Translations under genes and position numbers: made by a program | In this document: positions 1-64,000 of the stretch, piece after piece | Layout of the letters: each line of letters starts with the position of its first letter | How positions within the stretch are numbered: the first letter of the stretch is position 1 | Assembly (NCBI RefSeq): GCF_012726195.1 | Contig: NZ_JAASAF010000003.1 | Location: 372,001-436,000, forward strand | Reading direction: 5' to 3' | DNA length: 64,000 nucleotides | Origin: Rhodococcus sp. HNM0563 | Lineage (GTDB): Bacteria > Actinomycetota > Actinomycetes > Mycobacteriales > Mycobacteriaceae | The notes under the pieces: generated by a model | What the model saw: only the letters and a program-made list of their open reading frames with translations | Database searches by the model: none | Told to the model about the DNA's origin: nothing

Positions 1-181
1 CCAGGGCGAGACAGAGCAGGTCGCAGCACAGCACCGAGACTTTGTAGCGACGCTCCCATCGCGCGGGACGCACGATGCGGTCGGGCACGACGATTCCGGG
101 CGCAGCGAACGCACGAACCGGAGCAGTCGAGTTTCGTACTGGTGCGGCGACTGCGTCATACCCGCCGATACGCTTGTACAT
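1..181 (-). CDS. N-terminus of a probable exopolysaccharide polyprenyl glycosylphosphotransferase (partial)
   Basis: An open frame starts with ATG at 181 and runs without a stop off the left edge, so only about 60 codons are visible. An AGGGG Shine-Dalgarno lies about 9 nt upstream. The protein starts MYKRIGGY; near residues 42-59 it has a W-x-x-R-Y segment followed by a hydrophobic stretch ending DLLCLAL. That arrangement resembles the N-terminal region of WbaP/WcaJ-type priming enzymes, which load the first sugar phosphate onto a polyprenyl phosphate at the inner membrane; the catalytic C-terminal domain lies outside the window. The call is inferred from a short piece and from the polysaccharide cluster 6 kb away. 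It could be another membrane protein. Confidence 0.5.
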   Translation of the reverse strand, partial: MYKRIGGYDAVAAPVRNSTAPVRAFAAPGIVVPDRIVRPARWERRYKVSVLCCDLLCLAL

Positions 182-224
182 CAAGGTCACCCCTGTTCGG
201 AGCCGTCGGACCCCCGACACTCAA

Positions 225-253
225 ACCGTACCTTGAGACTGTTTTATCCGCAA
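225..253 (-). promoter_or_regulatory. Candidate promoter for the partial glycosylphosphotransferase gene
   Basis: Read on the minus strand, TTGCGG (248-253) and TACGGT (225-230) are separated by exactly 17 bases, fitting the loose actinobacterial TTGnnn-17-TAnnnT pattern. It sits in an AT-richer patch about 45 bases upstream of the ATG at 181. Seen by eye only. Confidence 0.35.
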
Positions 254-274
254 TAACAAACTATAGGTTCGTCG

Positions 275-2182
275 CTAGAGTGCGACGTCTCCGAGGAACA
301 TCCGGTGGGAATTGCCGCCGACGACGTTCCAGGGCAACGCGAGCGCACCGACCTCCAGCAGCCGCTGGATCTCCTCCGGCCCCTTCGGCATGCTCATCAG
401 AAAACCCTGCGCCCGAACACAACCCACGTCGAGAAGGTAGCTCACCGCACCCACGGATTCGACACCCTCGGCCACCACATCGAGCCCGAAGGACGCGGCC
501 AGCCCGACGATCGAATCGATGATGACTCTGTCGCCTTCGCTTCGATCGAGATTCTGCACGAACACCTTGTCGATCTTGAGGGTGTCGACAGGAAGAGACT
601 TGAGATGACCGAGAGAACTGTATCCGGTTCCGAAGTCGTCGATTGCGATCCGCACTCCCAATCGCTCGAGTTTCGAGAGCGTGGACCGTGTACGCCGCAG
701 GTCGCCGACAACCACATTCTCGGTGATCTCGAGGCACAATTCCGAGCCGAGGAGACCGTACTGCTCTAGAACCTGCTTCACATAGATGTCGAAATCCATG
801 GAAACCAACTGAACCGGCGACACATTGACACTCATGATCAGGTCGAGTTCTCGGAAATCACGCTTCCACTGCCCCAGCTGTGCGCATGCAGTATCGATCA
901 CCCAGGCACCGAGTTCACCTGCCAGATTGGTGGATTCGGCGACCTCGATGAACTCCAGCGGTTGCAGTTTTCCCAGCACCGGGTGGTTCCATCGCACCAG
1001 CGCTTCGAGCCCCAGTATCCTGCCGGTGCGCAGATCGACCTCGGGTTGGTATTCGAGCATCAGGTGGTCGTCGTCGATCGACGTGCGCAGGTTCATCTCG
1101 ATGATCGTTCGCCGCTCGCCCATATCGTTCATGTCTTCGGTGAATACGCCGACACTGTTCCCACCCTGCGCCTTCGCAGACATCATTGCCTGGTCGGCCC
1201 GGCTGAGCAGAGTGACCGCCAAGACCTCGCCGGGTTCGCCGAGCGCGACCCCCACACTCACACCGCGCCCGACCGTCTGGCCGTCCAAGGCGACGGACTC
1301 TCCGACATGTTGCAGCATCGCTTCTGCCCGACCGGTCACCTCGTCCAGTGTCGCGGGACCGTCGAGCACCACCACGAATTCATCGCCACCCAGCCGCGCG
1401 ACCATGTCGTCACGCCCGTTTCCATCCGACAAACGTTGAGCGATCCGGCACAGGTAGGTGTCGGCTGCGCGGTGACCAAGAAAATCGTTGAGTGCCTTCA
1501 GCCGATCGAGATCGAGGAACAGCACTCCGACAGGACCGGGCTTACCTGCGCACAATCGGTCGTCGAGATACTCGAACAGAGCGCGCCTGCTCGCAAGTCC
1601 CGTCAGCGCATCATGATAGGCCGCGTACCTCAGATCCTCCTCCGCACGAATCCGTGCCTGCACCTGGGTCAGCAATGCGGCGATCAATTTCAGCGTGATG
1701 ACCTCGTTGTCGTTCCAGGCCCGATCGCCTTCTTTGATCAGTCCCAACGCGCCGGTCGTGATCGGTCCGGAAACGAGGGGTACGGCCGCCACTGACACAT
1801 TCGGCATCCCCGACCCCTCGAAGACCCGGTGCTCGTATCCCTCCCAGCCGGGATCGGAGGCCGCCTGCGTGCGCGGGCGACTCAGCAACGGCTCCTTCAT
1901 CGTGGCGGAAGCCGCGAAGATCGGGTCCGCATTGTGGAAGTGGATCACCCCGAGCGGGTCGGGATCCGGGATTGCCGGCCTCTGCGGCCATTCGGCGACC
2001 AGACGCGTGGCACCGGCGTCATGGTCGTTGTACCGGAGGAACGCGGTGTCGACTCCGAAGTGTTCGACGAGTTCGCGGAGCACTTCCCGCGCCGCGACCA
2101 CCTGAGTGGCGGCATCGGCAGGCATCAGGTGCGCGGCGATGCGGGTGACCAGTGCATCCAGCGTATGTTCCGTACCGGGCAT
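275..2182 (-). CDS. GAF-GGDEF-EAL cyclic di-GMP synthase/phosphodiesterase
   Basis: 635 aa. Residues about 25-180 form a GAF-type sensor region, followed by a diguanylate cyclase domain with an intact GGDEF motif at residues 265-269 and a C-terminal phosphodiesterase domain with EAL at 393-395. The later EAL catalytic landmarks (ITEN, DDFGTG, AEGVES) are also present, so both synthesis and breakdown of c-di-GMP look possible. The RxxD inhibitory site before GGDEF is not conserved (G-R-D-D). AAGGAGG precedes the ATG by 7 nt. The architecture and the upstream ThiF/nitroreductase neighbour match Rv1354c of M. tuberculosis and the bifunctional mycobacterial c-di-GMP enzyme. It is last in a co-directional run from 6122, 12 nt after the previous gene, and lies between polysaccharide genes, so a role in controlling surface polysaccharide is a reasonable inference. 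Confidence 0.92.
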   Translation of the reverse strand: MPGTEHTLDALVTRIAAHLMPADAATQVVAAREVLRELVEHFGVDTAFLRYNDHDAGATRLVAEWPQRPAIPDPDPLGVIHFHNADPIFAASATMKEPLLSRPRTQAASDPGWEGYEHRVFEGSGMPNVSVAAVPLVSGPITTGALGLIKEGDRAWNDNEVITLKLIAALLTQVQARIRAEEDLRYAAYHDALTGLASRRALFEYLDDRLCAGKPGPVGVLFLDLDRLKALNDFLGHRAADTYLCRIAQRLSDGNGRDDMVARLGGDEFVVVLDGPATLDEVTGRAEAMLQHVGESVALDGQTVGRGVSVGVALGEPGEVLAVTLLSRADQAMMSAKAQGGNSVGVFTEDMNDMGERRTIIEMNLRTSIDDDHLMLEYQPEVDLRTGRILGLEALVRWNHPVLGKLQPLEFIEVAESTNLAGELGAWVIDTACAQLGQWKRDFRELDLIMSVNVSPVQLVSMDFDIYVKQVLEQYGLLGSELCLEITENVVVGDLRRTRSTLSKLERLGVRIAIDDFGTGYSSLGHLKSLPVDTLKIDKVFVQNLDRSEGDRVIIDSIVGLAASFGLDVVAEGVESVGAVSYLLDVGCVRAQGFLMSMPKGPEEIQRLLEVGALALPWNVVGGNSHRMFLGDVAL

Positions 2183-2194
2183 CGCTGTCCTCCT

Positions 2195-4372
2195 TCAGCT
2201 CTGTCCACTCCGGTGCCTGTACCGGACTCGGTCCGGACGACGGCGGCTGCGTTCTGCGGCGTGCCGAGTCCTCCCGACCCGCAGGACGAGCGCAATTCGG
2301 TCGTCGTCCGCCACTCCCAGCGACACGCTGAGCTTTTCGCGCATCGCATCGAGGGCACTGGCGTGCCTGCGCGACAGCCGCTCCAGGTCGGCGAACGTGT
2401 CGGCGTACAGGAAGACCGGTGAGACCGGCTGGACCGCAAGCCCGAGGGCCTGCGCACGCACCCACACGCTTTCGACCACGGTGCCTGCACGGACGTAGTC
2501 GCGTGCAGCGCCTCCTTCGGTCACGATCGTCACCAGGGCGGCGCTTCCTCGTACGCGGTCTCTCGTGATGCGTCCGAGCCCGCCGCCGAGCCCCCAGTGG
2601 TCGAGTTGGTCGAGCACGTCGTCGCGCAGGACGACGTCGAGCATCGCGCTCTCCGCTGCGTCGAGTCCGAGTGAGTTCACCTCGATACCACTGTCGGCGT
2701 TCTTGCTTCCGGGCCGGCGCAACTCCCCCACCATGTCTCGCCTGAGTTCTCCGGTCAGGTAGCGGATCCGGTCCGACTCGGCCAGAATCTCGGCGCTCTC
2801 GTCGAGCGCTGCCGGATCGGTCACGACTCGGATCCGACCGCCTTCCGAGTCCGCCGCCGCATGCAACGCCGCGATCTCCCCGGCCGCGAGATCGCGGTCA
2901 TCGCTGGGATGCCGGTTCGTCTCACGCGCGAGCATCGGGCCGTACAGCTCCGAGAGGTAGGGATCGGCACCGTCGCCGAATTCCAGCATCGCGACGGGAC
3001 GAGTCGTATCGATTCTGTCAGCAGGAAGCAGTCTCACCGGACCGAGGATTCCGTGAGCCGCTGCGGCTACTTTCGCGTTGAACAGAGCTGCCCCGACAGC
3101 GACGCAGCTCCCCCGATGATGCAAGTCCATCAGTACCGGAGGAGGCTCCGGCGCTATCGAGAAGAAGAGCCGGCGCTGCTCGACGGTGATCGACCAAGGC
3201 TGGCTGTTGCCCCCGGACGGCGCCCGAACCGCTGCGCGCAGCACCGCATCGAGCGGCCCCTTCGACACCGGCTCGTCGGTCGGTTGTGCCGATGGCTCGG
3301 CTACTTTCGCCTCCGGCGATTCCAACTGCCTGAGAGATTCGTCGAGGTCGATCCGCCCGCGCCCAGAATCCACGTTGTACCCGAGCACAATTCGTCGGAT
3401 CACCTCAGTGACCGTCGCGCCGCCGAGTGCCACGTCGCTTGCCAGTTGCGGCCAGGCTTCGAGCGTCTCGTCGATCTCCAGCATGGATGCGGCCAATCGC
3501 GTCGACAGTTCGCCGGCACCGAGGATTCGCAGTACGTGCGGCACCTTGTCTCGGCTGGACAACCCCGTAAGAGCCTCGATATCGACGTCACCGAGCAACC
3601 CGTGGAACGGTCGGCGCTCCGGCTCGAGGTCGAACCTCTCGACATCGACCAGACCCCGGTCGCTGGTATGCATCACGACAGGCATCCGCCTTCGCGCCGC
3701 TTCCACCCTCGAGAGCAACTTCACATCCAGCGAATCGCATTCGTCCACCAAGACGTCGAGACCGTCGAGGAAATCGCCCACGGTGTCGGGCGTGACCCCA
3801 CCCGACCACACCTTGACGGGCAGGTAGGGATCAACCTCGGCGATACGACGCGCGGCGATCACCGCCTTGTTGAGTCCCAGATCGAGCAAGGTGGCAGGCA
3901 CCCGGTTCAGGTTCGACAACTCCAAACCGTCGAAATCGGCCAGCCGGATCTCACCGCAGACCCCCTCGAGGGCGAGAGTGTGCGCCACGGCATGGCCGAC
4001 GCTGAGACCGACGACCCCGACGGTCGCAGACTGCAGCCGCTCCTGTTCTGCAGTGGTGATCTTGTTTCGGTTGCGATCGAGACGCAGCCGCCTGAACGAC
4101 GCCGGTCCGAGCACCCGTACCGCGGTACGCCGCCACGGGTAGTACACCCACCGTGGTGCCTCCTCGGGGGCGGCGAGGCCACCGAGACGACGCAGTCCGT
4201 CGCGCTGCTGCGTCAACCGATCGACCAGTGCGACGCCCAGTTCGTCGCGCAATCGCTCGAGTTCGACCGTATGGTTCGAATGTTCCTCGGACAAGAGCAC
4301 CGCGGTGTGCACCTCGTCCTCGCCGCGCTCTGCGTCTGCGACCCTCCCGCCGGGAAGGGACCCCGGGCTCAT
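2195..4372 (-). CDS. Rv1355c-family protein: ThiF/E1-like domain fused to a nitroreductase domain
   Basis: 725 aa from the ATG at 4372, chosen because it overlaps the upstream stop as ATGA; the frame stays open further upstream but that extension has shadow composition. Residues about 115-400 form an E1/MoeB/ThiF-like Rossmann domain: a G-rich loop near 119-126 and a D-F-D...SNLNR motif near 150-162 that binds ATP and the substrate C-terminus in this family. Residues about 415-725 resemble an FMN nitroreductase, including an APSGGNSQPW motif. The M. tuberculosis homologue is called MoeY, but I see no E1-type catalytic cysteine I can assign, and no molybdopterin genes are nearby. The substrate is unknown. 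The next gene encodes an N-acyltransferase-like protein, so adenylation of a small acceptor or peptide is conceivable (inference). Confidence 0.8.
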   Translation of the reverse strand: MSPGSLPGGRVADAERGEDEVHTAVLLSEEHSNHTVELERLRDELGVALVDRLTQQRDGLRRLGGLAAPEEAPRWVYYPWRRTAVRVLGPASFRRLRLDRNRNKITTAEQERLQSATVGVVGLSVGHAVAHTLALEGVCGEIRLADFDGLELSNLNRVPATLLDLGLNKAVIAARRIAEVDPYLPVKVWSGGVTPDTVGDFLDGLDVLVDECDSLDVKLLSRVEAARRRMPVVMHTSDRGLVDVERFDLEPERRPFHGLLGDVDIEALTGLSSRDKVPHVLRILGAGELSTRLAASMLEIDETLEAWPQLASDVALGGATVTEVIRRIVLGYNVDSGRGRIDLDESLRQLESPEAKVAEPSAQPTDEPVSKGPLDAVLRAAVRAPSGGNSQPWSITVEQRRLFFSIAPEPPPVLMDLHHRGSCVAVGAALFNAKVAAAAHGILGPVRLLPADRIDTTRPVAMLEFGDGADPYLSELYGPMLARETNRHPSDDRDLAAGEIAALHAAADSEGGRIRVVTDPAALDESAEILAESDRIRYLTGELRRDMVGELRRPGSKNADSGIEVNSLGLDAAESAMLDVVLRDDVLDQLDHWGLGGGLGRITRDRVRGSAALVTIVTEGGAARDYVRAGTVVESVWVRAQALGLAVQPVSPVFLYADTFADLERLSRRHASALDAMREKLSVSLGVADDDRIALVLRVGRTRHAAERSRRRPDRVRYRHRSGQS

Positions 4373-5208
4373 CCGACCTCCGATGTCAGGAGCTTCTCGA
4401 GCTCGCGAGTCCGCTCGCATGATCTGCTCTCCAGGACGTCCCAGAGCAGCAGACGCGTCCGGTACCGCGAATCCGGATATGGGCACGGCGGAACGCTCTC
4501 GACGATACGAGCACCGGATTGCGTCCACATCTCCAAGGCGTTGTGGGCCGCTGTGCCCACGAGATATCTGGCGCCGAGGAGCTCCATGCAATAGGTCGTG
4601 GTTCGCGCGACCGAGGTGCTCAGTTGTCGTCGTCTCGGAATTCCGGCAGCTACCCACCCCATCTTGGATTCGACCAGCCCGTGGGCCAGACATTCGCCGA
4701 GTACCCGGCGGAGCACGGCCCGGTGCACCGGATCGGTCCACTCGACCATCGGATGCGCGTCGTCGACACTTCGATACGGCCCCAGCGCCCGAGACCCTCC
4801 CACCACCGCGCCCTCCGCATCGAGGGCTGCGAAGAAGTAGGTCGTCGAGACTCCATCGATGATCTTGTCGTATTCCACAGCCGTTTCGACACCGTACTTC
4901 CGGTACGCGGTGAGCGCGCCGGCAACGAATTCCGTCCACAGGGCCGGTTCCGCAGCCGGGGATGCTGCGACGAAACGGTATCCGGACTTCTCGTCATGGA
5001 ATTCGAGTGTTCGCCCCACGAACAGCGGAGACGGATCTTCGGCTCTGCGGTCCACATCGGCCTCCGTTGGGCGGCCGTGCTTCGCATCGGACAACCACAC
5101 ATCGGACGCCCGCACGTCGACGACCTCGACGAACCGCCGTTCGCGCCCGCCCACGACCGGTGGCATGGTTACACCGATATGGTCACCCATTCCGGCACCA
5201 CTCGTCAC
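4369..5208 (-). CDS. GNAT-fold protein resembling N-acyl amino acid / acyl-homoserine-lactone synthases
   Basis: 279 aa from a GTG at 5208; in-frame ATGs at 5190 and 5166 are alternatives and none has a strong Shine-Dalgarno. The core (about residues 60-230) has features of FeeM/LuxI-like GNAT enzymes: an 'FR/FH-E-KSGYRFV' strand, an 'ALDAEGAVVGGSRALGPYRS' acceptor-strand region, and a C-terminal 'ARYLVGTA.HNALEMW' helix. Such enzymes move an acyl group from acyl-ACP or acyl-CoA to an amino acid or related amine. Its stop overlaps the start of the ThiF/nitroreductase gene, so the two are translationally coupled, an order I recall from mycobacteria (Rv1356c-Rv1355c). The reaction is not known; the family placement is by eye. 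Confidence 0.55.
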   Translation of the reverse strand: MTSGAGMGDHIGVTMPPVVGGRERRFVEVVDVRASDVWLSDAKHGRPTEADVDRRAEDPSPLFVGRTLEFHDEKSGYRFVAASPAAEPALWTEFVAGALTAYRKYGVETAVEYDKIIDGVSTTYFFAALDAEGAVVGGSRALGPYRSVDDAHPMVEWTDPVHRAVLRRVLGECLAHGLVESKMGWVAAGIPRRRQLSTSVARTTTYCMELLGARYLVGTAAHNALEMWTQSGARIVESVPPCPYPDSRYRTRLLLWDVLESRSCERTRELEKLLTSEVG

Positions 5209-5235
5209 CGTTACCGGAATTCTGAGGCCGATTGA

Positions 5236-5661
5236 TCATCTCAGGGACACATACAAGTCGGCTTCACCGCGCTCCGGAAGAACGAGAATCTCCTCCGTGA
5301 ATGCTCGCGTGATCTCACCCCTCTTGTCAGCAGCCTCGACCTGATCCCACAGATCCTCGCATCGATCGGATGATCCACCCTCGGGCACGAACCGCGCAGC
5401 GTACGTTTCGGAGACCCTGACCAGCGAATCTCCGATCGTCAGCTCGTCGATGTTGTCGCAGCGATATCCGGCGACGGCAGACCATCCCGCTTCGGGATGT
5501 CTGACGTAGACCACCGTGATGTCCCCGACACCGCGCTCGCGGAGCCGCTCCAGAGTGAAGTTCATCAGGTCTGCAGCAGGGCCGAGAACCCCGGGCGCGG
5601 CACCCGGCACCACGAGCCCGCCCACCTGATACGGACCGACTTTGACAATGGTGAATGTCAT
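5236..5661 (-). CDS. GyrI-like small-molecule-binding protein
   Basis: 141 aa starting MTFTIVKVGPYQVGGLVVPG, the opening beta-strand pattern of stand-alone GyrI-like/effector-binding domains (the ligand domain of AraC- and MerR-type regulators). The C-terminal part has the usual 'LWDQVEAADKRGEI...F.EEILV...AD.YVSLR' pattern with acidic residues lining the pocket. No DNA-binding domain is present, so it is not a transcription factor on its own. The start overlaps the stop of the upstream paralogue as ATGA. The ligand is unknown. Confidence 0.7.
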   Translation of the reverse strand: MTFTIVKVGPYQVGGLVVPGAAPGVLGPAADLMNFTLERLRERGVGDITVVYVRHPEAGWSAVAGYRCDNIDELTIGDSLVRVSETYAARFVPEGGSSDRCEDLWDQVEAADKRGEITRAFTEEILVLPERGEADLYVSLR

Positions 5662-6122
5662 TGTAGGTCACCGCACTTCGTAGAGCGCACGGCAATGTAC
5701 AGGTCGACTCCGAAGGCATGCGGATAGTATTCGAAGTCCCCGGTGAAGGTCCGCTCGATCTCGCCGCGACGCTCCGCTGCCCAGATCTCCTCCCACAAGC
5801 GGGTGAAGATCTCGGCGAAATCGTCGCCCGTTACCGAGAATTTGGCGTACGTACCTGCCGGTAGGCGGGAGACCATGTATCCGGTGGGCACATCGTCGAG
5901 CGACTCGCAGCAGTACCCGACCGTCTGTATGTAGTAGGAACCGACCTCCTCGGCATGATCGGTGTATGTCGACGCGAGCGGACCTGCGGTCTCTCCGTTC
6001 AGGACTGCGAACCACGCTTTCTCCAGATGCGGGTCGCGCACCTTGCCGAGCGCCCGGCGTGGACTCCTCACGGGCAGGCCTGCGACAAGGGTTTCTTTAC
6101 GATCGATCAATCGGAACGGCAT
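5658..6122 (-). CDS. GyrI-like small-molecule-binding protein, tandem paralogue
   Basis: 154 aa. The frame extends upstream to 6212, but the ATG at 6122 (MPFRLIDRKE) has a textbook GGAGGT seven bases ahead and matches the expected domain start. It shares with its downstream neighbour the layout of strand 1, the central 'GYCCESLDDVPTGYMVSRLPAGTYAKFSV' / 'GYRCDNIDELTIGDSLVRVSETYAARFV' block and the 'LWEEIWAAERRGEIERTF' / 'LWDQVEAADKRGEITRAF' helix, so the pair looks like a tandem duplication. It is the first gene of the run down to 275, behind a good promoter (6200-6228). Ligand unknown. Confidence 0.7.
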   Translation of the reverse strand: MPFRLIDRKETLVAGLPVRSPRRALGKVRDPHLEKAWFAVLNGETAGPLASTYTDHAEEVGSYYIQTVGYCCESLDDVPTGYMVSRLPAGTYAKFSVTGDDFAEIFTRLWEEIWAAERRGEIERTFTGDFEYYPHAFGVDLYIAVRSTKCGDLQ

Positions 6123-6199
6123 CGGGTGTACCTCCATGCAGCACGAGCTTCCCCTACGCGCGCTGCCCGACCCCTCGCACGCAGTACCGGGACGATTCG

Positions 6200-6228
6200 A
6201 GATTAGGTCCAAAGTCGCCCGGTTTCAA
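6200..6228 (-). promoter_or_regulatory. Strong candidate sigma70-type promoter for the 6122-to-275 gene run
   Basis: On the minus strand TTGAAA (6223-6228) and TAATCT (6200-6205) are separated by exactly 17 bases, close to the bacterial consensus and unusually good for this GC-rich DNA. It would start transcription about 70 bases upstream of the ATG at 6122. The surrounding 6210-6300 patch is AT-rich. Confidence 0.6.
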
Positions 6229-6319
6229 ACGTTCCTGAAAATCAACCTGAAGTATGTTTCCAGTCGGCTATTGAGTTTATGAGTTTTTTACTATCGGATG
6301 CGGACCGAGAACGCGGGAT

Positions 6320-7675
6320 CTAGCCCGCAGTGCCGCCCCATGAGTCCGCCGCCGTGAACCATCTGACCTCGTAAGCCGACCACTCGAACTGCCTGCCGTC
6401 GACGGAAGCACTGGTCGTCGTGTCCCTGGTATTGACGATCACGCGAGCGAGGTCGGTCTCGAGCGCGAGCAATCCGTCCGCCAACCGCACCGTCCGCCGA
6501 TCGACAGTCGATGGAAACCAACGAGCGAAGCGCTGGAGGACATCGAGGAACGGGAGCGGCCGACCTCCGTCGGCGTTCCAGGTGTCCGTCCAGAGGCAAG
6601 TCGCACACTCCGCCCCATCAGGTCGGGGGTTCCAGTAGAGGACCGTGTCTGCGCCGCTCCCTGCGAGCTCGATCATCGCGGCGACGCGCAGAGCAACCTG
6701 ACGCTCCCATGACCAGCCGGGCCCCGGTGGCTCGACATACCACTCGGCCCACCAGATGGGCAGACCGACCTGCTCGCGGAGCCACTCATTGACCGCCGCG
6801 AACTTCTGCACTGCCGTGAACTCGTCCGGCGCACCCTGAGCCGTGGTTGCGTGGGCATCGACGACAACGAAGTCGGCGCCCTTCCGATGCATGTTCCAGA
6901 AGATGAATGCATCCAGGTACCGTTGGTCCACTGCTCCCCACGGACCCTCCAGCTGCGGCGAAGTACCGAGCGCACCCACCGGCTTACTCGCGAATTCGAG
7001 GTAAGGCCCGCCGACCTGGTTCGCCGGATCCACTGCCTTCACTGCGTCGTACACCGCGTTGTACAAGGTGGTGTATCCCTGCGCGTCCCAGCGATCGATC
7101 TCGTCGTCGAAGAATCCTTTGAACTCGTTCCACACGAGAAAGTGGCGGACCTGAGGATAACGCCGTGCCACTTCGGCACTCAGTGCGGCGAAATCAGCGA
7201 AGTGTTCGGGACTCGGAGCCACCTCGAGGCGGTCCCAATCGGTCTCCCCTGGTTCGCCACCTTTCATCCAGTCCGGAGCGCAGCACAGCACTATCACCGG
7301 AGTGCCATCGCTATGGAGAATGAATTCCATTCGACGGTCGAGACTTTCGAAGTCGTACTGGCCGGGTGACGGCTCCGGGTTGTCCACTCCCCACCCCATG
7401 ATGGCCTGCGCCTGCACCATCGGCACCGACCCGACGGCCCTTTCTGCAGCAGCAATCGCCACGGGGTTACCGGTGTCGGCGCTGAATTGCGTATGGGTGA
7501 AACCCCAGCCTGGGGTCCGGATGCTCTCGACTCCAGTCGACGGAGGAATCCCGGGGGATCCCAGGTGCACAGCGAAAAGCACTGCCACCACGGCCGTCGC
7601 GAACGGCAACCTGACCGTGCCCCACCGCCGAATCGCTCTTCGTACGGCCGGTCCCGTCCGGATGCGATGCGTCAT
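6320..7675 (-). CDS. Membrane-anchored GH39-like glycoside hydrolase
   Basis: 451 aa. An N-terminal basic segment and a hydrophobic helix (about residues 20-38, 'LPFATAVVAVLFAVHLG') look like a signal anchor, putting the enzyme outside the membrane. The rest resembles clan-A (beta/alpha)8 glycosidases such as GH39 beta-xylosidases: 'RHFLVWNEFKGFF' carries the N-E acid/base motif and 'LPIWWAEWYVE' is a plausible nucleophile region (E after W-W-A). It is the last gene of the polysaccharide run and starts 18 bases after the small membrane protein. Homologues often sit in actinobacterial exopolysaccharide clusters; trimming or release of the polymer is the likely job. Family assignment is by motif only. 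Confidence 0.7.
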   Translation of the reverse strand: MTHRIRTGPAVRRAIRRWGTVRLPFATAVVAVLFAVHLGSPGIPPSTGVESIRTPGWGFTHTQFSADTGNPVAIAAAERAVGSVPMVQAQAIMGWGVDNPEPSPGQYDFESLDRRMEFILHSDGTPVIVLCCAPDWMKGGEPGETDWDRLEVAPSPEHFADFAALSAEVARRYPQVRHFLVWNEFKGFFDDEIDRWDAQGYTTLYNAVYDAVKAVDPANQVGGPYLEFASKPVGALGTSPQLEGPWGAVDQRYLDAFIFWNMHRKGADFVVVDAHATTAQGAPDEFTAVQKFAAVNEWLREQVGLPIWWAEWYVEPPGPGWSWERQVALRVAAMIELAGSGADTVLYWNPRPDGAECATCLWTDTWNADGGRPLPFLDVLQRFARWFPSTVDRRTVRLADGLLALETDLARVIVNTRDTTTSASVDGRQFEWSAYEVRWFTAADSWGGTAG

Positions 7676-7693
7676 GGCCCCGAGACCTCGGTG

Positions 7694-7855
7694 TCAGGCA
7701 TGCGTCGATCCGTGCTCGGACGGCGCGTGTTCCCCTTGCGGAATGCGCGCTCGGAGGCCGAGAAACAGCACAACATCGACCACCACGAGCAGGAGAAACA
7801 CGGCCGCGAACACTACGACAAGTATCACTAGTGCGTTGATCACCATCTCTGTCAT
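7694..7855 (-). CDS. Single-pass small membrane protein in the polysaccharide operon
   Basis: 53 aa. It starts MTEMVINALV and has an almost uninterrupted hydrophobic stretch (residues 5-33, rich in V, L and F), then a short hydrophilic tail with several histidines. An AAAGGGA stands about 11 bases before the ATG. It lies in the 180-base gap between the acyltransferase and glycosidase genes, is co-directional with both, and uses the same GC-rich third positions, which supports real coding. No family recognised. It could stabilise a membrane complex or anchor the export machinery (inference). Confidence 0.6.
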   Translation of the reverse strand: MTEMVINALVILVVVFAAVFLLLVVVDVVLFLGLRARIPQGEHAPSEHGSTHA

Positions 7856-7896
7856 GCTGATCAGATCCCTTTCCCATCGTCGTATTCAGTGCCCGG

Positions 7897-8745
7897 CTAC
7901 CACGGGACACACACGAGTTCGCTGTAGAGGTCGTCGATCTGCGCAGGCTCCAGGTCGGCACTGCGGTACATCTTGGGCCAGCTGTCCAACTCGAACGACA
8001 TCCGTGGCCTACGCTCGATCAGCCTCAGCTCGGCAAGCGTCGCCACAAGTCCGTGCCGCACCAGCAGGTGTCGCGTCAACGGCATCAGGGCACGTTGGAA
8101 CAGGCCCGGATTACTCACATGCAGAACGATGGCGAATACCGGTATGCCCTTGTACCGACACTTCCGGTACATGACGTAGCAGGATTCCTGCCCACGGAGC
8201 ACCACGAGATGGCGCGCAGCAAGCGCATGTGCGTGGTCACGGTAGAGGTCGAACTCGACGCCGGTGAGCGTGCGCGCGATGACCTGCGGGTCGGAACTCA
8301 CCCTCGTTCGCGAGGGCACCGTCGGCCACGGGAGATTGGGGATGAGCGCCGCAGACGTATCGAGGAATCGGAACTTCCTCCAGGACAGAATCTCCCGAGG
8401 CCCGTCGTCGGGAGAGAGCACGGTGAAGTGGTATCCGTCCTGCGCCAGCAATGCGTCGAGCAACGACATACTGCGTGCCCGATAGTCGGACAACACGCAC
8501 CACGATCCCATATTGCAGAACCGCTCCACTTGCCCCGCGACCCGGCGCTGGGAGTAGAGAGCCAGCAATGTGCCCACCACATTCGGGCCGTCGCGCAACA
8601 TGAATCCGTGATTCGGAGCGTCCACCTTCCACGGCACCGTCGCGCATGCCGACTCCCACGGCACGCGGTCATTGTGATTGACGCTCAAGAAGTCCGCGAC
8701 CTCGCCGAGGTCGGCGTCGGTGATCGGGGCAAGCTCCACGGTCAT
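7897..8745 (-). CDS. GNAT-family N-acyltransferase of the beta-lysine module
   Basis: 282 aa from the ATG at 8745, fixed by an ATGA overlap with the kamA-like stop. The N-terminal half is a GNAT-type fold ('APITDADLGEVADFL', 'VVGTLLALYSQRRVAGQVERFCNMGSWCVLSDYRARSMSLLDALL'), with 'W-C-V-L-x-x-Y-R' matching the acetyl-CoA-binding strand/loop. The C-terminal half is less typical, with a 'YVMYRKCRYKGIPVF' segment. Two roles fit: acetylation of beta-lysine, as AblB does in archaea next to the KamA-type enzyme AblA, or transfer of an aminoacyl group from the carrier protein onto the glycan. The sequence does not decide between them. Confidence 0.65.
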   Translation of the reverse strand: MTVELAPITDADLGEVADFLSVNHNDRVPWESACATVPWKVDAPNHGFMLRDGPNVVGTLLALYSQRRVAGQVERFCNMGSWCVLSDYRARSMSLLDALLAQDGYHFTVLSPDDGPREILSWRKFRFLDTSAALIPNLPWPTVPSRTRVSSDPQVIARTLTGVEFDLYRDHAHALAARHLVVLRGQESCYVMYRKCRYKGIPVFAIVLHVSNPGLFQRALMPLTRHLLVRHGLVATLAELRLIERRPRMSFELDSWPKMYRSADLEPAQIDDLYSELVCVPW

Positions 8746-10169
8746 GGCGCAGAGACCGTTCCGGAGGCATCGCACGGGACGGTGCACGAGTTCCGCCACC
8801 ACGTCTGCCCGGAGGGCGGAAGTGTGTCGATCGGGTCGTAATACGGATAGACCCGGTTCAACGCATCGACGTCCATGCCGTCCAATCCAGTGCGATAGTT
8901 CTTGCTCCAGTGCGAGATACCGCGAATCCGGTCGTAGTAGACCACCTGGTGAACCCAGCGCTTGCCGACGAACGGGACATCGCACACGATCCGCGGGGTC
9001 GCGAATCCGGGTAGGTAACCCATGATCTCCTGCTGCAGTTGCTGCGCCTCCCACAGCGCGACCCGCCAGTGCTCGGCGTGGGGAATCATGTCGCACATGT
9101 AGAAGTAGTAGGGCAGGATGTTCGCTTCGCCCTGCAAGGCGAAACACAGATCGAGCAGGTCGGTGGTGGTGGCGTTCACCCCACGCAGCAACACTCCCTG
9201 GTTGCGCACATCGCGCAGACCGGCGTCGAGCAGTGCCCGCGTGGCCTCCGCAACCAGTGGAGTCACCGACTGCACATGGTTGATGTGGGTATGCAAAGCC
9301 AGATTGACGCCTCGATCCGCGGCGGTGCGCGCCACACGGGCAACTCCGTCGACCACCTTGTCCTGCAGCCAGTGCTGCGGCAACCCGGCAAGAGCCTTCG
9401 ATGCCAAGCGGATATCGCGAACAGTCTCGATCTCGAGCAACTCCGCGACGAAGGCCTCCAGCCGCGGCCAGGGAAGATTCGCCACGTCGCCGCCGGAGAC
9501 CACGACGTCGCGCACGGATGGCGTGGCACGCAGGTACTCCAGCATTCGTTCCTGCCGGTCGGCCGGCCGCAGCTCCAACTTCGCCTTACCGATCGTCGGT
9601 GTGGAATTACCGACGAGGTCCATCCGTGTGCAGTGTCCACAATATTGCGGACAGGTCGACAACAGCTCGGCAAGAACCTTGGTGGGGTACCGATGGGTCA
9701 ACCCCTCTGTCGCCCACATTTCGCTCTCGTGCAACGAATCCCGCTCGGCGTACGGATGCGAGATCCACTGCGGATCACGATCGCTGAGTACGGGCAACAT
9801 GTAGCGGCGGATCGGATCCGCATAGAAGGCCTCGGTGAAACCGCGGCGTGTCGCGCCCGACGGCGTCATGGTGTTCAGCATCTGCGGCGGCAGCAGCATC
9901 GACATCGTCGCACGTTCCTGCTGATCGGCAGCGAGATCGGCATAGAACTTCTCGTCCAGAAGATCGCCCATCACCGCGCGCAACTGCGCGATGTTCTTGA
10001 CGGAGTGGGCGCGCTGCCATTGTGCATCACGCCACTCGGATTCGGTGACGGCCGACCATCCCGGATATCGTCGCCAGTCCGGCTCGATCAATTGCTTTCG
10101 CACGTACCTGTACGGCTGATCGGTGGCGTAGGCGAACCCGGTCTTCTCGCGTTCGATGTATGTGGTCAT
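8742..10169 (-). CDS. KamA-family radical SAM lysine 2,3-aminomutase
   Basis: 475 aa from the ATG at 10169 (ATGA overlap with the amine oxidase stop); the longer open frame upstream is shadow. The radical SAM cluster motif C-x3-C-x2-C is at C173, C177 and C180 within 'LTHRYPTKVLAEL...CPQYCGHCTR', the KamA signature region. 'VVVSGGD' follows, and 'ILPYYFYMCDMIPHAEHWR' matches 'PYY...CD' in KamA. The PLP lysine is probably K403 ('CDVPFVGKRW'), replacing the usual PGGGGK. Family members exchange the alpha-amino group of L-lysine to C3, giving beta-lysine; related enzymes act on glutamate or arginine. The neighbouring adenylation domain with a beta-lysine-type code supports lysine. Confidence 0.85.
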   Translation of the reverse strand: MTTYIEREKTGFAYATDQPYRYVRKQLIEPDWRRYPGWSAVTESEWRDAQWQRAHSVKNIAQLRAVMGDLLDEKFYADLAADQQERATMSMLLPPQMLNTMTPSGATRRGFTEAFYADPIRRYMLPVLSDRDPQWISHPYAERDSLHESEMWATEGLTHRYPTKVLAELLSTCPQYCGHCTRMDLVGNSTPTIGKAKLELRPADRQERMLEYLRATPSVRDVVVSGGDVANLPWPRLEAFVAELLEIETVRDIRLASKALAGLPQHWLQDKVVDGVARVARTAADRGVNLALHTHINHVQSVTPLVAEATRALLDAGLRDVRNQGVLLRGVNATTTDLLDLCFALQGEANILPYYFYMCDMIPHAEHWRVALWEAQQLQQEIMGYLPGFATPRIVCDVPFVGKRWVHQVVYYDRIRGISHWSKNYRTGLDGMDVDALNRVYPYYDPIDTLPPSGQTWWRNSCTVPCDASGTVSAP

Positions 10170-11554
10170 CGTGATACAACCTTCCGAGAATCGGTTTGCG
10201 AAATTCCGGCCGCGATCATCTCGGCGGCGACGCGACGACCGGACCTGATCGCGCCTTCCATGAGCCCGAAGAACTCCAGGCTCGTTTCGGTTCCGGCCCA
10301 GTGCACCCGGCCGTGGGGTTCGATCAGGCTCGGTCCGAGCCGCAACCAATCGCCGGGGCCGAACAGGGCGGCATAGCACCCCTTGCTGTACGTCTCGGAC
10401 AGCCAATCGGTCACTGTGCACTGCGACGGCGCCGGCAGTTGCGGGAACAGCCGGCGGGTGTGGGCCAGCGCTGCCTCCCGCTGCTCCGCCTCCGACATCG
10501 CGGAGAAGGCGGAGGCCGCAGCACCCGTGACGAATCCGGTGAGAATGCCGACGGACTCATCCGGAGGCGAATCGTCGACGGTGGACAGCAACGGCCCCTG
10601 CGCACTCACCGACCACCCGGACAGGCCGCTGTCCCGCCAGATCGGCGACGGGTAACTCAGGTGTACCTTCACCGCGCACCCGCGGCCGGTCGCGGCCGTG
10701 GCACGCGGCTCGGGTAGCCCTGGCCGGAACTCGATCTGCTGCGCCAGCAGCGGCGGAATGGCGACCACGACGCGATCGGCCCGGTACGTGGTCGAGATCC
10801 CCTCGCTGTCCGGACCACAGGCCACCGTCACTCCGTCCCGATCCTGTTCGATCGCGAGAACCGGACGATCCAACCGCACTCGGTCACCGAGCCGGTCGGC
10901 GAGCGCCTCGCACAGCAGGTGCGAGCCCCCGTCGATCCGCCATTGCTGCGCACCGCCCTCGAACGCGTTGAGGTAGCGGATCCCACCGCCGGACGACAGG
11001 TAGAAAGCCATGTGGAGCACGGAGATCGACGCGGGGTCCGCCGCCATCATCTCGCCGAGGAACAGCGGGAGAAAGGTCTGCGCATCCGGATGATCGATCA
11101 CGTCGGCCGCCCATTGTGCAACCGAGATCCGGTCGAGGCGTTCCGCATCCGGGCTCAGCCAGGGAGCATCGGTGCGCACCGACGCCACGATCTCGTCGAG
11201 CCGGTCGAACAGATCACCGAGCGCGACAGCCCCCAGCGGAGGCACCCTACCCGGCGTGGTTGTCCGCTGCCCCGCCATCAGAAAGGTGCTGTCCCCAGCC
11301 ATCTCGGTGGAGGCCACGCCGAGTCCGTACTCGCGCAGCTGCGCGAGAAGTTCGGTGTGTCGCACGCCCAGATAGGCGGCTCCTCCGTCCGCTGAGATAC
11401 CCGAGGACACCGGAATTCCATGCATCCGGCCGCCCACGCGATCTCGCGCCTCCAAGACAGTGACGACCGCGCCCGCGTTCACCAGATCGACCGCGGCGGT
11501 CAACCCCGCGAGTCCCGCACCGACCACGACGACCCGCATGCGCGTCCCGTTCAC
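10166..11554 (-). CDS. Flavin-dependent monoamine oxidase-like enzyme
   Basis: 462 aa. The N-terminus carries the Rossmann FAD motif (VVVVGAGLAGLTAA) and the 'EARDRVGGR' motif of the amine oxidase family. The C-terminal 'GRVHWAGTETSLEFFGLMEGAIRSG' block is the typical flavin-binding end, and 'KGCYAAL' provides a cysteine where MAO-type enzymes can attach FAD covalently. It is coupled by ATGA overlap to the carrier-protein gene upstream and the kamA-like gene downstream. Family enzymes oxidise primary or secondary amines to imines/aldehydes with release of H2O2. Its substrate here could be free or carrier-bound (beta-)lysine, but that is inference. Confidence 0.8.
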   Translation of the reverse strand: MNGTRMRVVVVGAGLAGLTAAVDLVNAGAVVTVLEARDRVGGRMHGIPVSSGISADGGAAYLGVRHTELLAQLREYGLGVASTEMAGDSTFLMAGQRTTTPGRVPPLGAVALGDLFDRLDEIVASVRTDAPWLSPDAERLDRISVAQWAADVIDHPDAQTFLPLFLGEMMAADPASISVLHMAFYLSSGGGIRYLNAFEGGAQQWRIDGGSHLLCEALADRLGDRVRLDRPVLAIEQDRDGVTVACGPDSEGISTTYRADRVVVAIPPLLAQQIEFRPGLPEPRATAATGRGCAVKVHLSYPSPIWRDSGLSGWSVSAQGPLLSTVDDSPPDESVGILTGFVTGAAASAFSAMSEAEQREAALAHTRRLFPQLPAPSQCTVTDWLSETYSKGCYAALFGPGDWLRLGPSLIEPHGRVHWAGTETSLEFFGLMEGAIRSGRRVAAEMIAAGISQTDSRKVVSR

Positions 11555-11772
11555 GACGCGACCGCCGTCACTTTGGCGGTCAGCTGCTCCGCGGTGGGCC
11601 CATCGAGGAAGTCGTCGTATGGCAGTTCGATTCCGAAATCACGGGCAATGGCACTGAGCACCCGCGTGGCCAGAAGTGAATCACCACCGAGTTCGAAGAA
11701 GTCGGAACCGGCATCGACGTCGGGGGTCTCGAGGACCCGGCGGAAGATCTGGACAATATGGTCAGAGTTCAT
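11551..11772 (-). CDS. Stand-alone peptidyl/acyl carrier protein
   Basis: 73 aa, the usual length of a single carrier domain. The phosphopantetheine attachment motif is F-F-E-L-G-G-D-S-L with the modified serine at S32, which is the NRPS-type (GGDSL) rather than the fatty-acid type (DSLD). It overlaps by 4 bases with the adenylation-domain gene upstream and the amine oxidase gene downstream. It should hold the amino acid activated by that adenylation domain as a thioester. No phosphopantetheinyl transferase is visible in the window. Confidence 0.9.
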   Translation of the reverse strand: MNSDHIVQIFRRVLETPDVDAGSDFFELGGDSLLATRVLSAIARDFGIELPYDDFLDGPTAEQLTAKVTAVAS

Positions 11773-13403
11773 CGTTCTGCTCCTTCGAGGTCACCGTTCA
11801 GTGCGGCACGCTGTGTCGCCGATCGATCGATTTTTCCGCTGGCGGTGTACTCCAGTCCTGAAACGAAATACACACGGGCAGGAACGAATTGGCTCGGTAG
11901 CCGCTCACGCAGGAAGCGCTTCAACTCGCGTGGCGTCGGTAGCGTCCCTGCGGCCGGGACCACATACGCCGTCAGCGACATTCGTCCCAGTAGCAGTTCT
12001 CCGACCACCACTGCACCCGCGACGGCGGGATGTGTAGTCAACTGCGCCTCGACTTCCGCCGGATGCACCCGGACGCCGAGTACCTTCAGCTGGTCGTCCG
12101 CACGCCCTCGTGAGAACACCGGGCCGGTCCCGCTGCGAGAGGCGAGATCACCTGTGCGAAACCACCGGGCCGGTCCCGTTCCGTGGTCGGCGACGGGGAA
12201 CCCGGACGCTGTGTGCTCCGGCATGCCCAGATACCCGGTTGCCAGCGATGGCCCGGATACCAGGAGTTCACCGTCGTCGGTGATGTGATCGCGCACGTGG
12301 GGCAGCGGGCGCCCGATCGGTGCGTCGGAGGTGAGTGCCATGACCTCGGGTTCGGCGCCCGGGCCGCTGAGCCTCACAGCGTGGGTCACCATCGTCGTCT
12401 CGGTGCACCCGTAGGTATTGAGCAACACGACGTTTCCGACGGGGAGTTCTCGCCACTGCCGCAACCGGGTCGGATCGACCCGTTCACCCCCGATCACCAC
12501 CAGTCGGAGGCTGCCCGGCAAGCCGATCTGCTCTTCGTGCAGGTAGAGCACGAGTTCGTGCCAGTACGCCGTCGGCAGGTCGATCATGGTGATCGCCTGC
12601 TCGGCCAGCATGCGCACGAAGGGCCGGAACGATCCGATGTGGGCCGCATCATCGAACACCACTGTTGCGCCGGTGATCAATGCGGGCACCATCTCTTCGA
12701 GACACGTGTCCCAGCCGAGAGAGGCGAATTGGAGAACACGGTCGTCGGGTGTGAGTTCGAAGAGGTCGCGCAGCGCGCGTGCCGTCACGGTCAGCGCATG
12801 CCGCGAGATCGCAACCGGCTTCGGAGTTCCTGTGGAACCCGAGGTACACAGCACATATGCCGGATCGTCCGGGAGCCAGGTAGGGCCCGACAGGTCGCCC
12901 TCCACCACTGCCGGGCTGTCGGACACGTCGAACCCACGGTTGTCCGATCCACCGCCGTCGAGATCGGCGATGATCACACGATCGACTCCGAGGGCCGCGG
13001 CGAGAGAATGTTTGCGGGCGCCGGGAAGCGCCGAGTCGATCGGACAGTAAGTGACACCTGCCTGAAGGATTCCGAACAGATGTTCCACCACGGCGGGCGT
13101 GTGCGACACGACCGCGCCGATCCGGCCCGATCCCCCGCCAGCGTCCGGCCGGATCGAGCGGTACCTCGATGCTGTGGAACGGACCCTTGCGGCGAGGTCC
13201 CCATAGGTGATGACGGACCCGTTGTACACGAGAGCCGCGTGGCCGGGCAGGTCGTGCGCCGCGGCGACGAAATCCGTCACCACGTCACCGGTGTGATCGA
13301 TGGCGACCGGAGCGATATCGGGTCCGGAAAGAGTGTTGTGAGACATGAATTCCTCGCTGTCGAGAGAGTTCGGTTGCGGTGCGATTCGCTCCTTCTTCGT
13401 CAT
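11769..13403 (-). CDS. Stand-alone NRPS-type adenylation domain, predicted beta-lysine specific
   Basis: 544 aa from the ATG at 13403 (ATGA overlap with the polymerase stop); the ATG at 13346 with GAGGA ahead is a good alternative giving 525 aa. Core motifs: 'LCTSGSTGTPKP' (A3), 'NTYGCTETT' (A5, C for the usual P), 'FRTGDL' (A7), 'SRGRADDQLKVLGVR' (A8) and 'ASGKIDR' (A10). Aligning by eye to the gramicidin PheA domain gives the pocket residues D232, T233, E236, D275, V303, G305, T330, M338, V339, K524, i.e. D-T-E-D-V-G-T-M-V-K. I recall this as the beta-lysine code of the viomycin/streptothricin type. D232 indicates an amino-acid substrate. There is no condensation or thioesterase domain. It should form the aminoacyl-AMP and load the adjacent carrier protein. 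Confidence 0.85.
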   Translation of the reverse strand: MTKKERIAPQPNSLDSEEFMSHNTLSGPDIAPVAIDHTGDVVTDFVAAAHDLPGHAALVYNGSVITYGDLAARVRSTASRYRSIRPDAGGGSGRIGAVVSHTPAVVEHLFGILQAGVTYCPIDSALPGARKHSLAAALGVDRVIIADLDGGGSDNRGFDVSDSPAVVEGDLSGPTWLPDDPAYVLCTSGSTGTPKPVAISRHALTVTARALRDLFELTPDDRVLQFASLGWDTCLEEMVPALITGATVVFDDAAHIGSFRPFVRMLAEQAITMIDLPTAYWHELVLYLHEEQIGLPGSLRLVVIGGERVDPTRLRQWRELPVGNVVLLNTYGCTETTMVTHAVRLSGPGAEPEVMALTSDAPIGRPLPHVRDHITDDGELLVSGPSLATGYLGMPEHTASGFPVADHGTGPARWFRTGDLASRSGTGPVFSRGRADDQLKVLGVRVHPAEVEAQLTTHPAVAGAVVVGELLLGRMSLTAYVVPAAGTLPTPRELKRFLRERLPSQFVPARVYFVSGLEYTASGKIDRSATQRAALNGDLEGAER

Positions 13404-15535
13404 GACGTCAACATCGCGAAGCGCTCGAGAACGACGAGCACGAATCCGATGAGCAGTGGAATTGCAGCGAAGGTGAGGGGGCGCAGACGTTTGTATCTGT
13501 CGGGAGTGAGCCGCAGGCGCCACGCCTCACGCACACCCAAGGTGCCCACGAGCAAGATCAGGAAAGCCACGCCGACCCCGGTCCAGGGCGTGAGCCACAC
13601 CTGCACTCCGGTGGACATCAGTGCCGTGTGTTCGGCTTCGGCATCCGGAGGCCAGTCGAGGGAATAGACCGTGGCGTCCTGGTTCTCCACGACCGTTCGC
13701 AGTCCGGGCGCGTCGGCCAACGAGGCGCGGAACTCGTCGCCCCAGCCCAGCGGGTATCCCTGGCCGAGCTCGACGAACGCTTCCTGGCTTCGAGTGGTGA
13801 TCAGGTAGGTGTCCGGCCCCTTGTCACGGAGCGCCTGCAGCACGCCTGTCACATCCGACGGGTCGAGGGGGGCCATCGTGTTCGACCAGTGGACGCGTTC
13901 CACGTCGCGGTAACCGAGCGGCATGAACGGGGTGGAGTTGAGCTCGGGGACCGCAGTGACGTAGAGGAACCGCACGTCGTCGGTGGTCTGGTCGTAGACC
14001 GATCCCACTGCACTCACCGCGCCGCTGTCGATGCGCTCGAACGGCTCGTTACCGTAGCGGGTGACGAAGAAGGACAACATCATGACCAGTCCGAGCGCGC
14101 ATGCAGCGCAGCGAGCAAGGAGAGAGGGCCGCGACACCGGGCGGGGAAACAGTGCAAGCGCGACGAGCACCGAGGCCGGGGCAAGTGCGAACAGGTAGAC
14201 CCTCAACGCCATCTCGCCGCCGTAACTCTGCATGAAGGCCAGGCCGATCGGAGCGGTGATCAGGACGAGTAGTACACGGTCCTCGATTCCTCGCCGCCGG
14301 CGCCGGAGTAGCCCTACGCCTGCGATCACGAACACCAGTACCGTCGTGAGCATCCGGGCGCGCACCACCCATTGGTGCTCGGGGTTTCCGAGTTCTGCCC
14401 GATCAGAGATGTTCGCAGACACCGTCGATCCGACGTTCCCGACACCGCTCATCACCTCCCCGAAATGACCTCCCCAATACGCCTGGGTCATATAGCTGAC
14501 CCAGGCGACGACGATCACGACGAGCAGTACGGGAAGTCCCCGGAGTACGCATCGGCGCGCGACGACCAGCCCCGCGGCGCTCAGGATCATGGCGAAGGGG
14601 GTCAGTTGGTGACAGACGGTTGCGGCAGCGAACAGACCCACCACGACGGCGAGGATCACCACTTGCTCCGACGGATCTGTCTTCCTCTGCGGCAGCTCCC
14701 CGCGCGATGCTTCACCCCAAACCCATCGCCACAGCCTGTTCCCCGGACGCAAGGGCCAGGGGGCATCCCCCGACGGTGAACGAGGTGTACGGAACCAGAC
14801 GACGAGGAAGCCCACGAAGAGCAGGTAGAGCACCAGCGCGAAGCCCTGCGGCGAGAAGTAGTCCTGCCCGATCCAGTTGAGGAGACAGAAGAACATGGCC
14901 GCGAGCCATTTCGCCTGCCAGGACATCCGGAGTGGGCTCATCAGCAGCCCGAGTGCGACGAGATACAGCAGGTTGGTGCCCACCGAGGCCACGGACACCG
15001 CGGCATGCAGCGCAGACAGGTCTCCCGAACCGCCCCAGAACGCGGCGAGTGCAAAGAAGCCGGGCCAGGACCATCGGGCGTCGAGGTCCGGTGCGGTGGT
15101 TCCGGTTCGGGCGATGAACTCGACGAATCCGATGTGGACCCAGCTGATCGGGAACCGCGGCTCCGACTCGAGCAGCAGTGTGATGCCGTGCAGCATGAGC
15201 ACGAGCAGGACCAGGTGGATACCGAGTAGCCAGGTGCGGCGGCGGTTCAACGACAACGTGCCGATGAAACCGAGCACGATCAGACCGGGCCCGAGCATGG
15301 TCGATACCGTCAGAACCGAAATCAGCCCGAGCCCGGTCATGGCTTGCAGATCGACGTTGCGCAGCCCGGCCAGGTACAACGCGACTGCCACGACGAGCGC
15401 AACGCAGAGAATCGCCACGGGCAGCCGTTGCCTGCGGTCTTGCGGAGGTAACGGCGGCTGCGCTTCGGTGTCGGTGCACTGTGGGTCGAAATCGGCCGGA
15501 TCGGACCGGCGCTTGTCCGCGTCGATCAGGGACAT
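13400..15535 (-). CDS. Large polytopic membrane protein, candidate polysaccharide polymerase or GT-C glycosyltransferase
   Basis: 711 aa from the ATG at 15535 (GAGGAG 5 bases ahead, 10-base overlap with the flippase); the longer open frame upstream is the flippase gene's shadow. It has a cytoplasmic N-terminus of about 35 residues, roughly a dozen hydrophobic helices through residue 500, then a soluble segment of about 130 residues ('VYDQTTDDVRFLYVTAVPEL...') and two final helices. That layout fits GT-C/YfhO-like or Wzy-like proteins that act on lipid-linked sugars at the outer face of the membrane. Its place right after the flippase gene supports a polymerase role. No catalytic motif could be fixed. 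Confidence 0.6.
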   Translation of the reverse strand: MSLIDADKRRSDPADFDPQCTDTEAQPPLPPQDRRQRLPVAILCVALVVAVALYLAGLRNVDLQAMTGLGLISVLTVSTMLGPGLIVLGFIGTLSLNRRRTWLLGIHLVLLVLMLHGITLLLESEPRFPISWVHIGFVEFIARTGTTAPDLDARWSWPGFFALAAFWGGSGDLSALHAAVSVASVGTNLLYLVALGLLMSPLRMSWQAKWLAAMFFCLLNWIGQDYFSPQGFALVLYLLFVGFLVVWFRTPRSPSGDAPWPLRPGNRLWRWVWGEASRGELPQRKTDPSEQVVILAVVVGLFAAATVCHQLTPFAMILSAAGLVVARRCVLRGLPVLLVVIVVAWVSYMTQAYWGGHFGEVMSGVGNVGSTVSANISDRAELGNPEHQWVVRARMLTTVLVFVIAGVGLLRRRRRGIEDRVLLVLITAPIGLAFMQSYGGEMALRVYLFALAPASVLVALALFPRPVSRPSLLARCAACALGLVMMLSFFVTRYGNEPFERIDSGAVSAVGSVYDQTTDDVRFLYVTAVPELNSTPFMPLGYRDVERVHWSNTMAPLDPSDVTGVLQALRDKGPDTYLITTRSQEAFVELGQGYPLGWGDEFRASLADAPGLRTVVENQDATVYSLDWPPDAEAEHTALMSTGVQVWLTPWTGVGVAFLILLVGTLGVREAWRLRLTPDRYKRLRPLTFAAIPLLIGFVLVVLERFAMLTS

Positions 15536-16923
15536 ACGCTCTCCTCGTATGTCTCGATCGGGGGGTCGCGCTGTGGGCGCTGCTTCAGGAGCCTGCCGAG
15601 ATCCGGAAGCACCGTCAGCATGGTGACGAGTTGACCGAGCAACACCGCGACGCCCACTGCGGTAAGCCTCGGATCGCCGAACTGGGCGAATACCTGGTCG
15701 TACCGCTGCAGGAGCACCACCAACCCCAGGACTGCCGTCGCTCGCGCCGATTGGACGATGATGATCCGCCTGCTTCGGGTGCGTGCCCGCAGCGTCCCGA
15801 GGTAGATGTCCACCACTGCGCTGGCCAGGCTGGCGAGGGCGAGCAGTTGGAGCAGCGGCACTGCGTCGAGGTAGCCGTCGCCGAGTAGTCCCATGGCGTA
15901 CGGAGCCGCGAGGCCGACCGCGACGAAACCTGCGACGAGCAGTCCCAGGGTCCTGATGAGCGCGGCGCGGCAGTAGTCGGCCAAACGCGAAGGGGCACAA
16001 ACTCCTTCCACAGCAAGCGATACACCGGTGTTGATCGCCACGAGGTTCATCATGTTGGCGACGGACCAGGCCAGGAAGAAGTACGCGTAGGTATGCGGAG
16101 CAACCCGCAACGCCACCAGGACGGGGACGAGAAAGATCGTGCCGTACTGCAGTAGCGCTCCGAAGTAGTCGGCGGCGAAGAACCGGCCGACCTGTGAAGC
16201 TCGCACTGCGACATCGTGAGTCGACGTGCGCACGTGCCGCGGTAGTAGCTTGCCGAAGATCAACAGGTTCACCGGGAACACGACGATGAACATGGAGATG
16301 ATCCAGGAGAAGAAGACCCCCGTACGGGGCATCGTCTCGGCGAGCAGTACGAGTAAGCCGAGCTTCGCGACGGCGAATGCCGCGTTCCACACGGGCACCC
16401 AGACGGCGACACGCAATCCGGTCAGGACACTGTCCTGCACCGTGATCACACTCGCGACCACCGCCGCGCCGATGAACCACAGTCGCATGTTCGGCTCGCG
16501 CAGGATGTCGTACGCCGGGCCGCCCAGTATGTCGAGCGCGAAGGTCAGGGCGACGGCCAGTACGGCGACCACTCCGGAGGTGAGCAGGTACACGAACACG
16601 ACGACCCGGACGGTGCGCGTGCCGGTCTTGGGTATGAAGCGGTTCAGCGTACCCGCGAAGTTGGCCGACACCAGCCCGGTCAACAGCATCAGCGCAGAGA
16701 TCGCAGCTGATCCGCGACCGACATCCGAATCGTCGTAGAAGTGCGCGGCGAGGATCCAGTACCCCAGGCCGAGTGCGCCGGTGATTCCGGTGTTGAGGAC
16801 GAGCGCATAGGTGTTCCGCAGGAAGAGCGAACCGCTGCCCCGATCACCGACCGCCCGCTCGGCCACAACACGATCGCCGGTGGGTCCGCCGCCCGGATCG
16901 ATCGCAAGCACGCTCTCAGCCAT
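15526..16923 (-). CDS. Wzx-like oligosaccharide flippase
   Basis: 465 aa with about 12-14 hydrophobic helices and the 'LFLRNTYALVLNTGITGALGLGYWILAAHFYD' opening common to polysaccharide-synthesis membrane proteins of the MOP superfamily. Such proteins flip undecaprenyl- or decaprenyl-linked repeat units across the membrane. The start overlaps the deacetylase gene by 8 bases. Gene position between deacetylase and polymerase fits a Wzx/Wzy-type pathway. Confidence 0.8.
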   Translation of the reverse strand: MAESVLAIDPGGGPTGDRVVAERAVGDRGSGSLFLRNTYALVLNTGITGALGLGYWILAAHFYDDSDVGRGSAAISALMLLTGLVSANFAGTLNRFIPKTGTRTVRVVVFVYLLTSGVVAVLAVALTFALDILGGPAYDILREPNMRLWFIGAAVVASVITVQDSVLTGLRVAVWVPVWNAAFAVAKLGLLVLLAETMPRTGVFFSWIISMFIVVFPVNLLIFGKLLPRHVRTSTHDVAVRASQVGRFFAADYFGALLQYGTIFLVPVLVALRVAPHTYAYFFLAWSVANMMNLVAINTGVSLAVEGVCAPSRLADYCRAALIRTLGLLVAGFVAVGLAAPYAMGLLGDGYLDAVPLLQLLALASLASAVVDIYLGTLRARTRSRRIIIVQSARATAVLGLVVLLQRYDQVFAQFGDPRLTAVGVAVLLGQLVTMLTVLPDLGRLLKQRPQRDPPIETYEESVCP

Positions 16924-17710
16924 GTCGCGCGACCCGCTTACCTACACGACGGGCTCCGCGCACGGTCGCATACCCTGCGGTCAGAACCCGGTCCCGCAGG
17001 TAGAACTGCTTGTCACCGCGCATGATCGACGCGAAGTCGTTGTCGTCGGTACTTCGGCGGATGGTCAACCTCGGGATCATGAACGGGTCACCGGATGCAG
17101 TGGCGCGAATATTTCGCACGGCCGCCGCGCACCGATAGCCGGCTGCTCTGGCCGCGACCCGCACCCGCGGGGTCGAGTAACCGAAGGGGTAGGCGAGCGC
17201 ATGGACGGGAGCGCCGACGCACTCCTCGAGGAGGATCCGTCCGATGCGAAGCTCCTCGCACAGTGCCGCATCACCACACTGGTCGAGTTGAGCGTGGCTG
17301 TGGCTGTGCGCCCCGATTTCGACACCCTCGCTCGCAAGCTCCCTGACCTGCGCCCAGTTCAGCATCGGTCCCAGCGGATGTCCGGCTGCATTGGAGCCTG
17401 CGTCGTCGATCCAGCCGCTCGTGACGAACACCGTCGCCGGGAATTCGTGCCGCCGAAGAATCGGCCAGGCGACCCGCGCGAAGTCCGCGTAGCCGTCGTC
17501 GAATGTGAGCACCACCGTTCTCTCCGACACGGGCCCATCCTTCGCCAGTGCATCGGCGAGGTGGGAGAAGGTCATCCCGGTGTAGCCGTTCTCTGCGAGA
17601 AAGGTGATCTGCCGGTCGAAGGCATCGGGATCGACGGAGAGACGACGGGTCGCGGCGGTGGGGGCTTCCGAAACCGAGTGGTACATGAGGACCGGAATCG
17701 ACTCGTTCAT
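16916..17710 (-). CDS. Polysaccharide deacetylase (NodB/CE4 family), cytoplasmic
   Basis: 264 aa. CE4 motif 1 is 'TFDDGYADF' (catalytic base and metal aspartates, about residues 69-77) and motif 2 is 'HSHSHAQL' (zinc histidines). 'LAYPFGYSTPRV' matches the third motif region. There is no signal peptide: the protein opens MNESIPVLMYHSV. It therefore probably removes an N-acetyl group from a lipid-linked or nucleotide sugar inside the cell, exposing a free amine. In this operon such an amine could be the acceptor for the activated beta-lysine (inference). 4-base overlap with the glycosyltransferase gene upstream. Confidence 0.85.
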   Translation of the reverse strand: MNESIPVLMYHSVSEAPTAATRRLSVDPDAFDRQITFLAENGYTGMTFSHLADALAKDGPVSERTVVLTFDDGYADFARVAWPILRRHEFPATVFVTSGWIDDAGSNAAGHPLGPMLNWAQVRELASEGVEIGAHSHSHAQLDQCGDAALCEELRIGRILLEECVGAPVHALAYPFGYSTPRVRVAARAAGYRCAAAVRNIRATASGDPFMIPRLTIRRSTDDNDFASIMRGDKQFYLRDRVLTAGYATVRGARRVGKRVARHG

Positions 17711-18675
17711 GACGTCGCCGACATTGCAGATCGCCTGCGGAGCGGCACGCCCCCGCGCGCGTAGCCGGCTGCCGCGGAAAGGAGACCGACCGAGATCGCG
17801 TACGAACGCTCGATACCTGCTCGTTCTCCACGGAGCGCCTCCCCCAGCCCCCGCGCCACGCCTCGGGTGAGGGTGCGTGCGGTGTAGCTACGTTCCGCCG
17901 AGAGTCCATCTGCGACACCCACACTGCGCGTGACGGCCGCTTTGGACAGACCCTCGGCGAAGCAGCGGGAGCGGAAGTAGGAAAAAGTCTCTCGCGCAGC
18001 AGGTACGCGGTGCCAGATCACCGACTGTGGTTCGAAGACGAAGGTCCAGTCCGGTCGATGCTGGCGCACCCGGATGCAGAACTCCGTCTCCTCACACCCG
18101 AGGGGTCGGCTCTGCTCCGAAGTCCGGCCGATGTGACTCGGGAAACCCCCCGCGACCGAGAAGACCTCGCGGCGGAATGAAGCATTGCCGCCCAACAGGT
18201 TCCGCACCGGTCCCGCCTCTCGCCCGGTGAATGTGCATCCAAGGACCCAATCGAACTCTTCCGGAAACCATCGGGGCCGCCCGGATTCCCAGGAGGGAAG
18301 GGTGGTGCCTCCTACGCCGACGATGGTCTCGTCCACGTAGGCATCGCGGAAATGCCTGAGCCAGTCGGGATGAGCCACTGCATCATCGTCCAGGAAAGCC
18401 ACCACATCACTGGTGGCCACCTCGACACCGGTGTCCTTGCCACCGGACAATCCACGTTGCTTCCGGTTCTCCACCACGGTCACGTCGGGTAGGGCCGCGC
18501 TGAAGAGTTCGTAGAGATCGGGATTGTGGTCGACGACGAGGACGATCTTCTGCGGCGGCGTCGTTTGATTCCGCACCGATTCGATCGCAGCGAGGGTGTC
18601 GTCCCAGCGCTCGAGCGTGTAGGCGCAGATCACCACATCCATGGTCATACTGCTCGGAGGTATTGCGGCGGTCAT
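17707..18675 (-). CDS. Family 2 glycosyltransferase
   Basis: 322 aa from the ATG at 18675 (MTAAIPPSS), chosen for its ATGA overlap with the upstream membrane-protein gene. GT-A features: 'MDVVICAYTLERWDDTLAAIESV' N-terminal strand, 'VVAFLDDDAVAHPDWL' with the metal-binding DDD, and 'GGNASFRREVF' followed by 'GCEETEFCIRV' (ED acceptor motif). A hydrophobic C-terminal helix may bind the membrane. It would transfer a sugar from a nucleotide donor to the growing lipid-linked unit; donor unknown. Confidence 0.85.
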   Translation of the reverse strand: MTAAIPPSSMTMDVVICAYTLERWDDTLAAIESVRNQTTPPQKIVLVVDHNPDLYELFSAALPDVTVVENRKQRGLSGGKDTGVEVATSDVVAFLDDDAVAHPDWLRHFRDAYVDETIVGVGGTTLPSWESGRPRWFPEEFDWVLGCTFTGREAGPVRNLLGGNASFRREVFSVAGGFPSHIGRTSEQSRPLGCEETEFCIRVRQHRPDWTFVFEPQSVIWHRVPAARETFSYFRSRCFAEGLSKAAVTRSVGVADGLSAERSYTARTLTRGVARGLGEALRGERAGIERSYAISVGLLSAAAGYARGGVPLRRRSAMSATS

Positions 18676-19088
18676 GGAACATCTTCCTTCGTATGTGGAA
18701 GCGAGTTGTGATCGTTCGGCACCAGCCACAGCACGGACGCGGTGAGGCCTACCGCGACCACACCTGCTGGGGGCGACCAGGCTTCGGCCGTCAACATCGT
18801 CTGTGCGATCAGCACGTTGATGACGAGGGAGCCTGCGGCCCCGACGATCAGAGCGAGTAGGACGTTGATGCCCGGTAGCAGCCGGACGAGTGCGATCAGC
18901 GGGGCTGCGACGACGAACATCACCACTATCAGCCGATCCGGGAGCCCCGGAAGATGAGGACTGTTCACGGCGATCGCCACTCCTCCGAGCGCCGTCGTTG
19001 CGGCGGCGACAAGGCGGTGCCCGAGTCGTGTGCCTCCTCGCGGTGCCCTGAGGGCTGTGAGAAGCCGGCCGGTGGTGTCACGACGCAC
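18672..19088 (-). CDS. Small polytopic membrane protein of the polysaccharide operon
   Basis: 138 aa. The frame is open far upstream, but GTG at 19088 is the probable start because GAGGAGG stands six bases ahead and it overlaps the SDR gene by only 11 bases. Three to four hydrophobic helices are visible ('LVAAATTALGGVAIAV', 'LIVVMFVVAAPLIALV', 'INVLLALIVGAAGSLVINVLIA', 'AGVVAVGLTASVLWLV'). No family recognised. Its coupling to the downstream glycosyltransferase gene (ATGA) suggests a membrane partner. Confidence 0.65.
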   Translation of the reverse strand: MRRDTTGRLLTALRAPRGGTRLGHRLVAAATTALGGVAIAVNSPHLPGLPDRLIVVMFVVAAPLIALVRLLPGINVLLALIVGAAGSLVINVLIAQTMLTAEAWSPPAGVVAVGLTASVLWLVPNDHNSLPHTKEDVP

Positions 19089-19884
19089 AACGGACCTCCT
19101 CACCCTCCGGGTGCAGGCCGACCGCAGCAGTGCGCTCGAGGTCGGCACCTGAATCCGCTGGTATCTCCCAGGTCTCACCGGTTCGGATGCAGAAGGTGCC
19201 GGTGACCGACATGGGGGCCCGGCCCGCGCGGACGAATGCTTCGACAGCGTCGTCGAGGCAGACGCGGGCTGCAGTGTCGCCGACGCAGACACGGGCGTCA
19301 GTAGCGTAGGCGCGCCCGCCGTTCCCCTCGCGCGGATCGTAGACGTCGGCGAACGCCAGGCAGATCGGCGCCAGCCCGTACATCTGGGCATACGCATTCA
19401 GATAGAGCTCACCGGCCAGCTTGGCGGCCTCGCCGGGTGTGGCCGCAGCAGGAGACGAACTCCGTACCGCGGGAATCGGGCTCGCGTCGTCGCACCGAGG
19501 ACTACCCGATGTCGCGTATACAACTCTGCGTACACCGGCCCGGCGACCGGCTTCGCAGACATTGATCGTGCCGAGCACGTTGATGCGGGCATCGAACTGC
19601 GGATCGGCCACCGACACTGCGGGATCCACCTGTGCGGCGAGGTGGAATATCACTTCCGGATTCGCTCCGGCCACGATGCCGAGCAGTTCGGGACATTGGA
19701 TATCGCGCTGCAGCAGAACGAATCGATCCGCTCCGGGTTTCGTTCGGAGCAGGACACGTTCGAGATCCGCGGTGGTGCCCGAGCTGAGATCGTCGACGCC
19801 GACCACGTGGTGTCCTTCGGTGAGGAGTCGTTCGACCAGAGCCGACCCGATGAATCCTGCGGCACCGGTGACCAGTGTCCGCAC
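19078..19884 (-). CDS. NAD-dependent sugar epimerase/dehydratase-like protein with a degenerate active site
   Basis: 268 aa, shorter than the usual 300-340. The Rossmann motif is intact (TGAAGFIGSALVERLL), as are the following D-D-L-S-S-G and 'EVIFHLAAQVDPAVSV' motifs typical of UDP-glucose 4-epimerase-like extended SDRs. The catalytic Y-x-x-x-K is changed: the DNA reads G-E-A-A-K, so the tyrosine is glycine. The region between the active site and the C-terminus is also about 25 residues short ('FADVYDPREGNGGRAYATDARVCVGD'). It may be catalytically dead, binding NAD or sugar only, or use another residue. It begins the coupled chain after the first glycosyltransferase gene (3-base gap). Confidence 0.75.
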   Translation of the reverse strand: MRTLVTGAAGFIGSALVERLLTEGHHVVGVDDLSSGTTADLERVLLRTKPGADRFVLLQRDIQCPELLGIVAGANPEVIFHLAAQVDPAVSVADPQFDARINVLGTINVCEAGRRAGVRRVVYATSGSPRCDDASPIPAVRSSSPAAATPGEAAKLAGELYLNAYAQMYGLAPICLAFADVYDPREGNGGRAYATDARVCVGDTAARVCLDDAVEAFVRAGRAPMSVTGTFCIRTGETWEIPADSGADLERTAAVGLHPEGEEVRCAS

Positions 19885-19887
19885 GGC

Positions 19888-20781
19888 TCATTCCTTCGCG
19901 AGCTCGGGGGCGCCGCCGCGGGACAGGGCTTGGGCGACGTAGCCGGACATCCCGGAATTGTGTCCGCGGAGGACGGTGCGCAACACCCTGATCCCGTCAC
20001 GGACAGCGTGGAGATTCGATTTGCCGGATCGGCGCGGCATTTCCAGGCTCGGAACCTCGACCACGCGCAGACCGCCCTGCATCGCGTGCACCACCATTTC
20101 GGCCTCGATCTCGAATCCCGACGCGGAAAGCGACAAGAGCTCGAGGTAGCGGCGGTGGAATGCGCAGAAGCCGTAGCACAGGTCGGTGAGTTCGGCGTCG
20201 TAGAGAGTGTTGAAGACGGTGAGCAGGAACCGGTTGCCGAGTCGGCGGAAGGGGGTGATGTCGAGCGAACCGCCACCAACGATGAACCGCGAGCCCTTGA
20301 CGAAGTCGAATCCGTTGTTGAGGAAGTACAGGTAGTGGCGGATCTCCTGGGGCGCCATGCTTCCGTCTGCATCCATCATCACGATGATGTCGCCGGATGC
20401 CGCAAGGAATCCCGTCCTGAGCGCGCTGCCCTTGCCGGTGCCTTCCTGCGGCACAACCTTGATGTCCGATCGGCAGCTACTGGCGGTGATGAGGGTCGAG
20501 TCGGTCGAGTTCCCGTCGACCAGGATGATCTCGCCGATGTCGTCGGTGATCTGCTCGAGCACCCAGGCGATGTTCCGTCCTTCGTTTCTGACCGGGATGA
20601 TCAGGCTGACGGTGGGTCTCTGCGCGGGCGGAGCAGCATCGACGAGATCGTGACGCGCAGTACCGGCGACGCCGTTGGACGATCGAGCGGGGCTTCCCGG
20701 TCGGAAATGTTCGGTGGGGTCGACCATCCGCTCCGATGGCGCACCGGTCACGAGCCCGTTGGGCGGGCGTACCTGGGTCAT
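19888..20781 (-). CDS. Family 2 glycosyltransferase, DPM/GtrB-like; first gene of the polysaccharide operon
   Basis: 297 aa from the ATG at 20781 (MTQVRPPNG), preceded by a GGAG about 8 bases upstream; the frame is open to 20916 but that part is leader. 'TVSLIIPVRNEGRNI', 'VDGNSTDSTL' and 'IIVMMDADGSM' form the GT-A donor site with the DAD metal motif, in the style of dolichol-phosphate mannosyltransferase-like enzymes. No C-terminal transmembrane pair is present, so it is probably soluble or peripheral. Being first, it sets the start of a minus-strand operon that reaches 6320. Confidence 0.85.
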   Translation of the reverse strand: MTQVRPPNGLVTGAPSERMVDPTEHFRPGSPARSSNGVAGTARHDLVDAAPPAQRPTVSLIIPVRNEGRNIAWVLEQITDDIGEIILVDGNSTDSTLITASSCRSDIKVVPQEGTGKGSALRTGFLAASGDIIVMMDADGSMAPQEIRHYLYFLNNGFDFVKGSRFIVGGGSLDITPFRRLGNRFLLTVFNTLYDAELTDLCYGFCAFHRRYLELLSLSASGFEIEAEMVVHAMQGGLRVVEVPSLEMPRRSGKSNLHAVRDGIRVLRTVLRGHNSGMSGYVAQALSRGGAPELAKE

Positions 20782-21002
20782 GCTGGACTCCGATCTGCTC
20801 TGGGCACGGCGCTCTCCGGCGCGTGTGGCAAATTCCGCTGGTCCGAACCCGACACTCGGTGACCGGAGTTTGCCTTTCCCGGTGATTAACATGTCGTGGA
20901 TACGATAATAGGCCATAAAACAGTATTTGAGTTTGTTTTTAAGAGAGAAAAAATCTCTACGTCTTCGCTACCTCGACGAACGCGGGCTCGTTAGGATCGA
21001 AC
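20782..21002 (-). promoter_or_regulatory. Leader and probable promoter region of the polysaccharide operon
   Basis: 221 bases between mazG and the first glycosyltransferase gene; the 20885-20960 part is strikingly AT-rich for this genome. On the minus strand a -10-like TATTAT (plus coordinates 20905-20910) is visible, but no good -35 lies 17 bases away, so an activator or alternative sigma factor may be needed. The resulting untranslated leader would be about 115 bases. Confidence 0.4.
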
Positions 21003-21665
21003 TCAGCGACGCCAGTGGCGACGCCACGCCTCGGCATCGAGTGGTGGGCCGGCCTGACCGCCGCCGCCCGTTGCGGAGACCTCGGCCGCACGAATGTCCG
21101 CGACGAATTCCAGGACGACCGCGCGAAACACCGACTCCGTGTCGCCGCAGTCGCCGACACGTACGCACCTGAGACCATCCGGCACAAGGTCGTCGGGCAA
21201 CCCCGCCCGTCGCACCCGCTCGAGCACCTTGTCGGCCAGTGCCAGCGCGGGTTGCGCCATGGCGATGCCGTCGAGACACGACGGTCGCGCCTTCTCGGCC
21301 GCCTTCGCCGCCTCCCACGCCGCTTCCTGTTCGGCGACGTCGAGTGGACCGGTGTGCCCGTTGGTCAGGTGCGGACTGCGGGCAGCCAGCTTCGCGACGA
21401 GTGTCGCGGCTACGTCGTCGACGGTGAACTCCCCCGCAGCCTCCGCGATCCGCGAATGGAACAGCACCTGCAGCAACAGGTCTCCGAGTTCTTCACGCAG
21501 AGAGTCGGGATCACCGGACTCGATGGCGTCGAGAACCTCGTAGGTCTCCTCGACCAGATACCGCCGCAGGCTCTCGTGCGTCTGAGCGACCTCCCACCCG
21601 CCGAAGGACCAGAGCCGGTCCATCACCTCGGCGGCTCTACCCAGAGCGTCCCCGGTGTCCGTCAT
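21003..21665 (-). CDS. mazG: Nucleoside triphosphate pyrophosphohydrolase MazG
   Basis: 220 aa from the ATG at 21665 (MTDTGDALGRAAEVMDRLWSFGGWE). The MazG core is clear: 'QTHESLRRYLVEETYEVLDAI' followed by 'LREELGDLLLQVLFHSRIA', giving the E-E-x-x-E / E-x-x-D metal-binding helices. It hydrolyses aberrant NTPs to NMP and PPi. The gene starts 7 bases after the mfd stop, so the two are co-transcribed as in mycobacteria (Rv1020-Rv1021). It is shorter than the roughly 325 aa mycobacterial protein, lacking its N-terminal extension. Confidence 0.9.
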   Translation of the reverse strand: MTDTGDALGRAAEVMDRLWSFGGWEVAQTHESLRRYLVEETYEVLDAIESGDPDSLREELGDLLLQVLFHSRIAEAAGEFTVDDVAATLVAKLAARSPHLTNGHTGPLDVAEQEAAWEAAKAAEKARPSCLDGIAMAQPALALADKVLERVRRAGLPDDLVPDGLRCVRVGDCGDTESVFRAVVLEFVADIRAAEVSATGGGGQAGPPLDAEAWRRHWRR

Positions 21666-21672
21666 CGCCGGC

Positions 21673-24600
21673 TCACACCTGCGCCCCGGACTCGACTCGC
21701 ACATCCACCGACCCCTGCGGCTTACCGTCCATCGCAAGCAGGAAATCGGCGATGAACTGGAGGAGTTCGACGTCGCGCACACGATCGGATGCGATCCCGC
21801 CGGTCCGCGGGAGCGGCAACTGAACGATGCCGCTCGTGGCACGGTACTGCGCCGTCGGGTAGAGGCGCTTGAGCCGCATCTGCTTCGAGTCCGGAAGCTC
21901 CATCGGCGAGATCTTCAATTGCGTGCCGGTGACCGCCACTTCCTCGAGCCCGTACTCACGCGCGAGCAACCGCAGCTTCGCGACGGAAACGAGTCTGCGC
22001 ACCTCTTCCGGCAGCGGACCGTAGCGGTCGACGAGTTCATCGATCACCGCACTGATTGCCGCGTCGTCGGAGGCAGCGGCAAGTTTCCGGTATGCCTCGA
22101 GCCGCAACCGGTCGGAGGTGACGTAGTCGGCGGGGATGTGGGCGTCGACCGGGAGGTCGACCCGCACCTCCTTCGGTGCCTCGTCCGTGGTGATCGGAGT
22201 GCCGTCGGCTGCGGCGCGGAACGCCTCGACTGCTTCGCCGACGAGCCGCACATACAGATCGAAACCGACGCCCGCGACGTGGCCGGACTGTTCGGCACCG
22301 AGCACATTTCCGGCGCCGCGTATCTCGAGGTCCTTCATCGCGACCGCCATACCGGCACCGAGATCGGAATTCTGCGAGATCGTCGCGAGCCGGTCGTACG
22401 CCGTTTCGGTGAGCGGCTTTTCGGGCGGGTAGAGGAAGTAGGCATAGCCGCGCTCGCGTGAGCGACCGACACGGCCCCGGAGCTGATGCAGCTGCGACAG
22501 GCCGAGCGCGTCGGCACGCTCGACGATGAGGGTATTGGCATTGGAGATATCGAGTCCGGTCTCGACGATCGTGGTGCACACCAGCACGTCGAATTCGCGT
22601 TCCCAGAACCCCTGCACGGTCTTCTCGAGGGTGTCCTCGTTCATCTGCCCGTGCGCCACCACGACCCGCGCCTCGGGGACGAGTTCGCGAATTTTCTTGG
22701 CGGCCTTGTCGATCGAGCTGACCCGATTGTGGACGTAGAAGACCTGACCGTCGCGCAGCAACTCGCGGCGGATAGCGGCAGCCACCTGCTTGTCGGCGTA
22801 CCCGCCCACGTACGTGAGGATCGGGTGCCGTTCCTCGGGCGGGGTGAGAATCGTCGACATCTCGCGGATCCCCGCCATGCTCATCTCGAGTGTGCGGGGA
22901 ATCGGTGTCGCAGACATCGTGAGCACGTCGACGTGGGTGCGGAGCGCCTTGATGTGTTCCTTGTGTTCGACGCCGAACCGTTGCTCCTCGTCGACGATGA
23001 CGAGGCCCAGATCCTTCCAGCGCACCCCGGTCTGGAGGAGACGGTGGGTACCGACGACGATGTCGACCTCACCGTCGGCCATGCCCGCGAGAATTTCCTT
23101 GGAATCGCTGGGGTCGGTGAATCTGCTCAAGCCCTTGACCGTCACCGGGAATGCCGCCATCCGTTCGGTGAACGTCTGGAGATGCTGCTGCGCGAGCAGT
23201 GTCGTGGGCACCAGCACCGCAACCTGTTTGCCGTCCTGCACTGCCTTGAATGCCGCGCGTACCGCGATCTCGGTCTTGCCGTATCCGACGTCACCGATCA
23301 CCACGCGGTCCATCGGCACCGGCTTCTCCATGTCGGTCTTGACCTCGGAGATGACCGTGAGCTGGTCTTGTGTCTCGGTGAAGGGGAAGGCGTCCTCCAT
23401 CTCCTTCTGCCACGGAGTGTCGGGGCCGAACTGGTGACCGGGCGACGCCTGACGCGCCGCATACAGTCGAACCAGCTCGCCTGCGATCTCTCGAACCGCC
23501 TTGCGGGCCTTGCGTTTCGTGTTGGCCCAGTCGGAACCGCCCAGCTTGCTGATCGCGGGCAGTTCACCGCCGACGTAGCGGGAGAGTTGATCGAGTGATT
23601 CCATCGGGACGAACAATCGGTCGCCCGGCTGGCCACGCTTGCTCGCGGCGTACTCGATCACAAGGTATTCGCGGCGGGCGCCGCCGACAGTGCGTTCGAC
23701 CATCTCGACGAAACGACCGATACCGTGCTGGTCGTGGACCACGTGGTCACCGGCGGTGAGCGCGAGCGGATCGACCTGGTTGCGACGCTTGACCGGGGAC
23801 TTGCGGCCTTCCACCGCAGTGACACGGTTGCCGGTGAGGTCCGCTTCGGTCACCAGCACGAGGCCGGGGACCTGGTTGTCGCCGTTGCCTGCGAGGACGA
23901 TCCCCTCGTGCAGCGCACCCTTGATGACCCCGACCTGCCCGCGGACGGGTTCGGCTCCGGGTTCGAGCTTGGCCGCGGGGACCTCGTTCTCCTTGAGCCG
24001 CTCGAGAATACGCAGCCCGGTGCCGGTGCCTGCAACGACGATCGCGGCACGACCACCGGTGGTGACGTGCGCCCGCAGGTTCACGAACAGCATCGACAGC
24101 AGGTCCTCGGACCCGCGCACCTCGGGTGCCGATTGCACATCGAGCACCGTTTCGGTGTCGGCTCCCGACGCGAGCGGCGACAGCGTCCACCACGGGGTGC
24201 CGTTCGCCTGCGCGGCTTCGCGGACCTGCCGCAGAGACCGGTACGACGACGCCGCGAGATCCATCGGCTTGCCGTCGACGCCCTTGAGGTTGCCCGCATC
24301 CAGGGGTGCAGCACCGCCGATCGATGCGGCCGTCCACGATGCCTCCAGGAACTCCTGCCCGGTGCGCATCAGATCGGTCGCGCGGGTCCGGACCTTCTCC
24401 GGATCGCACAGCAACACGTGCGTACCGGCGGGCAATACGTCGGTGAGCAGCTGCAGTTCGCCGGGCTGCAGGACGGGAAGGAGCGCCTCCATGCCCTCGA
24501 CAGGAATACCGCCTGCCATCTTGTCGAGCATCTCGACCAGCGATGCGTCGGCCGGATTGTCCTTCGCGAGCTGCGCCGCGCGTTCCTTGACGGTCTCGGT

Positions 24601-25329
24601 GAGCAGTAGTTCGCGGCAGGGGGTGGCGATGACCGTGGGCACCTCGACGTCGGTGATCGATCGCTGATCGGCGACGGAGAACGGCCGCAGCTCGGTGACC
24701 TCGTCGCCCCAGAATTCGACGCGGACGGGGTGGTCGGCCGTGGGCGGGAAAACATCGAGGATGCCGCCGCGGACAGCGAACTCACCGCGTTTTCCGACCA
24801 TGTCGACGCGCGCATAGGCGAGTTCGACAAGCCGTTCGACGAGGGTGTCGAAGTCGTGCTCGGAGCCGACCCGCAGGGTCACGGGTTCGATTTCACCGAG
24901 GCCGGGCGCCATGGGCTGCACGAGAGAACGCACGGTCGCGACGATGACGCGCAGTTCGGAGCCGAGGTCGCGGTCGTCGGGGCGTGCCAGCCGGCGCAAC
25001 ACCTGCAGTCGCTTACCCACGGTGTCGGCGCTCGGCGACAGGCGCTCGTGCGGCAAGGTCTCCCACGACGGGAACTGCGCGACGGACTCACCGAGCATCT
25101 CCGTGAGCTCGGCGGTGAGATCATCGGCTTCGCGGCCTGTGGCGGTGACCACGAGCAGCGGGGCCTTCTCCGCAAGGGCTGCGGCGACGAACGGACGCAC
25201 CGCTGGCGGCGCGACCAGTGCTTGCTCGGCGGATCCGGCGAGTTCGGAAACCTTCCGGAACTGGTCGTCGGCCAGCGCGATCCGCGCCAATCCGGACAGA
25301 GGGGTGGCGGCCGGGGACACAGCGGACAA
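21673..25329 (-). CDS. mfd: Transcription-repair coupling factor Mfd
   Basis: 1218 aa from a TTG at 25329 (AGGAG 8 bases ahead); the open frame upstream to 25488 is not typical, and a GTG at 25320 is a weaker alternative. The UvrB-like N-terminal modules include '[24 protein letters not shown]'. The RNA-polymerase-interaction domain begins near '[24 protein letters not shown]'. The SF2 translocase has the Walker A '[17 protein letters not shown]', DEEQ box '[10 protein letters not shown]' and '[13 protein letters not shown]', and is followed by the TRG motif and C-terminal domain. It removes stalled RNA polymerase from lesions and recruits UvrA. Confidence 0.97.
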
Positions 25330-25412
25330 GGAAAGCGCTCCTGAGTGTGAGACGAAAACCGTGACAAGTCTATGCCGTAGGGGTGACATGTGTGGACGGC
25401 CAGGGCCCGGCG

Positions 25413-26039
25413 CTACCGGAAGCGCGCCTCGTCCGCATAGGCGGCGAGGAGCCCGGCGCAGCTGGGACCGAGTTCCCGCCCCGCCCATGCCGAGAGCCGA
25501 CCGAGCAGTTCGGCGTCGGTGGGAGCATCGGCCGGGGCGGCCTCAGCAGACGACGACGCGTCGGGCTGCGATGGCAGCCAACGGCGCCGCACCAGTGAAA
25601 GGAGGGTGCGCTGCGCAGCCTCGGGAGCCGCGTCCAGAACGAAGGTGACGAATGCGTCCGCGGTCCACGGTTCGACGTCGACCCGCTCGAGGGCATCGGC
25701 CAGGGCGGGAGTCTGGGTGACCACGGCGTCGGCGTGGGAGAGCAACGCCACCGACATCATGTGTGTCTCCGCGGGGTCGACGACATACGGCACCTCCCGC
25801 AGCACGGTCGCCGGCCACGTCACCCGTGCCTCGGGGAACGCGCGCTCGAGCTCGGCGAACAGGTAGTCCCGTGTCGCGCGGGACAGATCCGCGGGAAGCC
25901 GGCGGTCGACCTCCGCAATGATGCCGTCACTCCAGAAGGGTTGGCAGTGGCCGTCTTCGGCAAAAGCCAACGCGATGTCACGAACTCGTGGCCGGACCAG
26001 CGCAGTCGCCCCCAGTACCACCCGGACCGGCACGGCCAC
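25413..26039 (-). CDS. PIN-domain-like protein, probable toxin partner with eroded catalytic residues
   Basis: 208 aa from a GTG at 26039 with AGAGGGG just ahead. The N-terminal 140 residues follow a PIN fold layout of the kind in 'VVLDAN...LLRDLLL...WSE.IL.EV'. Here the first catalytic aspartate is glycine (VVLGAT), the D-x-x-H segment is 'DPAETHMM' (E for D), and the last acidic site 'VTDN/VTFN' is 'VVTQTPAL'. Only scattered acidic residues remain, so ribonuclease activity is doubtful. It lies 18 bases after an HTH-type putative antitoxin gene. An Ala/Ser/Asp-rich linker and a small helical tail follow the domain. Confidence 0.6.
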
Positions 26040-26057
26040 CCCCTCTTTCGTAGTTCG

Positions 26058-26387
26058 TCAGAACTCGTCGTACAGGCCTTCTCGCCGAGACAGTTCGGCG
26101 AGGCTGTCGAGCACCTCGGTGCGGATCCGGCTCTGCCGCTCGGCGAGGGCCAGCACATCGGCACGCGACACCCTGCGGTGCAGGCCGTGGAACTCTGCGG
26201 GCAGGGTGCCGGAGTCGATCAGTCGTGCGACATGATGCCGTGAACTGCCGAGGACCTCCGCTGCTTGCCCGACGGTCAAGAGTGCAGGCACCGCCGAGAA
26301 GGTGATCGCGGCGTCGGGGCCGAGTTCGTCGATGACGCGCGCAAGTGCGCTCGGGGCCTGCTTCGCGCCGAAGGGTCCGAAGTTCAC
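26058..26387 (-). CDS. Excisionase/MerR-type HTH protein, probable antitoxin of the PIN pair
   Basis: 109 aa from a GTG at 26387. Residues about 35-75 form a winged HTH of the excisionase family: 'LLTVGQAAEVLGSSRHHVARLIDSGTLPAEFHGLHRRVSRADVLAL'. The C-terminal helix 'RTEVLDSLAELSRREGLYDEF' is the usual toxin-binding tail. It starts 9 bases after the TetR-family gene, so all three genes may share a transcript. Probably represses its own operon. Confidence 0.7.
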   Translation of the reverse strand: MNFGPFGAKQAPSALARVIDELGPDAAITFSAVPALLTVGQAAEVLGSSRHHVARLIDSGTLPAEFHGLHRRVSRADVLALAERQSRIRTEVLDSLAELSRREGLYDEF

Positions 26388-26396
26388 AGCGCGACC

Positions 26397-27035
26397 CTAC
26401 GAGACGCGCAACCGCCGCGACACGAACTGGAGGAAATAGCCGAGTTTGTCTGCGGGTACGAGCGCGGGCAGCATGATCGACCACATCGATTCGATCTGCT
26501 CGGTCAGTTGCTCGTTCCTGCTGAGTGCGGCGGCCACGGTGCGCGCACCGATCAGGGACTGCAGGAGCAGATACGCCAGCGCCTCGACGTGGATCGAGGG
26601 CTCCAGGTCGCCTTCGTCGTGGGCCCGCTGCATGAGCTCGAGCATGGACGTGAACCACGAGCCGAACGGGGCTACCTCGTTGCCGTGGTAGTCACCGATC
26701 TCCACGATCAGCCGGAACATCGCCCGCACGATCCGGTCGGATTCGGACAGGCTGGCGTTGAGGACGGACACTTCGATGGCGGTTTCGAGTGCGGGCGCGC
26801 GCTGTTCCATCTTGCTGCGCGCAGCAGCGGCGAATCGTTCGCAGCCTGCATCGATCACACCGCGGGCGAGCTCTTCCTTGGAACCGAAGTGGAAGTACAA
26901 CGCGCCCTTGGTGACGCCTGCTTCATCGATGATCTCGTTGAGGCTCGCATTGGCGTACCCGAGCCGCACGAAGACTTCCGCTGCGCCACCGAGTACCGCT
27001 TCGCGCGTTACTTCCGCCCGAACCTGGCGCCCCAT
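26397..27035 (-). CDS. TetR-family regulator of the gamma-butyrolactone receptor (ScbR/ArpA) type
   Basis: 212 aa. The N-terminal HTH 'TREAVLGGAAEVFVRLGYANASLNEIIDEAGVTKGALYFHFGSKEELARGVI' is the hallmark of the ScbR-like autoregulator-receptor branch. The C-terminal ligand domain has the expected length and a tryptophan in 'PFGSWFTSMLELM'. Receptors of this kind release DNA on binding a butanolide signal. No AfsA/GblA synthase gene is in the window, so the receptor is an orphan locally. The 204-base gap upstream holds no gene; several GTATG-type half sites there could be operator parts. Confidence 0.75.
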   Translation of the reverse strand: MGRQVRAEVTREAVLGGAAEVFVRLGYANASLNEIIDEAGVTKGALYFHFGSKEELARGVIDAGCERFAAAARSKMEQRAPALETAIEVSVLNASLSESDRIVRAMFRLIVEIGDYHGNEVAPFGSWFTSMLELMQRAHDEGDLEPSIHVEALAYLLLQSLIGARTVAAALSRNEQLTEQIESMWSIMLPALVPADKLGYFLQFVSRRLRVS

Positions 27036-27239
27036 TCCACCGCCTCCTCGCTCGATGACCGTGTCGGCTGAGCCAGCGAAGCCGACGGCAGGTACGAAAT
27101 CAGCAAGTATGCCTCACATGCACCTCGATGTCGCCCCTCATAGACGACGTCTTGCCTACCGTAACACCCCAGGACAGACCGCATACATACCACATAGGGC
27201 GCAAAACCGGCGCACTCCAATGAACATTCGTCCAGTGGT

Positions 27240-27881
27240 TCAGTCGGTTCCGAGCGTCGGATCGGCCTCGAGCCGGGTCAATCCGTTCCAGCACAGGTTG
27301 ACCAGATGCGCGGCCACCACTTCCTTCGAAGGAGTCCGCTCGTCGAGCCACCACGTGGCGGTCGTCGCAACCATGCCCACCAGTGCCTGTGCGTACAACG
27401 GCGCGAGTTCGGGATTCAGGCCGCGCCGCGAGAAGTCCCCGGTGAGCAACTGGCCGACCTGACGCATGGCCTCGTTGAGCAAACTCGAGTAGGTGCCTTC
27501 CTCGGCCGCCATCGGCGAGTCACGCACCAGAATGCGGAAGCCCTCGGTGCGTTCCTCGATGTAGGTGAGCAGGGCGAGAGCAGCCCGCTCGACGCGGACG
27601 CGCGACCGGTTGCGTGTCAGGGATTCGGTGACCATCGACATCAGGATCGTCATCTCCCGATCCACGACCACCGCGTAGAGGCCTTCTTTACCTCCGAAAT
27701 GCTCGTACACGACAGGCTTGGACACCTGTGCCCGCTGCGCGATCTCCTCGATCGACGCCCCCTCGTATCCCCGCTCGGCGAACAGGGCACGGCCGATCTC
27801 GATGAGTTGCTCCCGCCGCTGGGTGCCGGTCATGCGGGTGCGCGGATTCCGTTCGACCGGGGGTTGCGATGATCGCGACAC
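27240..27881 (-). CDS. TetR-family regulator (Rv1019-like)
   Basis: 213 aa from a GTG at 27881 (AAGGAG four bases ahead); a longer form from 27899 and a shorter ATG at 27833 are possible. HTH: 'QRREQLIEIGRALFAERGYEGASIEEIAQRAQVSKPVVYEHFGGKEGLYAVV'. The C-terminal domain has the 'ALVGMVATTATWWLDERTPSKEVVAAHLVNLCWNGL' helix. The position between mfd and glmU matches Rv1019 of M. tuberculosis. It probably binds the inverted repeat at 27906-27934 and represses itself. Ligand unknown. Confidence 0.85.
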   Translation of the reverse strand: MSRSSQPPVERNPRTRMTGTQRREQLIEIGRALFAERGYEGASIEEIAQRAQVSKPVVYEHFGGKEGLYAVVVDREMTILMSMVTESLTRNRSRVRVERAALALLTYIEERTEGFRILVRDSPMAAEEGTYSSLLNEAMRQVGQLLTGDFSRRGLNPELAPLYAQALVGMVATTATWWLDERTPSKEVVAAHLVNLCWNGLTRLEADPTLGTD

Positions 27882-27905
27882 CTGACTCCTTCTCCTCACG
27901 CATCA

Positions 27906-27934
27906 CACCGAGACCGTCGTTCGGTTGCTCGGTG
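27906..27934. promoter_or_regulatory. Nested inverted repeat upstream of the TetR gene
   Basis: CACCGAG (27906-27912) pairs with CTCGGTG (27928-27934), and inside them ACCG (27913-27916) pairs with CGGT (27922-27925). The 29-base element begins 24 bases upstream of the GTG start, a typical place for a TetR autoregulatory operator. It could also be an RNA hairpin. Confidence 0.45.
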
Positions 27935-28042
27935 CCACCCTAGCGACACCCGCGGATCGGGCCCCCACATTCGACGTTCGTGCGGTCGCATGCGAAGATC
28001 GGGGACGCATACTTCGGAGCTCGGGCTCCGAGGGTGTCGCAG

Positions 28043-28114
28043 TCCGCCGTGGTGTAATCGGCAGCACCTCTGATTTTGGTTCAGATAGTTCAGGTTCGAG
28101 TCCTGGCGGCGGAG
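28043..28114 (+). tRNA. tRNA-Gln (anticodon TTG)
   Basis: 72 bases. The acceptor stem TCCGCCG (28043-28049) pairs with CGGCGGA (28107-28113) and G28114 is the discriminator base. The anticodon stem TCTGA/TCAGA encloses the loop TTTTGGT with anticodon TTG. The T arm has GGTTCGAGTCC. CCA is not encoded. It reads CAA codons. The same tRNA lies beside glmU in mycobacteria. Confidence 0.95.
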
Positions 28115-28194
28115 CGGGGACATTTGCCGGAGCCACGAGCTCCAGTGCGCACGTCGTCGGGGCGTGCGCACGCACGCCGCGCCGAGGGAGCTAC

Positions 28195-29673
28195 ATGCAA
28201 GTGCAGACCGCGATGATCGTCCTGGCCGCCGGAGCGGGAACGCGAATGCGATCCAAGACTCCGAAGGTCCTGCACGCACTCGGCGGCCGCTCGATGCTCT
28301 CGCATTCCCTGCATGCCGCGTCCGCAATCGATCCGACCCACCTCGTCGTGGTGGTCGGGCACGAACGGGAACGCGTCGAGGCTGCCGTCTCCGACATCGC
28401 GAACGAACTCGGCCGCACCATCACCCTCGCGGTCCAGGACGCCCAGAACGGAACCGGCCACGCCGTCCAGTGCGGCCTGACGCAACTCCCCGAGGACTTC
28501 GCCGGCACCGTCGTCGTTACCGCGGCCGACGTGCCGCTGCTCGATGCCGACACCATCGGCGAACTGCTCCAGGTCCACACCGATCCCGAGCCCGCTGCGG
28601 TCACTGTCCTGACCACGACGGTGAGCGAACCCACCGGATACGGACGCATCATCCGCACCACCGATGGCGACGTCGCCTCGATCGTCGAGGAGAAGGACGC
28701 CACCGCTGCCGAGCGCGCCATCACCGAGGTCAACTCCGGTGTGTACGCATTCGACGCCGCCCGGCTGCGGACGGCGCTCGGCGAGCTGAGCACCGACAAC
28801 GCACAGGGTGAGCTCTACCTGACCGACGTGATCGGCATCGCGCGCCGCCACGGCGACGTCGTCCGCGCAGTACACACCGACGATTCGCTCCGAGTGGCCG
28901 GTGTCAACGACCGCGTCCAGCTCGCCGCGCTGACATCGGAACTCAACCGTCGCACCCTTGAGCGCTGGATGCGCAACGGAGTGACCGTCCTCGACCCGAC
29001 GACGACGTGGGTGGATGTAGACGTCGTTCTCGCTCCCGACGTGACCCTGCATCCCGGCGTCCAGCTCTGCGGACGCACCATGATCGCGGAGGACGCCCGG
29101 ATCGGCCCCGACACCACACTCACCGATGTTCAGGTGGGTTCGGGGGCATCCGTGATTCGTACCCACGGCTCCGGAGCGTCCATCGGTGCGCACGCAACCG
29201 TCGGCCCGTTCACCTATCTGCGCCCCGGCACCGAACTGGGCGCGCACGGCAAGCTCGGCGGATTCGTCGAGACCAAGAACGCGCAGATCGGCGCCCACTC
29301 GAAGGTTCCCCACCTCACCTACGTCGGCGACGCCGAGATCGGCGAACATTCCAACATCGGCGCGTCGAGCGTGTTCGTGAACTACGACGGGGTGGAGAAG
29401 TACCGCACCGTGGTGGGATCCCACGTCCGCACCGGGTCCGACACGATGTTCGTCGCGCCGTTGAACGTCGGTGACGGGGCCTACACGGGTGCCGGGACGG
29501 TGCTGCGTCGCGACGTTCCGCCGGGGGCACTCGCGGTGTCGGGTGCGCCACAGCGCAATATTGAGGGGTGGGTCCAGCGAAACCGCGCTGGGACCGCGGC
29601 TGCCGAGGCAGCGTCGCAAGCACAGCAAGCACAGCACGAAAACGAGCGTCAGAAGGACGGCCAGGACCAGTGA
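28195..29673 (+). CDS. glmU: Bifunctional UDP-N-acetylglucosamine pyrophosphorylase / glucosamine-1-phosphate N-acetyltransferase
   Basis: 492 aa from the ATG at 28195 with GGGAG five bases ahead. The N-terminal uridyltransferase domain has '[19 protein letters not shown]' and '[12 protein letters not shown]'. The C-terminal left-handed beta-helix of hexapeptide repeats ('[30 protein letters not shown]') carries the acetyltransferase site. A Gln/Ala-rich tail follows, as in mycobacteria. It makes UDP-GlcNAc for peptidoglycan and other glycans. The stop overlaps the GTG of prs. Confidence 0.97.
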
Positions 29674-30647
29674 CCAATTGGATCGACAACCAGAAGAACC
29701 TGATGCTCTTCTCCGGCCGGGCACACCCCGAGCTGGCAGAGCAGGTCGCTAAGGAACTCGGCGTCCCCCTGACCCCGCAGACCGCCCGCGACTTCGCGAA
29801 CGGCGAGACCTTCGTCCGGTTCGAGGAGTCCGTCCGCGGCTCCGACGCATTCGTTCTGCAGAGCCACCCGTTCCCGCTCAACGAGTGGGTCATGGAGCAG
29901 CTCATCATGATCGACGCGCTCAAGCGTGGTTCCGCCAAGCGCATCACGGCGATCCTGCCCTTCTACCCGTACGCGCGCCAGGACAAGAAGCACCGCGGTC
30001 GCGAGCCCATCTCGGCCCGCCTCATCGCCGACCTGCTCAAGACCGCAGGCGCGGACCGCATCATCACGGTCGACCTGCACACCGACCAGATCCAGGGCTT
30101 CTTCGACGGCCCGGTCGATCACATGCACGCGCAGGGCCAGCTCGCCGAGTACATCCGTGGTAAGTACGGCGTCGACAACATCGCCGTGGTCTCCCCCGAC
30201 TCCGGCCGCGTGCGTGTCGCCGAGAAGTGGGCCGACACCCTCGGTGGCGCTCCCCTGGCGTTCATCCACAAGACCCGCGACCCGCTGGTGCCGAATCAGG
30301 TGAAGTCGAACCGCGTGGTCGGTGAGGTCGAAGGACGCACCTGCATCCTCATCGACGACATGATCGATACCGGCGGCACCATCGCGGGCGCCGTCAAGAT
30401 CCTGCGTGAGGCCGGTGCGGGCGACGTCATCATCGCCGCAACACACGGCGTGCTGTCCGACCCGGCCGCCGAGCGCCTCGCCGCGTGCGGCGCCCAGGAG
30501 GTCATCGTCACCAACACGCTGCCGATCCCGCCGGAGAAGCAGTTCGATTCGCTCACCGTGCTCTCGATCGCGCCGCTGCTTGCGCAGACGATCCGCGAGG
30601 TGTTCGAGAACGGCTCCGTCACGTCGCTCTTCAACGGCGTCGCCTGA
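29670..30647 (+). CDS. prs: Ribose-phosphate pyrophosphokinase
   Basis: 325 aa from the GTG at 29670, overlapping the glmU stop as GTGA. Motifs: '[16 protein letters not shown]', the ATP-binding flexible loop '[20 protein letters not shown]', '[16 protein letters not shown]', and the PRPP loop '[14 protein letters not shown]'. It makes PRPP from ribose 5-phosphate and ATP for nucleotides, histidine, tryptophan and, in actinobacteria, decaprenyl-phosphoryl-arabinose. That last product matters for the cell wall, so pairing with glmU makes sense. Confidence 0.97.
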
Positions 30648-30680
30648 CACCCGGCGTCACCGGCACGGCACACTGACGGG

Positions 30681-31310
30681 ATGTTCTCAGGATTCCCCGT
30701 CGCGGCGCTGGACTTCTACGAAGATCTCGAGGCCGACAACAGCAAGCCATACTGGGCCGCGCACAAGGCCGTCTACGACGACTGCGTGCGCGGCCCGATG
30801 CTTGCGCTGCTCGGCGAACTCGAAGACGAGTTCGGCCCGGGCAAGGTGTTCCGTCCGTACCGGGATGTCCGGTTCAGCAAAGAAAAGATCCCGTACAAGA
30901 CCCACCAGGGCGGCTACGTCGCCACCGGGCCCGGGGTCGGGTTCTACGTCGAGATCAACGCTGCGGGATTGCGGATCGCCGGAGGGTTCTATCACGGCAG
31001 TTCTGCTCAGCTCGCGGCCTTACGCTCCGCGATCGACGACGAGCGCCGCGGTGCCCGACTGGACACGCTCGTGCGCCGTCTGACCCGCACCGGCTACGAG
31101 ATCGGTGGTGACCGGCTGAAGACCCGGCCCCGCGGCTTCTCCGCGGATCATCCGCGCATCGAACTGCTTCGGCACAGGGCGCTGCACGCCGGCCGCACCG
31201 ATGTGTCGCCGCCGTGGCTCGACAGCACGCGCACTCTCGACGAGGTTCGTGACGCGTGGCGTGCTTTCCGCCCACTCGTGCAGTGGCTCACCGCTGCAAC
31301 TGCGATCTGA
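30681..31310 (+). CDS. DUF2461-family protein
   Basis: 209 aa. The N-terminus 'FSGFPVAALDFYEDLEADNSKPYWAAHKAVYDDCVRGPMLALL' and 'RPYRDVRFSKEKIPYKTHQG' are the conserved signature of the DUF2461/TIGR02453 family, widespread in bacteria and without a known reaction. It follows prs by 33 bases and may be read through. No signal peptide or transmembrane helix. Confidence 0.85.
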   Translation: MFSGFPVAALDFYEDLEADNSKPYWAAHKAVYDDCVRGPMLALLGELEDEFGPGKVFRPYRDVRFSKEKIPYKTHQGGYVATGPGVGFYVEINAAGLRIAGGFYHGSSAQLAALRSAIDDERRGARLDTLVRRLTRTGYEIGGDRLKTRPRGFSADHPRIELLRHRALHAGRTDVSPPWLDSTRTLDEVRDAWRAFRPLVQWLTAATAI

Positions 31311-31492
31311 CCACCGAGCAAACCGGTCGGTATGCAAATACCGTGCGGCGCAATGCTTTGTCGTCATCCTCACGTCATCCGGCCGTCGCCGCACGTGTAC
31401 GGATGATCTTCGTCACGCCGCCGCGGAACAGTGCAGGTCGGATCGGACCCCGGCCGACGGAGCCCCGGGGGTTTGACCTAAGGTGGCTCCTC

Positions 31493-32158
31493 GTGATCGA
31501 CGCGCAGACTCTCGAGGCCCCCATGGAAACCCCGACAAATCGGATTGCGCGAAGGTGGTCGCCCGGCGCCTGCGTGTGGTGCGGCGACACTGACTCGGTC
31601 GAAGAGTTCCGAAACGAACCCCGTTGCGCCACTTGCCTCCGCCACGAATCCGTGATCGACGAGGCCCGGCGGTTCATGGGCACGTACGGTCTGCGCCCGA
31701 TCGGCGGAACCCTGCAGTCGGACGACGAGGAGGAGTACGAGCACCGGGTTGCTGCACGCGATGCACGCCGCGCGCTCAACGACATTCGGCTGGCCGAGCA
31801 GCCCGACCCCGCGCTCGTCCGTAAGGCGCTGCGTCCGCGCGCCGCAGCCATCGTCGCCGACAAGCCCGCCGCGACGAAGACGCGCTCCGCATCCGGCTCG
31901 TCGGGTTCGGCTTCGTCGGCCCCGCGCCGCACTCCCGCTGCCGCCCCAGCGACCAAGAGCGTCGACCTGGACGAGATCCAGAGCCGCGCACTCGTGTTGC
32001 TCGATCAGCTCTCCACGATCGATGCACAACTCGCGTTGGTCGCCGAGCAGTCCGGTCTCGCGGCGCGTGCTCGTCGCAGCGACCTCGAGAAGCAGAAGGC
32101 GACGGTGCTACGCACTCTCGCCGCATTGGAGAAGGCCCGGCTCAGCGCCGCGAAGTAG
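31493..32158 (+). CDS. Hypothetical protein with a zinc-ribbon-like N-terminus
   Basis: 221 aa from the GTG at 31493 (AAGGTGG six bases ahead); the ATG at 31523 is an alternative. Two C-x2-C pairs ('CVWCGDTD' and 'CATC') about 20 residues apart near the N-terminus look like a zinc ribbon. A middle part rich in D and E is followed by an Ala/Ser/Thr/Pro linker (about residues 125-160) and a C-terminal helical segment rich in Leu and Ala that could form a coiled coil. No family recognised. Confidence 0.6.
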   Translation: MIDAQTLEAPMETPTNRIARRWSPGACVWCGDTDSVEEFRNEPRCATCLRHESVIDEARRFMGTYGLRPIGGTLQSDDEEEYEHRVAARDARRALNDIRLAEQPDPALVRKALRPRAAAIVADKPAATKTRSASGSSGSASSAPRRTPAAAPATKSVDLDEIQSRALVLLDQLSTIDAQLALVAEQSGLAARARRSDLEKQKATVLRTLAALEKARLSAAK

Positions 32159-32209
32159 ACACTCCGCCGTCTCGGTCTCGGGTGCTCTTCGATCACGTGC
32201 ACGAGATCG

Positions 32210-32261
32210 CGACGGCGGGCCGTCAGGTAAGCGCACGACGGCGGGCCGTCAGGTAAGCGCA
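32210..32261. repeat. Two exact 26-base tandem copies, each containing a hairpin, between convergent genes
   Basis: Copies at 32210-32235 and 32236-32261 are identical. Each contains GACGG-CGGG-CCGTC, a five-base-pair hairpin, followed by AGGTAAGCGCA. The repeat covers the stop codon of the lipoprotein gene (32249) and lies 51 bases after the zinc-ribbon gene, so it may act as a doubled terminator for both strands. Confidence 0.8.
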
Positions 32262-33343
32262 CCGTCGGCGATCTCGACTGTCAGTGGGACCAGGTCGTCG
32301 CAGTTCGGGGTGTCGCTCATCAGGATCACGGCCGGGACGTTACGGCCGCGCGACCTGTTGTAGCGCTCGGCGCCGGGCCGATTGGTGTCGATCACCGATT
32401 CGATGGGCGCCGAGATCCGGCAGGAATCGCCTGTCTCGCGGACCTGCAAGGTGAGGCCTTCGAACGTCACTTCTCTGACGTCGTCGCGATCCGGCGGCGC
32501 GAACTCGGGTTCGAGTCCGTAGTAGATGCTCCATGTCTCCGGCGCGGCGCCGTCCTGGTGCGGAGTGAGGACACACCGATACGGGTCGCTGTCGATCTGC
32601 CATCCGACCAGTTCTTCAGGTGCGAAGCTGCCGACGATCTCGCACGGGTCGGCCGCTGCCAGCCGGATCCGGCCCGGACCGCTGGTCGGCCGCCCTGGCA
32701 GCGAGGGCACGAGTGCAAGCGTCTCCGACAGAACATCTGCCGCGACCGCACATACCGGAATGCTTTCCCCGCTCGACTCCGCGGAGCGATACTGCGTGAC
32801 CGCGATCGTCGCGAACCGTGAGGGTGGTACCGCATCGGCTGTCACGGTGACGGGGATGTCGAGCGCGAATGTCAGCGTGCAGTCGAGGGAGTTCTCGTGC
32901 ACGCTCGTGGTCCGGTACACCTCGGTGTCGCCGAAAGACCGGTCGCGCTGGCCGTCGGTGGACGGCACAGGCGACAGGTCGATGGTGACGTCGAGCTCGT
33001 CGTATTTCGCTCCCTCGGATGGATGTGCGACGGCGGTGCACGTGTCGAGCGCTCGTTGCGGTCCGAACTGACGTATTTCGCCGTACCGGGCAACCACCGG
33101 TTCCGGGAGCAGCCCGCACGGATCGAGTCGTCGTAGTCTTTCCGCGACCTCGAGGAGCATTTTGTCGGACGGGCCGATCGAGCGACTGTGGGTGTTGGGG
33201 GCGAGGTAGTCGACGGGGGCCGGTGGTGTCTCGACCGGGGTTCCCGCCATGACCGTTGCGCATCCGGTCAGGACCGAGGGCACGAGGATGCACGCGAGGA
33301 CAGCAGCTGCCGTCGAACGCGCCTCTCCCCACACAGGGACCAC
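32249..33343 (-). CDS. Secreted lipoprotein with two DUF3558-like repeats
   Basis: 364 aa from a GTG at 33343. The signal peptide ends with the lipobox L-T-G-C (C28), so the mature protein is lipid-anchored on the outer face of the membrane. Two related halves each contain a 'DPC' start and a later cysteine: 'LRRLDPCGLLPEPVV...DTCTAVA' and 'AAADPCEIVGSFAPEELVGWQIDSDPYRCVL', the pattern of DUF3558 lipoproteins of mycolic-acid bacteria. It sits near glmU-prs as lpqT does in mycobacteria, but orientation and domain differ, so orthology is doubtful. Role unknown. Confidence 0.75.
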   Translation of the reverse strand: MVPVWGEARSTAAAVLACILVPSVLTGCATVMAGTPVETPPAPVDYLAPNTHSRSIGPSDKMLLEVAERLRRLDPCGLLPEPVVARYGEIRQFGPQRALDTCTAVAHPSEGAKYDELDVTIDLSPVPSTDGQRDRSFGDTEVYRTTSVHENSLDCTLTFALDIPVTVTADAVPPSRFATIAVTQYRSAESSGESIPVCAVAADVLSETLALVPSLPGRPTSGPGRIRLAAADPCEIVGSFAPEELVGWQIDSDPYRCVLTPHQDGAAPETWSIYYGLEPEFAPPDRDDVREVTFEGLTLQVRETGDSCRISAPIESVIDTNRPGAERYNRSRGRNVPAVILMSDTPNCDDLVPLTVEIADGALT

Positions 33344-33498
33344 CGACTTCCCAAGTATTCGTCAACCGATCGTCAAGGTAGACGGGCACCAACCTACGCC
33401 ATTTCTCCTCAGGTCGGTCGACGACAACGCGGCTGCGCACCTGTCGAGCAGGACTCGGAGACTGCCGTAGGCTTTCGCCGGGACAGGGAGGGAGCGGC

Positions 33499-34173
33499 GT
33501 GGAGACGCATGCACTGTGGAGTCGACGACGATTCTTGGGAGGTGTCGCCGCGACCGGCGTGGCACTGACGAGCGTGGCCTGGTCGTTCACCGATGTGGCC
33601 GCAGCGCGGGCGTCGACACCGAGCCCCGCGGTCCGTGACACGATCAACGGGATCCTCGCGTTCGTCGTCCCCGGAAACGATCCGTACTCGCAACATCAGG
33701 GTGTGTCGACCGAGGCGCCCGGGGGCGTCACACAGGGTGCCGCCGAGACCCTGGAACGCACCTTCGATCTGGCCGTGCCGATCCCCCTGATCGACGTGCT
33801 CGGAATCGACGTCACCGGCTCCGCGGCGATCGCGGCACTGGTGAACCTCTTCGCGGTCACCGCCGCCCCGAATGCCGTTGCGGGACCGTTCGCATCGCCG
33901 TTCGCGAACCTCTCGTACGCCGCCAAAGCGCGCGTGTTCGAACTCCTCGACACCGAACCGCAGTTCCCCGGCCGCCCCATCGAATACGCGGTCAATGCCA
34001 TTCCGACACTCGCCGCGTTCGTCGCCTACTCGGAGGTCTCGACGTTCGACGGAGCACGCCGCGAGCTCACCGGCCGCCCGGTGGGCTGGGAGCTGACCGC
34101 ATACCAGGGCGTCAGCGACGGGTGGGACGAGTTCCAGGGTTACTACGGTGGCGTCGAACGAGTGGAGGAATGA
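33499..34173 (+). CDS. Tat-exported small subunit partner of the GMC oxidoreductase (gluconate dehydrogenase subunit 3-like)
   Basis: 224 aa from a GTG at 33499 with GGGAGGGAG upstream. The N-terminus has a twin-arginine signal: R-R-R-F-L-G-G followed by a hydrophobic stretch and A-A-A-R-A-S. The rest is about 185 residues with no metal motif. Its stop overlaps the start of the GMC oxidoreductase gene (ATGA). This arrangement is usual for membrane-bound dehydrogenases in which the Tat-signal subunit carries the flavin subunit across the membrane. Confidence 0.7.
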   Translation: METHALWSRRRFLGGVAATGVALTSVAWSFTDVAAARASTPSPAVRDTINGILAFVVPGNDPYSQHQGVSTEAPGGVTQGAAETLERTFDLAVPIPLIDVLGIDVTGSAAIAALVNLFAVTAAPNAVAGPFASPFANLSYAAKARVFELLDTEPQFPGRPIEYAVNAIPTLAAFVAYSEVSTFDGARRELTGRPVGWELTAYQGVSDGWDEFQGYYGGVERVEE

Positions 34174-35948
34174 CGTTGACCGATGTGATCGTGATCGGCG
34201 CAGGCGGTGGCGGGCCGGTCGTCGCGAAGGAACTCGCCGCACGTGGACTCGACGTACTGGTGCTCGAATCCGGGCCACGCTTCGAGGACCCCGAGAATCA
34301 GTGGACCCACTTCGAGAACGACGCGAACAACCCGATCACCGGGTTCCTCCGCGAAGGGCCGGGCGACCGATCCGAGGGTCCGTGGCTGCGCGATCTTCCG
34401 CAGAACTCGTTCGTGTGGCAGGTCTCCGGTGTGGGCGGCGCGACACTCCACTATTTCGGTAATTCGCCCCGGGCGTACCCCGGTGTGTTCGAGGGATACG
34501 ACGGCGCCGACCGCGACATGTACGACAACGAGCACCTGTTCCCCTTCGGCTACGAGGAACTACGCCGCTACTACGAATGGGTCGAGGCGACGCTGCCCGT
34601 GCAGACAGCACCGATGGGGACGAAAGAACAGGTGTTCCTGCGGGGTGCCGCGGCGATGGGTCTCCCCCACCAGATCTCGCCCGACACTGCCGGGCCTGCG
34701 CATCGCGCGCAGCAGAACGCGATCCTGCAGCCCCGCGGCACTGCCGGGCGCACCCGCGACCCCGCGCTGCTCCGCCATCCCCACGCCAGTGGATGCACCA
34801 TGTGCGGCCACTGCTACCAAGGCTGTTACCTTCCGTTGGGCGCGCCGCGGAATCTGAAGGCCCGCCGCTCCACCGACAACTCGTACGTCCCGATGATGCT
34901 CACCGCCGACGCTTGGTCACCGCACGGCAGATCCGCGACCCTCATGACCGGTGCCGGGGTCACGAAGATCCTCGTCCACGAGAAAGGCGGCGAGACGGTC
35001 GCGCACGGCGTGCGGTTCCGGACGGCCGACGGCGACGAACACGAGGCGGAAGCGAAGGTCGTGGTGCTCGCCGCGGGCGCCATCGAGTCGCCGCGTCTGT
35101 GGCTCAACTCGGAGCTTCCCGACCCGGACGAATGGGTGGGTCGCGGCTTGACCGACCACCACATGGATGCGGTGTTCGGCGTCTTCGACGAGTACACGGG
35201 CGAGACGCGCGGCGCCGGTTCCAATGCGCGCGTGGATCTTCCGGGATACGGCGCAATCGAGCAGGTGGGTATGCCACCGGCATTGCTGGCGTACTCGCTG
35301 GGCTACAGCGACTCCGGTATCCACGGCTACGGTCGCGCGGGCGGCGTGGTCGACAACGCGGGTGCCGACAGCCTCGGCCGGCTGGTCGGCCGTGATCTGC
35401 TGACCACGCTCTCCGATGCCGACCGTGTGCTCGGCGCACTGGTGATCACCGACGACGACGTCGAATCCGGCAACCGTGTGAGCGTACCCGGCCTGCTGCC
35501 CGCCGACGAGCACGGCGTCGTTCCCCGTGTGACGATGCAGCACCGTAAGCGGTCCGAACGCACCCGACGCAACCGGGAGTACTGCACCCGCAAGGCGGTC
35601 GAGCTGATGCGCGCGGCGGGTGCGAAATCTGTGCATCGTTGCGACTGGCCACCGCTGATCCTGCACGCACAGTCGAGCATGAGAATGGGCGCGGGCGAGA
35701 AGGATTCGATCCTCGACTCCTCAGCGCAGGCACGCTGGGTCAAGCGGCTCTACGTCGCCGACAATTCGGCGCTCCCCAACAGCCTCGGCGGCCCCAATCC
35801 GACTCTGACGACACAGGCCCTCGCGACCCGCACCGCCGAGAAGATCGTCGAGACGTACTTCGGTGGCAGTAGCTGGGTGGGCCGAGAGAACCCGGTCTCG
35901 TCGATCGACGACCGGGTCACGAATGCGGTGGTCTCCCGCGGACTGTAG
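34170..35948 (+). CDS. GMC-family FAD oxidoreductase
   Basis: 592 aa from the ATG at 34170. FAD site 'VIVIGAGGGGPVVAKELAARGLDVLVLESGPR'; GMC middle motif 'VWQVSGVGGATLHYFGNSPR'; C-terminal 'YVADNSALPNSLGGPNPTLTTQALATRTAEKI' with the active-site region. Within it is a Cys-rich stretch 'GCTMCGHCYQGC' that could hold a cluster; similar stretches occur in the cholesterol-oxidase/gluconate-dehydrogenase branch. It has no signal of its own and is likely exported with the coupled Tat subunit. The substrate (sugar, sterol or alcohol) cannot be told. Confidence 0.85.
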   Translation: MTLTDVIVIGAGGGGPVVAKELAARGLDVLVLESGPRFEDPENQWTHFENDANNPITGFLREGPGDRSEGPWLRDLPQNSFVWQVSGVGGATLHYFGNSPRAYPGVFEGYDGADRDMYDNEHLFPFGYEELRRYYEWVEATLPVQTAPMGTKEQVFLRGAAAMGLPHQISPDTAGPAHRAQQNAILQPRGTAGRTRDPALLRHPHASGCTMCGHCYQGCYLPLGAPRNLKARRSTDNSYVPMMLTADAWSPHGRSATLMTGAGVTKILVHEKGGETVAHGVRFRTADGDEHEAEAKVVVLAAGAIESPRLWLNSELPDPDEWVGRGLTDHHMDAVFGVFDEYTGETRGAGSNARVDLPGYGAIEQVGMPPALLAYSLGYSDSGIHGYGRAGGVVDNAGADSLGRLVGRDLLTTLSDADRVLGALVITDDDVESGNRVSVPGLLPADEHGVVPRVTMQHRKRSERTRRNREYCTRKAVELMRAAGAKSVHRCDWPPLILHAQSSMRMGAGEKDSILDSSAQARWVKRLYVADNSALPNSLGGPNPTLTTQALATRTAEKIVETYFGGSSWVGRENPVSSIDDRVTNAVVSRGL

Positions 35949-35960
35949 ACCGGACACTGG

Positions 35961-36027
35961 CTTTCCCCCGGTTGCACGGGTTCCCGCGGGTCATGAGGCA
36001 ACGGAAACCCGCACGAGAGGGGGAAAG
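35961..36027. terminator. Long inverted repeat between convergent genes, probable bidirectional terminator
   Basis: CTTTCCCCC (35961-35969) pairs perfectly with GGGGGAAAG (36019-36027); inside, CGGGTT (35977-35982) pairs with AACCCG (36006-36011). The structure starts 12 bases after the GMC oxidoreductase stop and ends 21 bases before the egtD stop, so it can end transcripts from both sides. Confidence 0.65.
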
Positions 36028-36048
36028 TTCACCAGGCTGCCCGACGCG

Positions 36049-37005
36049 TCATCGACGAGATGCGGCGAACAGCACGAATCTACCGTCAGGATCCACCCAT
36101 TCGTGCCGGATGGTGAATCCTGCGTCGTCGAGTTCTCTGCCGATTCCGTCGAGCCGGAATTTTGCCGAGATCTCCGTGCACATCTGCTCTCCCGCGGCGA
36201 AGGTCAGTTCGAGATCGAGATCGCGGACCTTCACCGTCATCGCCTCGGTCGCTTCGAGTCTCATTTCGATCCACTCGTTCTCTGCGTCCCACACGGCGCG
36301 GTGCACGAACTTGTCGGGATCGAAGTCGGCGTCGAGCCGCCGGTTGACCACCCGCAGCACGTTGCGATCGAACTCGGCCGTCACACCGGCGGCATCGTCG
36401 TACGCCGGGATGAGGATGTCGGGGTCGACGACGAGTCCGGCACCGAGAAGCAGCCATTCATCGGTTTCCAGGATCGTCCCGAGGTGGGTCAGGAACTCGA
36501 TGCGTTCGGCGGGGGCGAAGTTGCCGATCGTTCCACCGAGGAATGCGACCATGCGGTGCCCGCCGACAGGGAGATGTTCGAGAGAACCGGTGAAATCGCT
36601 GACCACGCCGCGCACCGTGAGGTCCGGATAGTCGACGGACAGGCGCCGCACCGCCGCTCTCAGTGCCGACTCGGACACGTCCTGCGGTACATACGTATGG
36701 ATGTACGGTTTCAGTGCGTCGAGCAGCACCCTCGTCTTCTCCGACGATCCCGATCCGAGTTCCACCAGCATCTCTGGTTTCGCCGCCTCCGCGATGTCCG
36801 CCGCGTAGCGCTCCAGCAGCGCGAATTCGGTACGGGTGGGGTAGTACTCCGGCAGCGACGTGATCTGATCGAACAACTCGCTTCCCCGCTCGTCGTACAG
36901 CCATGTCGGCGATAGGCGCTTGGGGGTCGAGGTGAGACCACTGCGCGCATCACCGCGCAGTGTCGCGTCCAATTGTTCGGGCGTGATGAACACGTCGATG
37001 GTCAC
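36049..37005 (-). CDS. egtD: L-histidine N-alpha-methyltransferase
   Basis: 318 aa from the GTG at 37005 (GTGA overlap with the egtC stop); the M. smegmatis enzyme has about 321 aa. Features: 'SPTWLYDERGSELFDQITSLPEYYPTRTE', the SAM-binding 'LVELGSGSSEKTRVLLDAL', 'MVAFLGGTIGNF' and the histidine-pocket strand 'VVNRRLDADFDPDKFVHRAVWD'. It makes hercynine from histidine with three SAM. Last gene of egtABCD. Confidence 0.96.
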   Translation of the reverse strand: MTIDVFITPEQLDATLRGDARSGLTSTPKRLSPTWLYDERGSELFDQITSLPEYYPTRTEFALLERYAADIAEAAKPEMLVELGSGSSEKTRVLLDALKPYIHTYVPQDVSESALRAAVRRLSVDYPDLTVRGVVSDFTGSLEHLPVGGHRMVAFLGGTIGNFAPAERIEFLTHLGTILETDEWLLLGAGLVVDPDILIPAYDDAAGVTAEFDRNVLRVVNRRLDADFDPDKFVHRAVWDAENEWIEMRLEATEAMTVKVRDLDLELTFAAGEQMCTEISAKFRLDGIGRELDDAGFTIRHEWVDPDGRFVLFAASRR

Positions 37006-37751
37006 GTAGCGGACACCTCCAGGGGAGTGACGACGAGCTTGCCGGGTATTGCGTGGACGAGATGCTTGTCGGCGACTTCCTGCCAGCGCGGGTCGTCGTC
37101 GAAACGTTCGGAGCTCACGATCGCGAGGTTTTCGTCCACGAGGGTCCACAACGAGTGATACCACGCGGTCGCCCACATACCGTTTCCGTCGCACAGCAGC
37201 ATGTTCAATCGGGATTCCGGTGCCCGCGCGAGGACGTCGTGGACAAGGGAGATCAGCGCGGGCTCCGGTTCTGCCGATCGGAGCCGCGACCGCAACATCG
37301 CCCACAGCGCAGCAGAATCGGTGGGGGCCTCCAGGTCGAGCAGCTCCGACACCGGGAGGTTCTTCGCGAGGTCCACCAGCGAACCGGGCCAGCCGCGCAC
37401 CACACCGTTGAGGCTGAAAGCCCAGTGTCCGTCCGAGAACGGCGCACTGGCGCTTCGCTCGACCGGCATACCCTCCGTTGCGGATCGGAGTGCGATCATC
37501 ACGGCCTCGGATCGGATGGTGGGCAGCCCCTCGGTGACGAACGGATCGGACCACACCGGCAGGGACGAGCGGTAGCGGCCGAGAACGCCGACGTCCGACC
37601 ACCAGGCGACGCCGAATCCGTCGGCGTTGATGGTGCCGCCACCACGCATGTCCGTCGGCGCCCACGATTGCCGCATGAGCGAATTGGGGCCGTCGGTGAG
37701 CAGTGAGGCAACCGATTCGACCGGGCCGAGGTACCCCAGGTGTCTACACAT
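37002..37751 (-). CDS. egtC: Gamma-glutamyl-hercynylcysteine sulfoxide hydrolase (ergothioneine amidohydrolase)
   Basis: 249 aa from the ATG at 37751, which gives M-C-R-H-L-G-Y-L with the Ntn nucleophile C2 exposed after removal of Met. Class II glutamine-amidotransferase pattern: 'RQSWAPTDMRGGGTINADGFGVAWW' and 'PFSDGHWAFSLNGVV'. It removes the gamma-glutamyl group. Overlaps egtB by 8 bases and egtD by 4. Confidence 0.95.
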   Translation of the reverse strand: MCRHLGYLGPVESVASLLTDGPNSLMRQSWAPTDMRGGGTINADGFGVAWWSDVGVLGRYRSSLPVWSDPFVTEGLPTIRSEAVMIALRSATEGMPVERSASAPFSDGHWAFSLNGVVRGWPGSLVDLAKNLPVSELLDLEAPTDSAALWAMLRSRLRSAEPEPALISLVHDVLARAPESRLNMLLCDGNGMWATAWYHSLWTLVDENLAIVSSERFDDDPRWQEVADKHLVHAIPGKLVVTPLEVSAT

Positions 37752-39048
37752 CCGGAGCCTTCGCCACATCGTGCGCAAGACGGAACCCGGCGAAGATCTG
37801 GCGGCGGACCGGGTGATCCCAGTTCCGGAAGGTTCCGCGGCACGCAACGTGATCGGTGCCGAAGGAGCCACCGCGGAGAACGCGGAAATCGCCGCCGAAG
37901 AACACCTCCGAGTACTCCCGGTACGGAAACGCACGAAAGCCCGGGTACGGTTCGAAGCTCGACGACGTCCACTCCCACACATCACCAATCAGCTGATACA
38001 CACCGAGCGGCGACACACCCGCCGGGTACGCACCCACCACCGCAGGACCGAGATGTCGCTGGCCGAGGTTCGCGTGTTCCGGACCCGGATCATCGTCGCC
38101 CCACGGATACCGCCGGCTGCGGCCGGTCTCGGGATCCCACCGCGCGGCCTTCTCCCATTCCACCTCGCTGGGAAGGCGCGCTCCGGCCCAGCGCGCGAAG
38201 GCATCCGCCTCGTGGAAACACACATGCACGACAGGTTCGTCCGGGTGCACGGGCACTTCTCGCCCGAAACTGCGGCGCCACCACCGCCCGTCGGATTCGC
38301 GGTGCCAGAACTGCGGCGCTTCGAGGCCCGCCTCGCAGCGGTGCGCCCATCCCTCGTCACTCCACAGGTCGCGGCGCCGGTAGCCGCCGTCCTCGATGAA
38401 TCGAGTGAACGACCGGTTGGTCACCGGCACGGCGTCGAGCGCGAAGGCGGGCACATGCACCCGGTGCACCGGCTTCTCGTTGTCGAGCGCCGACCGGTCG
38501 GCCGAGGTGCCCATCTCGAACTCCCCCGCCGGGATCACCACCCGCTCGCACACCGGAGACGCCGCCTCACGTGGCGCCTCCGGGGCATCGAGCAAGGGAG
38601 GTCCGGCACGCAACTGGTGGGTCGCGAGCATCGTCTCGTCGTGTTGTTGTTCGTGTTGCGCGATCATCGAGAAGACGAAACCGTCGCGAGTGAGATCGTC
38701 ATCGAAGTTGTTGCTTTGCAGTACTTTTTGCGCCAGGTCACGCACCTGCGCTGCATAGCGGCGCGCATCGGACGGGCCGAGCAACGGCAGCGCGGTCCGA
38801 CTCGCCCGGGGATGCAGGAATGCATCGTAGAGCTCGTCGATCCCCTGACGCACCGGGCCTCGGCCCGCGACTTCACGAAGCAGCCAGCGCTCCTCCTGAT
38901 TCGCGATATGCGCGAGGTCCCACACGAGGGGACTCATCAACGGCGAATGTTGCTGCACCAGTTCGTCATCGTCGATATCCGTGAGCGAACACGTCCGTGC
39001 GCGAGCGCGTTCGAGGTCGCGTTCGAGACGGTCGCGCAGCATCCTCAC
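37744..39048 (-). CDS. egtB: Hercynine oxygenase EgtB
   Basis: 434 aa from a GTG at 39048 (GTGA overlap with the egtA stop). The DinB-like N-terminal domain supplies the iron ligands: 'DLAHIANQEERWLLRE' and 'IAQHEQQHDETML' (H-x3-H). The C-terminal FGE-sulfatase domain ends 'LRGGSFGTDHVACRGTFRNWDHPVRRQIFAGFRLA'. It joins gamma-glutamyl-cysteine to hercynine with O2 at a non-heme iron. Confidence 0.96.
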   Translation of the reverse strand: MRMLRDRLERDLERARARTCSLTDIDDDELVQQHSPLMSPLVWDLAHIANQEERWLLREVAGRGPVRQGIDELYDAFLHPRASRTALPLLGPSDARRYAAQVRDLAQKVLQSNNFDDDLTRDGFVFSMIAQHEQQHDETMLATHQLRAGPPLLDAPEAPREAASPVCERVVIPAGEFEMGTSADRSALDNEKPVHRVHVPAFALDAVPVTNRSFTRFIEDGGYRRRDLWSDEGWAHRCEAGLEAPQFWHRESDGRWWRRSFGREVPVHPDEPVVHVCFHEADAFARWAGARLPSEVEWEKAARWDPETGRSRRYPWGDDDPGPEHANLGQRHLGPAVVGAYPAGVSPLGVYQLIGDVWEWTSSSFEPYPGFRAFPYREYSEVFFGGDFRVLRGGSFGTDHVACRGTFRNWDHPVRRQIFAGFRLAHDVAKAPDV

Positions 39049-40277
39049 CGGTCGGCCACCCCCGGCGACTGCCCGCGCATGCAACGCGTCGCGGCCGCGT
39101 CGAGCGCAGTGGTGAACCTCATGTCGGGCGACGACTCCGCAGCCAGAGACAGCAATCCCACTGCTGCAGCACGCAATTCGACAGCTGCGAGCCCTTGCTG
39201 CGCGGCTTCCACCCAAAGCTGCCGAACCGGCTCGGCGATCGCCGACGCCTCGGTCATGACCTCCGGGCTCCTCAGCAGAGCTTCGATCGTCGCGATCGGC
39301 ACCTGCCACAGGTTGTCGGGTTGCGCGTCCAAGTACCGGACCTCGAGGTGTCCACACGGGCGCACCGGCGGAAACAGCGTGGTCAGATGATAGTCGAGGT
39401 CGGCGAAGGTCGGCCGACGACCGATCTCGCCGTCGAGACCGCCGCTGAGCCAATCGGCGAACGACGCCCCGGGTGGTGCGTGCCATTCCGGGCCCGTCGA
39501 CCGGACACACAGCAAAGGGACGTCGAGCGACCATGCCGGGTACTTCTGCGGGTCGGCCACGGCCGCGGTGCGGTCCGGGTCGAGGGACAACCACGTGCGC
39601 ATCCGCTGCGAGACCCACTCACCTTCCGGAGCGCCCTGCAGCGTGGCCGAACGTCCGAACGCGGCGATCAACGCCGGGCCGATCGCGTGGAGCAACTCCC
39701 AGCGTCGGGCGAGTTCGGCGTCGTCGGCTCCGGCATCGACACTGACCTGCACCGCAGCCGTGCTGTTCATCATCAGCCGCCCGAGAGGTCCGATCCGGTC
39801 GAAACGCAATTCCATTGCGGAGTACCGCGGTGTGCGGAGAAGGCGATGGGGCGGCCGAATCTCGTCGGTCGCGGTGTCGAGCATCGACACCGCACGGCGG
39901 GCGAGCAATGATCGCAACATCTTCGCGTCGGCGACGAGACGATCCACCGTCTGCCGGGCCGACGTGCACGGCACACTGGCCAGCTCCACCTGCCCGCCCG
40001 GTTCCAGACTGACTGCGCTGCCCGACGGCAGCGGACGGGCCGACGACGACGGAGCGATGGTTTTCGGGGCGTGAGGCCCGAGTGCCTCGACGATCGATGT
40101 GAGTTCCGGCCGTGAGGCCGTTCCGTCGGCACGCGCAGTCAGCCATTCGAGTTCGGCGCCGATCAGCCGCGGTGGACCGAACCGGAAGCTCACCCGACGT
40201 ACGTACGCTTCGGCGGAGGCGCGCGGACCGAGCTCGCTGTCGGCGCGCGGCATCGCCGCGTCCATCGCCATCACCAC
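39045..40277 (-). CDS. egtA: Glutamate-cysteine ligase EgtA
   Basis: 410 aa from a GTG at 40277, chosen because AAAGGAGG stands 9 bases ahead; nearby GTG 40274 and ATG 40271/40265 are possible. GCS2-type features: 'GAELEWLTARADG', 'EPGGQVELASVP', 'FDRIGPLGRLMMNSTAAVQVSVDAG' and 'CGHLEVRYLDAQPDNLWQV'. It makes gamma-glutamyl-cysteine for EgtB. First gene of egtABCD, 148 bases from the divergent egtE. Confidence 0.95.
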   Translation of the reverse strand: MVMAMDAAMPRADSELGPRASAEAYVRRVSFRFGPPRLIGAELEWLTARADGTASRPELTSIVEALGPHAPKTIAPSSSARPLPSGSAVSLEPGGQVELASVPCTSARQTVDRLVADAKMLRSLLARRAVSMLDTATDEIRPPHRLLRTPRYSAMELRFDRIGPLGRLMMNSTAAVQVSVDAGADDAELARRWELLHAIGPALIAAFGRSATLQGAPEGEWVSQRMRTWLSLDPDRTAAVADPQKYPAWSLDVPLLCVRSTGPEWHAPPGASFADWLSGGLDGEIGRRPTFADLDYHLTTLFPPVRPCGHLEVRYLDAQPDNLWQVPIATIEALLRSPEVMTEASAIAEPVRQLWVEAAQQGLAAVELRAAAVGLLSLAAESSPDMRFTTALDAAATRCMRGQSPGVADR

Positions 40278-40425
40278 TCGATCCACCCTCCTTTGTCGGT
40301 GGGCCTGGTCACTGAGCGAGCCTAACGCGCGCATCGCCGCAACGCCCGTAGAACGCCCCGGCGGCACACTGACCACACTAGATTCGGTCGAAGGATCTTG
40401 CCGAGAGGAAATGGAGGCCACCTTC

Positions 40426-41598
40426 ATGCTCGATGTGCAGCAGGCCCGGCGCGACACCCCCGGCTGTTTCGACCGGGTGTTTCTCGACAGCGCGGGGTCG
40501 TCGCTCCCACCGACTCCGGTGGTCGACACCGTCGTCGCCCATCTACGACGCGAGGCCGAGATCGGCGGATACGCAGCCGCCAACGAGCGCCTCGACGACC
40601 TGGCCGGGGTGAAGACCTCCCTCGGACGCCTGTTCGGGGTCGATGGCACCTCCGTGGCGTTGTCCGACAGCGCGTCGCGGGCATGGACGTCGTTCTTCTA
40701 TGCGGTGCCGCTGGGACCGGGCGACCGCATCCTGCTGTCACAGGCCGAGTACGCCGCCAACGCAGTCGCAGCGCTGCAGCGCGCCCGCGCCACCGGCGCG
40801 AGCGTCGAGGTGGTTCCTTCCGACAGCGACGGCCGTATCGACGTCGAGGCACTGGGCGGACTGCTCGACGAGCGCGTCAAAATCGTCTCGGTCGTGCACG
40901 CACCGACCAACGGCGGTTTGGTCAACCCGGTCCGCGAGGTCGCCGACGCCGCCCACGCCGTGGGCGCACTGGTGCTGCTCGACGCGTGCCAATCGGTGGG
41001 GCAGCTTCCCGTGAGCGTGCCGGAACTGGACGTCGATGCGCTCTCGGGTACCGGCCGCAAGTGGGTGCGCGGTCCTCGCGGCACCGGGTTCCTCTACGTA
41101 CGGCCGCGGCTGATCGCCGACCTGGAGCCGGCGCCGATCGATCTGCACAGTGCGACGTGGACGTCGCCCGACACCTACGAACTCGCGCCCGACGCGTCGC
41201 GCTTCGAGATGTGGGAGGCCGACGTCGCGGCCCGGCTGGGACTCGGCGTCGCGATCGACTACCTGCTCGATCTCGGAATCGATGCCGTGGCGGAGGCCAT
41301 CGGTTACCGCGCCGAGCACACCCGCGACGGGCTGGAGCGGATCCAGGGCGTCACCGTGCACGATCGCGGCGCACCGCTCAACGGGATCGTCTCGTTCACC
41401 GTCGACGGGATGGAACCGAGTGCGGTGCGCGGCGCATTGGCCGAGCAGTCGATCACCGTCACCGTCAGCTCACGCAGCTCCACTCTGCTCGACATGTCAC
41501 AGCGGAAACTCGATGCCGTGGTGCGCGCGTCGCCGCACTATTTCGTCTCCCCCGCCGACGTCGATCGTTTCCTCGCCGCCGTTCGCTCGCTCGCCTGA
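40426..41598 (+). CDS. egtE: PLP-dependent ergothioneine synthase (C-S lyase) EgtE
   Basis: 390 aa from the ATG at 40426 with GGAGG eight bases ahead (the ATG at 40411 is weaker); Rv3700c is also about 390 aa. Class-V aminotransferase fold: 'VFLDSAGSSLPPTPVV', the cofactor aspartate in 'ALVLLDACQSVGQLPV' and the PLP lysine in 'SGTGRKWVRGPRGTGFLYV'. It cleaves hercynylcysteine sulfoxide to ergothioneine. Divergent from egtABCD. Confidence 0.92.
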   Translation: MLDVQQARRDTPGCFDRVFLDSAGSSLPPTPVVDTVVAHLRREAEIGGYAAANERLDDLAGVKTSLGRLFGVDGTSVALSDSASRAWTSFFYAVPLGPGDRILLSQAEYAANAVAALQRARATGASVEVVPSDSDGRIDVEALGGLLDERVKIVSVVHAPTNGGLVNPVREVADAAHAVGALVLLDACQSVGQLPVSVPELDVDALSGTGRKWVRGPRGTGFLYVRPRLIADLEPAPIDLHSATWTSPDTYELAPDASRFEMWEADVAARLGLGVAIDYLLDLGIDAVAEAIGYRAEHTRDGLERIQGVTVHDRGAPLNGIVSFTVDGMEPSAVRGALAEQSITVTVSSRSSTLLDMSQRKLDAVVRASPHYFVSPADVDRFLAAVRSLA

Positions 41599-41607
41599 TG
41601 AGGCCCG

Positions 41608-41637
41608 TTCGCATTGCGCAATCGGATCCGGTAAAGT
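41608..41637 (+). promoter_or_regulatory. Candidate promoter of rplY-pth
   Basis: TTCGCA (41608-41613) and TAAAGT (41632-41637) with an 18-base spacer, just after the egtE stop. It would give an untranslated leader of about 165 bases before rplY, long enough for regulation. I could not fold a convincing structure in it by eye. Confidence 0.4.
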
Positions 41638-41810
41638 ATGTCGAGTTGTCTCGGCGAGGGTGAACCGCGTTACCGCTGGCTCACCGTGATCGACGCGGCT
41701 GCGGCTCCGTCAGAGCGAAGAAGCGCTCCTAACTGCCGCGCGTGTCCGGTCCCGCATTCGCCGAGAAGACCGACCCCGTGAGAGTTCACTAGCGTAGGAG
41801 CCGTTGCACC

Positions 41811-42413
41811 ATGTCCAACGAGAACCGTCTCGTAGCCGCTGTCCGCACCGAGTTCGGCAAGGGCGCAGCCCGTCGCACCCGCCGTGCAGGCCAGATCCCC
41901 GCCGTCCTCTACGGCCACGGCACCGATCCCAAGCACCTGTCGCTTCCCGGCCTCGAGTTCGCCGCGGTCCTGCGTAACCACGGCACCAACGCCGTCCTGA
42001 CCCTCGAGGTTGACGGCACCGAGCAGCTCGCCCTCACCAAGTCCGTCACCACGCATCCGATCCGTCGCAACATCGAGCACGCCGACCTGCTCGTCGTGAA
42101 GAAGGGCGAGAAGGTCACCGTCGAGGTCCCCGTCGTCCTCACCGGTATCGCAGGCCCCGGCGCGCTGGTCGTCAACGAGGTCAGCACCATCAAGCTCGAG
42201 GCCGACGCCCTCAACATCCCCGAGGAGATCTCGGTGTCGATCGAGAGCGCTCCCATCGGCACCCAGATCCTCGCCGGTGGCGTCGAGCTTCCCGCGGGTG
42301 CGACCCTGCAGGACGATCCCGAGCTGCTGCTCGTGAACATCGTCGAGGCCGCTGCTCAGGCGAGCGCCGAAGAGGCAACCGACGAGACCGAGGGTGAAGC
42401 AGAAGAGGCCTGA
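41811..42413 (+). CDS. rplY: 50S ribosomal protein L25 (CTC type)
   Basis: 200 aa. Opens '[33 protein letters not shown]', the 5S-rRNA-binding L25 domain, followed by the TL5/CTC beta domain ('[38 protein letters not shown]') and an acidic Glu/Ala-rich tail. AGGAG stands ahead of the ATG. Followed by pth, as in mycobacteria. Confidence 0.97.
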
Positions 42414-42454
42414 GCCTCGACTGCGTGAACCTTTCGGGCTCAGTGAAGTCTTTC

Positions 42455-42490
42455 GTGCGGCGCGTCATCCTTCGGGATGGCGCGCCGCAC
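42455..42490 (+). terminator. Near-perfect 16-bp hairpin with a TTCG loop between rplY and pth
   Basis: GTGCGGCGCG (42455-42464) pairs with CGCGCCGCAC (42481-42490), and TCATCC pairs with GGATGG (one T-G wobble), around the stable tetraloop TTCG (42471-42474). No T run follows, so it may attenuate or protect RNA between the two genes rather than end transcription. Confidence 0.7.
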
Positions 42491-42544
42491 GCGCGTTCGA
42501 CCGAGCGGTACACCGCCACACATGATTCGAGGAAGGACCCGCAC

Positions 42545-43117
42545 GTGAGCGAGGACACCGCGCTCGTCGTAGGGCTGGGAAATCCCGGTCCCAAGTACGA
42601 GACCACCAGGCACAACATCGGTTTCATGGTTGCCGATGTGCTGGCCGATCGGGTCGGCGGGAAGTTCAGCGCACACAAGAAGAGCAACGCCGAGATCGTG
42701 CAGGCGCGACTCGACGGGCGACAGGTCATCATCGCGAAGCCCCGCACGTACATGAATGTCTCGGGTGGCCCGGTCGCGGGTCTCGCGAAGTTCTTCTCGG
42801 TCTCTCCGGCGAACATCATCGTGATCCACGACGAACTCGATCTCGAGTACAGCACGATCCGGCTCAAGCAAGGCGGTGGTGAGAACGGGCACAACGGCCT
42901 GCGGTCCACGTCGTCGGCACTGGGCACGAAGGACTATCTGCGAGTGCGCATGGGGATCGGTCGGCCGCCGGGCCGTCAGGATCCGGCGGACTTCGTACTC
43001 AAACCTTTCTCCGCCACCGAGCGCAAAGATCTCGGCGTGCTGTGCGAGGAGGGCGCCGACGCCGTCGAACTGCTCCTCAAACTCGGCCTCGAGGGCGCAC
43101 AGAACCGAATCCACTGA
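42545..43117 (+). CDS. pth: Peptidyl-tRNA hydrolase
   Basis: 190 aa from a GTG at 42545 with AAGGA 7 bases ahead. Motifs: '[25 protein letters not shown]' (catalytic His in TRHN), '[13 protein letters not shown]', '[26 protein letters not shown]'. It recycles peptidyl-tRNA released from stalled ribosomes. Convergent with the MocR gene, whose stop is only 3 bases away. Confidence 0.97.
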
Positions 43118-43120
43118 CTC

Positions 43121-44521
43121 CTACGGCGCCGGAGGCAGTGCCAGGCACAGGGCTTCCAATGCCGACGAGAAGGCATGTTCGGCCGGTGTTCCGTAGCCGA
43201 CGACAAGCCCGTCGAGGTGCGGCATCGTACTGTCGGGGTGCCGGTAGGCGGACAATCCGTCGACGGCCACCCCCAGTCTGCGAGCGGCCGCGAGAGTGGT
43301 GTGTTCCGTACCTTCCGGCAATTCGAGCACGGCATGCAGACCGGCCGCGATTCCGCTGACCCGGATGTGCGGGGCGTGCTCGGTGAGCGCGGCCGCGAGG
43401 TGGTCCCGACGCCCCCGGTAGACACCGCGCATGCGGCGCAGGTGTCGCTCGTAGGAACCGCACGAGATGAAGTCGGCCAAGGTGAGCTGATCCCATGCGC
43501 TCGACCAGAGTTCACGTCTCCCTTTCACGGCGAGAACGTCGTCGATCATTCGGTCGGGCAATACCATCCACCCCAGGCGAAGAGACGGCGACAGACTTTT
43601 GCTGATCGAGCCGAGGTAGATCACACGATCCGGATCCAGTCCCTGCACCGCACCGATCGGTTCTCTGTCGTAGCGAAACTCTCCGTCGTAGTCGTCTTCC
43701 AGAATCAGGCCGTCCGCCGTACGCGCCCAATCCACGACCGCGGCCCGGCGCAGGGCATGCAATGGACCACCGGTCGGGTATTGGTGTGCGGGGGTGAGCA
43801 GAACCGCACCCGCCGATTTCTCGGACAGGTCGCCTACGCGGGCGCCGCGCTCGTCGATGGACAGCGGTACGGTTCGTATCCCCGCGCCCGCGATGAGATC
43901 TCGGTGGAAAGCGAGCCCGTAGGATTCCACGGCAACGGTGCTGGGCAACAGCGGCCCGAGCAACTGCAGAGCGTGGGCGTAGCCGGCACAGATCACGATG
44001 AGTTCGGCATCGACACGCACTCCCCGAGCCCGCGCCAGATAGTCGGCGAGAGCATCGCGCAGTTCCGGGCGACCTCGTGGATCTCCCACCCCGAATGCTT
44101 CACTGGGTGCCGCGTTGATCGCCCGGCGGGCCGACGTCGACCAGGCGGCCCGCGGAAAGGCCGACGCGTCGGGGGAACTCGGCGCCAGGTCGTGGATCGG
44201 GCGGCGAGACGACGGCCGAGGTCGCCGTCGGTGAGGTGGCGGTGGAGCAACTCGCCGGGCCACCCGGGTCCCCGAACCCTGTCGCGCCGTCAACCACCCT
44301 TCTTCCACCAACTCGGAATAGACCTCGGCCACGGTGTTCCGGGCTATGCCGAGATCGGCGGAGAGTGCCCGATAGGACGGCAGCCGGGTATCCGGTGGGA
44401 GGCGGCCCGAGCGGACTGCCTCCCGCACGGCGTGCATGAGCTGGGAGCGCATGCTTCCGGAGCCGGACAGCTCCAGATGCAGATCACTGCCCGTCGGTGA
44501 ATTGACCCCAGGATTCGTCAT
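43121..44521 (-). CDS. MocR/PdxR-type regulator (GntR HTH fused to an aminotransferase-like domain)
   Basis: 466 aa from the ATG at 44521. Residues about 20-90 are a GntR winged HTH ('REAVRSGRLPPDTRLPSYRALSADLGIARNTVAEVYSELVEEGWL'). The rest is a fold-type-I PLP domain with 'ILEDDYDGEFRYD' and the PLP lysine in 'GSISKSLSPSLRLGWMV'. MocR proteins sense PLP or an amine adduct. It faces an AhpD-like gene and an MFS gene across 46 bases, which it probably controls. Confidence 0.9.
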   Translation of the reverse strand: MTNPGVNSPTGSDLHLELSGSGSMRSQLMHAVREAVRSGRLPPDTRLPSYRALSADLGIARNTVAEVYSELVEEGWLTARQGSGTRVARRVAPPPPHRRRPRPSSRRPIHDLAPSSPDASAFPRAAWSTSARRAINAAPSEAFGVGDPRGRPELRDALADYLARARGVRVDAELIVICAGYAHALQLLGPLLPSTVAVESYGLAFHRDLIAGAGIRTVPLSIDERGARVGDLSEKSAGAVLLTPAHQYPTGGPLHALRRAAVVDWARTADGLILEDDYDGEFRYDREPIGAVQGLDPDRVIYLGSISKSLSPSLRLGWMVLPDRMIDDVLAVKGRRELWSSAWDQLTLADFISCGSYERHLRRMRGVYRGRRDHLAAALTEHAPHIRVSGIAAGLHAVLELPEGTEHTTLAAARRLGVAVDGLSAYRHPDSTMPHLDGLVVGYGTPAEHAFSSALEALCLALPPAP

Positions 44522-44529
44522 CGAAATGA

Positions 44530-44543
44530 ACCATACCAATGGT
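44530..44543. promoter_or_regulatory. Short palindrome between the MocR gene and its divergent target
   Basis: ACCAT (44530-44534) and ATGGT (44539-44543) with a four-base spacer lie in the 46-base intergenic gap. MocR sites often contain ATACCA-type half sites, and ATACCA occurs here at 44533-44538. A plausible operator overlapping both promoters. Confidence 0.4.
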
Positions 44544-44567
44544 CACTTCCGGCTTTAGCTTTATGAC

Positions 44568-45020
44568 ATGACAACTTTTCAGGTAGCCCAGCGCATGGAT
44601 TTCGCCCAGGTCGCGCCGAAGATCTTCAAAGCCGTCCTCGCTCTCGACGCCGCCGCTCGCGCCGGTCTCGACCCGGTACTGCTCGAACTGGTCCAGATCC
44701 GTGCATCGCAGATCAACCGCTGCGCATACTGCATCGACTACCACACATCCGACGCGCGCCGGGCCGGTGAGCGGGAAGAACGGATCTACCAGCTCAGCGC
44801 GTGGGAGGAATCCAGCGTCTTCACCACGAAAGAACGTGCAGCACTGTCGCTCACCGAGGCGATGACACAACTGCCCGGCGGAGTCTCCGATGAGGTCTGG
44901 GACGAGGTCGCCGACGAGTTCGACGAGACAGAACTCGCCCAGCTCATCGCGTTGATCTTCACGGTGAACACCTGGAACCGGATGAACGTGACGACCCGCA
45001 AGACGCCCGGGGCGCTGTGA
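44568..45020 (+). CDS. AhpD-like carboxymuconolactone-decarboxylase-family protein
   Basis: 150 aa. The redox/catalytic motif C-x2-C-x3-H is in 'INRCAYCIDYHTSDARRAG', within the CMD helix pattern, and 'AEDE...FTVNTWNRMNVTTR' ends the fold. Many such proteins act as alkylhydroperoxidase-like thiol peroxidases. Its stop overlaps the GTG of the exporter gene (GTGA). Confidence 0.88.
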   Translation: MTTFQVAQRMDFAQVAPKIFKAVLALDAAARAGLDPVLLELVQIRASQINRCAYCIDYHTSDARRAGEREERIYQLSAWEESSVFTTKERAALSLTEAMTQLPGGVSDEVWDEVADEFDETELAQLIALIFTVNTWNRMNVTTRKTPGAL

Positions 45021-46237
45021 CCGCCGCCGCCCCAGCGGCACCTACCGGGACGGCGGCCGGCCCCTCACCAGTGAAGGGCTGGCTCGCCGTCCTGGCGGTG
45101 ACACTGGGAATCTTCTCCCTCATGACATCCGAACTGCTCCCCGTCGGATTGCTCACTCCCGTCGGCGATGCCCTCGACGTGTCCGAAGGTCGCGCCGGGC
45201 TGATGGTGACAATTCCCGGGCTCGTCGCCGCACTCTCCGCGCCCTTGATCACGGTGGCCGCCGGGCGGATGGACCGCCGGCTCGTCCTGGCTCTGCTGAT
45301 CGGCATGATGGGGGCTGCCAATCTCGCATCGGCCTTCGCAACAGATTTCGCGGTCGTCCTGGCCGCCCGGTTCCTCATCGGGATCAGCGTCGGCGGGTTC
45401 TGGGCGTTGGCCGGGGGCATCGCCCTCCGACTGGTACCGCAGCGACACGTCGTGCGTGCCACCGCCGTGATCTTCAGCGGTGTCGAAGCCGCGTCCGTTC
45501 TCGGGGTGCCCGCCGGCACGTTCCTCGGCGGCCTCAGCAGCTGGCGCACAGCGTTCGGCGCGGTCGGCGTCCTCGGCCTCGTCGCGCTGACGGCCATGCT
45601 TTTCCTGGTGCCCCGGCTACCACCGCAGCGCACCCTCGGCCTCACCGACCTGCCCGCGGTGTTCCGCAACAACGCAGGCGTGCGTGTGGGAATCATGATG
45701 ACGGTCCTGATCATCACCGGCCACTTCACGGCGTACACATTCCTGCGCCCCGTCCTTCAGGGCAGCGGCGTGGACGGCGGATCGATCGGCATGCTGCTTC
45801 TCGCGTTCGGTGTCGCCGGCCTCTGCGGCAATTTCATTGCGGGAGCCCTGGTCGACAGATGGTTGCCACAGACCGCCCTGGGAATCTCGCTCGTCCTCAC
45901 CGTCGCCATGGTCGCGGTCGCGGTCACCGACACCACAGCCGTCTCGGCGGCAGGCATGCTCGCCCTCTGGGGATTGGGCTACGGCGCAGTGCCTGTCACT
46001 CTCCAGACCTGGATGTTCAGGTCGGCTCCGGACGCCGTGGAGGCCGCGAGTTCGCTGTTCGTCTCGGCGTTCAACCTGTCGATCGCAGCGGGTGCTCTGA
46101 TCGGTGGGCTCGTGGTCGATGCGCTGTCGCCGACGAGCGTGCTCTGGATCGGTGGTGTCCTCACCGCACTCACCGTCCTCGTCATCGGAACCTCCGTGCG
46201 GGCCGGGCGTCGTACCCCGTCAGCGCCGGAGCAATGA
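45017..46237 (+). CDS. MFS transporter (DHA1/arabinose-efflux type)
   Basis: 406 aa from a GTG at 45017. Twelve hydrophobic helices; motif A-like '[22 protein letters not shown]' after helix 2 and '[18 protein letters not shown]' in helix 4, as in AraJ/YdhP-type exporters. Co-transcribed with the AhpD-like gene, so it may export a compound sensed by the MocR protein. Its 3' end overlaps the convergent ligase gene by 18 bases. Confidence 0.88.
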
Positions 46238-47854
46238 TGCCGACGTCCCGCGGCGCAGCTTGCCCGACGACGTCTTCGGGATGTTGCCCGGGCCGAGCAC
46301 TGCAACCGTGCGGGGACGCGCTCCCACCTCCGCACACACCGCATGGACCACCTCGTGCTCGATTCGGCGCACTTCGTCGAGGTCGTCGATGAGGTTGGTC
46401 TCCACCGCCACCGCAAACGATTCCCGCTTCTCGCCGGCATCCAGCCGGATCGCGACGGCATTGCCCGGTCGTACCCCCGCCACACCGCACGCGGCGCGCT
46501 CGATATCGGTGGGATAGATGTTGCGTCCGCCCATGATGATGACGTCCTTCACCCGGCCGCACACGACGACCAGACCTTCTTCGGTGAAGTAGCCGACGTC
46601 GCCGGTATCGAGCCAGCCGTCGCTGTCCTGCGCGGGTACGGGGCCATCGACCGTGACGTATCCGTGTGTGACGGCTTTGCCCCGCAACTGGATGACCCCG
46701 ACCCCTCGGGTAGGGAGTTCCTGCCCGTCGTCACCGACGACTCTGCCTTCGAGACCGGAAACGAGATGCCCCAGCGTCGGCAACCGGCGGGCGTTCGAGT
46801 GGACCGAGGGCACGGCCATCCCGCCCGACTCGAGCAGGTCCGGGTCGACGACATCGAGCACCTGGCCGTGGCCGGGGTCGGGTACCGATACCGCCAGCGT
46901 CGTCTCCGCCATCCCGTAGACCGGGGCAAGCGCCATTGGGTCGAGCCCGAACCGGGCACCCGCCTCGGCGAGAGCGTCCATGGTGTCGGGGTCCACGGGC
47001 TCGGCCCCGTTCCACATCCACTCGATCGACGACAGGTCCACCGCGCCGTCCTCGGCCTGCGCCAGCTTGCGCGCCAACAAAGAGTATGCGAAATTCGGTG
47101 CAGCCGTGACGGTTCCACGATATTTGGTGATGAGGTCCGCCCACAGCATCGGTGTCCGCAGGAAGTCGAGCGGAGTCACCGACACCACCTCGCCGCCCAT
47201 CTGCATCGGGACGCTGAGGAATCCGACCATGCCCATGTCGTGGAACAGTGGCAACCAACTGATCATGACGTCGTCGTCGAGCGAGAACTTGATGCGTTCG
47301 AACATCGCATACGCGTTGACGTAGAAGTTCTCGTGCGTGATCTGCACGGCCTTCGGTGACCCGGTGGAGCCGGAGGTCAGTTGCTGCAGCACGATGTCGG
47401 ATTCTGCGGTGTCGACGGGGTCGATCGGTGTGCCTGCGCGCAGTTCCGAGGTGGTGACCACATCGATGCCCCGCTCACGCAGCAGCGGCTCCGCGATGTC
47501 GAACGGTGCGCCGAGCACCACGACCCTCGCGCCGATCATGCGCAACACGGTCTCGGTGTCTCGCGTCCACCCATCGAGATCGGTGCGCGGGGTGGGCTGG
47601 TGCAGCATCGTGATGCTCGCGCCGCGCATCCACACGCCCTGGCTGATCGGGGCGATGTCGACCGGGAACCCGGCCAGGATCGCGACCGCATCGCCCGGAG
47701 CGACCCCGCTCGCCGCCAGACACCCCGCCATGCACCGTGCCTGCTCGTGGATCTGCATCCAGGTCTGTCGCCGCGGCGAGTCCGGCTCGCCGGTGATCAG
47801 ACCCCGCGTGCTTGCGCGCCCCGTCGCATACATCTCATCAGTGAACCTGCTCAC
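46220..47854 (-). CDS. Acyl-AMP/CoA ligase (Pks16/FadD-like)
   Basis: 544 aa from a GTG at 47854 (GAGGAG 6 bases ahead), the same length I recall for Pks16 (Rv1013) of M. tuberculosis, which is also next to pth. AMP-binding motifs: '[19 protein letters not shown]', '[11 protein letters not shown]', '[10 protein letters not shown]', '[20 protein letters not shown]' and '[10 protein letters not shown]'. The FAAL-like insertion pattern suggests it activates fatty acids as acyl-AMP for transfer to a carrier or CoA. Substrate unknown. Confidence 0.88.
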
Positions 47855-48058
47855 GAACACTCCTCGTTCCGATGCGCACGGGCCTTCCCGTGCCGAAATC
47901 CCGGCCCTACGAATCAGCGTGGCCCGAAAATGAGCGATCGGAAGCGTCCCCGGGGAAACGTGATCGAATCTGCGGGAAAACGACACCGAATCGCCTAGTA
48001 ACATGGAGGAGTTGCCTGCGATAGAACACCGACCAAAAAGTTTCGAGAGGTTTCCGCG

Positions 48059-49753
48059 TTGAGTACCCCGCCCGCCTCCGCCAGCGAATCCACCAACGCC
48101 GCGAAGCCCCCTTCGTCGAACGAAGTCCGTTCCGAAGCGCTGCGACGGCGCACATTCGCCGTCATCTCCCATCCGGACGCCGGTAAGTCCACTCTCACCG
48201 AGGCCCTCGCGCTGCACGCGAAGGTCATCTCGGAGGCCGGCGCCGTCCACGGCAAGGCCGGCCGCAAGTCCACCGTGTCCGACTGGATGGAGATGGAGAA
48301 GGCCCGAGGCATCTCCGTCAGCTCCACCGCGCTGCAGTTCAACTACTCGTCCTCCGAGGCTCCGGAGTCGGAGGACGGTGTCGACACCGTCAACGTCATC
48401 AACCTCGTCGACACCCCCGGCCACTCCGACTTCTCCGAGGACACCTACCGCGTGCTCACCGCGGTCGACGCGGCCGTGATGCTCATCGACGCCGCGAAAG
48501 GCCTCGAGCCGCAGACGTTGAAGCTGTTCCAGGTATGCCGCCACCGCGGCATCCCGGTGATCACGGTGATCAACAAGTGGGACCGCCCCGGTCAGACGCC
48601 ACTCGAACTGCTCGACGAGATCAGCGAACGGATCGGGCTCACCCCCACCCCGCTGTTCTGGCCGGTCGGCATCGCGGGTGACTTCCGCGGACTCTTGCGT
48701 CGCGGTCTCGACGAGCATGCAGGCGAAGCCGTCGAATACATCAAGTTCACGCGCACCGCAGGTGGCGCGAAGATCGCACCCGAGGAGCACCTGACCCCCG
48801 AGGTCGCGCTCGAGCGCGAAGGCGACACCTGGACCGAGGCAGCCGAGGAATCCGAACTACTGTCGGCGAGCGGGCAGGATCACGACCAGGAACTGTTCCT
48901 GGGAGGTCAGACGTCGCCGGTGATCTTCGCTTCCGCCATGCTCAACTTCGGCGTCCGTCAGATCCTCGACACGCTCGTCGCGCTGGCCCCGCCGCCGCGG
49001 GCACGCCTGGCGATCGACGACACTCCCCGCGACGTCGACGACCCGTTCAGTGCCGTGGTGTTCAAAGTGCAGGCCGGAATGGACACCGCGCACCGCGATC
49101 GTCTCGCGTTCATGCGCGTCGTCTCGGGCGTCTTCGAGCGCGGGATGGTCGTCACCCATGCCCAGACCGGCAAACCGTTCGCGACGAAGTACGCACTGAC
49201 CGTGTTCGGGCGCGAACGCACTACCGTCGAGAATGCCTATCCGGGCGACGTGGTGGGCCTGGTCAACGCCACGGCCCTCGCGCCCGGCCACACCCTGTTC
49301 GTCGACAAGAAGGTCGAGTTCCCGCCCATCCCGTCGTTCGCACCCGAGCACTTCGCGATCCTGCGGGCCGAGAGCGCCTCGAAGTACAAGCAGTTCCGTA
49401 AGGCCGTCGATCAGCTCGATTCCGAAGGCGTCGTGCAGATCCTCCGCAACGACATCCGCGGCGATGCGTCGCCGGTGATGGCGGCCGTCGGCCCCATGCA
49501 GTTCGAGGTGGTCGCGGCGCGAATGAAGGCCGAGTACAACGTCGACCCGAAGATCGAGCCGCTCGGATACGCGCTGGCCCGCCGCACCGATGCGGAGTCG
49601 ACCACCGAGCTCAACCGTCAGCGCGGTGTCGAGGTGTTCGAGCGGTCCGACGGTGTGTTGCTGGCACTCGTCAGCGACAAATGGCGGCTGCAGTACATCC
49701 AGAAGGAGCTTCCCGAACTCACCCTCGAGCCCTTGGTCGCTGCGACGGACTGA
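48059..49753 (+). CDS. prfC: Peptide chain release factor 3
   Basis: 564 aa from a TTG at 48059 with GAGAGGT 7 bases ahead. GTPase motifs: '[12 protein letters not shown]' (G1), '[14 protein letters not shown]' (G3) and 'NKWDR' (G4), with the RF3-type '[21 protein letters not shown]' switch region. A 25-residue Ser/Pro/Ala leader precedes the domain. It recycles RF1/RF2 from the ribosome. Confidence 0.96.
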
Positions 49754-49858
49754 TCCCGAAAACAGCAGATACCGGACATACGGGGTGACGCGGACACCCT
49801 TCGGCTGGTAATTTGCTGCCGTCGAGCACGCGCGCTCGGGTGATTTCAGGAGCTTGTC

Positions 49859-50470
49859 ATGAACGACGACGATGCACCGTCCGTGCCGTCGGGTGAACTA
49901 CCCGACCCCGGCACGACGGAGTCCAGCACCGCCGAGGCCGGTCATACCCGGTCGGGTGAGCGGTCGAAGGGCCCGAAGCGGTCGGGCACCTTCGTCTACC
50001 CGCTGCCGAGCACGCCGCTCCCGAACAGTACGCCGATGACAGTGCTCACCACGGGTGTGCACGCGATCGACCGCAACCCGGCCGGCGGGGTGGGCGCCGG
50101 AACCACGAACGAAGGGACGTCCTCGGTGACGAGCACCAGCACCAATGGCAGCACGACCGGCACCAACGGCTCGACCGCCGATACCTCTGCCGCGTCGAGC
50201 ACACTCGGCACTGCTTCGAAGTCCGGCGTGCCCGCCCGCCGCAATTCGATGGGTGTCGCGTCGGTACGGATCGCGGCGCGTCTGGCCCAGGGCGAACTCG
50301 GTTCACGGTCGTCCCACGGCATCGACCCGACGATCGACAATGACGAGTTGCTGCAGCTACTCGGTGAATACCTCGTGGCGGGCGGGCTCGAGAAGCCCGA
50401 GATCCACGCGATGCTCGGTGGTCAGCCGATCGTGGTCGATCTGCAATCTCCGCACCGCTTCACCCGCTGA
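49859..50470 (+). CDS. Hypothetical protein with a long Ser/Thr/Gly low-complexity segment
   Basis: 203 aa with AGGAG 7 bases before the ATG. Residues about 1-45 are acidic/polar; 75-125 are almost only S, T, G, N and A; the C-terminal 70 residues ('RIAARLAQGELGSRSSHGIDPTIDNDELLQLLGEYLVAGGLEKPEIHAML') look folded and helical. No signal peptide. No family recognised. Confidence 0.65.
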   Translation: MNDDDAPSVPSGELPDPGTTESSTAEAGHTRSGERSKGPKRSGTFVYPLPSTPLPNSTPMTVLTTGVHAIDRNPAGGVGAGTTNEGTSSVTSTSTNGSTTGTNGSTADTSAASSTLGTASKSGVPARRNSMGVASVRIAARLAQGELGSRSSHGIDPTIDNDELLQLLGEYLVAGGLEKPEIHAMLGGQPIVVDLQSPHRFTR

Positions 50471-50527
50471 ATCACTCGGGACACCGAATCACTAGGGACT
50501 CCGAAACGTTCGGGACCGCTCCATCGC

Positions 50528-51565
50528 TCAGCCGAACAATGCGGCGATGGTCGCCGGATCGACCTCCTCGACCCGAGGGGGCGACCATCGCGGTGAGCGG
50601 TCCTTGTCGACGAGCACAGCGCGCACCCCTTCGACGAAATCGGGGACCGCGCTGATCCGCACCGCCACCTCGAGCTCGCGCGCCAAGCACTCCTCGAGTG
50701 TGCTTTCGGCGCCGCGGCGCAACAACTCCACGGTGGCACGCACGCTGGTCGGCGACGCGGCACGGAGGGCCGCATGCGTCCGCTCGGCCCATTCCGGATC
50801 GATCTCCGCGTCGGTGGCCGCGAGCCGGTCCAGCATCTCGTCGACCGTTCCGTCTCCGAACACCGTCTCGATATCGGCGAAGCGTTTCTCCAGTTCGGAT
50901 TCGGGTGCGGGAGAGACGAATTCGTCGAGAGCCGCCTGCCAGTCGCCCGCGCGGATACGATCGACAAGATCATCAACGCGGTCGCGGGGCACGAAATGGG
51001 TGGCCAGACCCACCGCGAGCGCGTCGCCTGCGCCGATGCGGGCCCCCGTCACGCCGAGGTACATTCCGACGGCGTCGCAGCGCACGGCGGTGCCCCGCAA
51101 ACGGGGGAGAAAATGGCTCGACCCGACATCCGGGATGAAGCCGAGCGCTGTCTCGGGCATCGCGAACGACGCCCTCTCCGTCACCACCCGCACCGCGCCG
51201 TGCACCGAGATCCCGAGCCCACCGCCCAAGGTGACACCGTCCAGAACCGCGAGATACGGCTTCGGGTAGGTGGCTACGAGTTCGTCGAGCCGATACTCGG
51301 CGGCGAAGGATTCCCGCACTGCATCGAAGGCGCCCGACAGCACCGCATCGCGAGCAGGTTTGATGTCGCCGCCCGCGCAGAAGGCCCGATCGGACCGGCT
51401 CGTGACGAGCACGGCCGTGACGGACGGGTCGGTGCGCCACTGCAGCAGCGCAGCATGCATGTCCCGGATCATCGACGGGTTCAGCGCGTTGAGCGCTTCG
51501 GGCCGGTCGAGTTGCACCTCACCGACACCGTTGGCAACTCGCGTGCGGATGAACGACTCTTTCAC
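50528..51565 (-). CDS. 3-hydroxyisobutyryl-CoA hydrolase-like enoyl-CoA hydratase-family protein
   Basis: 345 aa, the length of HIBYL-CoA hydrolases rather than the 260 aa of simple enoyl-CoA hydratases. 'RPEALNALNPSMIRDMHAALLQW', 'RAFCAGGDIK' (oxyanion hole) and 'LDGVTLGGGLGISVHGAVRVVTERASFAMPETALGFIPDVGSSHFLPRL' carry the catalytic Glu and Asp. It probably acts in valine breakdown. Confidence 0.88.
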   Translation of the reverse strand: MKESFIRTRVANGVGEVQLDRPEALNALNPSMIRDMHAALLQWRTDPSVTAVLVTSRSDRAFCAGGDIKPARDAVLSGAFDAVRESFAAEYRLDELVATYPKPYLAVLDGVTLGGGLGISVHGAVRVVTERASFAMPETALGFIPDVGSSHFLPRLRGTAVRCDAVGMYLGVTGARIGAGDALAVGLATHFVPRDRVDDLVDRIRAGDWQAALDEFVSPAPESELEKRFADIETVFGDGTVDEMLDRLAATDAEIDPEWAERTHAALRAASPTSVRATVELLRRGAESTLEECLARELEVAVRISAVPDFVEGVRAVLVDKDRSPRWSPPRVEEVDPATIAALFG

Positions 51566-51619
51566 GGGCGGGAGCCTACCGGGCGCATGTGACAGACGTG
51601 AGGTACGGCACCGCCGACG

Positions 51620-52051
51620 TCAGGGTTCACCTATCGGATCTCCGGTCAGCGGACCGACGAGCATCCACCGATGCCCGAACGGGTCGATCAATGTGGCGTT
51701 GCGGTGACCGTGGTTCTCCGAGATCCACCGCTCGACCCTGCCTCCGGCTGCGCGGGCGCGCTCGAGAACGGTGTCGGTGTCGACGACCGGAAGCATCAAG
51801 CTCACCGATGTGGCTCCCCCGGCCGGTGCGGTCAGGCCCATTTCCGGGAACTCCTCGGCAAGATAGACCATCCCGGTCGGGAATCCGAGTTCGGCGTGGC
51901 CGAGCCTGCCGTCGTCCATGAAGATCGGCTCGCCATGCAGCGTTGCGCCGAACGCGCTTACATACCAGTCGATTGCGTCGCGGCCGTGCCCCACCGTGAG
52001 ATACGGGATCGCGCCTGCCGGGGGAAACAGCGTCTCGTCCTGGGTTGCCAT
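51620..52051 (-). CDS. VOC/glyoxalase-fold protein
   Basis: 143 aa from the ATG at 52051, with AGGAG eight bases ahead; the ATG at 52057 is too close to it. 'PYLTVGHGRDAIDWYVSAFGATLHGEPIFMDDGRLGHAELGFPTGMVYLAEEFPEMG' and 'ATLIDPFGHRWMLVGP' follow the pattern of PhnB/glyoxalase-like VOC proteins. The usual E/H metal ligands are only partly present. Function unknown. Confidence 0.8.
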   Translation of the reverse strand: MATQDETLFPPAGAIPYLTVGHGRDAIDWYVSAFGATLHGEPIFMDDGRLGHAELGFPTGMVYLAEEFPEMGLTAPAGGATSVSLMLPVVDTDTVLERARAAGGRVERWISENHGHRNATLIDPFGHRWMLVGPLTGDPIGEP

Positions 52052-52091
52052 GGACATCTCTCCTTTCGAACGTCGCACCGCCTCCGGCGAT

Positions 52092-52577
52092 TCAGGACGC
52101 GCGCGGAGGCTGCTGGAGCATTGCCCATTTGTTGCTGCTGAGTCGGAACGACGGCATGTCCGCGAGAGAAACGACCGTCTCCCAATTGCGTTCGTATCCT
52201 GTGTGCACGATCCGCCAGGCACCGTCGTCACACCGGACGTACCGATCGTGGTAGTACGCCGACCCCCGCAGAATCATGCCGTCTTCCGGAACGATGACGG
52301 TGTCTGCGAGCAGCCAGGTCCCCGTTGCTGTTCGGCCGCCCTCATCGATCCGGATCTCGGGGTGGCTGCAGTGGTGTTCCGTGACCATGTGGAGGCCGAG
52401 CGTGTTCTCGAGAAAGTTGATGAAGACCTCGCGAGATTCGAAACTGAGATGTTCGCCGTACACCGCGGTGGCCTCGGGTACGAGAGTGTCGGCGAGCTCC
52501 TCCCAGTTCTTGGTATCGAGATTTCGCGCGTAGCGATACTTGACCTGCGCGATCTGCTCCATTGCCTCCAGATCCAT
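52092..52577 (-). CDS. SnoaL/NTF2-like protein
   Basis: 161 aa from the ATG at 52577 (GGGAG eight bases ahead). 'IAQVKYRYARNLDTKNWEELADTLVPEATAVYG' and 'SEIRI..GRTATGTWLLADTVI...GSAYYHDRYVRCDDGAWRIVHTGYER' give the cone-shaped SnoaL-like fold used in small hydrolases, cyclases and isomerases. No assignable catalytic set. Confidence 0.8.
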   Translation of the reverse strand: MDLEAMEQIAQVKYRYARNLDTKNWEELADTLVPEATAVYGEHLSFESREVFINFLENTLGLHMVTEHHCSHPEIRIDEGGRTATGTWLLADTVIVPEDGMILRGSAYYHDRYVRCDDGAWRIVHTGYERNWETVVSLADMPSFRLSSNKWAMLQQPPRAS

Positions 52578-52668
52578 CGCTGATCTCCCATCACCGTGTA
52601 CCTGTTGCAAGGCTATCCCGGATCACGGCCGGACGATGTCCGAATGAAAGACCCGCCGGTCAGCTCTA

Positions 52669-53319
52669 TTACAGTTCGATTACGCTCTGGCTCTTGTGTT
52701 TCGGATCGGACACCGTCCCGGCACCGTGCAGCGCTCCGACGACCGCCTCGACGATGCGGTCCGCGTACGCGTCGTCGTCGCTCGGCGCGGGGTCGGAGAG
52801 CCCGAACAGTGCGTGACTGAGTACCGCCCCGGTCACGATCTCGAGCAGGAGCGTTACGGAGGTTCCAGGATCGAGTTCACCGCGTTCGACCGCACGATGC
52901 ACGATGGTGCGCGCAGCGAGGATCCGGCTGCGATTGAGCGTCCGGGCCAGATGGGCGAGCAACTCCGGATTGACTCGCGAGTCGAGCGCCACGCGCAGAC
53001 TGACGAGGCCGGATGGCGTGCGGTACCCGTGCAGGAGTTGTCGCGCGAGTTCGGTCAGATCGGAACGCAGCGCGCCGGTATCGATCGGGACCGGCAGTGG
53101 GCTGCGGGCCTCGAGCGCCTGGACAAGAAGGTCGTCCTTGGTATCCCACCGCCGGTACAGCGCGGCCCGCCCTACACGGGCCCTGCGTCCCACGGCGTCG
53201 AGGGTGAAGCCGCGCCAACTGGTTTCGGCATACACCTCGAGCACGGCATCGAAGACTCGGTCCTCGAGGTCGGCGTCGCGTGGCCTACCTCGGCGACGAG
53301 GAGTGGGGGTATCGGTCAC
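52669..53319 (-). CDS. TetR-family regulator facing the thiolase-like gene
   Basis: 216 aa from a GTG at 53319 (VTDTPTPRRRGRPRD); the frame is open to 53340. HTH: 'LEDRVFDAVLEVYAETSWRGFTLDAVGRRARVGRAALYRRWDTKDDLLVQAL'. The 92-base gap to the divergent thiolase-like gene holds a 23-base palindrome, its likely operator. Confidence 0.85.
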   Translation of the reverse strand: MTDTPTPRRRGRPRDADLEDRVFDAVLEVYAETSWRGFTLDAVGRRARVGRAALYRRWDTKDDLLVQALEARSPLPVPIDTGALRSDLTELARQLLHGYRTPSGLVSLRVALDSRVNPELLAHLARTLNRSRILAARTIVHRAVERGELDPGTSVTLLLEIVTGAVLSHALFGLSDPAPSDDDAYADRIVEAVVGALHGAGTVSDPKHKSQSVIEL

Positions 53320-53348
53320 GCGATGAGTGTGCCAGACCACACCTCGAT

Positions 53349-53371
53349 ATACAGACTGAATCAGTCCGTAT
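53349..53371. promoter_or_regulatory. 23-bp near-perfect palindrome, probable TetR operator
   Basis: ATAC (53349-53352) pairs with GTAT (53368-53371) and GACTGA (53354-53359) with TCAGTC (53361-53366) around a central A, with one mismatched pair. It sits 30 bases from the TetR start and 41 bases from the thiolase-like start, ideally placed to repress both promoters. Confidence 0.75.
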
Positions 53372-53411
53372 TACGCTCGGAGTGCCATCCCCGACGACCA
53401 CGAGGCCCTCG

Positions 53412-54947
53412 ATGACAGACCCTGCACGGACTGAGCCCGCACGTACACCGGTCGTGATCGGAGTCGGCGACCTGCGATCAGGACGCGCCGGCGCACCCGC
53501 CGACCCCAGGGAACCACTCGACCTGATCGTCGAGGCGACCCGTGCCGCGCTGGCCGACACCGGCGCCGCGGACGAGCTCGCCTCCCGCATCGACACCGTC
53601 CGCGCCGTGAAGACCGCGAGCTGGTCGTACGACGACCTGCCCGGGCTACTCGCCGAACGCATCGGCGCCACCCCCGAGCGCACGTCGACGACCCCGATCG
53701 GCGGCCACTGGCCGGCCGCGCAGCTCGACCGGATCGCATACGACATCGCGACCGGCACCAGCTCCGTCGCGCTGCTCGTCGGGGGCGAGGCGCAGGCCTC
53801 CGTCAGCAATGCGCTGGGGGCCGGAACCGACCCGGCCGCACTCGGCTGGGTCACCGCCCCCGGCGGCCCCCCGGCATTCGATCCGGACGACCTGGGCAGC
53901 GCCGCGATGCAGCGCGCCGCGATGGTGGTCCCCACCCGCGTGTACCCGCTGTTCGAGAACCGGCTCAGTCACCGGCTCGGGCACTCCCGCGAGACGTCGA
54001 TCGAGTGGTCCGCGGAGCTCTACGGCAGGTTCTCCGAGATCGCGGCGGAGAACCCGGCCTCGTGGAATCCGAACGTGCGTACCTCCGAGGACATCCGCAC
54101 CGTCGGTCCGAAGAACCGCGCGGTGACCGATCCCTATCCCCTGCTGATGAATGCGATGCCGTTCGTCGACCAGGCCGCGGCCGTCGTCGTGACCTCACTC
54201 GCGACAGCACGTGAACTCGGGGTCGCCGACGACCGGATTCTCTATGTCTGGGGCGGCGCTGGTGCGACCGAACCGACGGACGTGCTCTCCCGCGCCGATT
54301 TCGGCCATTCCGCAGCGCTCGCCGACGCGCTCCGTCGCACGCTCGACCGCGCAGACCTCCGCGCAAGCGACTTCGACATCATCGATGCCTACAGTTGCTT
54401 CCCGGTGGTGCCCAAGCTGCTCGTCGAGCACCTCGGGCTCCCGCGTGACACCGTCCCGACCGTCACCGGCGGCCATTCGTTCTTCGGTGGGCCACTCAAC
54501 AGCTACACGCTGCATTCGATCGTCGCGGTCGCGCGTCGACTGCGCACCGACTGCGAGCTCGCTCTCGTGCACGGCAACGGCGGGTACCTCACCTACCAGC
54601 ATGTCGTGGTGCTCGGATGCACACCGCACACCGACGGATACATCGGCGATCCCGAGCCGGTCCTGTTGCCCGCGTCCGAGACCGAGCCTGCGCTCGATTA
54701 CTCGGGTGAGATCGAGATCATCACGGCCACTGCAGAATTCGGCCGCGATGGCACCCCGGCCATCGGGTTCCTCATCGGCACGACCCCCGACGGCCGACGC
54801 GTGTCGGGGCACACCGACGCCGCCGGTGCGCAGATCCTCGCCGCAGGCGCCGACATCATCGGTACCACTGTGCACGTCGTCGACCGCGGCGGCATAGTGA
54901 TCCTCACTCCGACTACCGCCCCGATGACAGAGACGTTCACGACGTAG
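53412..54947 (+). CDS. Thiolase-like (SCP2/acetyl-CoA acetyltransferase-like) protein without the catalytic cysteine
   Basis: 511 aa from the ATG at 53412. The fold pattern is thiolase-like: 'VVIGVGDLRS', 'ATGTSSVALLVGGEAQAS', 'DIIDAYSCFPVVPKLLVEHLGLPRDTVPTVTGGHSFFGGPLNSYTLHSIV' with the conserved His, and 'VHGNGGYLTYQHVVVLG' where the second Cys is replaced. The N-terminal nucleophile site reads 'PIGGHWPAAQL', with no cysteine. Similar proteins (Rv1867-like) have an extra C-terminal beta domain, as here. Activity is uncertain; lipid binding or a different reaction is possible. Confidence 0.75.
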   Translation: MTDPARTEPARTPVVIGVGDLRSGRAGAPADPREPLDLIVEATRAALADTGAADELASRIDTVRAVKTASWSYDDLPGLLAERIGATPERTSTTPIGGHWPAAQLDRIAYDIATGTSSVALLVGGEAQASVSNALGAGTDPAALGWVTAPGGPPAFDPDDLGSAAMQRAAMVVPTRVYPLFENRLSHRLGHSRETSIEWSAELYGRFSEIAAENPASWNPNVRTSEDIRTVGPKNRAVTDPYPLLMNAMPFVDQAAAVVVTSLATARELGVADDRILYVWGGAGATEPTDVLSRADFGHSAALADALRRTLDRADLRASDFDIIDAYSCFPVVPKLLVEHLGLPRDTVPTVTGGHSFFGGPLNSYTLHSIVAVARRLRTDCELALVHGNGGYLTYQHVVVLGCTPHTDGYIGDPEPVLLPASETEPALDYSGEIEIITATAEFGRDGTPAIGFLIGTTPDGRRVSGHTDAAGAQILAAGADIIGTTVHVVDRGGIVILTPTTAPMTETFTT

Positions 54948-54951
54948 GGCC

Positions 54952-54981
54952 CGACGTGAGATGACGTGCCTCGTCACGTCG
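54952..54981. terminator. Inverted repeat after the thiolase-like gene
   Basis: CGACGTGA (54952-54959) and TCACGTCG (54974-54981) form an 8-bp stem; an alternative stem GACGTG/CACGTC (54963-54968/54975-54980) competes. It is 4 bases after the stop and 58 bases before the next start. No T run. Confidence 0.45.
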
Positions 54982-55039
54982 CGGAGCGTCGAGGCCGAAG
55001 CCCACTGCGCGCGACCGGTCACGCGATAGCCTCGACTTT

Positions 55040-55951
55040 GTGAAACCTCATGGTGCAGTGCCACAGGACCACAACCACATCACGGTCGGAGTCGACGGAT
55101 CGTCCGCATCCGACCACGCCGTGCGGTGGGCCGCGGCTACGGCTGCAGGACGCAGGCTGACACTACACATCGTCCACGCCGTGGACTTCGGCCCCACTGG
55201 GTGGACCGACATGCCGTTCTTCCGGCCCGCCGAGGTTTTCGAATGGGCAGAGGAGAAAGCGCGTGTCGTCCTGTCGGACGCCGAGAAGATCGCGCGCTCC
55301 ACCGCCCCGGACCTCGAGATCACCACTGCGACGTCGATGACGGGTGGCTCTGCTTGGCTCGTGGAACTTTCCCTTCGGGCGCGAATCCTGGTACTCGGCG
55401 CCTCGGGCCATGGCCGACTGGGCGAGGCGGTGCTCGGCTCCACACCCAGCGCCGTCACCTCTCACGCCGGTTGCCCCGTCGTGGTCGTCCGTGGAACCGA
55501 ACCGGTTGCAACACCCGACGTGCGTCCCGTCGTCGTCGGCGCCGACGGCAGCCCGCTGAGTGAGGCCGCTGTGGCCTGTGCATTCGAGGAGGCGTCGTGG
55601 CGCGGCGTCGACCTGGTGGCGGTGCACGTCTGGAGCGATATGAAGGTCGGAACGTTCGAGTCGCTTCCTCCCTCACTCGCCCCGCAGTCGCTCGAGGAAA
55701 ACGAGCACGCAATATTGGCCGAGCAGCTGGCCGGATACCGCGAGCGCTATCCCGACGTCACCGTCGACCGTAAGCTCTACCTCGACGGGCCCCGTTCCCG
55801 CCTGCAGGAGTGGAGCGAACAGGCGCAACTTCTGGTGGTCGGCAGTCGGGGTCGTGGCGGGTTCACCGGATTGCTCCTCGGTTCCACGAGCAACGCACTC
55901 CTGCGTCAAGCCCAGTGCCCGGTCATGGTGGTGCGCCCCCGCCAGTCCTGA
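55040..55951 (+). CDS. Universal stress protein with two Usp domains
   Basis: 303 aa from a GTG at 55040. Each half has an ATP-binding glycine motif: 'GASGHGRLGEAVLGSTPSAV' and 'GSRGRGGFTGLLLGSTSNAL', with 'VGVDGSSASDHAVRWA' and 'VGADGSPLSEAAVACA' as the start of each domain. In mycobacteria such tandem Usp proteins belong to the hypoxia (DosR) response. Convergent with the nitroreductase gene. Confidence 0.92.
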   Translation: MKPHGAVPQDHNHITVGVDGSSASDHAVRWAAATAAGRRLTLHIVHAVDFGPTGWTDMPFFRPAEVFEWAEEKARVVLSDAEKIARSTAPDLEITTATSMTGGSAWLVELSLRARILVLGASGHGRLGEAVLGSTPSAVTSHAGCPVVVVRGTEPVATPDVRPVVVGADGSPLSEAAVACAFEEASWRGVDLVAVHVWSDMKVGTFESLPPSLAPQSLEENEHAILAEQLAGYRERYPDVTVDRKLYLDGPRSRLQEWSEQAQLLVVGSRGRGGFTGLLLGSTSNALLRQAQCPVMVVRPRQS

Positions 55952-56020
55952 CAGCAGTGGTCTGGGGTGCCGTCTTTCCCCTGCCGAACGAGTACGTTTC
56001 GGAATTCACGATCGCGCATC

Positions 56021-57004
56021 TCACGGACGCCCCCGAAACAGCACTTCCGAGAGGGGCCGTCTCGGCGTCGTCGGTCCCGAACGGGTGGGCGTCCGTATAC
56101 CTACCCTGATCAGCACCTGGGGCACACCGTCGCTGCCCGCCAGTGAAGCGAGAGAGGTTCGAGTAGCCGCGGACTCGGTGAGGTGGGTGACCGGGCAGGT
56201 CGCCAGTCCGTAGAAGGTGCAGGCGAGAAGGACTGCCGACAGTGCCTCGCCGCACCGCAACCAGTCGAGTCGCGAATCCGTGGTGGTCGAGAGCAGCAGG
56301 ATCGCTGCGCGGTCTTCTTCTACGCCGACGGTGTCGCTCGCTGCGCGCCCGGCAGGGAACTCCCGTTCTGTCGCGACCGTCCATCGAGGGTCCGGTAGCG
56401 CCTCGGCAGGCACGCCATCGGGATACGCCGCGTGCCCGGTCCACCAGCGAAGTTCCGATTGGTAGGCCTGGTCGGAACGGCGTTCACCACTGAGCTGCCG
56501 GGACATGCCGTCGAGTGCAGGTCGTTCGTGCTCGCTGATCTCGTCGAGGTGTACATCGGCCTCCTCGACGAGTTCCTGCAGGAAGCCGACGGCCTGCTGC
56601 CACTGCGGTGGTGAGTCCATCGGCAACCGCTCGGTGCGGCGCCCCGGGATCGCCGCCGCCAATCGGACGTCTACATCGGACACTTCGTCCACTCGGCGAA
56701 AGTGGAGTGCCGCCAGGCACTGCTGGTCCGGCGAATGCGGAATCCGCTCGATCACCGAGCACCACCGTTCCGTGGCGAGCGCTCTCTGCACATGGTCCAG
56801 CGCCGCCCCGCAAGAGAGCACCATCTGGCGACCGGACGGATCCGTGGCCGGCAGAATGCGATCGTTGTCGGTGTAGAGCGTCAACGCATCCGCACCGAGA
56901 ATCCACCGCCAAGGCTGGCTGTTGTGCAGGGACGGCGCGCGGCTGGACAGCGCGACTGCGGACTCGACGGTACGGCGGTCCGGCATCGCCTGCGCGGGTG
57001 TCAC
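56021..57004 (-). CDS. Acg-type FMN nitroreductase-family protein
   Basis: 327 aa from a GTG at 57004 that overlaps the PEP synthase stop as GTGA. 'ALSSRAPSLHNSQPWRWILGADALTLYTDNDRILPATDPSGRQMVLSCGAALDHVQRAL' is the signature of the Acg family (Rv2032, Rv3131), whose members lack a lid and may store FMN rather than reduce substrates. Co-transcribed with PEP synthase. Confidence 0.88.
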   Translation of the reverse strand: MTPAQAMPDRRTVESAVALSSRAPSLHNSQPWRWILGADALTLYTDNDRILPATDPSGRQMVLSCGAALDHVQRALATERWCSVIERIPHSPDQQCLAALHFRRVDEVSDVDVRLAAAIPGRRTERLPMDSPPQWQQAVGFLQELVEEADVHLDEISEHERPALDGMSRQLSGERRSDQAYQSELRWWTGHAAYPDGVPAEALPDPRWTVATEREFPAGRAASDTVGVEEDRAAILLLSTTTDSRLDWLRCGEALSAVLLACTFYGLATCPVTHLTESAATRTSLASLAGSDGVPQVLIRVGIRTPTRSGPTTPRRPLSEVLFRGRP

Positions 57005-59376
57005 CGCCCGACCTCGCGTACGCGATCCAGCAGGATCCGTTGCTCGGCCTGCGCCACCATCCTCCTCGTCCGCGACGCAGCGTCGGGAGTGACCGACACC
57101 GACGTGATGCCCCGCCGCACCAAGTGCTCCGCGAGCTCGGTGCTCGTCGATGCCGCCTGACCACACAGCGACGTGGTCAATCCCGCTGCGGAGGCCCTGT
57201 CGATGATGTGGTCGATCGCATCGAGGACGGCTGGGTCGAGGGTGTCGAACAGGTCCCTGCACACTTCCGAATCCCGGTCCACACCCAGCATCAGCTGTGT
57301 GAGGTCATTGCTGCCGATCGACACGCCGTCGATGCCGAGCTTCGCGTACTCCGGCAACCAATACACCACCGACGGCACCTCGGCCATGATCCAGCGCCGC
57401 ATCCGGCGATCAGCCCCGAGGGGGTGCGCGTCGAGCTGGGCAAGGCACTCCTTCAGTTCCCATCGGGTGCGCACGAACGGGATCATCAGGTGAACGTTGG
57501 GACACCTGCCCCGAACACGGTGCAGCACATCGAGATCCAACGAGAACAGCTGCGGATCGCGTACGTAGCGAAAGCACCCGCGATACCCGATCATCGGGTT
57601 CTCCTCGTCCGGCTCGACCTCGCCGCCTTCAAGATCCGCGAACTCGTTACTGCGCAGATCGATCGCCCGATACACCACCGGCCGCGGCGTGAACGCCGCG
57701 GCGATCCGGGCGACCCCGTCGGCCATCTTCGCCACGTATTCGTCGCGCCGACCCTGTGCAATCATGTGCGACGGGTGCTCCCCCGCCAGCGCCTCGGTGA
57801 TCATGAACTCGGCCCGCAACAAGCCGACCCCGTCGACATCGGTGGCCGCGACCGATTCCGCAGCATCCGGAGTCGCCAGGTTGACGTACACCGACGTCGC
57901 CGTGACGGTCGGAGCGACACCCGGCACCGCCGAGGCCGGAGTCGCCGCGGCGGACGGACCGACCGCAGCGTGTACTTCCCCCTCGAACACGGCGCCCGCG
58001 TCACCGTCGACGGTGATCACCTGCCCGTCCCGCAGATCTGTGGTTGCAGTGCGTGCACCGACCACGACCGGTTTACCGAGCTCGCGCCCGACGATCGCCG
58101 CGTGGCAGGTGATGCCGCCGCCGTCCGTGACGATGCCACCGGCGCGTCGCAGGATCGGCAGCCAATCCGGTCGGGTCATGGGTGCGACGATGATCTCGCC
58201 GTCGGTCAGCCGATTGCCGTCGACCAGCTCGTGGAGCACCCGGACCCTGCCCGTGGCCGTCCCGGGGCCAGCACCGAGGCCGGTCAGCAATGGTGTCACC
58301 TCACCGTTGCCGGATGGACCTCCGACTGCCGACCGGTCGAGTGTGGTGATCGGGCGGGTCTGCACGATCCACAACGCGCCATCCGCGAAGGCGAACTCGA
58401 GATCCTGCGGACGACCGTAATGCTGCTCGACTCCCGCGGCGAGACGCGCGACACGGTCGATCTGTTCGTCGTCGAGCACGCGAGTGCTGCGGACCGGGTC
58501 GACCGCGATTCGTCTGTCGCCTGCGTCGGTCGACTCTATCCGGAACTCCTGGTGACCGAGGTGCACATCGAGTATCTCGAAGGCGTCCTTGGCCACGACA
58601 TAGGTGTCGGGCTCGACCTGGCCGCCGACAACCACTTCACCGAGACCCAGCGCCGCCTCGATCACGATGCGATCGAGGTCACCGGTTCGTGGATCGGCAG
58701 TGAATGCCACCCCGGAGACTTCGGACTCGACCATCACCTGCACGACGACGGCAATGGACGGCTCATCCGTCACCCCGCGCAACCCGCGGTAGGTGCGGGC
58801 CCGTTCCGACCAGAGAGATGCCCAGCACGTCTGCACCGCTCGCACTACCGCGTCGGCACCGATGATGTTGGTGTAGGACTCGTGGATGCCTGCGAAGGAA
58901 GTGTCCGCCGCGTCCTCGGCAGGCGCCGACGAGCGCACCGCCACCGGAACATCCACGCCGAGCGCCTCGTACGCCGAGACGATGCCATCCCTCATCTCGC
59001 GCGGAACCGGGGCATCGGTCACCAGCGCGGCAAGTTCGGCCGAAGTGCGGATGAGTGTGGCGTCGTCGATGTCGGGAGCCGGGACAGCCTCGGCGGCCAG
59101 TCGAGCGCGTACTCCCGCGGCCTGCATCGCGTCGACGTATGCATCGGTCGTGACGGTGAACGCGGCAGGCACCGCAAAACCCGCCCGTGTGAGCTCGCCC
59201 AGATTGGCGGATTTTCCACCCACTGTGGGTGCATCGTCGGCACTCACCGTATCAATCGGTCGTATCCACATATTGTGTTCATCCATGGTGGCGGCTCGAA
59301 ACGATCTCGACTTCTCCGGCACATTCATCGTCGCCGCATCCGGGCTGCATCCGTAGAGCAGAAGGTCCCGCGTCAC
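57001..59376 (-). CDS. ppsA: Phosphoenolpyruvate synthase-like protein
   Basis: 791 aa from a GTG at 59376 with GGAG seven bases ahead; family members usually start near residue 31 (MDEHNMWIRPI), so ATGs there are alternatives. Domains: PPDK N-terminal ATP-grasp ('TVGGKSANLGELTRAGFAVP', 'AVRSSAPAEDAADTSFAGIHESY'), the swivelling phosphohistidine domain ('TDGGGITCHAAIVGRELGKPVV') and the PEP-binding barrel ending 'GLTTSLCGQA'. It makes PEP from pyruvate and ATP. Confidence 0.9.
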   Translation of the reverse strand: MTRDLLLYGCSPDAATMNVPEKSRSFRAATMDEHNMWIRPIDTVSADDAPTVGGKSANLGELTRAGFAVPAAFTVTTDAYVDAMQAAGVRARLAAEAVPAPDIDDATLIRTSAELAALVTDAPVPREMRDGIVSAYEALGVDVPVAVRSSAPAEDAADTSFAGIHESYTNIIGADAVVRAVQTCWASLWSERARTYRGLRGVTDEPSIAVVVQVMVESEVSGVAFTADPRTGDLDRIVIEAALGLGEVVVGGQVEPDTYVVAKDAFEILDVHLGHQEFRIESTDAGDRRIAVDPVRSTRVLDDEQIDRVARLAAGVEQHYGRPQDLEFAFADGALWIVQTRPITTLDRSAVGGPSGNGEVTPLLTGLGAGPGTATGRVRVLHELVDGNRLTDGEIIVAPMTRPDWLPILRRAGGIVTDGGGITCHAAIVGRELGKPVVVGARTATTDLRDGQVITVDGDAGAVFEGEVHAAVGPSAAATPASAVPGVAPTVTATSVYVNLATPDAAESVAATDVDGVGLLRAEFMITEALAGEHPSHMIAQGRRDEYVAKMADGVARIAAAFTPRPVVYRAIDLRSNEFADLEGGEVEPDEENPMIGYRGCFRYVRDPQLFSLDLDVLHRVRGRCPNVHLMIPFVRTRWELKECLAQLDAHPLGADRRMRRWIMAEVPSVVYWLPEYAKLGIDGVSIGSNDLTQLMLGVDRDSEVCRDLFDTLDPAVLDAIDHIIDRASAAGLTTSLCGQAASTSTELAEHLVRRGITSVSVTPDAASRTRRMVAQAEQRILLDRVREVGR

Positions 59377-59586
59377 CGATATTCTCCGACCCGTCCACCG
59401 CAGTTCGCGCAGGGCATGTGCTGTCTGTACAACGATCTGCCCGAATGGCCCGCCGTCTCGCGAACCTCTGCCGGTTACCGCCGTCGCCCCCGGTCACGGG
59501 CCGCGGCCAGAGCCTGGTTCCAGGCGTGACCGCGTCCCGTGCCGGGCCCGCACCCCCTGACTCGGCGCCGGGGCTGCGCATACCGT

Positions 59587-60021
59587 CTAGCGATCGCGCA
59601 TCTTCTCGAGCCCGAGCACGGCCACCGCAGCGATGACGACGTGCATCAGCACCAGCGTCGTCTTGCTCGGACCGTCGAAGTCCGCACTGATCGTTCCTGC
59701 GATCGTCGCGAGCGGCAGGAGCGCACCGACCACCTGGGCGATCCGGACGATCGGGTTCCACCACAGGCTCAGCAGCGCAGCGACGGTGAGCCCGACCGCA
59801 AGCGGGACGACGGTCATGAGCACCACGCCACCCGGCGCCGCGCTCGCGATCGTCCCTGCATCGGTGTGCTCGAACGACCCACCGGCCAACAGGCCGACCA
59901 GCCAGAGCACGAGGTTGGCGACCAACGCTGCGAGGACCGAGGCGACAACGATCGTGGGACGCCCGTAGTCGCGCGACCACACGGATGTCGATGAAACAGA
60001 CGATGTTCGGGTGACAGACAT
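59587..60021 (-). CDS. Four-helix membrane protein (DUF6069-like)
   Basis: 144 aa with AGGAG six bases before the ATG. Four hydrophobic helices: 'IVVASVLAALVANLVLWLVGLLAG', 'GVVLMTVVPLAVGLTVAALLSLW', 'IAQVVGALLPLATIAGTI' and 'TLVLMHVVIAAVAVLGL'. The layout fits the small actinobacterial DUF6069 membrane family. Function unknown. A 210-base gap separates it from ppsA upstream; I see nothing further in it. Confidence 0.75.
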   Translation of the reverse strand: MSVTRTSSVSSTSVWSRDYGRPTIVVASVLAALVANLVLWLVGLLAGGSFEHTDAGTIASAAPGGVVLMTVVPLAVGLTVAALLSLWWNPIVRIAQVVGALLPLATIAGTISADFDGPSKTTLVLMHVVIAAVAVLGLEKMRDR

Positions 60022-60150
60022 GTTTCTCTCCTGATGGGCGTGTTCGACTTACTGCGCCCAGCCTGCAACCTCGAGCAGACTCGAGGTCAAGAGGAAATCA
60101 TCGACCCGAAATATTTTCCTTGCCCTGTGGGGTGGAAACGTCTCGCCGCG

Positions 60151-61938
<1,788 letters not shown>

Positions 61939-61988
61939 GTGGTGCAGAGCCTTCCGGAGTTGTGAATCGGTGTATCAGGAATGGGATG

Positions 61989-62915
61989 TCAGGGTCGAGT
62001 GGGATCGACGATGCGCGCGCCCGGCACCGGGCCGGACGCGATCCGCACGGTTCGGCACACCCCGGCGCCTGCGAGCTCGGCGCTCACCTCGACCGCAGCG
62101 CGTTGATCGTCGACGAGGAATGCGCAGGTGGGTCCGGAGCCGGATACGATGCCCGCGAGAGCTCCCGCTTCGACCCCTGCACGCAGGGTGCGACGCAGAC
62201 CGGGGTTCAACGACAATGCGGCCGATTGCAGGTCGTTGCCGAGCAGCGGAGCGAGCGCGCGAGCGTCACCGGCGCCGAGCGCATGCAGCAGATCGTCGGT
62301 GTCGCCCACGCGCTGTGGATCACCGCTGGCGCGCAGCCGGTCGAGTTCGCGGAAGACGACGGGGGTGGACAGCCCCTCTTTCGCGATCGCGAGCACCCAG
62401 TGGAAGGTGCCGCGCGACAGGACGGGAACGAGTTGTTCACCGCGTCCGGTTCCGAGCGCGGTATTGCCGTGCAGGCAGAAGTTCACGTCGCTGCCCAGCT
62501 GGGCTGCGATCTCGTCGAGGTCGCCACGACTGGCTCCGAGCCCCCACAGCGCGTCGAGCGCGACGAGCGTCGCGGCCGCGTCGGCGCTTCCACCTGCCAT
62601 GCCTCCGGCCACGGGGATCCCCTTGTCGATGATGATCTCGACGTCGGGTGTGCGTCCGGCGCGTTCGGCGAGTAGCTCGGCAGCACGCCAGACGAGGTTC
62701 GACGAATCGGTGGGCACCGAAGCCGCGTCGGGTCCACGGACCTCGACGCGGAGGGTCTCGGCGGGGGCGACGGTCACCTCGTCGTGCAGCGACAGCGCTT
62801 GGAACACTGTGCGCAGGTCGTGATAACCGTCGGGGCGGAGGTCCCCGACCGCGAGATGCAGGTTGACCTTGGACGGAGCCCGCACGCTGACGGAGGCGGG
62901 GACGACGGAAAGCAC
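61989..62915 (-). CDS. ispE: 4-diphosphocytidyl-2-C-methyl-D-erythritol kinase
   Basis: 308 aa from a GTG at 62915 ([24 protein letters not shown]), giving the expected start. GHMP-kinase motifs: 'APSKVNLHL', '[20 protein letters not shown]' (ATP site) and '[13 protein letters not shown]'. It is the fourth step of the MEP route to isoprenoids, which also supplies the polyprenyl carriers needed for glycans. Confidence 0.95.
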
Positions 62916-63001
62916 GAATACACAGCTTACCCGCGCTGCAGGAACGGCAACGACCACAATCGAGGACGGGAATCGTCCGCTATTCGTGGCACAGTCTGAT
63001 C

Positions 63002-63970
63002 ATGCGCGAAACCTCCGCCCGCCTGTTGCGTCTGCTGTCGCTCCTACAGATGCGACGGGAATGGTCCGGCACCGAACTCGCCGAGCGTCTGCAGATCACC
63101 ACCCGCACGGTCCGACGCGACGTCGAGAAACTCCGCTACCTCGGCTATCCCGTCGATGCGAATGTCGGCGTCGGCGGCGGCTACCGGCTCGGTGCGGGCG
63201 CCGAGATGCCGCCGCTGCTGCTCGACGACGACGAGGTTGTGGCCGTCGCACTCGCGTTGCGTTCCGGCACCAACGACGCGGTCACCGGTCTCGGGGACGC
63301 CGAAGCACGTGCACTCACCAAACTGAGGCAGGTCATGCCGTCACGGTTGCAGCACCGGCTCGAAGCCTTACGCGTCGACGTCGTCGATCGTGGCCCAGTT
63401 GCATCCGCGGTCGACGCCGAGTTGCTCGCGACCGTGACGGCCGTCTGTCACCGCCACGAGCGCTTGCGCTTCGATTACCGCTCCCACGACGACACGGCCT
63501 CGCGACGGGAGGTGGAGCCGTACCGGGTGGTGCGTGCGGGACTGCGCTGGTATCTCGTCGCCTGGGACCTCGCCCGCGAGGATTGGCGCTCGTTCCGCGT
63601 GGACCGCATGGAACCGAAGATCCCCACCGGTCCGCGGTTCGTTCCGCGCGAGCTCCCACCCGGAGGTGCTGCCGAGTTCGTCTCGCGCGGTATCGCGCGT
63701 GGCGCAGCACCGGTGACCGCGAGGGTGCTGCTGCACGCACCGGTCGGGACGATCACCCCGATGGTCGACGACAGGTGGGGAACCCTCGAGCAGATCGACG
63801 CACGAACGTGCGCACTCGTGCTCGGCGGACAGTCCCTGGAGAGGATCGCCGAGTGGCTCGTCGCCTTCGACGTGGACTTCACGGTGCTCGAACCCGCCGG
63901 CCTCCGCGATGCGTGCCGGGCACAGGGCGAGCGGCTCCGGTTTCTCGCCGAGAGGTACGCGCGCGCTTGA
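63002..63970 (+). CDS. WYL-domain transcriptional regulator (YafY/PafBC-like)
   Basis: 322 aa. N-terminal DeoR-type HTH 'SARLLRLLSLLQMRREWSGTELAERLQITTRTVRRDVEKLRYLGYPVDA'. A WYL domain follows ('YRVVRAGLRWYLVAWDLAREDWRSFRVDRM'), here with 'RWYLVAWD', then a WCX extension. Proteins of this kind often sense single-stranded nucleic acids or ligands. Divergent from ispE; target unknown. Confidence 0.92.
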   Translation: MRETSARLLRLLSLLQMRREWSGTELAERLQITTRTVRRDVEKLRYLGYPVDANVGVGGGYRLGAGAEMPPLLLDDDEVVAVALALRSGTNDAVTGLGDAEARALTKLRQVMPSRLQHRLEALRVDVVDRGPVASAVDAELLATVTAVCHRHERLRFDYRSHDDTASRREVEPYRVVRAGLRWYLVAWDLAREDWRSFRVDRMEPKIPTGPRFVPRELPPGGAAEFVSRGIARGAAPVTARVLLHAPVGTITPMVDDRWGTLEQIDARTCALVLGGQSLERIAEWLVAFDVDFTVLEPAGLRDACRAQGERLRFLAERYARA

Positions 63971-64000
63971 GCATCGGCGCATCTATGCTCGTGCGATCGC

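Follow-up and report, generated by a model that had tools for sequence, protein, structure and literature searches.

In Dlt D-alanylation (DltA, DltC, DltB and DltD), a surface polymer receives its aminoacyl group by way of a stand-alone adenylation (A) domain and a small carrier. In the accessible portions of two reports, streptothricin biosynthesis joins beta-lysine to an amino sugar through carrier-bound intermediates (PMC4351081, PMC11702664), and the accessible part of a third describes an adjacent KamA that supplies beta-lysine to the A domain of the epsilon-poly-beta-lysine synthetase (PMC10522769). Here, we analyzed a 64,000-nucleotide stretch of the Rhodococcus sp. HNM0563 genome (the window; contig NZ_JAASAF010000003.1, positions 372,001 to 436,000). 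A sequence-only reading of this DNA had proposed a surface glycan decorated with cationic beta-lysine and knew of no described example; our search of open-licence papers found none either. On balance, we favor a reading in which the operon would serve to make, modify and export a surface polysaccharide, the free amines of which would be acylated with beta-lysine or with a ring probably derived from it.

Organization of the operon

By ORF coordinates, the operon occupies positions 6320-20781 on the minus strand and consists of 14 co-directional genes, read from 20781 to 6320. Such an operon, with near-universal overlaps of 4-11 bases, had been described from the sequence, and we confirmed overlaps of this size at 10 of the 13 junctions; the remaining three are gaps of 3, 41 and 18 bases. 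Comparison of the fetched loci showed that relatives keep the gene order, so the arrangement is more than chance. In order of reading, the genes are:

19888..20781, minus: GT2 glycosyltransferase, the first gene (Pfam PF00535, 81.4 bits)
19078..19884, minus: NAD-epimerase-type SDR, apparently degenerate (Pfam PF01370, 109 bits; alignment with six relatives)
18672..19088, minus: small membrane protein (ORF with hydrophobic segments by eye; no Pfam match)
17707..18675, minus: GT2 glycosyltransferase, AglG-like (Pfam PF00535, 70.4 bits; NCBIfam AglG, 207.5 bits, below the cut-off of 440)
16916..17710, minus: polysaccharide deacetylase (Pfam PF01522, 92.2 bits; TFDDG and HSHSH motifs)
15526..16923, minus: Wzx-like flippase (from families and names of homologues)
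13400..15535, minus: large membrane protein, polymerase-like by position (no family above cut-off)
11769..13403, minus: stand-alone A domain, code DTEDVGTMVK (Pfam PF00501, 169 bits; PF13193, AMP-binding_C)
11551..11772, minus: 73-aa peptidyl carrier protein, GGDSL (Pfam PF00550, PP-binding, 61.8 bits)
10166..11554, minus: amine oxidase of the flavin monoamine/putrescine oxidase type (Pfam PF01593, 245.9 bits; PDB 8p84, 4i58, 2yg6)
8742..10169, minus: KamA-type lysine 2,3-aminomutase (PDB 2a5h, E 2.4e-38; NCBIfam TIGR03820, 160 bits, below cut-off)
7897..8745, minus: double-GNAT, N-myristoyltransferase (NMT)-like protein, candidate transferase (predicted structure)
7694..7855, minus: 53-aa protein with one hydrophobic segment (ORF only)
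6320..7675, minus: GH39-like glycosidase; hydrophobic segment at the N-terminus, by eye (Pfam PF01229, 27.2 bits, barely over the cut-off of 26)

The A domain and KamA form a linked set

The stand-alone A domain contains both AMP-binding and C-terminal domains, and the PP-binding domain of its carrier holds the phosphopantetheine Ser. All 54 A-domain relatives, which were chosen by BLAST alone and include some genomes counted twice, share the pocket code DTED[VI]GT[ML][VI]K, and GGDSL was found in 52 of 52 carriers also chosen by BLAST. The PosA residues that touch the two amines of diamino acids are the Asp of code position 1 and the Glu of position 3, according to the accessible part of the report that also gives a different code, DGESISVVNK, for the epsilon-poly-beta-lysine synthetase (PMC10522769). 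No paper containing the code string of the window's A domain was found in the open-licence literature. The best NCBIfam profile for this A domain was MxcG, which we take to be a lysine-using enzyme; the code presumably resembles that of VioO of viomycin, a similarity to which we gave no weight as evidence. Beta-lysine and lysine are not separable from the code alone. At E 1e-70, the A domain was detected in 10 of 397 genomes of the order.

Alignment of KamA with 2a5h showed that it keeps the counterparts of the residues for FeS (the CxxxCxxC cluster), for PLP (a lysine) and for the lysine substrate (the aspartates that bind it). Among 114 BLAST-chosen relatives, CxxxCxxCTR was present in all, CDVPxxGK in 113 and Y..YMCDM in 103. 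The TIGR03820 score is far short of the equivalog cut-off of 525.4 bits, and a relative within a lysine-fermentation locus (L018), where four lysine-fermentation genes exceed their NCBIfam cut-offs, likewise reached just 158.3 bits. The window KamA is 70-76% identical to Pseudonocardiaceae-type enzymes. KamD, KamE, KDD and Kal are neighbours of KamA relatives, and KamD and KamE adjoin them in 28 of 67 Pseudonocardiaceae-type loci, where the lysine-fermentation genes act downstream of beta-lysine; neither was seen within the fetched stretch of the other 39. The earlier assignment of beta-lysine synthesis to KamA gains indirect support from the neighbours of its relatives, with a score short of the family cut-off, and KamA likely makes beta-lysine from lysine. 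The KamA tree was based on motif-selected sequences (101 chosen, 90 distinct; the L100 KamA is absent from the printed placements). As sampled, KamA occurs in 5 of 301 genomes of the family, two as partial or split matches, and in 3 of 18 of the genus.

Of the 396 Mycobacterium genomes compared, those with the A domain and those with this KamA were an identical set of 35, and KamA was never seen without the A domain, counts that come from related and hence non-independent genomes. This result supports the earlier grouping of the two. The set includes three genomes in which KamA lies about 24 kb from A; in L014 (= L160), KamA and GNAT stand without an adjoining A, which is about 24 kb away. From the 35 genomes, 34 loci were fetched, the 35th genome (G569) being that of L097, in which A, carrier, oxidase and KamA are consecutive. 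The carrier follows A in all 34 fetched loci, and KamA lies at most three genes downstream of A in 28.

Polysaccharide context of the cassette

The position of the A/carrier/KamA set among polysaccharide genes, first noted in the window, recurs in its relatives: such genes lie near the cassette in 30 of 34 loci by gene labels, which come from BLAST matches to reference proteins (E 1e-6, with identities of 22-35% for some), and in 31 if the Wzy_C protein of L154 is added. Those not counted were L117 (a 3.5-kb contig), L137 (such genes on the other strand only) and L150. In L102, L134, L136, L145 and L166, genes for a GT2, a deacetylase, a flippase and a polymerase-like protein precede the cassette co-directionally, with about 57 bases separating the polymerase-like gene from A in L102.

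In the window, the flippase gave no Pfam match at E 0.01 and no NCBIfam match; some of its homologues have PF01943 (20.3 bits in that of L134, under the cut-off of 28.2), and the names of many refer to O-antigen/teichoic acid export or to lipopolysaccharide biosynthesis. The polymerase-like protein gave nothing above cut-off in Pfam or NCBIfam and was labelled from its position and membrane character. The SDR is shorter than six aligned relatives, the usual catalytic Tyr position is altered, and the protein appears to be degenerate. A signal peptide was not evident by eye in the deacetylase, which is apparently cytoplasmic. Together with the deacetylase, GlmS-like genes in 18 of the 34 fetched loci (Pfam-tested in L007 only) and a UDP-GlcNAc 2-epimerase in L148 point to amino sugars in the polysaccharide.

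The cassette is not exclusive to polysaccharide loci. No polysaccharide gene was recognised beside more distant cassettes of A domain, carrier and amine oxidase found elsewhere; the cassette of L099 adjoins a type I PKS, whereas L098 and L100 have, besides an MFS-like gene (MFS by sequence start), a second AMP ligase. KamA accompanies the A domains of L099 and L100. The module's tie to polysaccharide genes, on which the sequence-only reading depended, is therefore partly broken in these distant cassettes and kept in near relatives. Moreover, a ketosynthase-type protein precedes A in L135, L137, L138, L140 and L147 (from sequence starts; Pfam-tested in L140 only). In view of these five loci and the L099 PKS, the carrier-bound unit may also be used for carbon-carbon condensation.

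The amine oxidase may alter the carrier-bound residue

The amine oxidase keeps the Cys of the GCY motif and a Lys of the family, and GCYA was present in 48 of 51 relatives. No other partner of the A-carrier pair is as constant as the oxidase, which lies at most two genes from A in 33 of 34 loci, and in L098 oxidase and carrier are fused in one protein. Because of this constancy and fusion, the attached group may differ from beta-lysine and may lack a cationic charge: the oxidase probably alters tethered beta-lysine, perhaps by pyrroline ring closure. The cationic decoration proposed earlier is therefore not secure; the proposed beta-lysine-bearing glycan retains the support of the A/KamA linkage and the polysaccharide context, with the proviso that its group may be oxidase-altered.

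The terminal protein of the cassette is a predicted double-GNAT

The protein that had been called a GNAT (7897..8745) gave no Pfam or NCBIfam match, and a PDB search with its sequence returned nothing at E 10. Its predicted fold is an NMT-like tandem (double) GNAT across the whole chain, a prediction that agrees with the earlier GNAT label and on which a simple single-domain acetyltransferase was rejected. Close double-GNATs (59-77% identity) were found in 19 Mycobacterium genomes, all within the 35 that hold A and KamA, and at that identity in none of the other 361. A different transferase would be required in the 16 of 35 genomes that have no close double-GNAT; the GNAT is missing from loci L006/L137, L010/L143 and L012/L097. 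Paralogous double-GNATs were found among polysaccharide genes in L167-L173; all seven loci also encode an AMP-ligase relative and a small protein of carrier type, and six encode a PLP decarboxylase. Neighbours of these paralogues exceed the cut-offs for TIGR03098 ligase (L168) and TIGR03099 decarboxylase (L168, L169, L170).

Proposed pathway and alternative explanations

The pathway that we propose draws on gene content, order, families, co-occurrence, a predicted fold and the carrier-oxidase fusion in a relative. KamA would convert lysine to beta-lysine, which the A domain would activate and load onto the carrier protein, where the amine oxidase would work on the bound residue. Oxidation of the terminal amine would give an aldehyde able to react with the 3-amine to form a 1-pyrroline, a closure that we propose by analogy, because beta-lysine, like putrescine, is a 1,4-diamine. 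The apparently cytoplasmic deacetylase would deacetylate a lipid-linked amino sugar, and we infer that the NMT-like double-GNAT takes the acyl group off the carrier thioester and passes it to the amine so exposed on the glycan. The Wzx-like protein would then flip the unit, the polymerase-like protein link units, and the GH39-like enzyme trim the chain. Only tentatively do we extend this pathway to its most specific form, in which a 1,4-diamine made by KamA becomes a reactive pyrroline through the carrier-bound oxidase and reaches the polysaccharide by NMT-like transfer, and in which double-GNAT, AMP ligase and carrier form a general machine that aminoacylates bacterial polysaccharides, the group being selected by swapping KamA and decarboxylase.

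The sequence-only reading left the amine oxidase unexplained. Beta-lysine might be transferred unmodified to give a cationic glycan, as that reading assumed, with the amine oxidase acting elsewhere. We regard this as possible but the weaker choice: L165 (= the L015 genome), a Mycobacterium locus with A, carrier, KamA and GNAT, has no adjacent oxidase, as such a route would have it, against the near-constant oxidase of the other loci and its fusion to the carrier in L098. It is rather improbable that plain L-lysine is the residue loaded by the A domain, or that the oxidase uses free lysine, with KamA serving another step; the MxcG profile and the breadth of the amine oxidase family would suit this, but the perfect co-occurrence of A and KamA, which extends to the genomes where KamA is about 24 kb away, and the KamA beside the distant A domains of L099 and L100 argue against it.

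The cassette might instead make a small secreted metabolite, amino-acid-derived or a short polyketide, and merely share the polysaccharide locus. The neighbours of the L098-L100 cassettes and the ketosynthase-type gene before A in five Mycobacterium loci are consistent with this explanation, which we nevertheless consider unlikely: in the window, the cassette and the polymerase-like gene share 4 bases, in five relatives it follows the assembly genes co-directionally, 31 of 34 loci, of varied type, have polysaccharide-type genes nearby, and neither a condensation nor a thioesterase domain was found by Pfam in the operon genes scanned. Least probable is that KamA and the GNAT make an N-epsilon-acetyl-beta-lysine osmolyte of the ablAB type. 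Although a GNAT-fold gene follows KamA in the window and in many relatives, this one lacks an NCBIfam match and has a predicted NMT-like fold over its full length, in the 396 Mycobacterium genomes KamA always comes with an A domain, which an osmolyte would not need, and 16 of the 35 KamA genomes are without the GNAT.

If acylation of a polysaccharide with beta-lysine or its ring is correct, some mycobacteria and rhodococci decorate surface polysaccharides with a beta-amino acid loaded in NRPS fashion, by a route separate from both teichoic-acid D-alanylation and tRNA-dependent lysinylation, and such groups would change the charge and reactivity of the envelope. Two orphan groups would also gain a role open to testing: the NMT-like double-GNATs of bacteria, and the sets of AMP ligase, decarboxylase and carrier in polysaccharide loci of the exosortase type.

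Comparison with known systems

The operon resembles ablAB in having KamA followed by a GNAT-fold protein, and differs in that its KamA misses the AblA cut-off (160 against 525.4 bits) and is always accompanied by an A domain in Mycobacterium; an ablAB pair was rejected on this score and on the lack of an AblB match in NCBIfam for the window GNAT (E 0.01) or for those of L005 and L007 (E 0.001). The epsilon-poly-beta-lysine synthetase, as presented in the accessible part of PMC10522769, is a single membrane NRPS with another code and a homopolymer product, and that part makes no mention of polysaccharide genes nearby. Streptothricin shares beta-lysine on an amino sugar and carrier-bound intermediates with our proposal, but it is a small antibiotic made with a condensation domain, a domain that Pfam did not find in the operon genes scanned, whereas the acceptor here would be the repeat unit of a polymer; amide-forming activity of the A domain is not readable from its sequence.

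The exosortase-A-associated set (TIGR03098 ligase, TIGR03099 decarboxylase) likewise combines an AMP ligase and a carrier with an amino-acid enzyme inside a polysaccharide locus, and in L167-L173 it has a homologous double-GNAT near it. It uses a decarboxylase, none of whose type was recognised in the operon, where KamA and the amine oxidase stand instead, and the A domain scored 141.6 bits against the TIGR03098 cut-off of 592.35. Membership in the Dlt family was also rejected, at 140.9 bits against the DltA cut-off of 559.85, and no DltB-type MBOAT appeared in the Pfam results for the 13 operon genes scanned (all except the 53-aa gene at 7694-7855). A stand-alone A domain and a small carrier are nonetheless common to Dlt D-alanylation and this operon; the former handles D-alanine, whereas the latter would use beta-lysine, with predicted transfer to an amine by the double-GNAT.

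Organization of the operon

The predicted operon lies on the minus strand, from 20781 to 6320 of the window, with the following genes in order:

1: GT2 (GT2a)
2: SDR
3: small membrane protein
4: GT2
5: polysaccharide deacetylase
6: flippase-like protein
7: large, polymerase-like membrane protein
8: adenylation (A) domain
9: peptidyl carrier protein
10: amine oxidase
11: KamA, a lysine 2,3-aminomutase-type enzyme
12: GNAT-fold protein (predicted double-GNAT)
13: 53-aa protein
14: GH39-like protein

The sequence-only reading had proposed 14 co-directional genes, and this was borne out by gene coordinates and family assignments: 10 of the 13 junctions overlap by 4–11 bases, the other three being gaps of 3, 41 and 18 bases. 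The operon's named close relatives are from Rhodococcus (KamA of Rhodococcus sp. JCM 9791, 96%). In the SDR (19078–19884), which looks decayed, the usual catalytic Tyr position is missing and the chain is some 60 residues short of the length of most of its relatives in Mycobacterium.

The A domain and KamA occur together in Mycobacterium

The A domain (E 1e-100) and KamA (E 1e-60) were each found in 35 of 396 Mycobacterium genomes, and comparison of the lists showed that these are the identical 35; with G000, G002 and G010 added, KamA was present in 38 of 38 genomes checked. KamA lies about 24 kb from the A domain in G786, G912 and G982, and on a separate contig in G892 and G962; the G892 contig carries the oxidase, then KamA. 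Among 34 fetched loci, the carrier follows the A domain in all 34, the oxidase is at most two genes away in 33 (it is absent from L165, the L015 genome), and KamA follows within three genes in 28. A GlmS-like gene was found in 18 of the 34 and a close double-GNAT in 16.

Same-strand polysaccharide-type genes accompany 30 of the 34 loci, or 31 if the Wzy_C protein of L154 is counted; those without are L150, L117 on its 3.5-kb contig, and L137, whose polysaccharide-type genes are all on the other strand. In L150 (12316–16500; G988) a transposase-type gene, judged by its sequence start, splits KamA, with the A domain, carrier and oxidase still there.

A ketosynthase-type gene stands just before the A domain in L135, L137, L138, L140 and L147 (Pfam-tested in L140 only), a hint that the carrier-bound unit may be extended. 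Separately, Mycobacterium polysaccharide loci L167–L173 encode a double-GNAT (two each in L169 and L171), an exosortase-A-type ligase, a decarboxylase and a carrier protein.

Predicted supply, loading and modification of beta-lysine

The window KamA scores below the TIGR03820 cut-off; it aligns with lysine 2,3-aminomutase 2a5h and keeps its motifs. We examined 67 loci (L017–L083) with KamA relatives 70–76% identical, from named genera of Pseudonocardiaceae type plus a handful of others. KamD and KamE relatives are both present in 28, with KDD in 25 of these; within the fetched stretch, KamD/KamE were not found in the other 39. L018 exceeds the NCBIfam cut-offs for KamD (685.9 vs 600), KamE (343.1 vs 280), KDD (202.1 vs 200) and Kal (182.4 vs 160), the genes of lysine fermentation via beta-lysine. 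In a tree of 101 chosen sequences (90 distinct), the Mycobacterium/Rhodococcus cassette KamAs fell into one clade of 35 tips with support 1.0; the KamA of L099, a distant cassette, was placed among the Pseudonocardiaceae-type enzymes.

MxcG was the top NCBIfam profile for the A domain. Its pocket code, read off an LgrA alignment in GrsA numbering, is DTEDVGTMVK, and DTED[VI]GT[ML][VI]K was seen in 54 of 54 BLAST-chosen relatives (identity at least 38%, some genomes counted twice). In PosA, both amines of diamino acids are bound by Asp and Glu, at positions 1 and 3 respectively (PMC10522769). Comparative evidence gives good support for supply and loading of beta-lysine by the operon.

The oxidase is a member of the monoamine/putrescine oxidase family, and in L098 carrier and oxidase are fused as a single 529-residue chain. 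As beta-lysine is a 1,4-diamine, oxidation of its terminal amine would permit ring closure to a putative pyrroline.

Related cassettes in other contexts

Rhodococcus and Mycobacterium cassettes adjoin polysaccharide-type genes with few exceptions. Distant cassettes from other families of the same order (L098–L100; A domain 45–48%) have varied neighbours: an AMP ligase, KamA and a type I PKS in L099; KamA, a related protein of about 585 aa and an MFS-like gene in L100; and an AMP ligase, an ATP-grasp protein and an MFS-like gene in L098, on whose short contig no KamA was found (both MFS assignments by sequence start). A still more distant A domain in L101 and L103 is accompanied by a carrier, a condensation-type protein, a Rieske-type oxygenase and an oxidase (only L101 members family-tested). 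From these neighbours, the cassette appears to feed a beta-lysine-derived thioester into more than one pathway. The L101 cluster (8248–15942) also gave a weak BtrH match (21.3 vs a cut-off of 29.7).

Mobility and flanks of the locus

In L004 (G010) the 3' part of the operon is joined to the same downstream flank as in the window. The operon was not found between Mfd and the Cass2/GyrI/EAL genes in G002 (L181) or at this site in G012 (L179); G002 carries it elsewhere (L102), next to genes whose sequence starts look aro-type. In the nearest MazG relative, G011, the six leading genes (GT2a to flippase) are retained, and the seventh, polymerase-like one continues from its start into the EAL gene (L177:8496–14749). 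G011 is a natural deletion in which everything from the polymerase-like gene onward, including the KamA cassette, is gone.

Two adjoining small proteins are encoded at 5236–6212 of the window, one of Cass2/GyrI type (Pfam), the other alike by eye; in G012 and G002, relatives of the pair are found close to Mfd, where the operon is lacking. Just downstream of the operon, 275–4939 encodes a GAF-GGDEF-EAL protein and a ThiF-nitroreductase protein, and a c-di-GMP link to the polysaccharide is possible. M. tuberculosis presumably has a similar neighbour pair.

Comparison with known systems

Transfer of a beta-lysine-derived group onto the glycan, as beta-lysine or an altered form, is likely. Our searches of an open-licence library turned up no description of a beta-lysine-bearing bacterial polysaccharide. 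The joined polysaccharide/beta-lysine system is conserved, and it is probably new.
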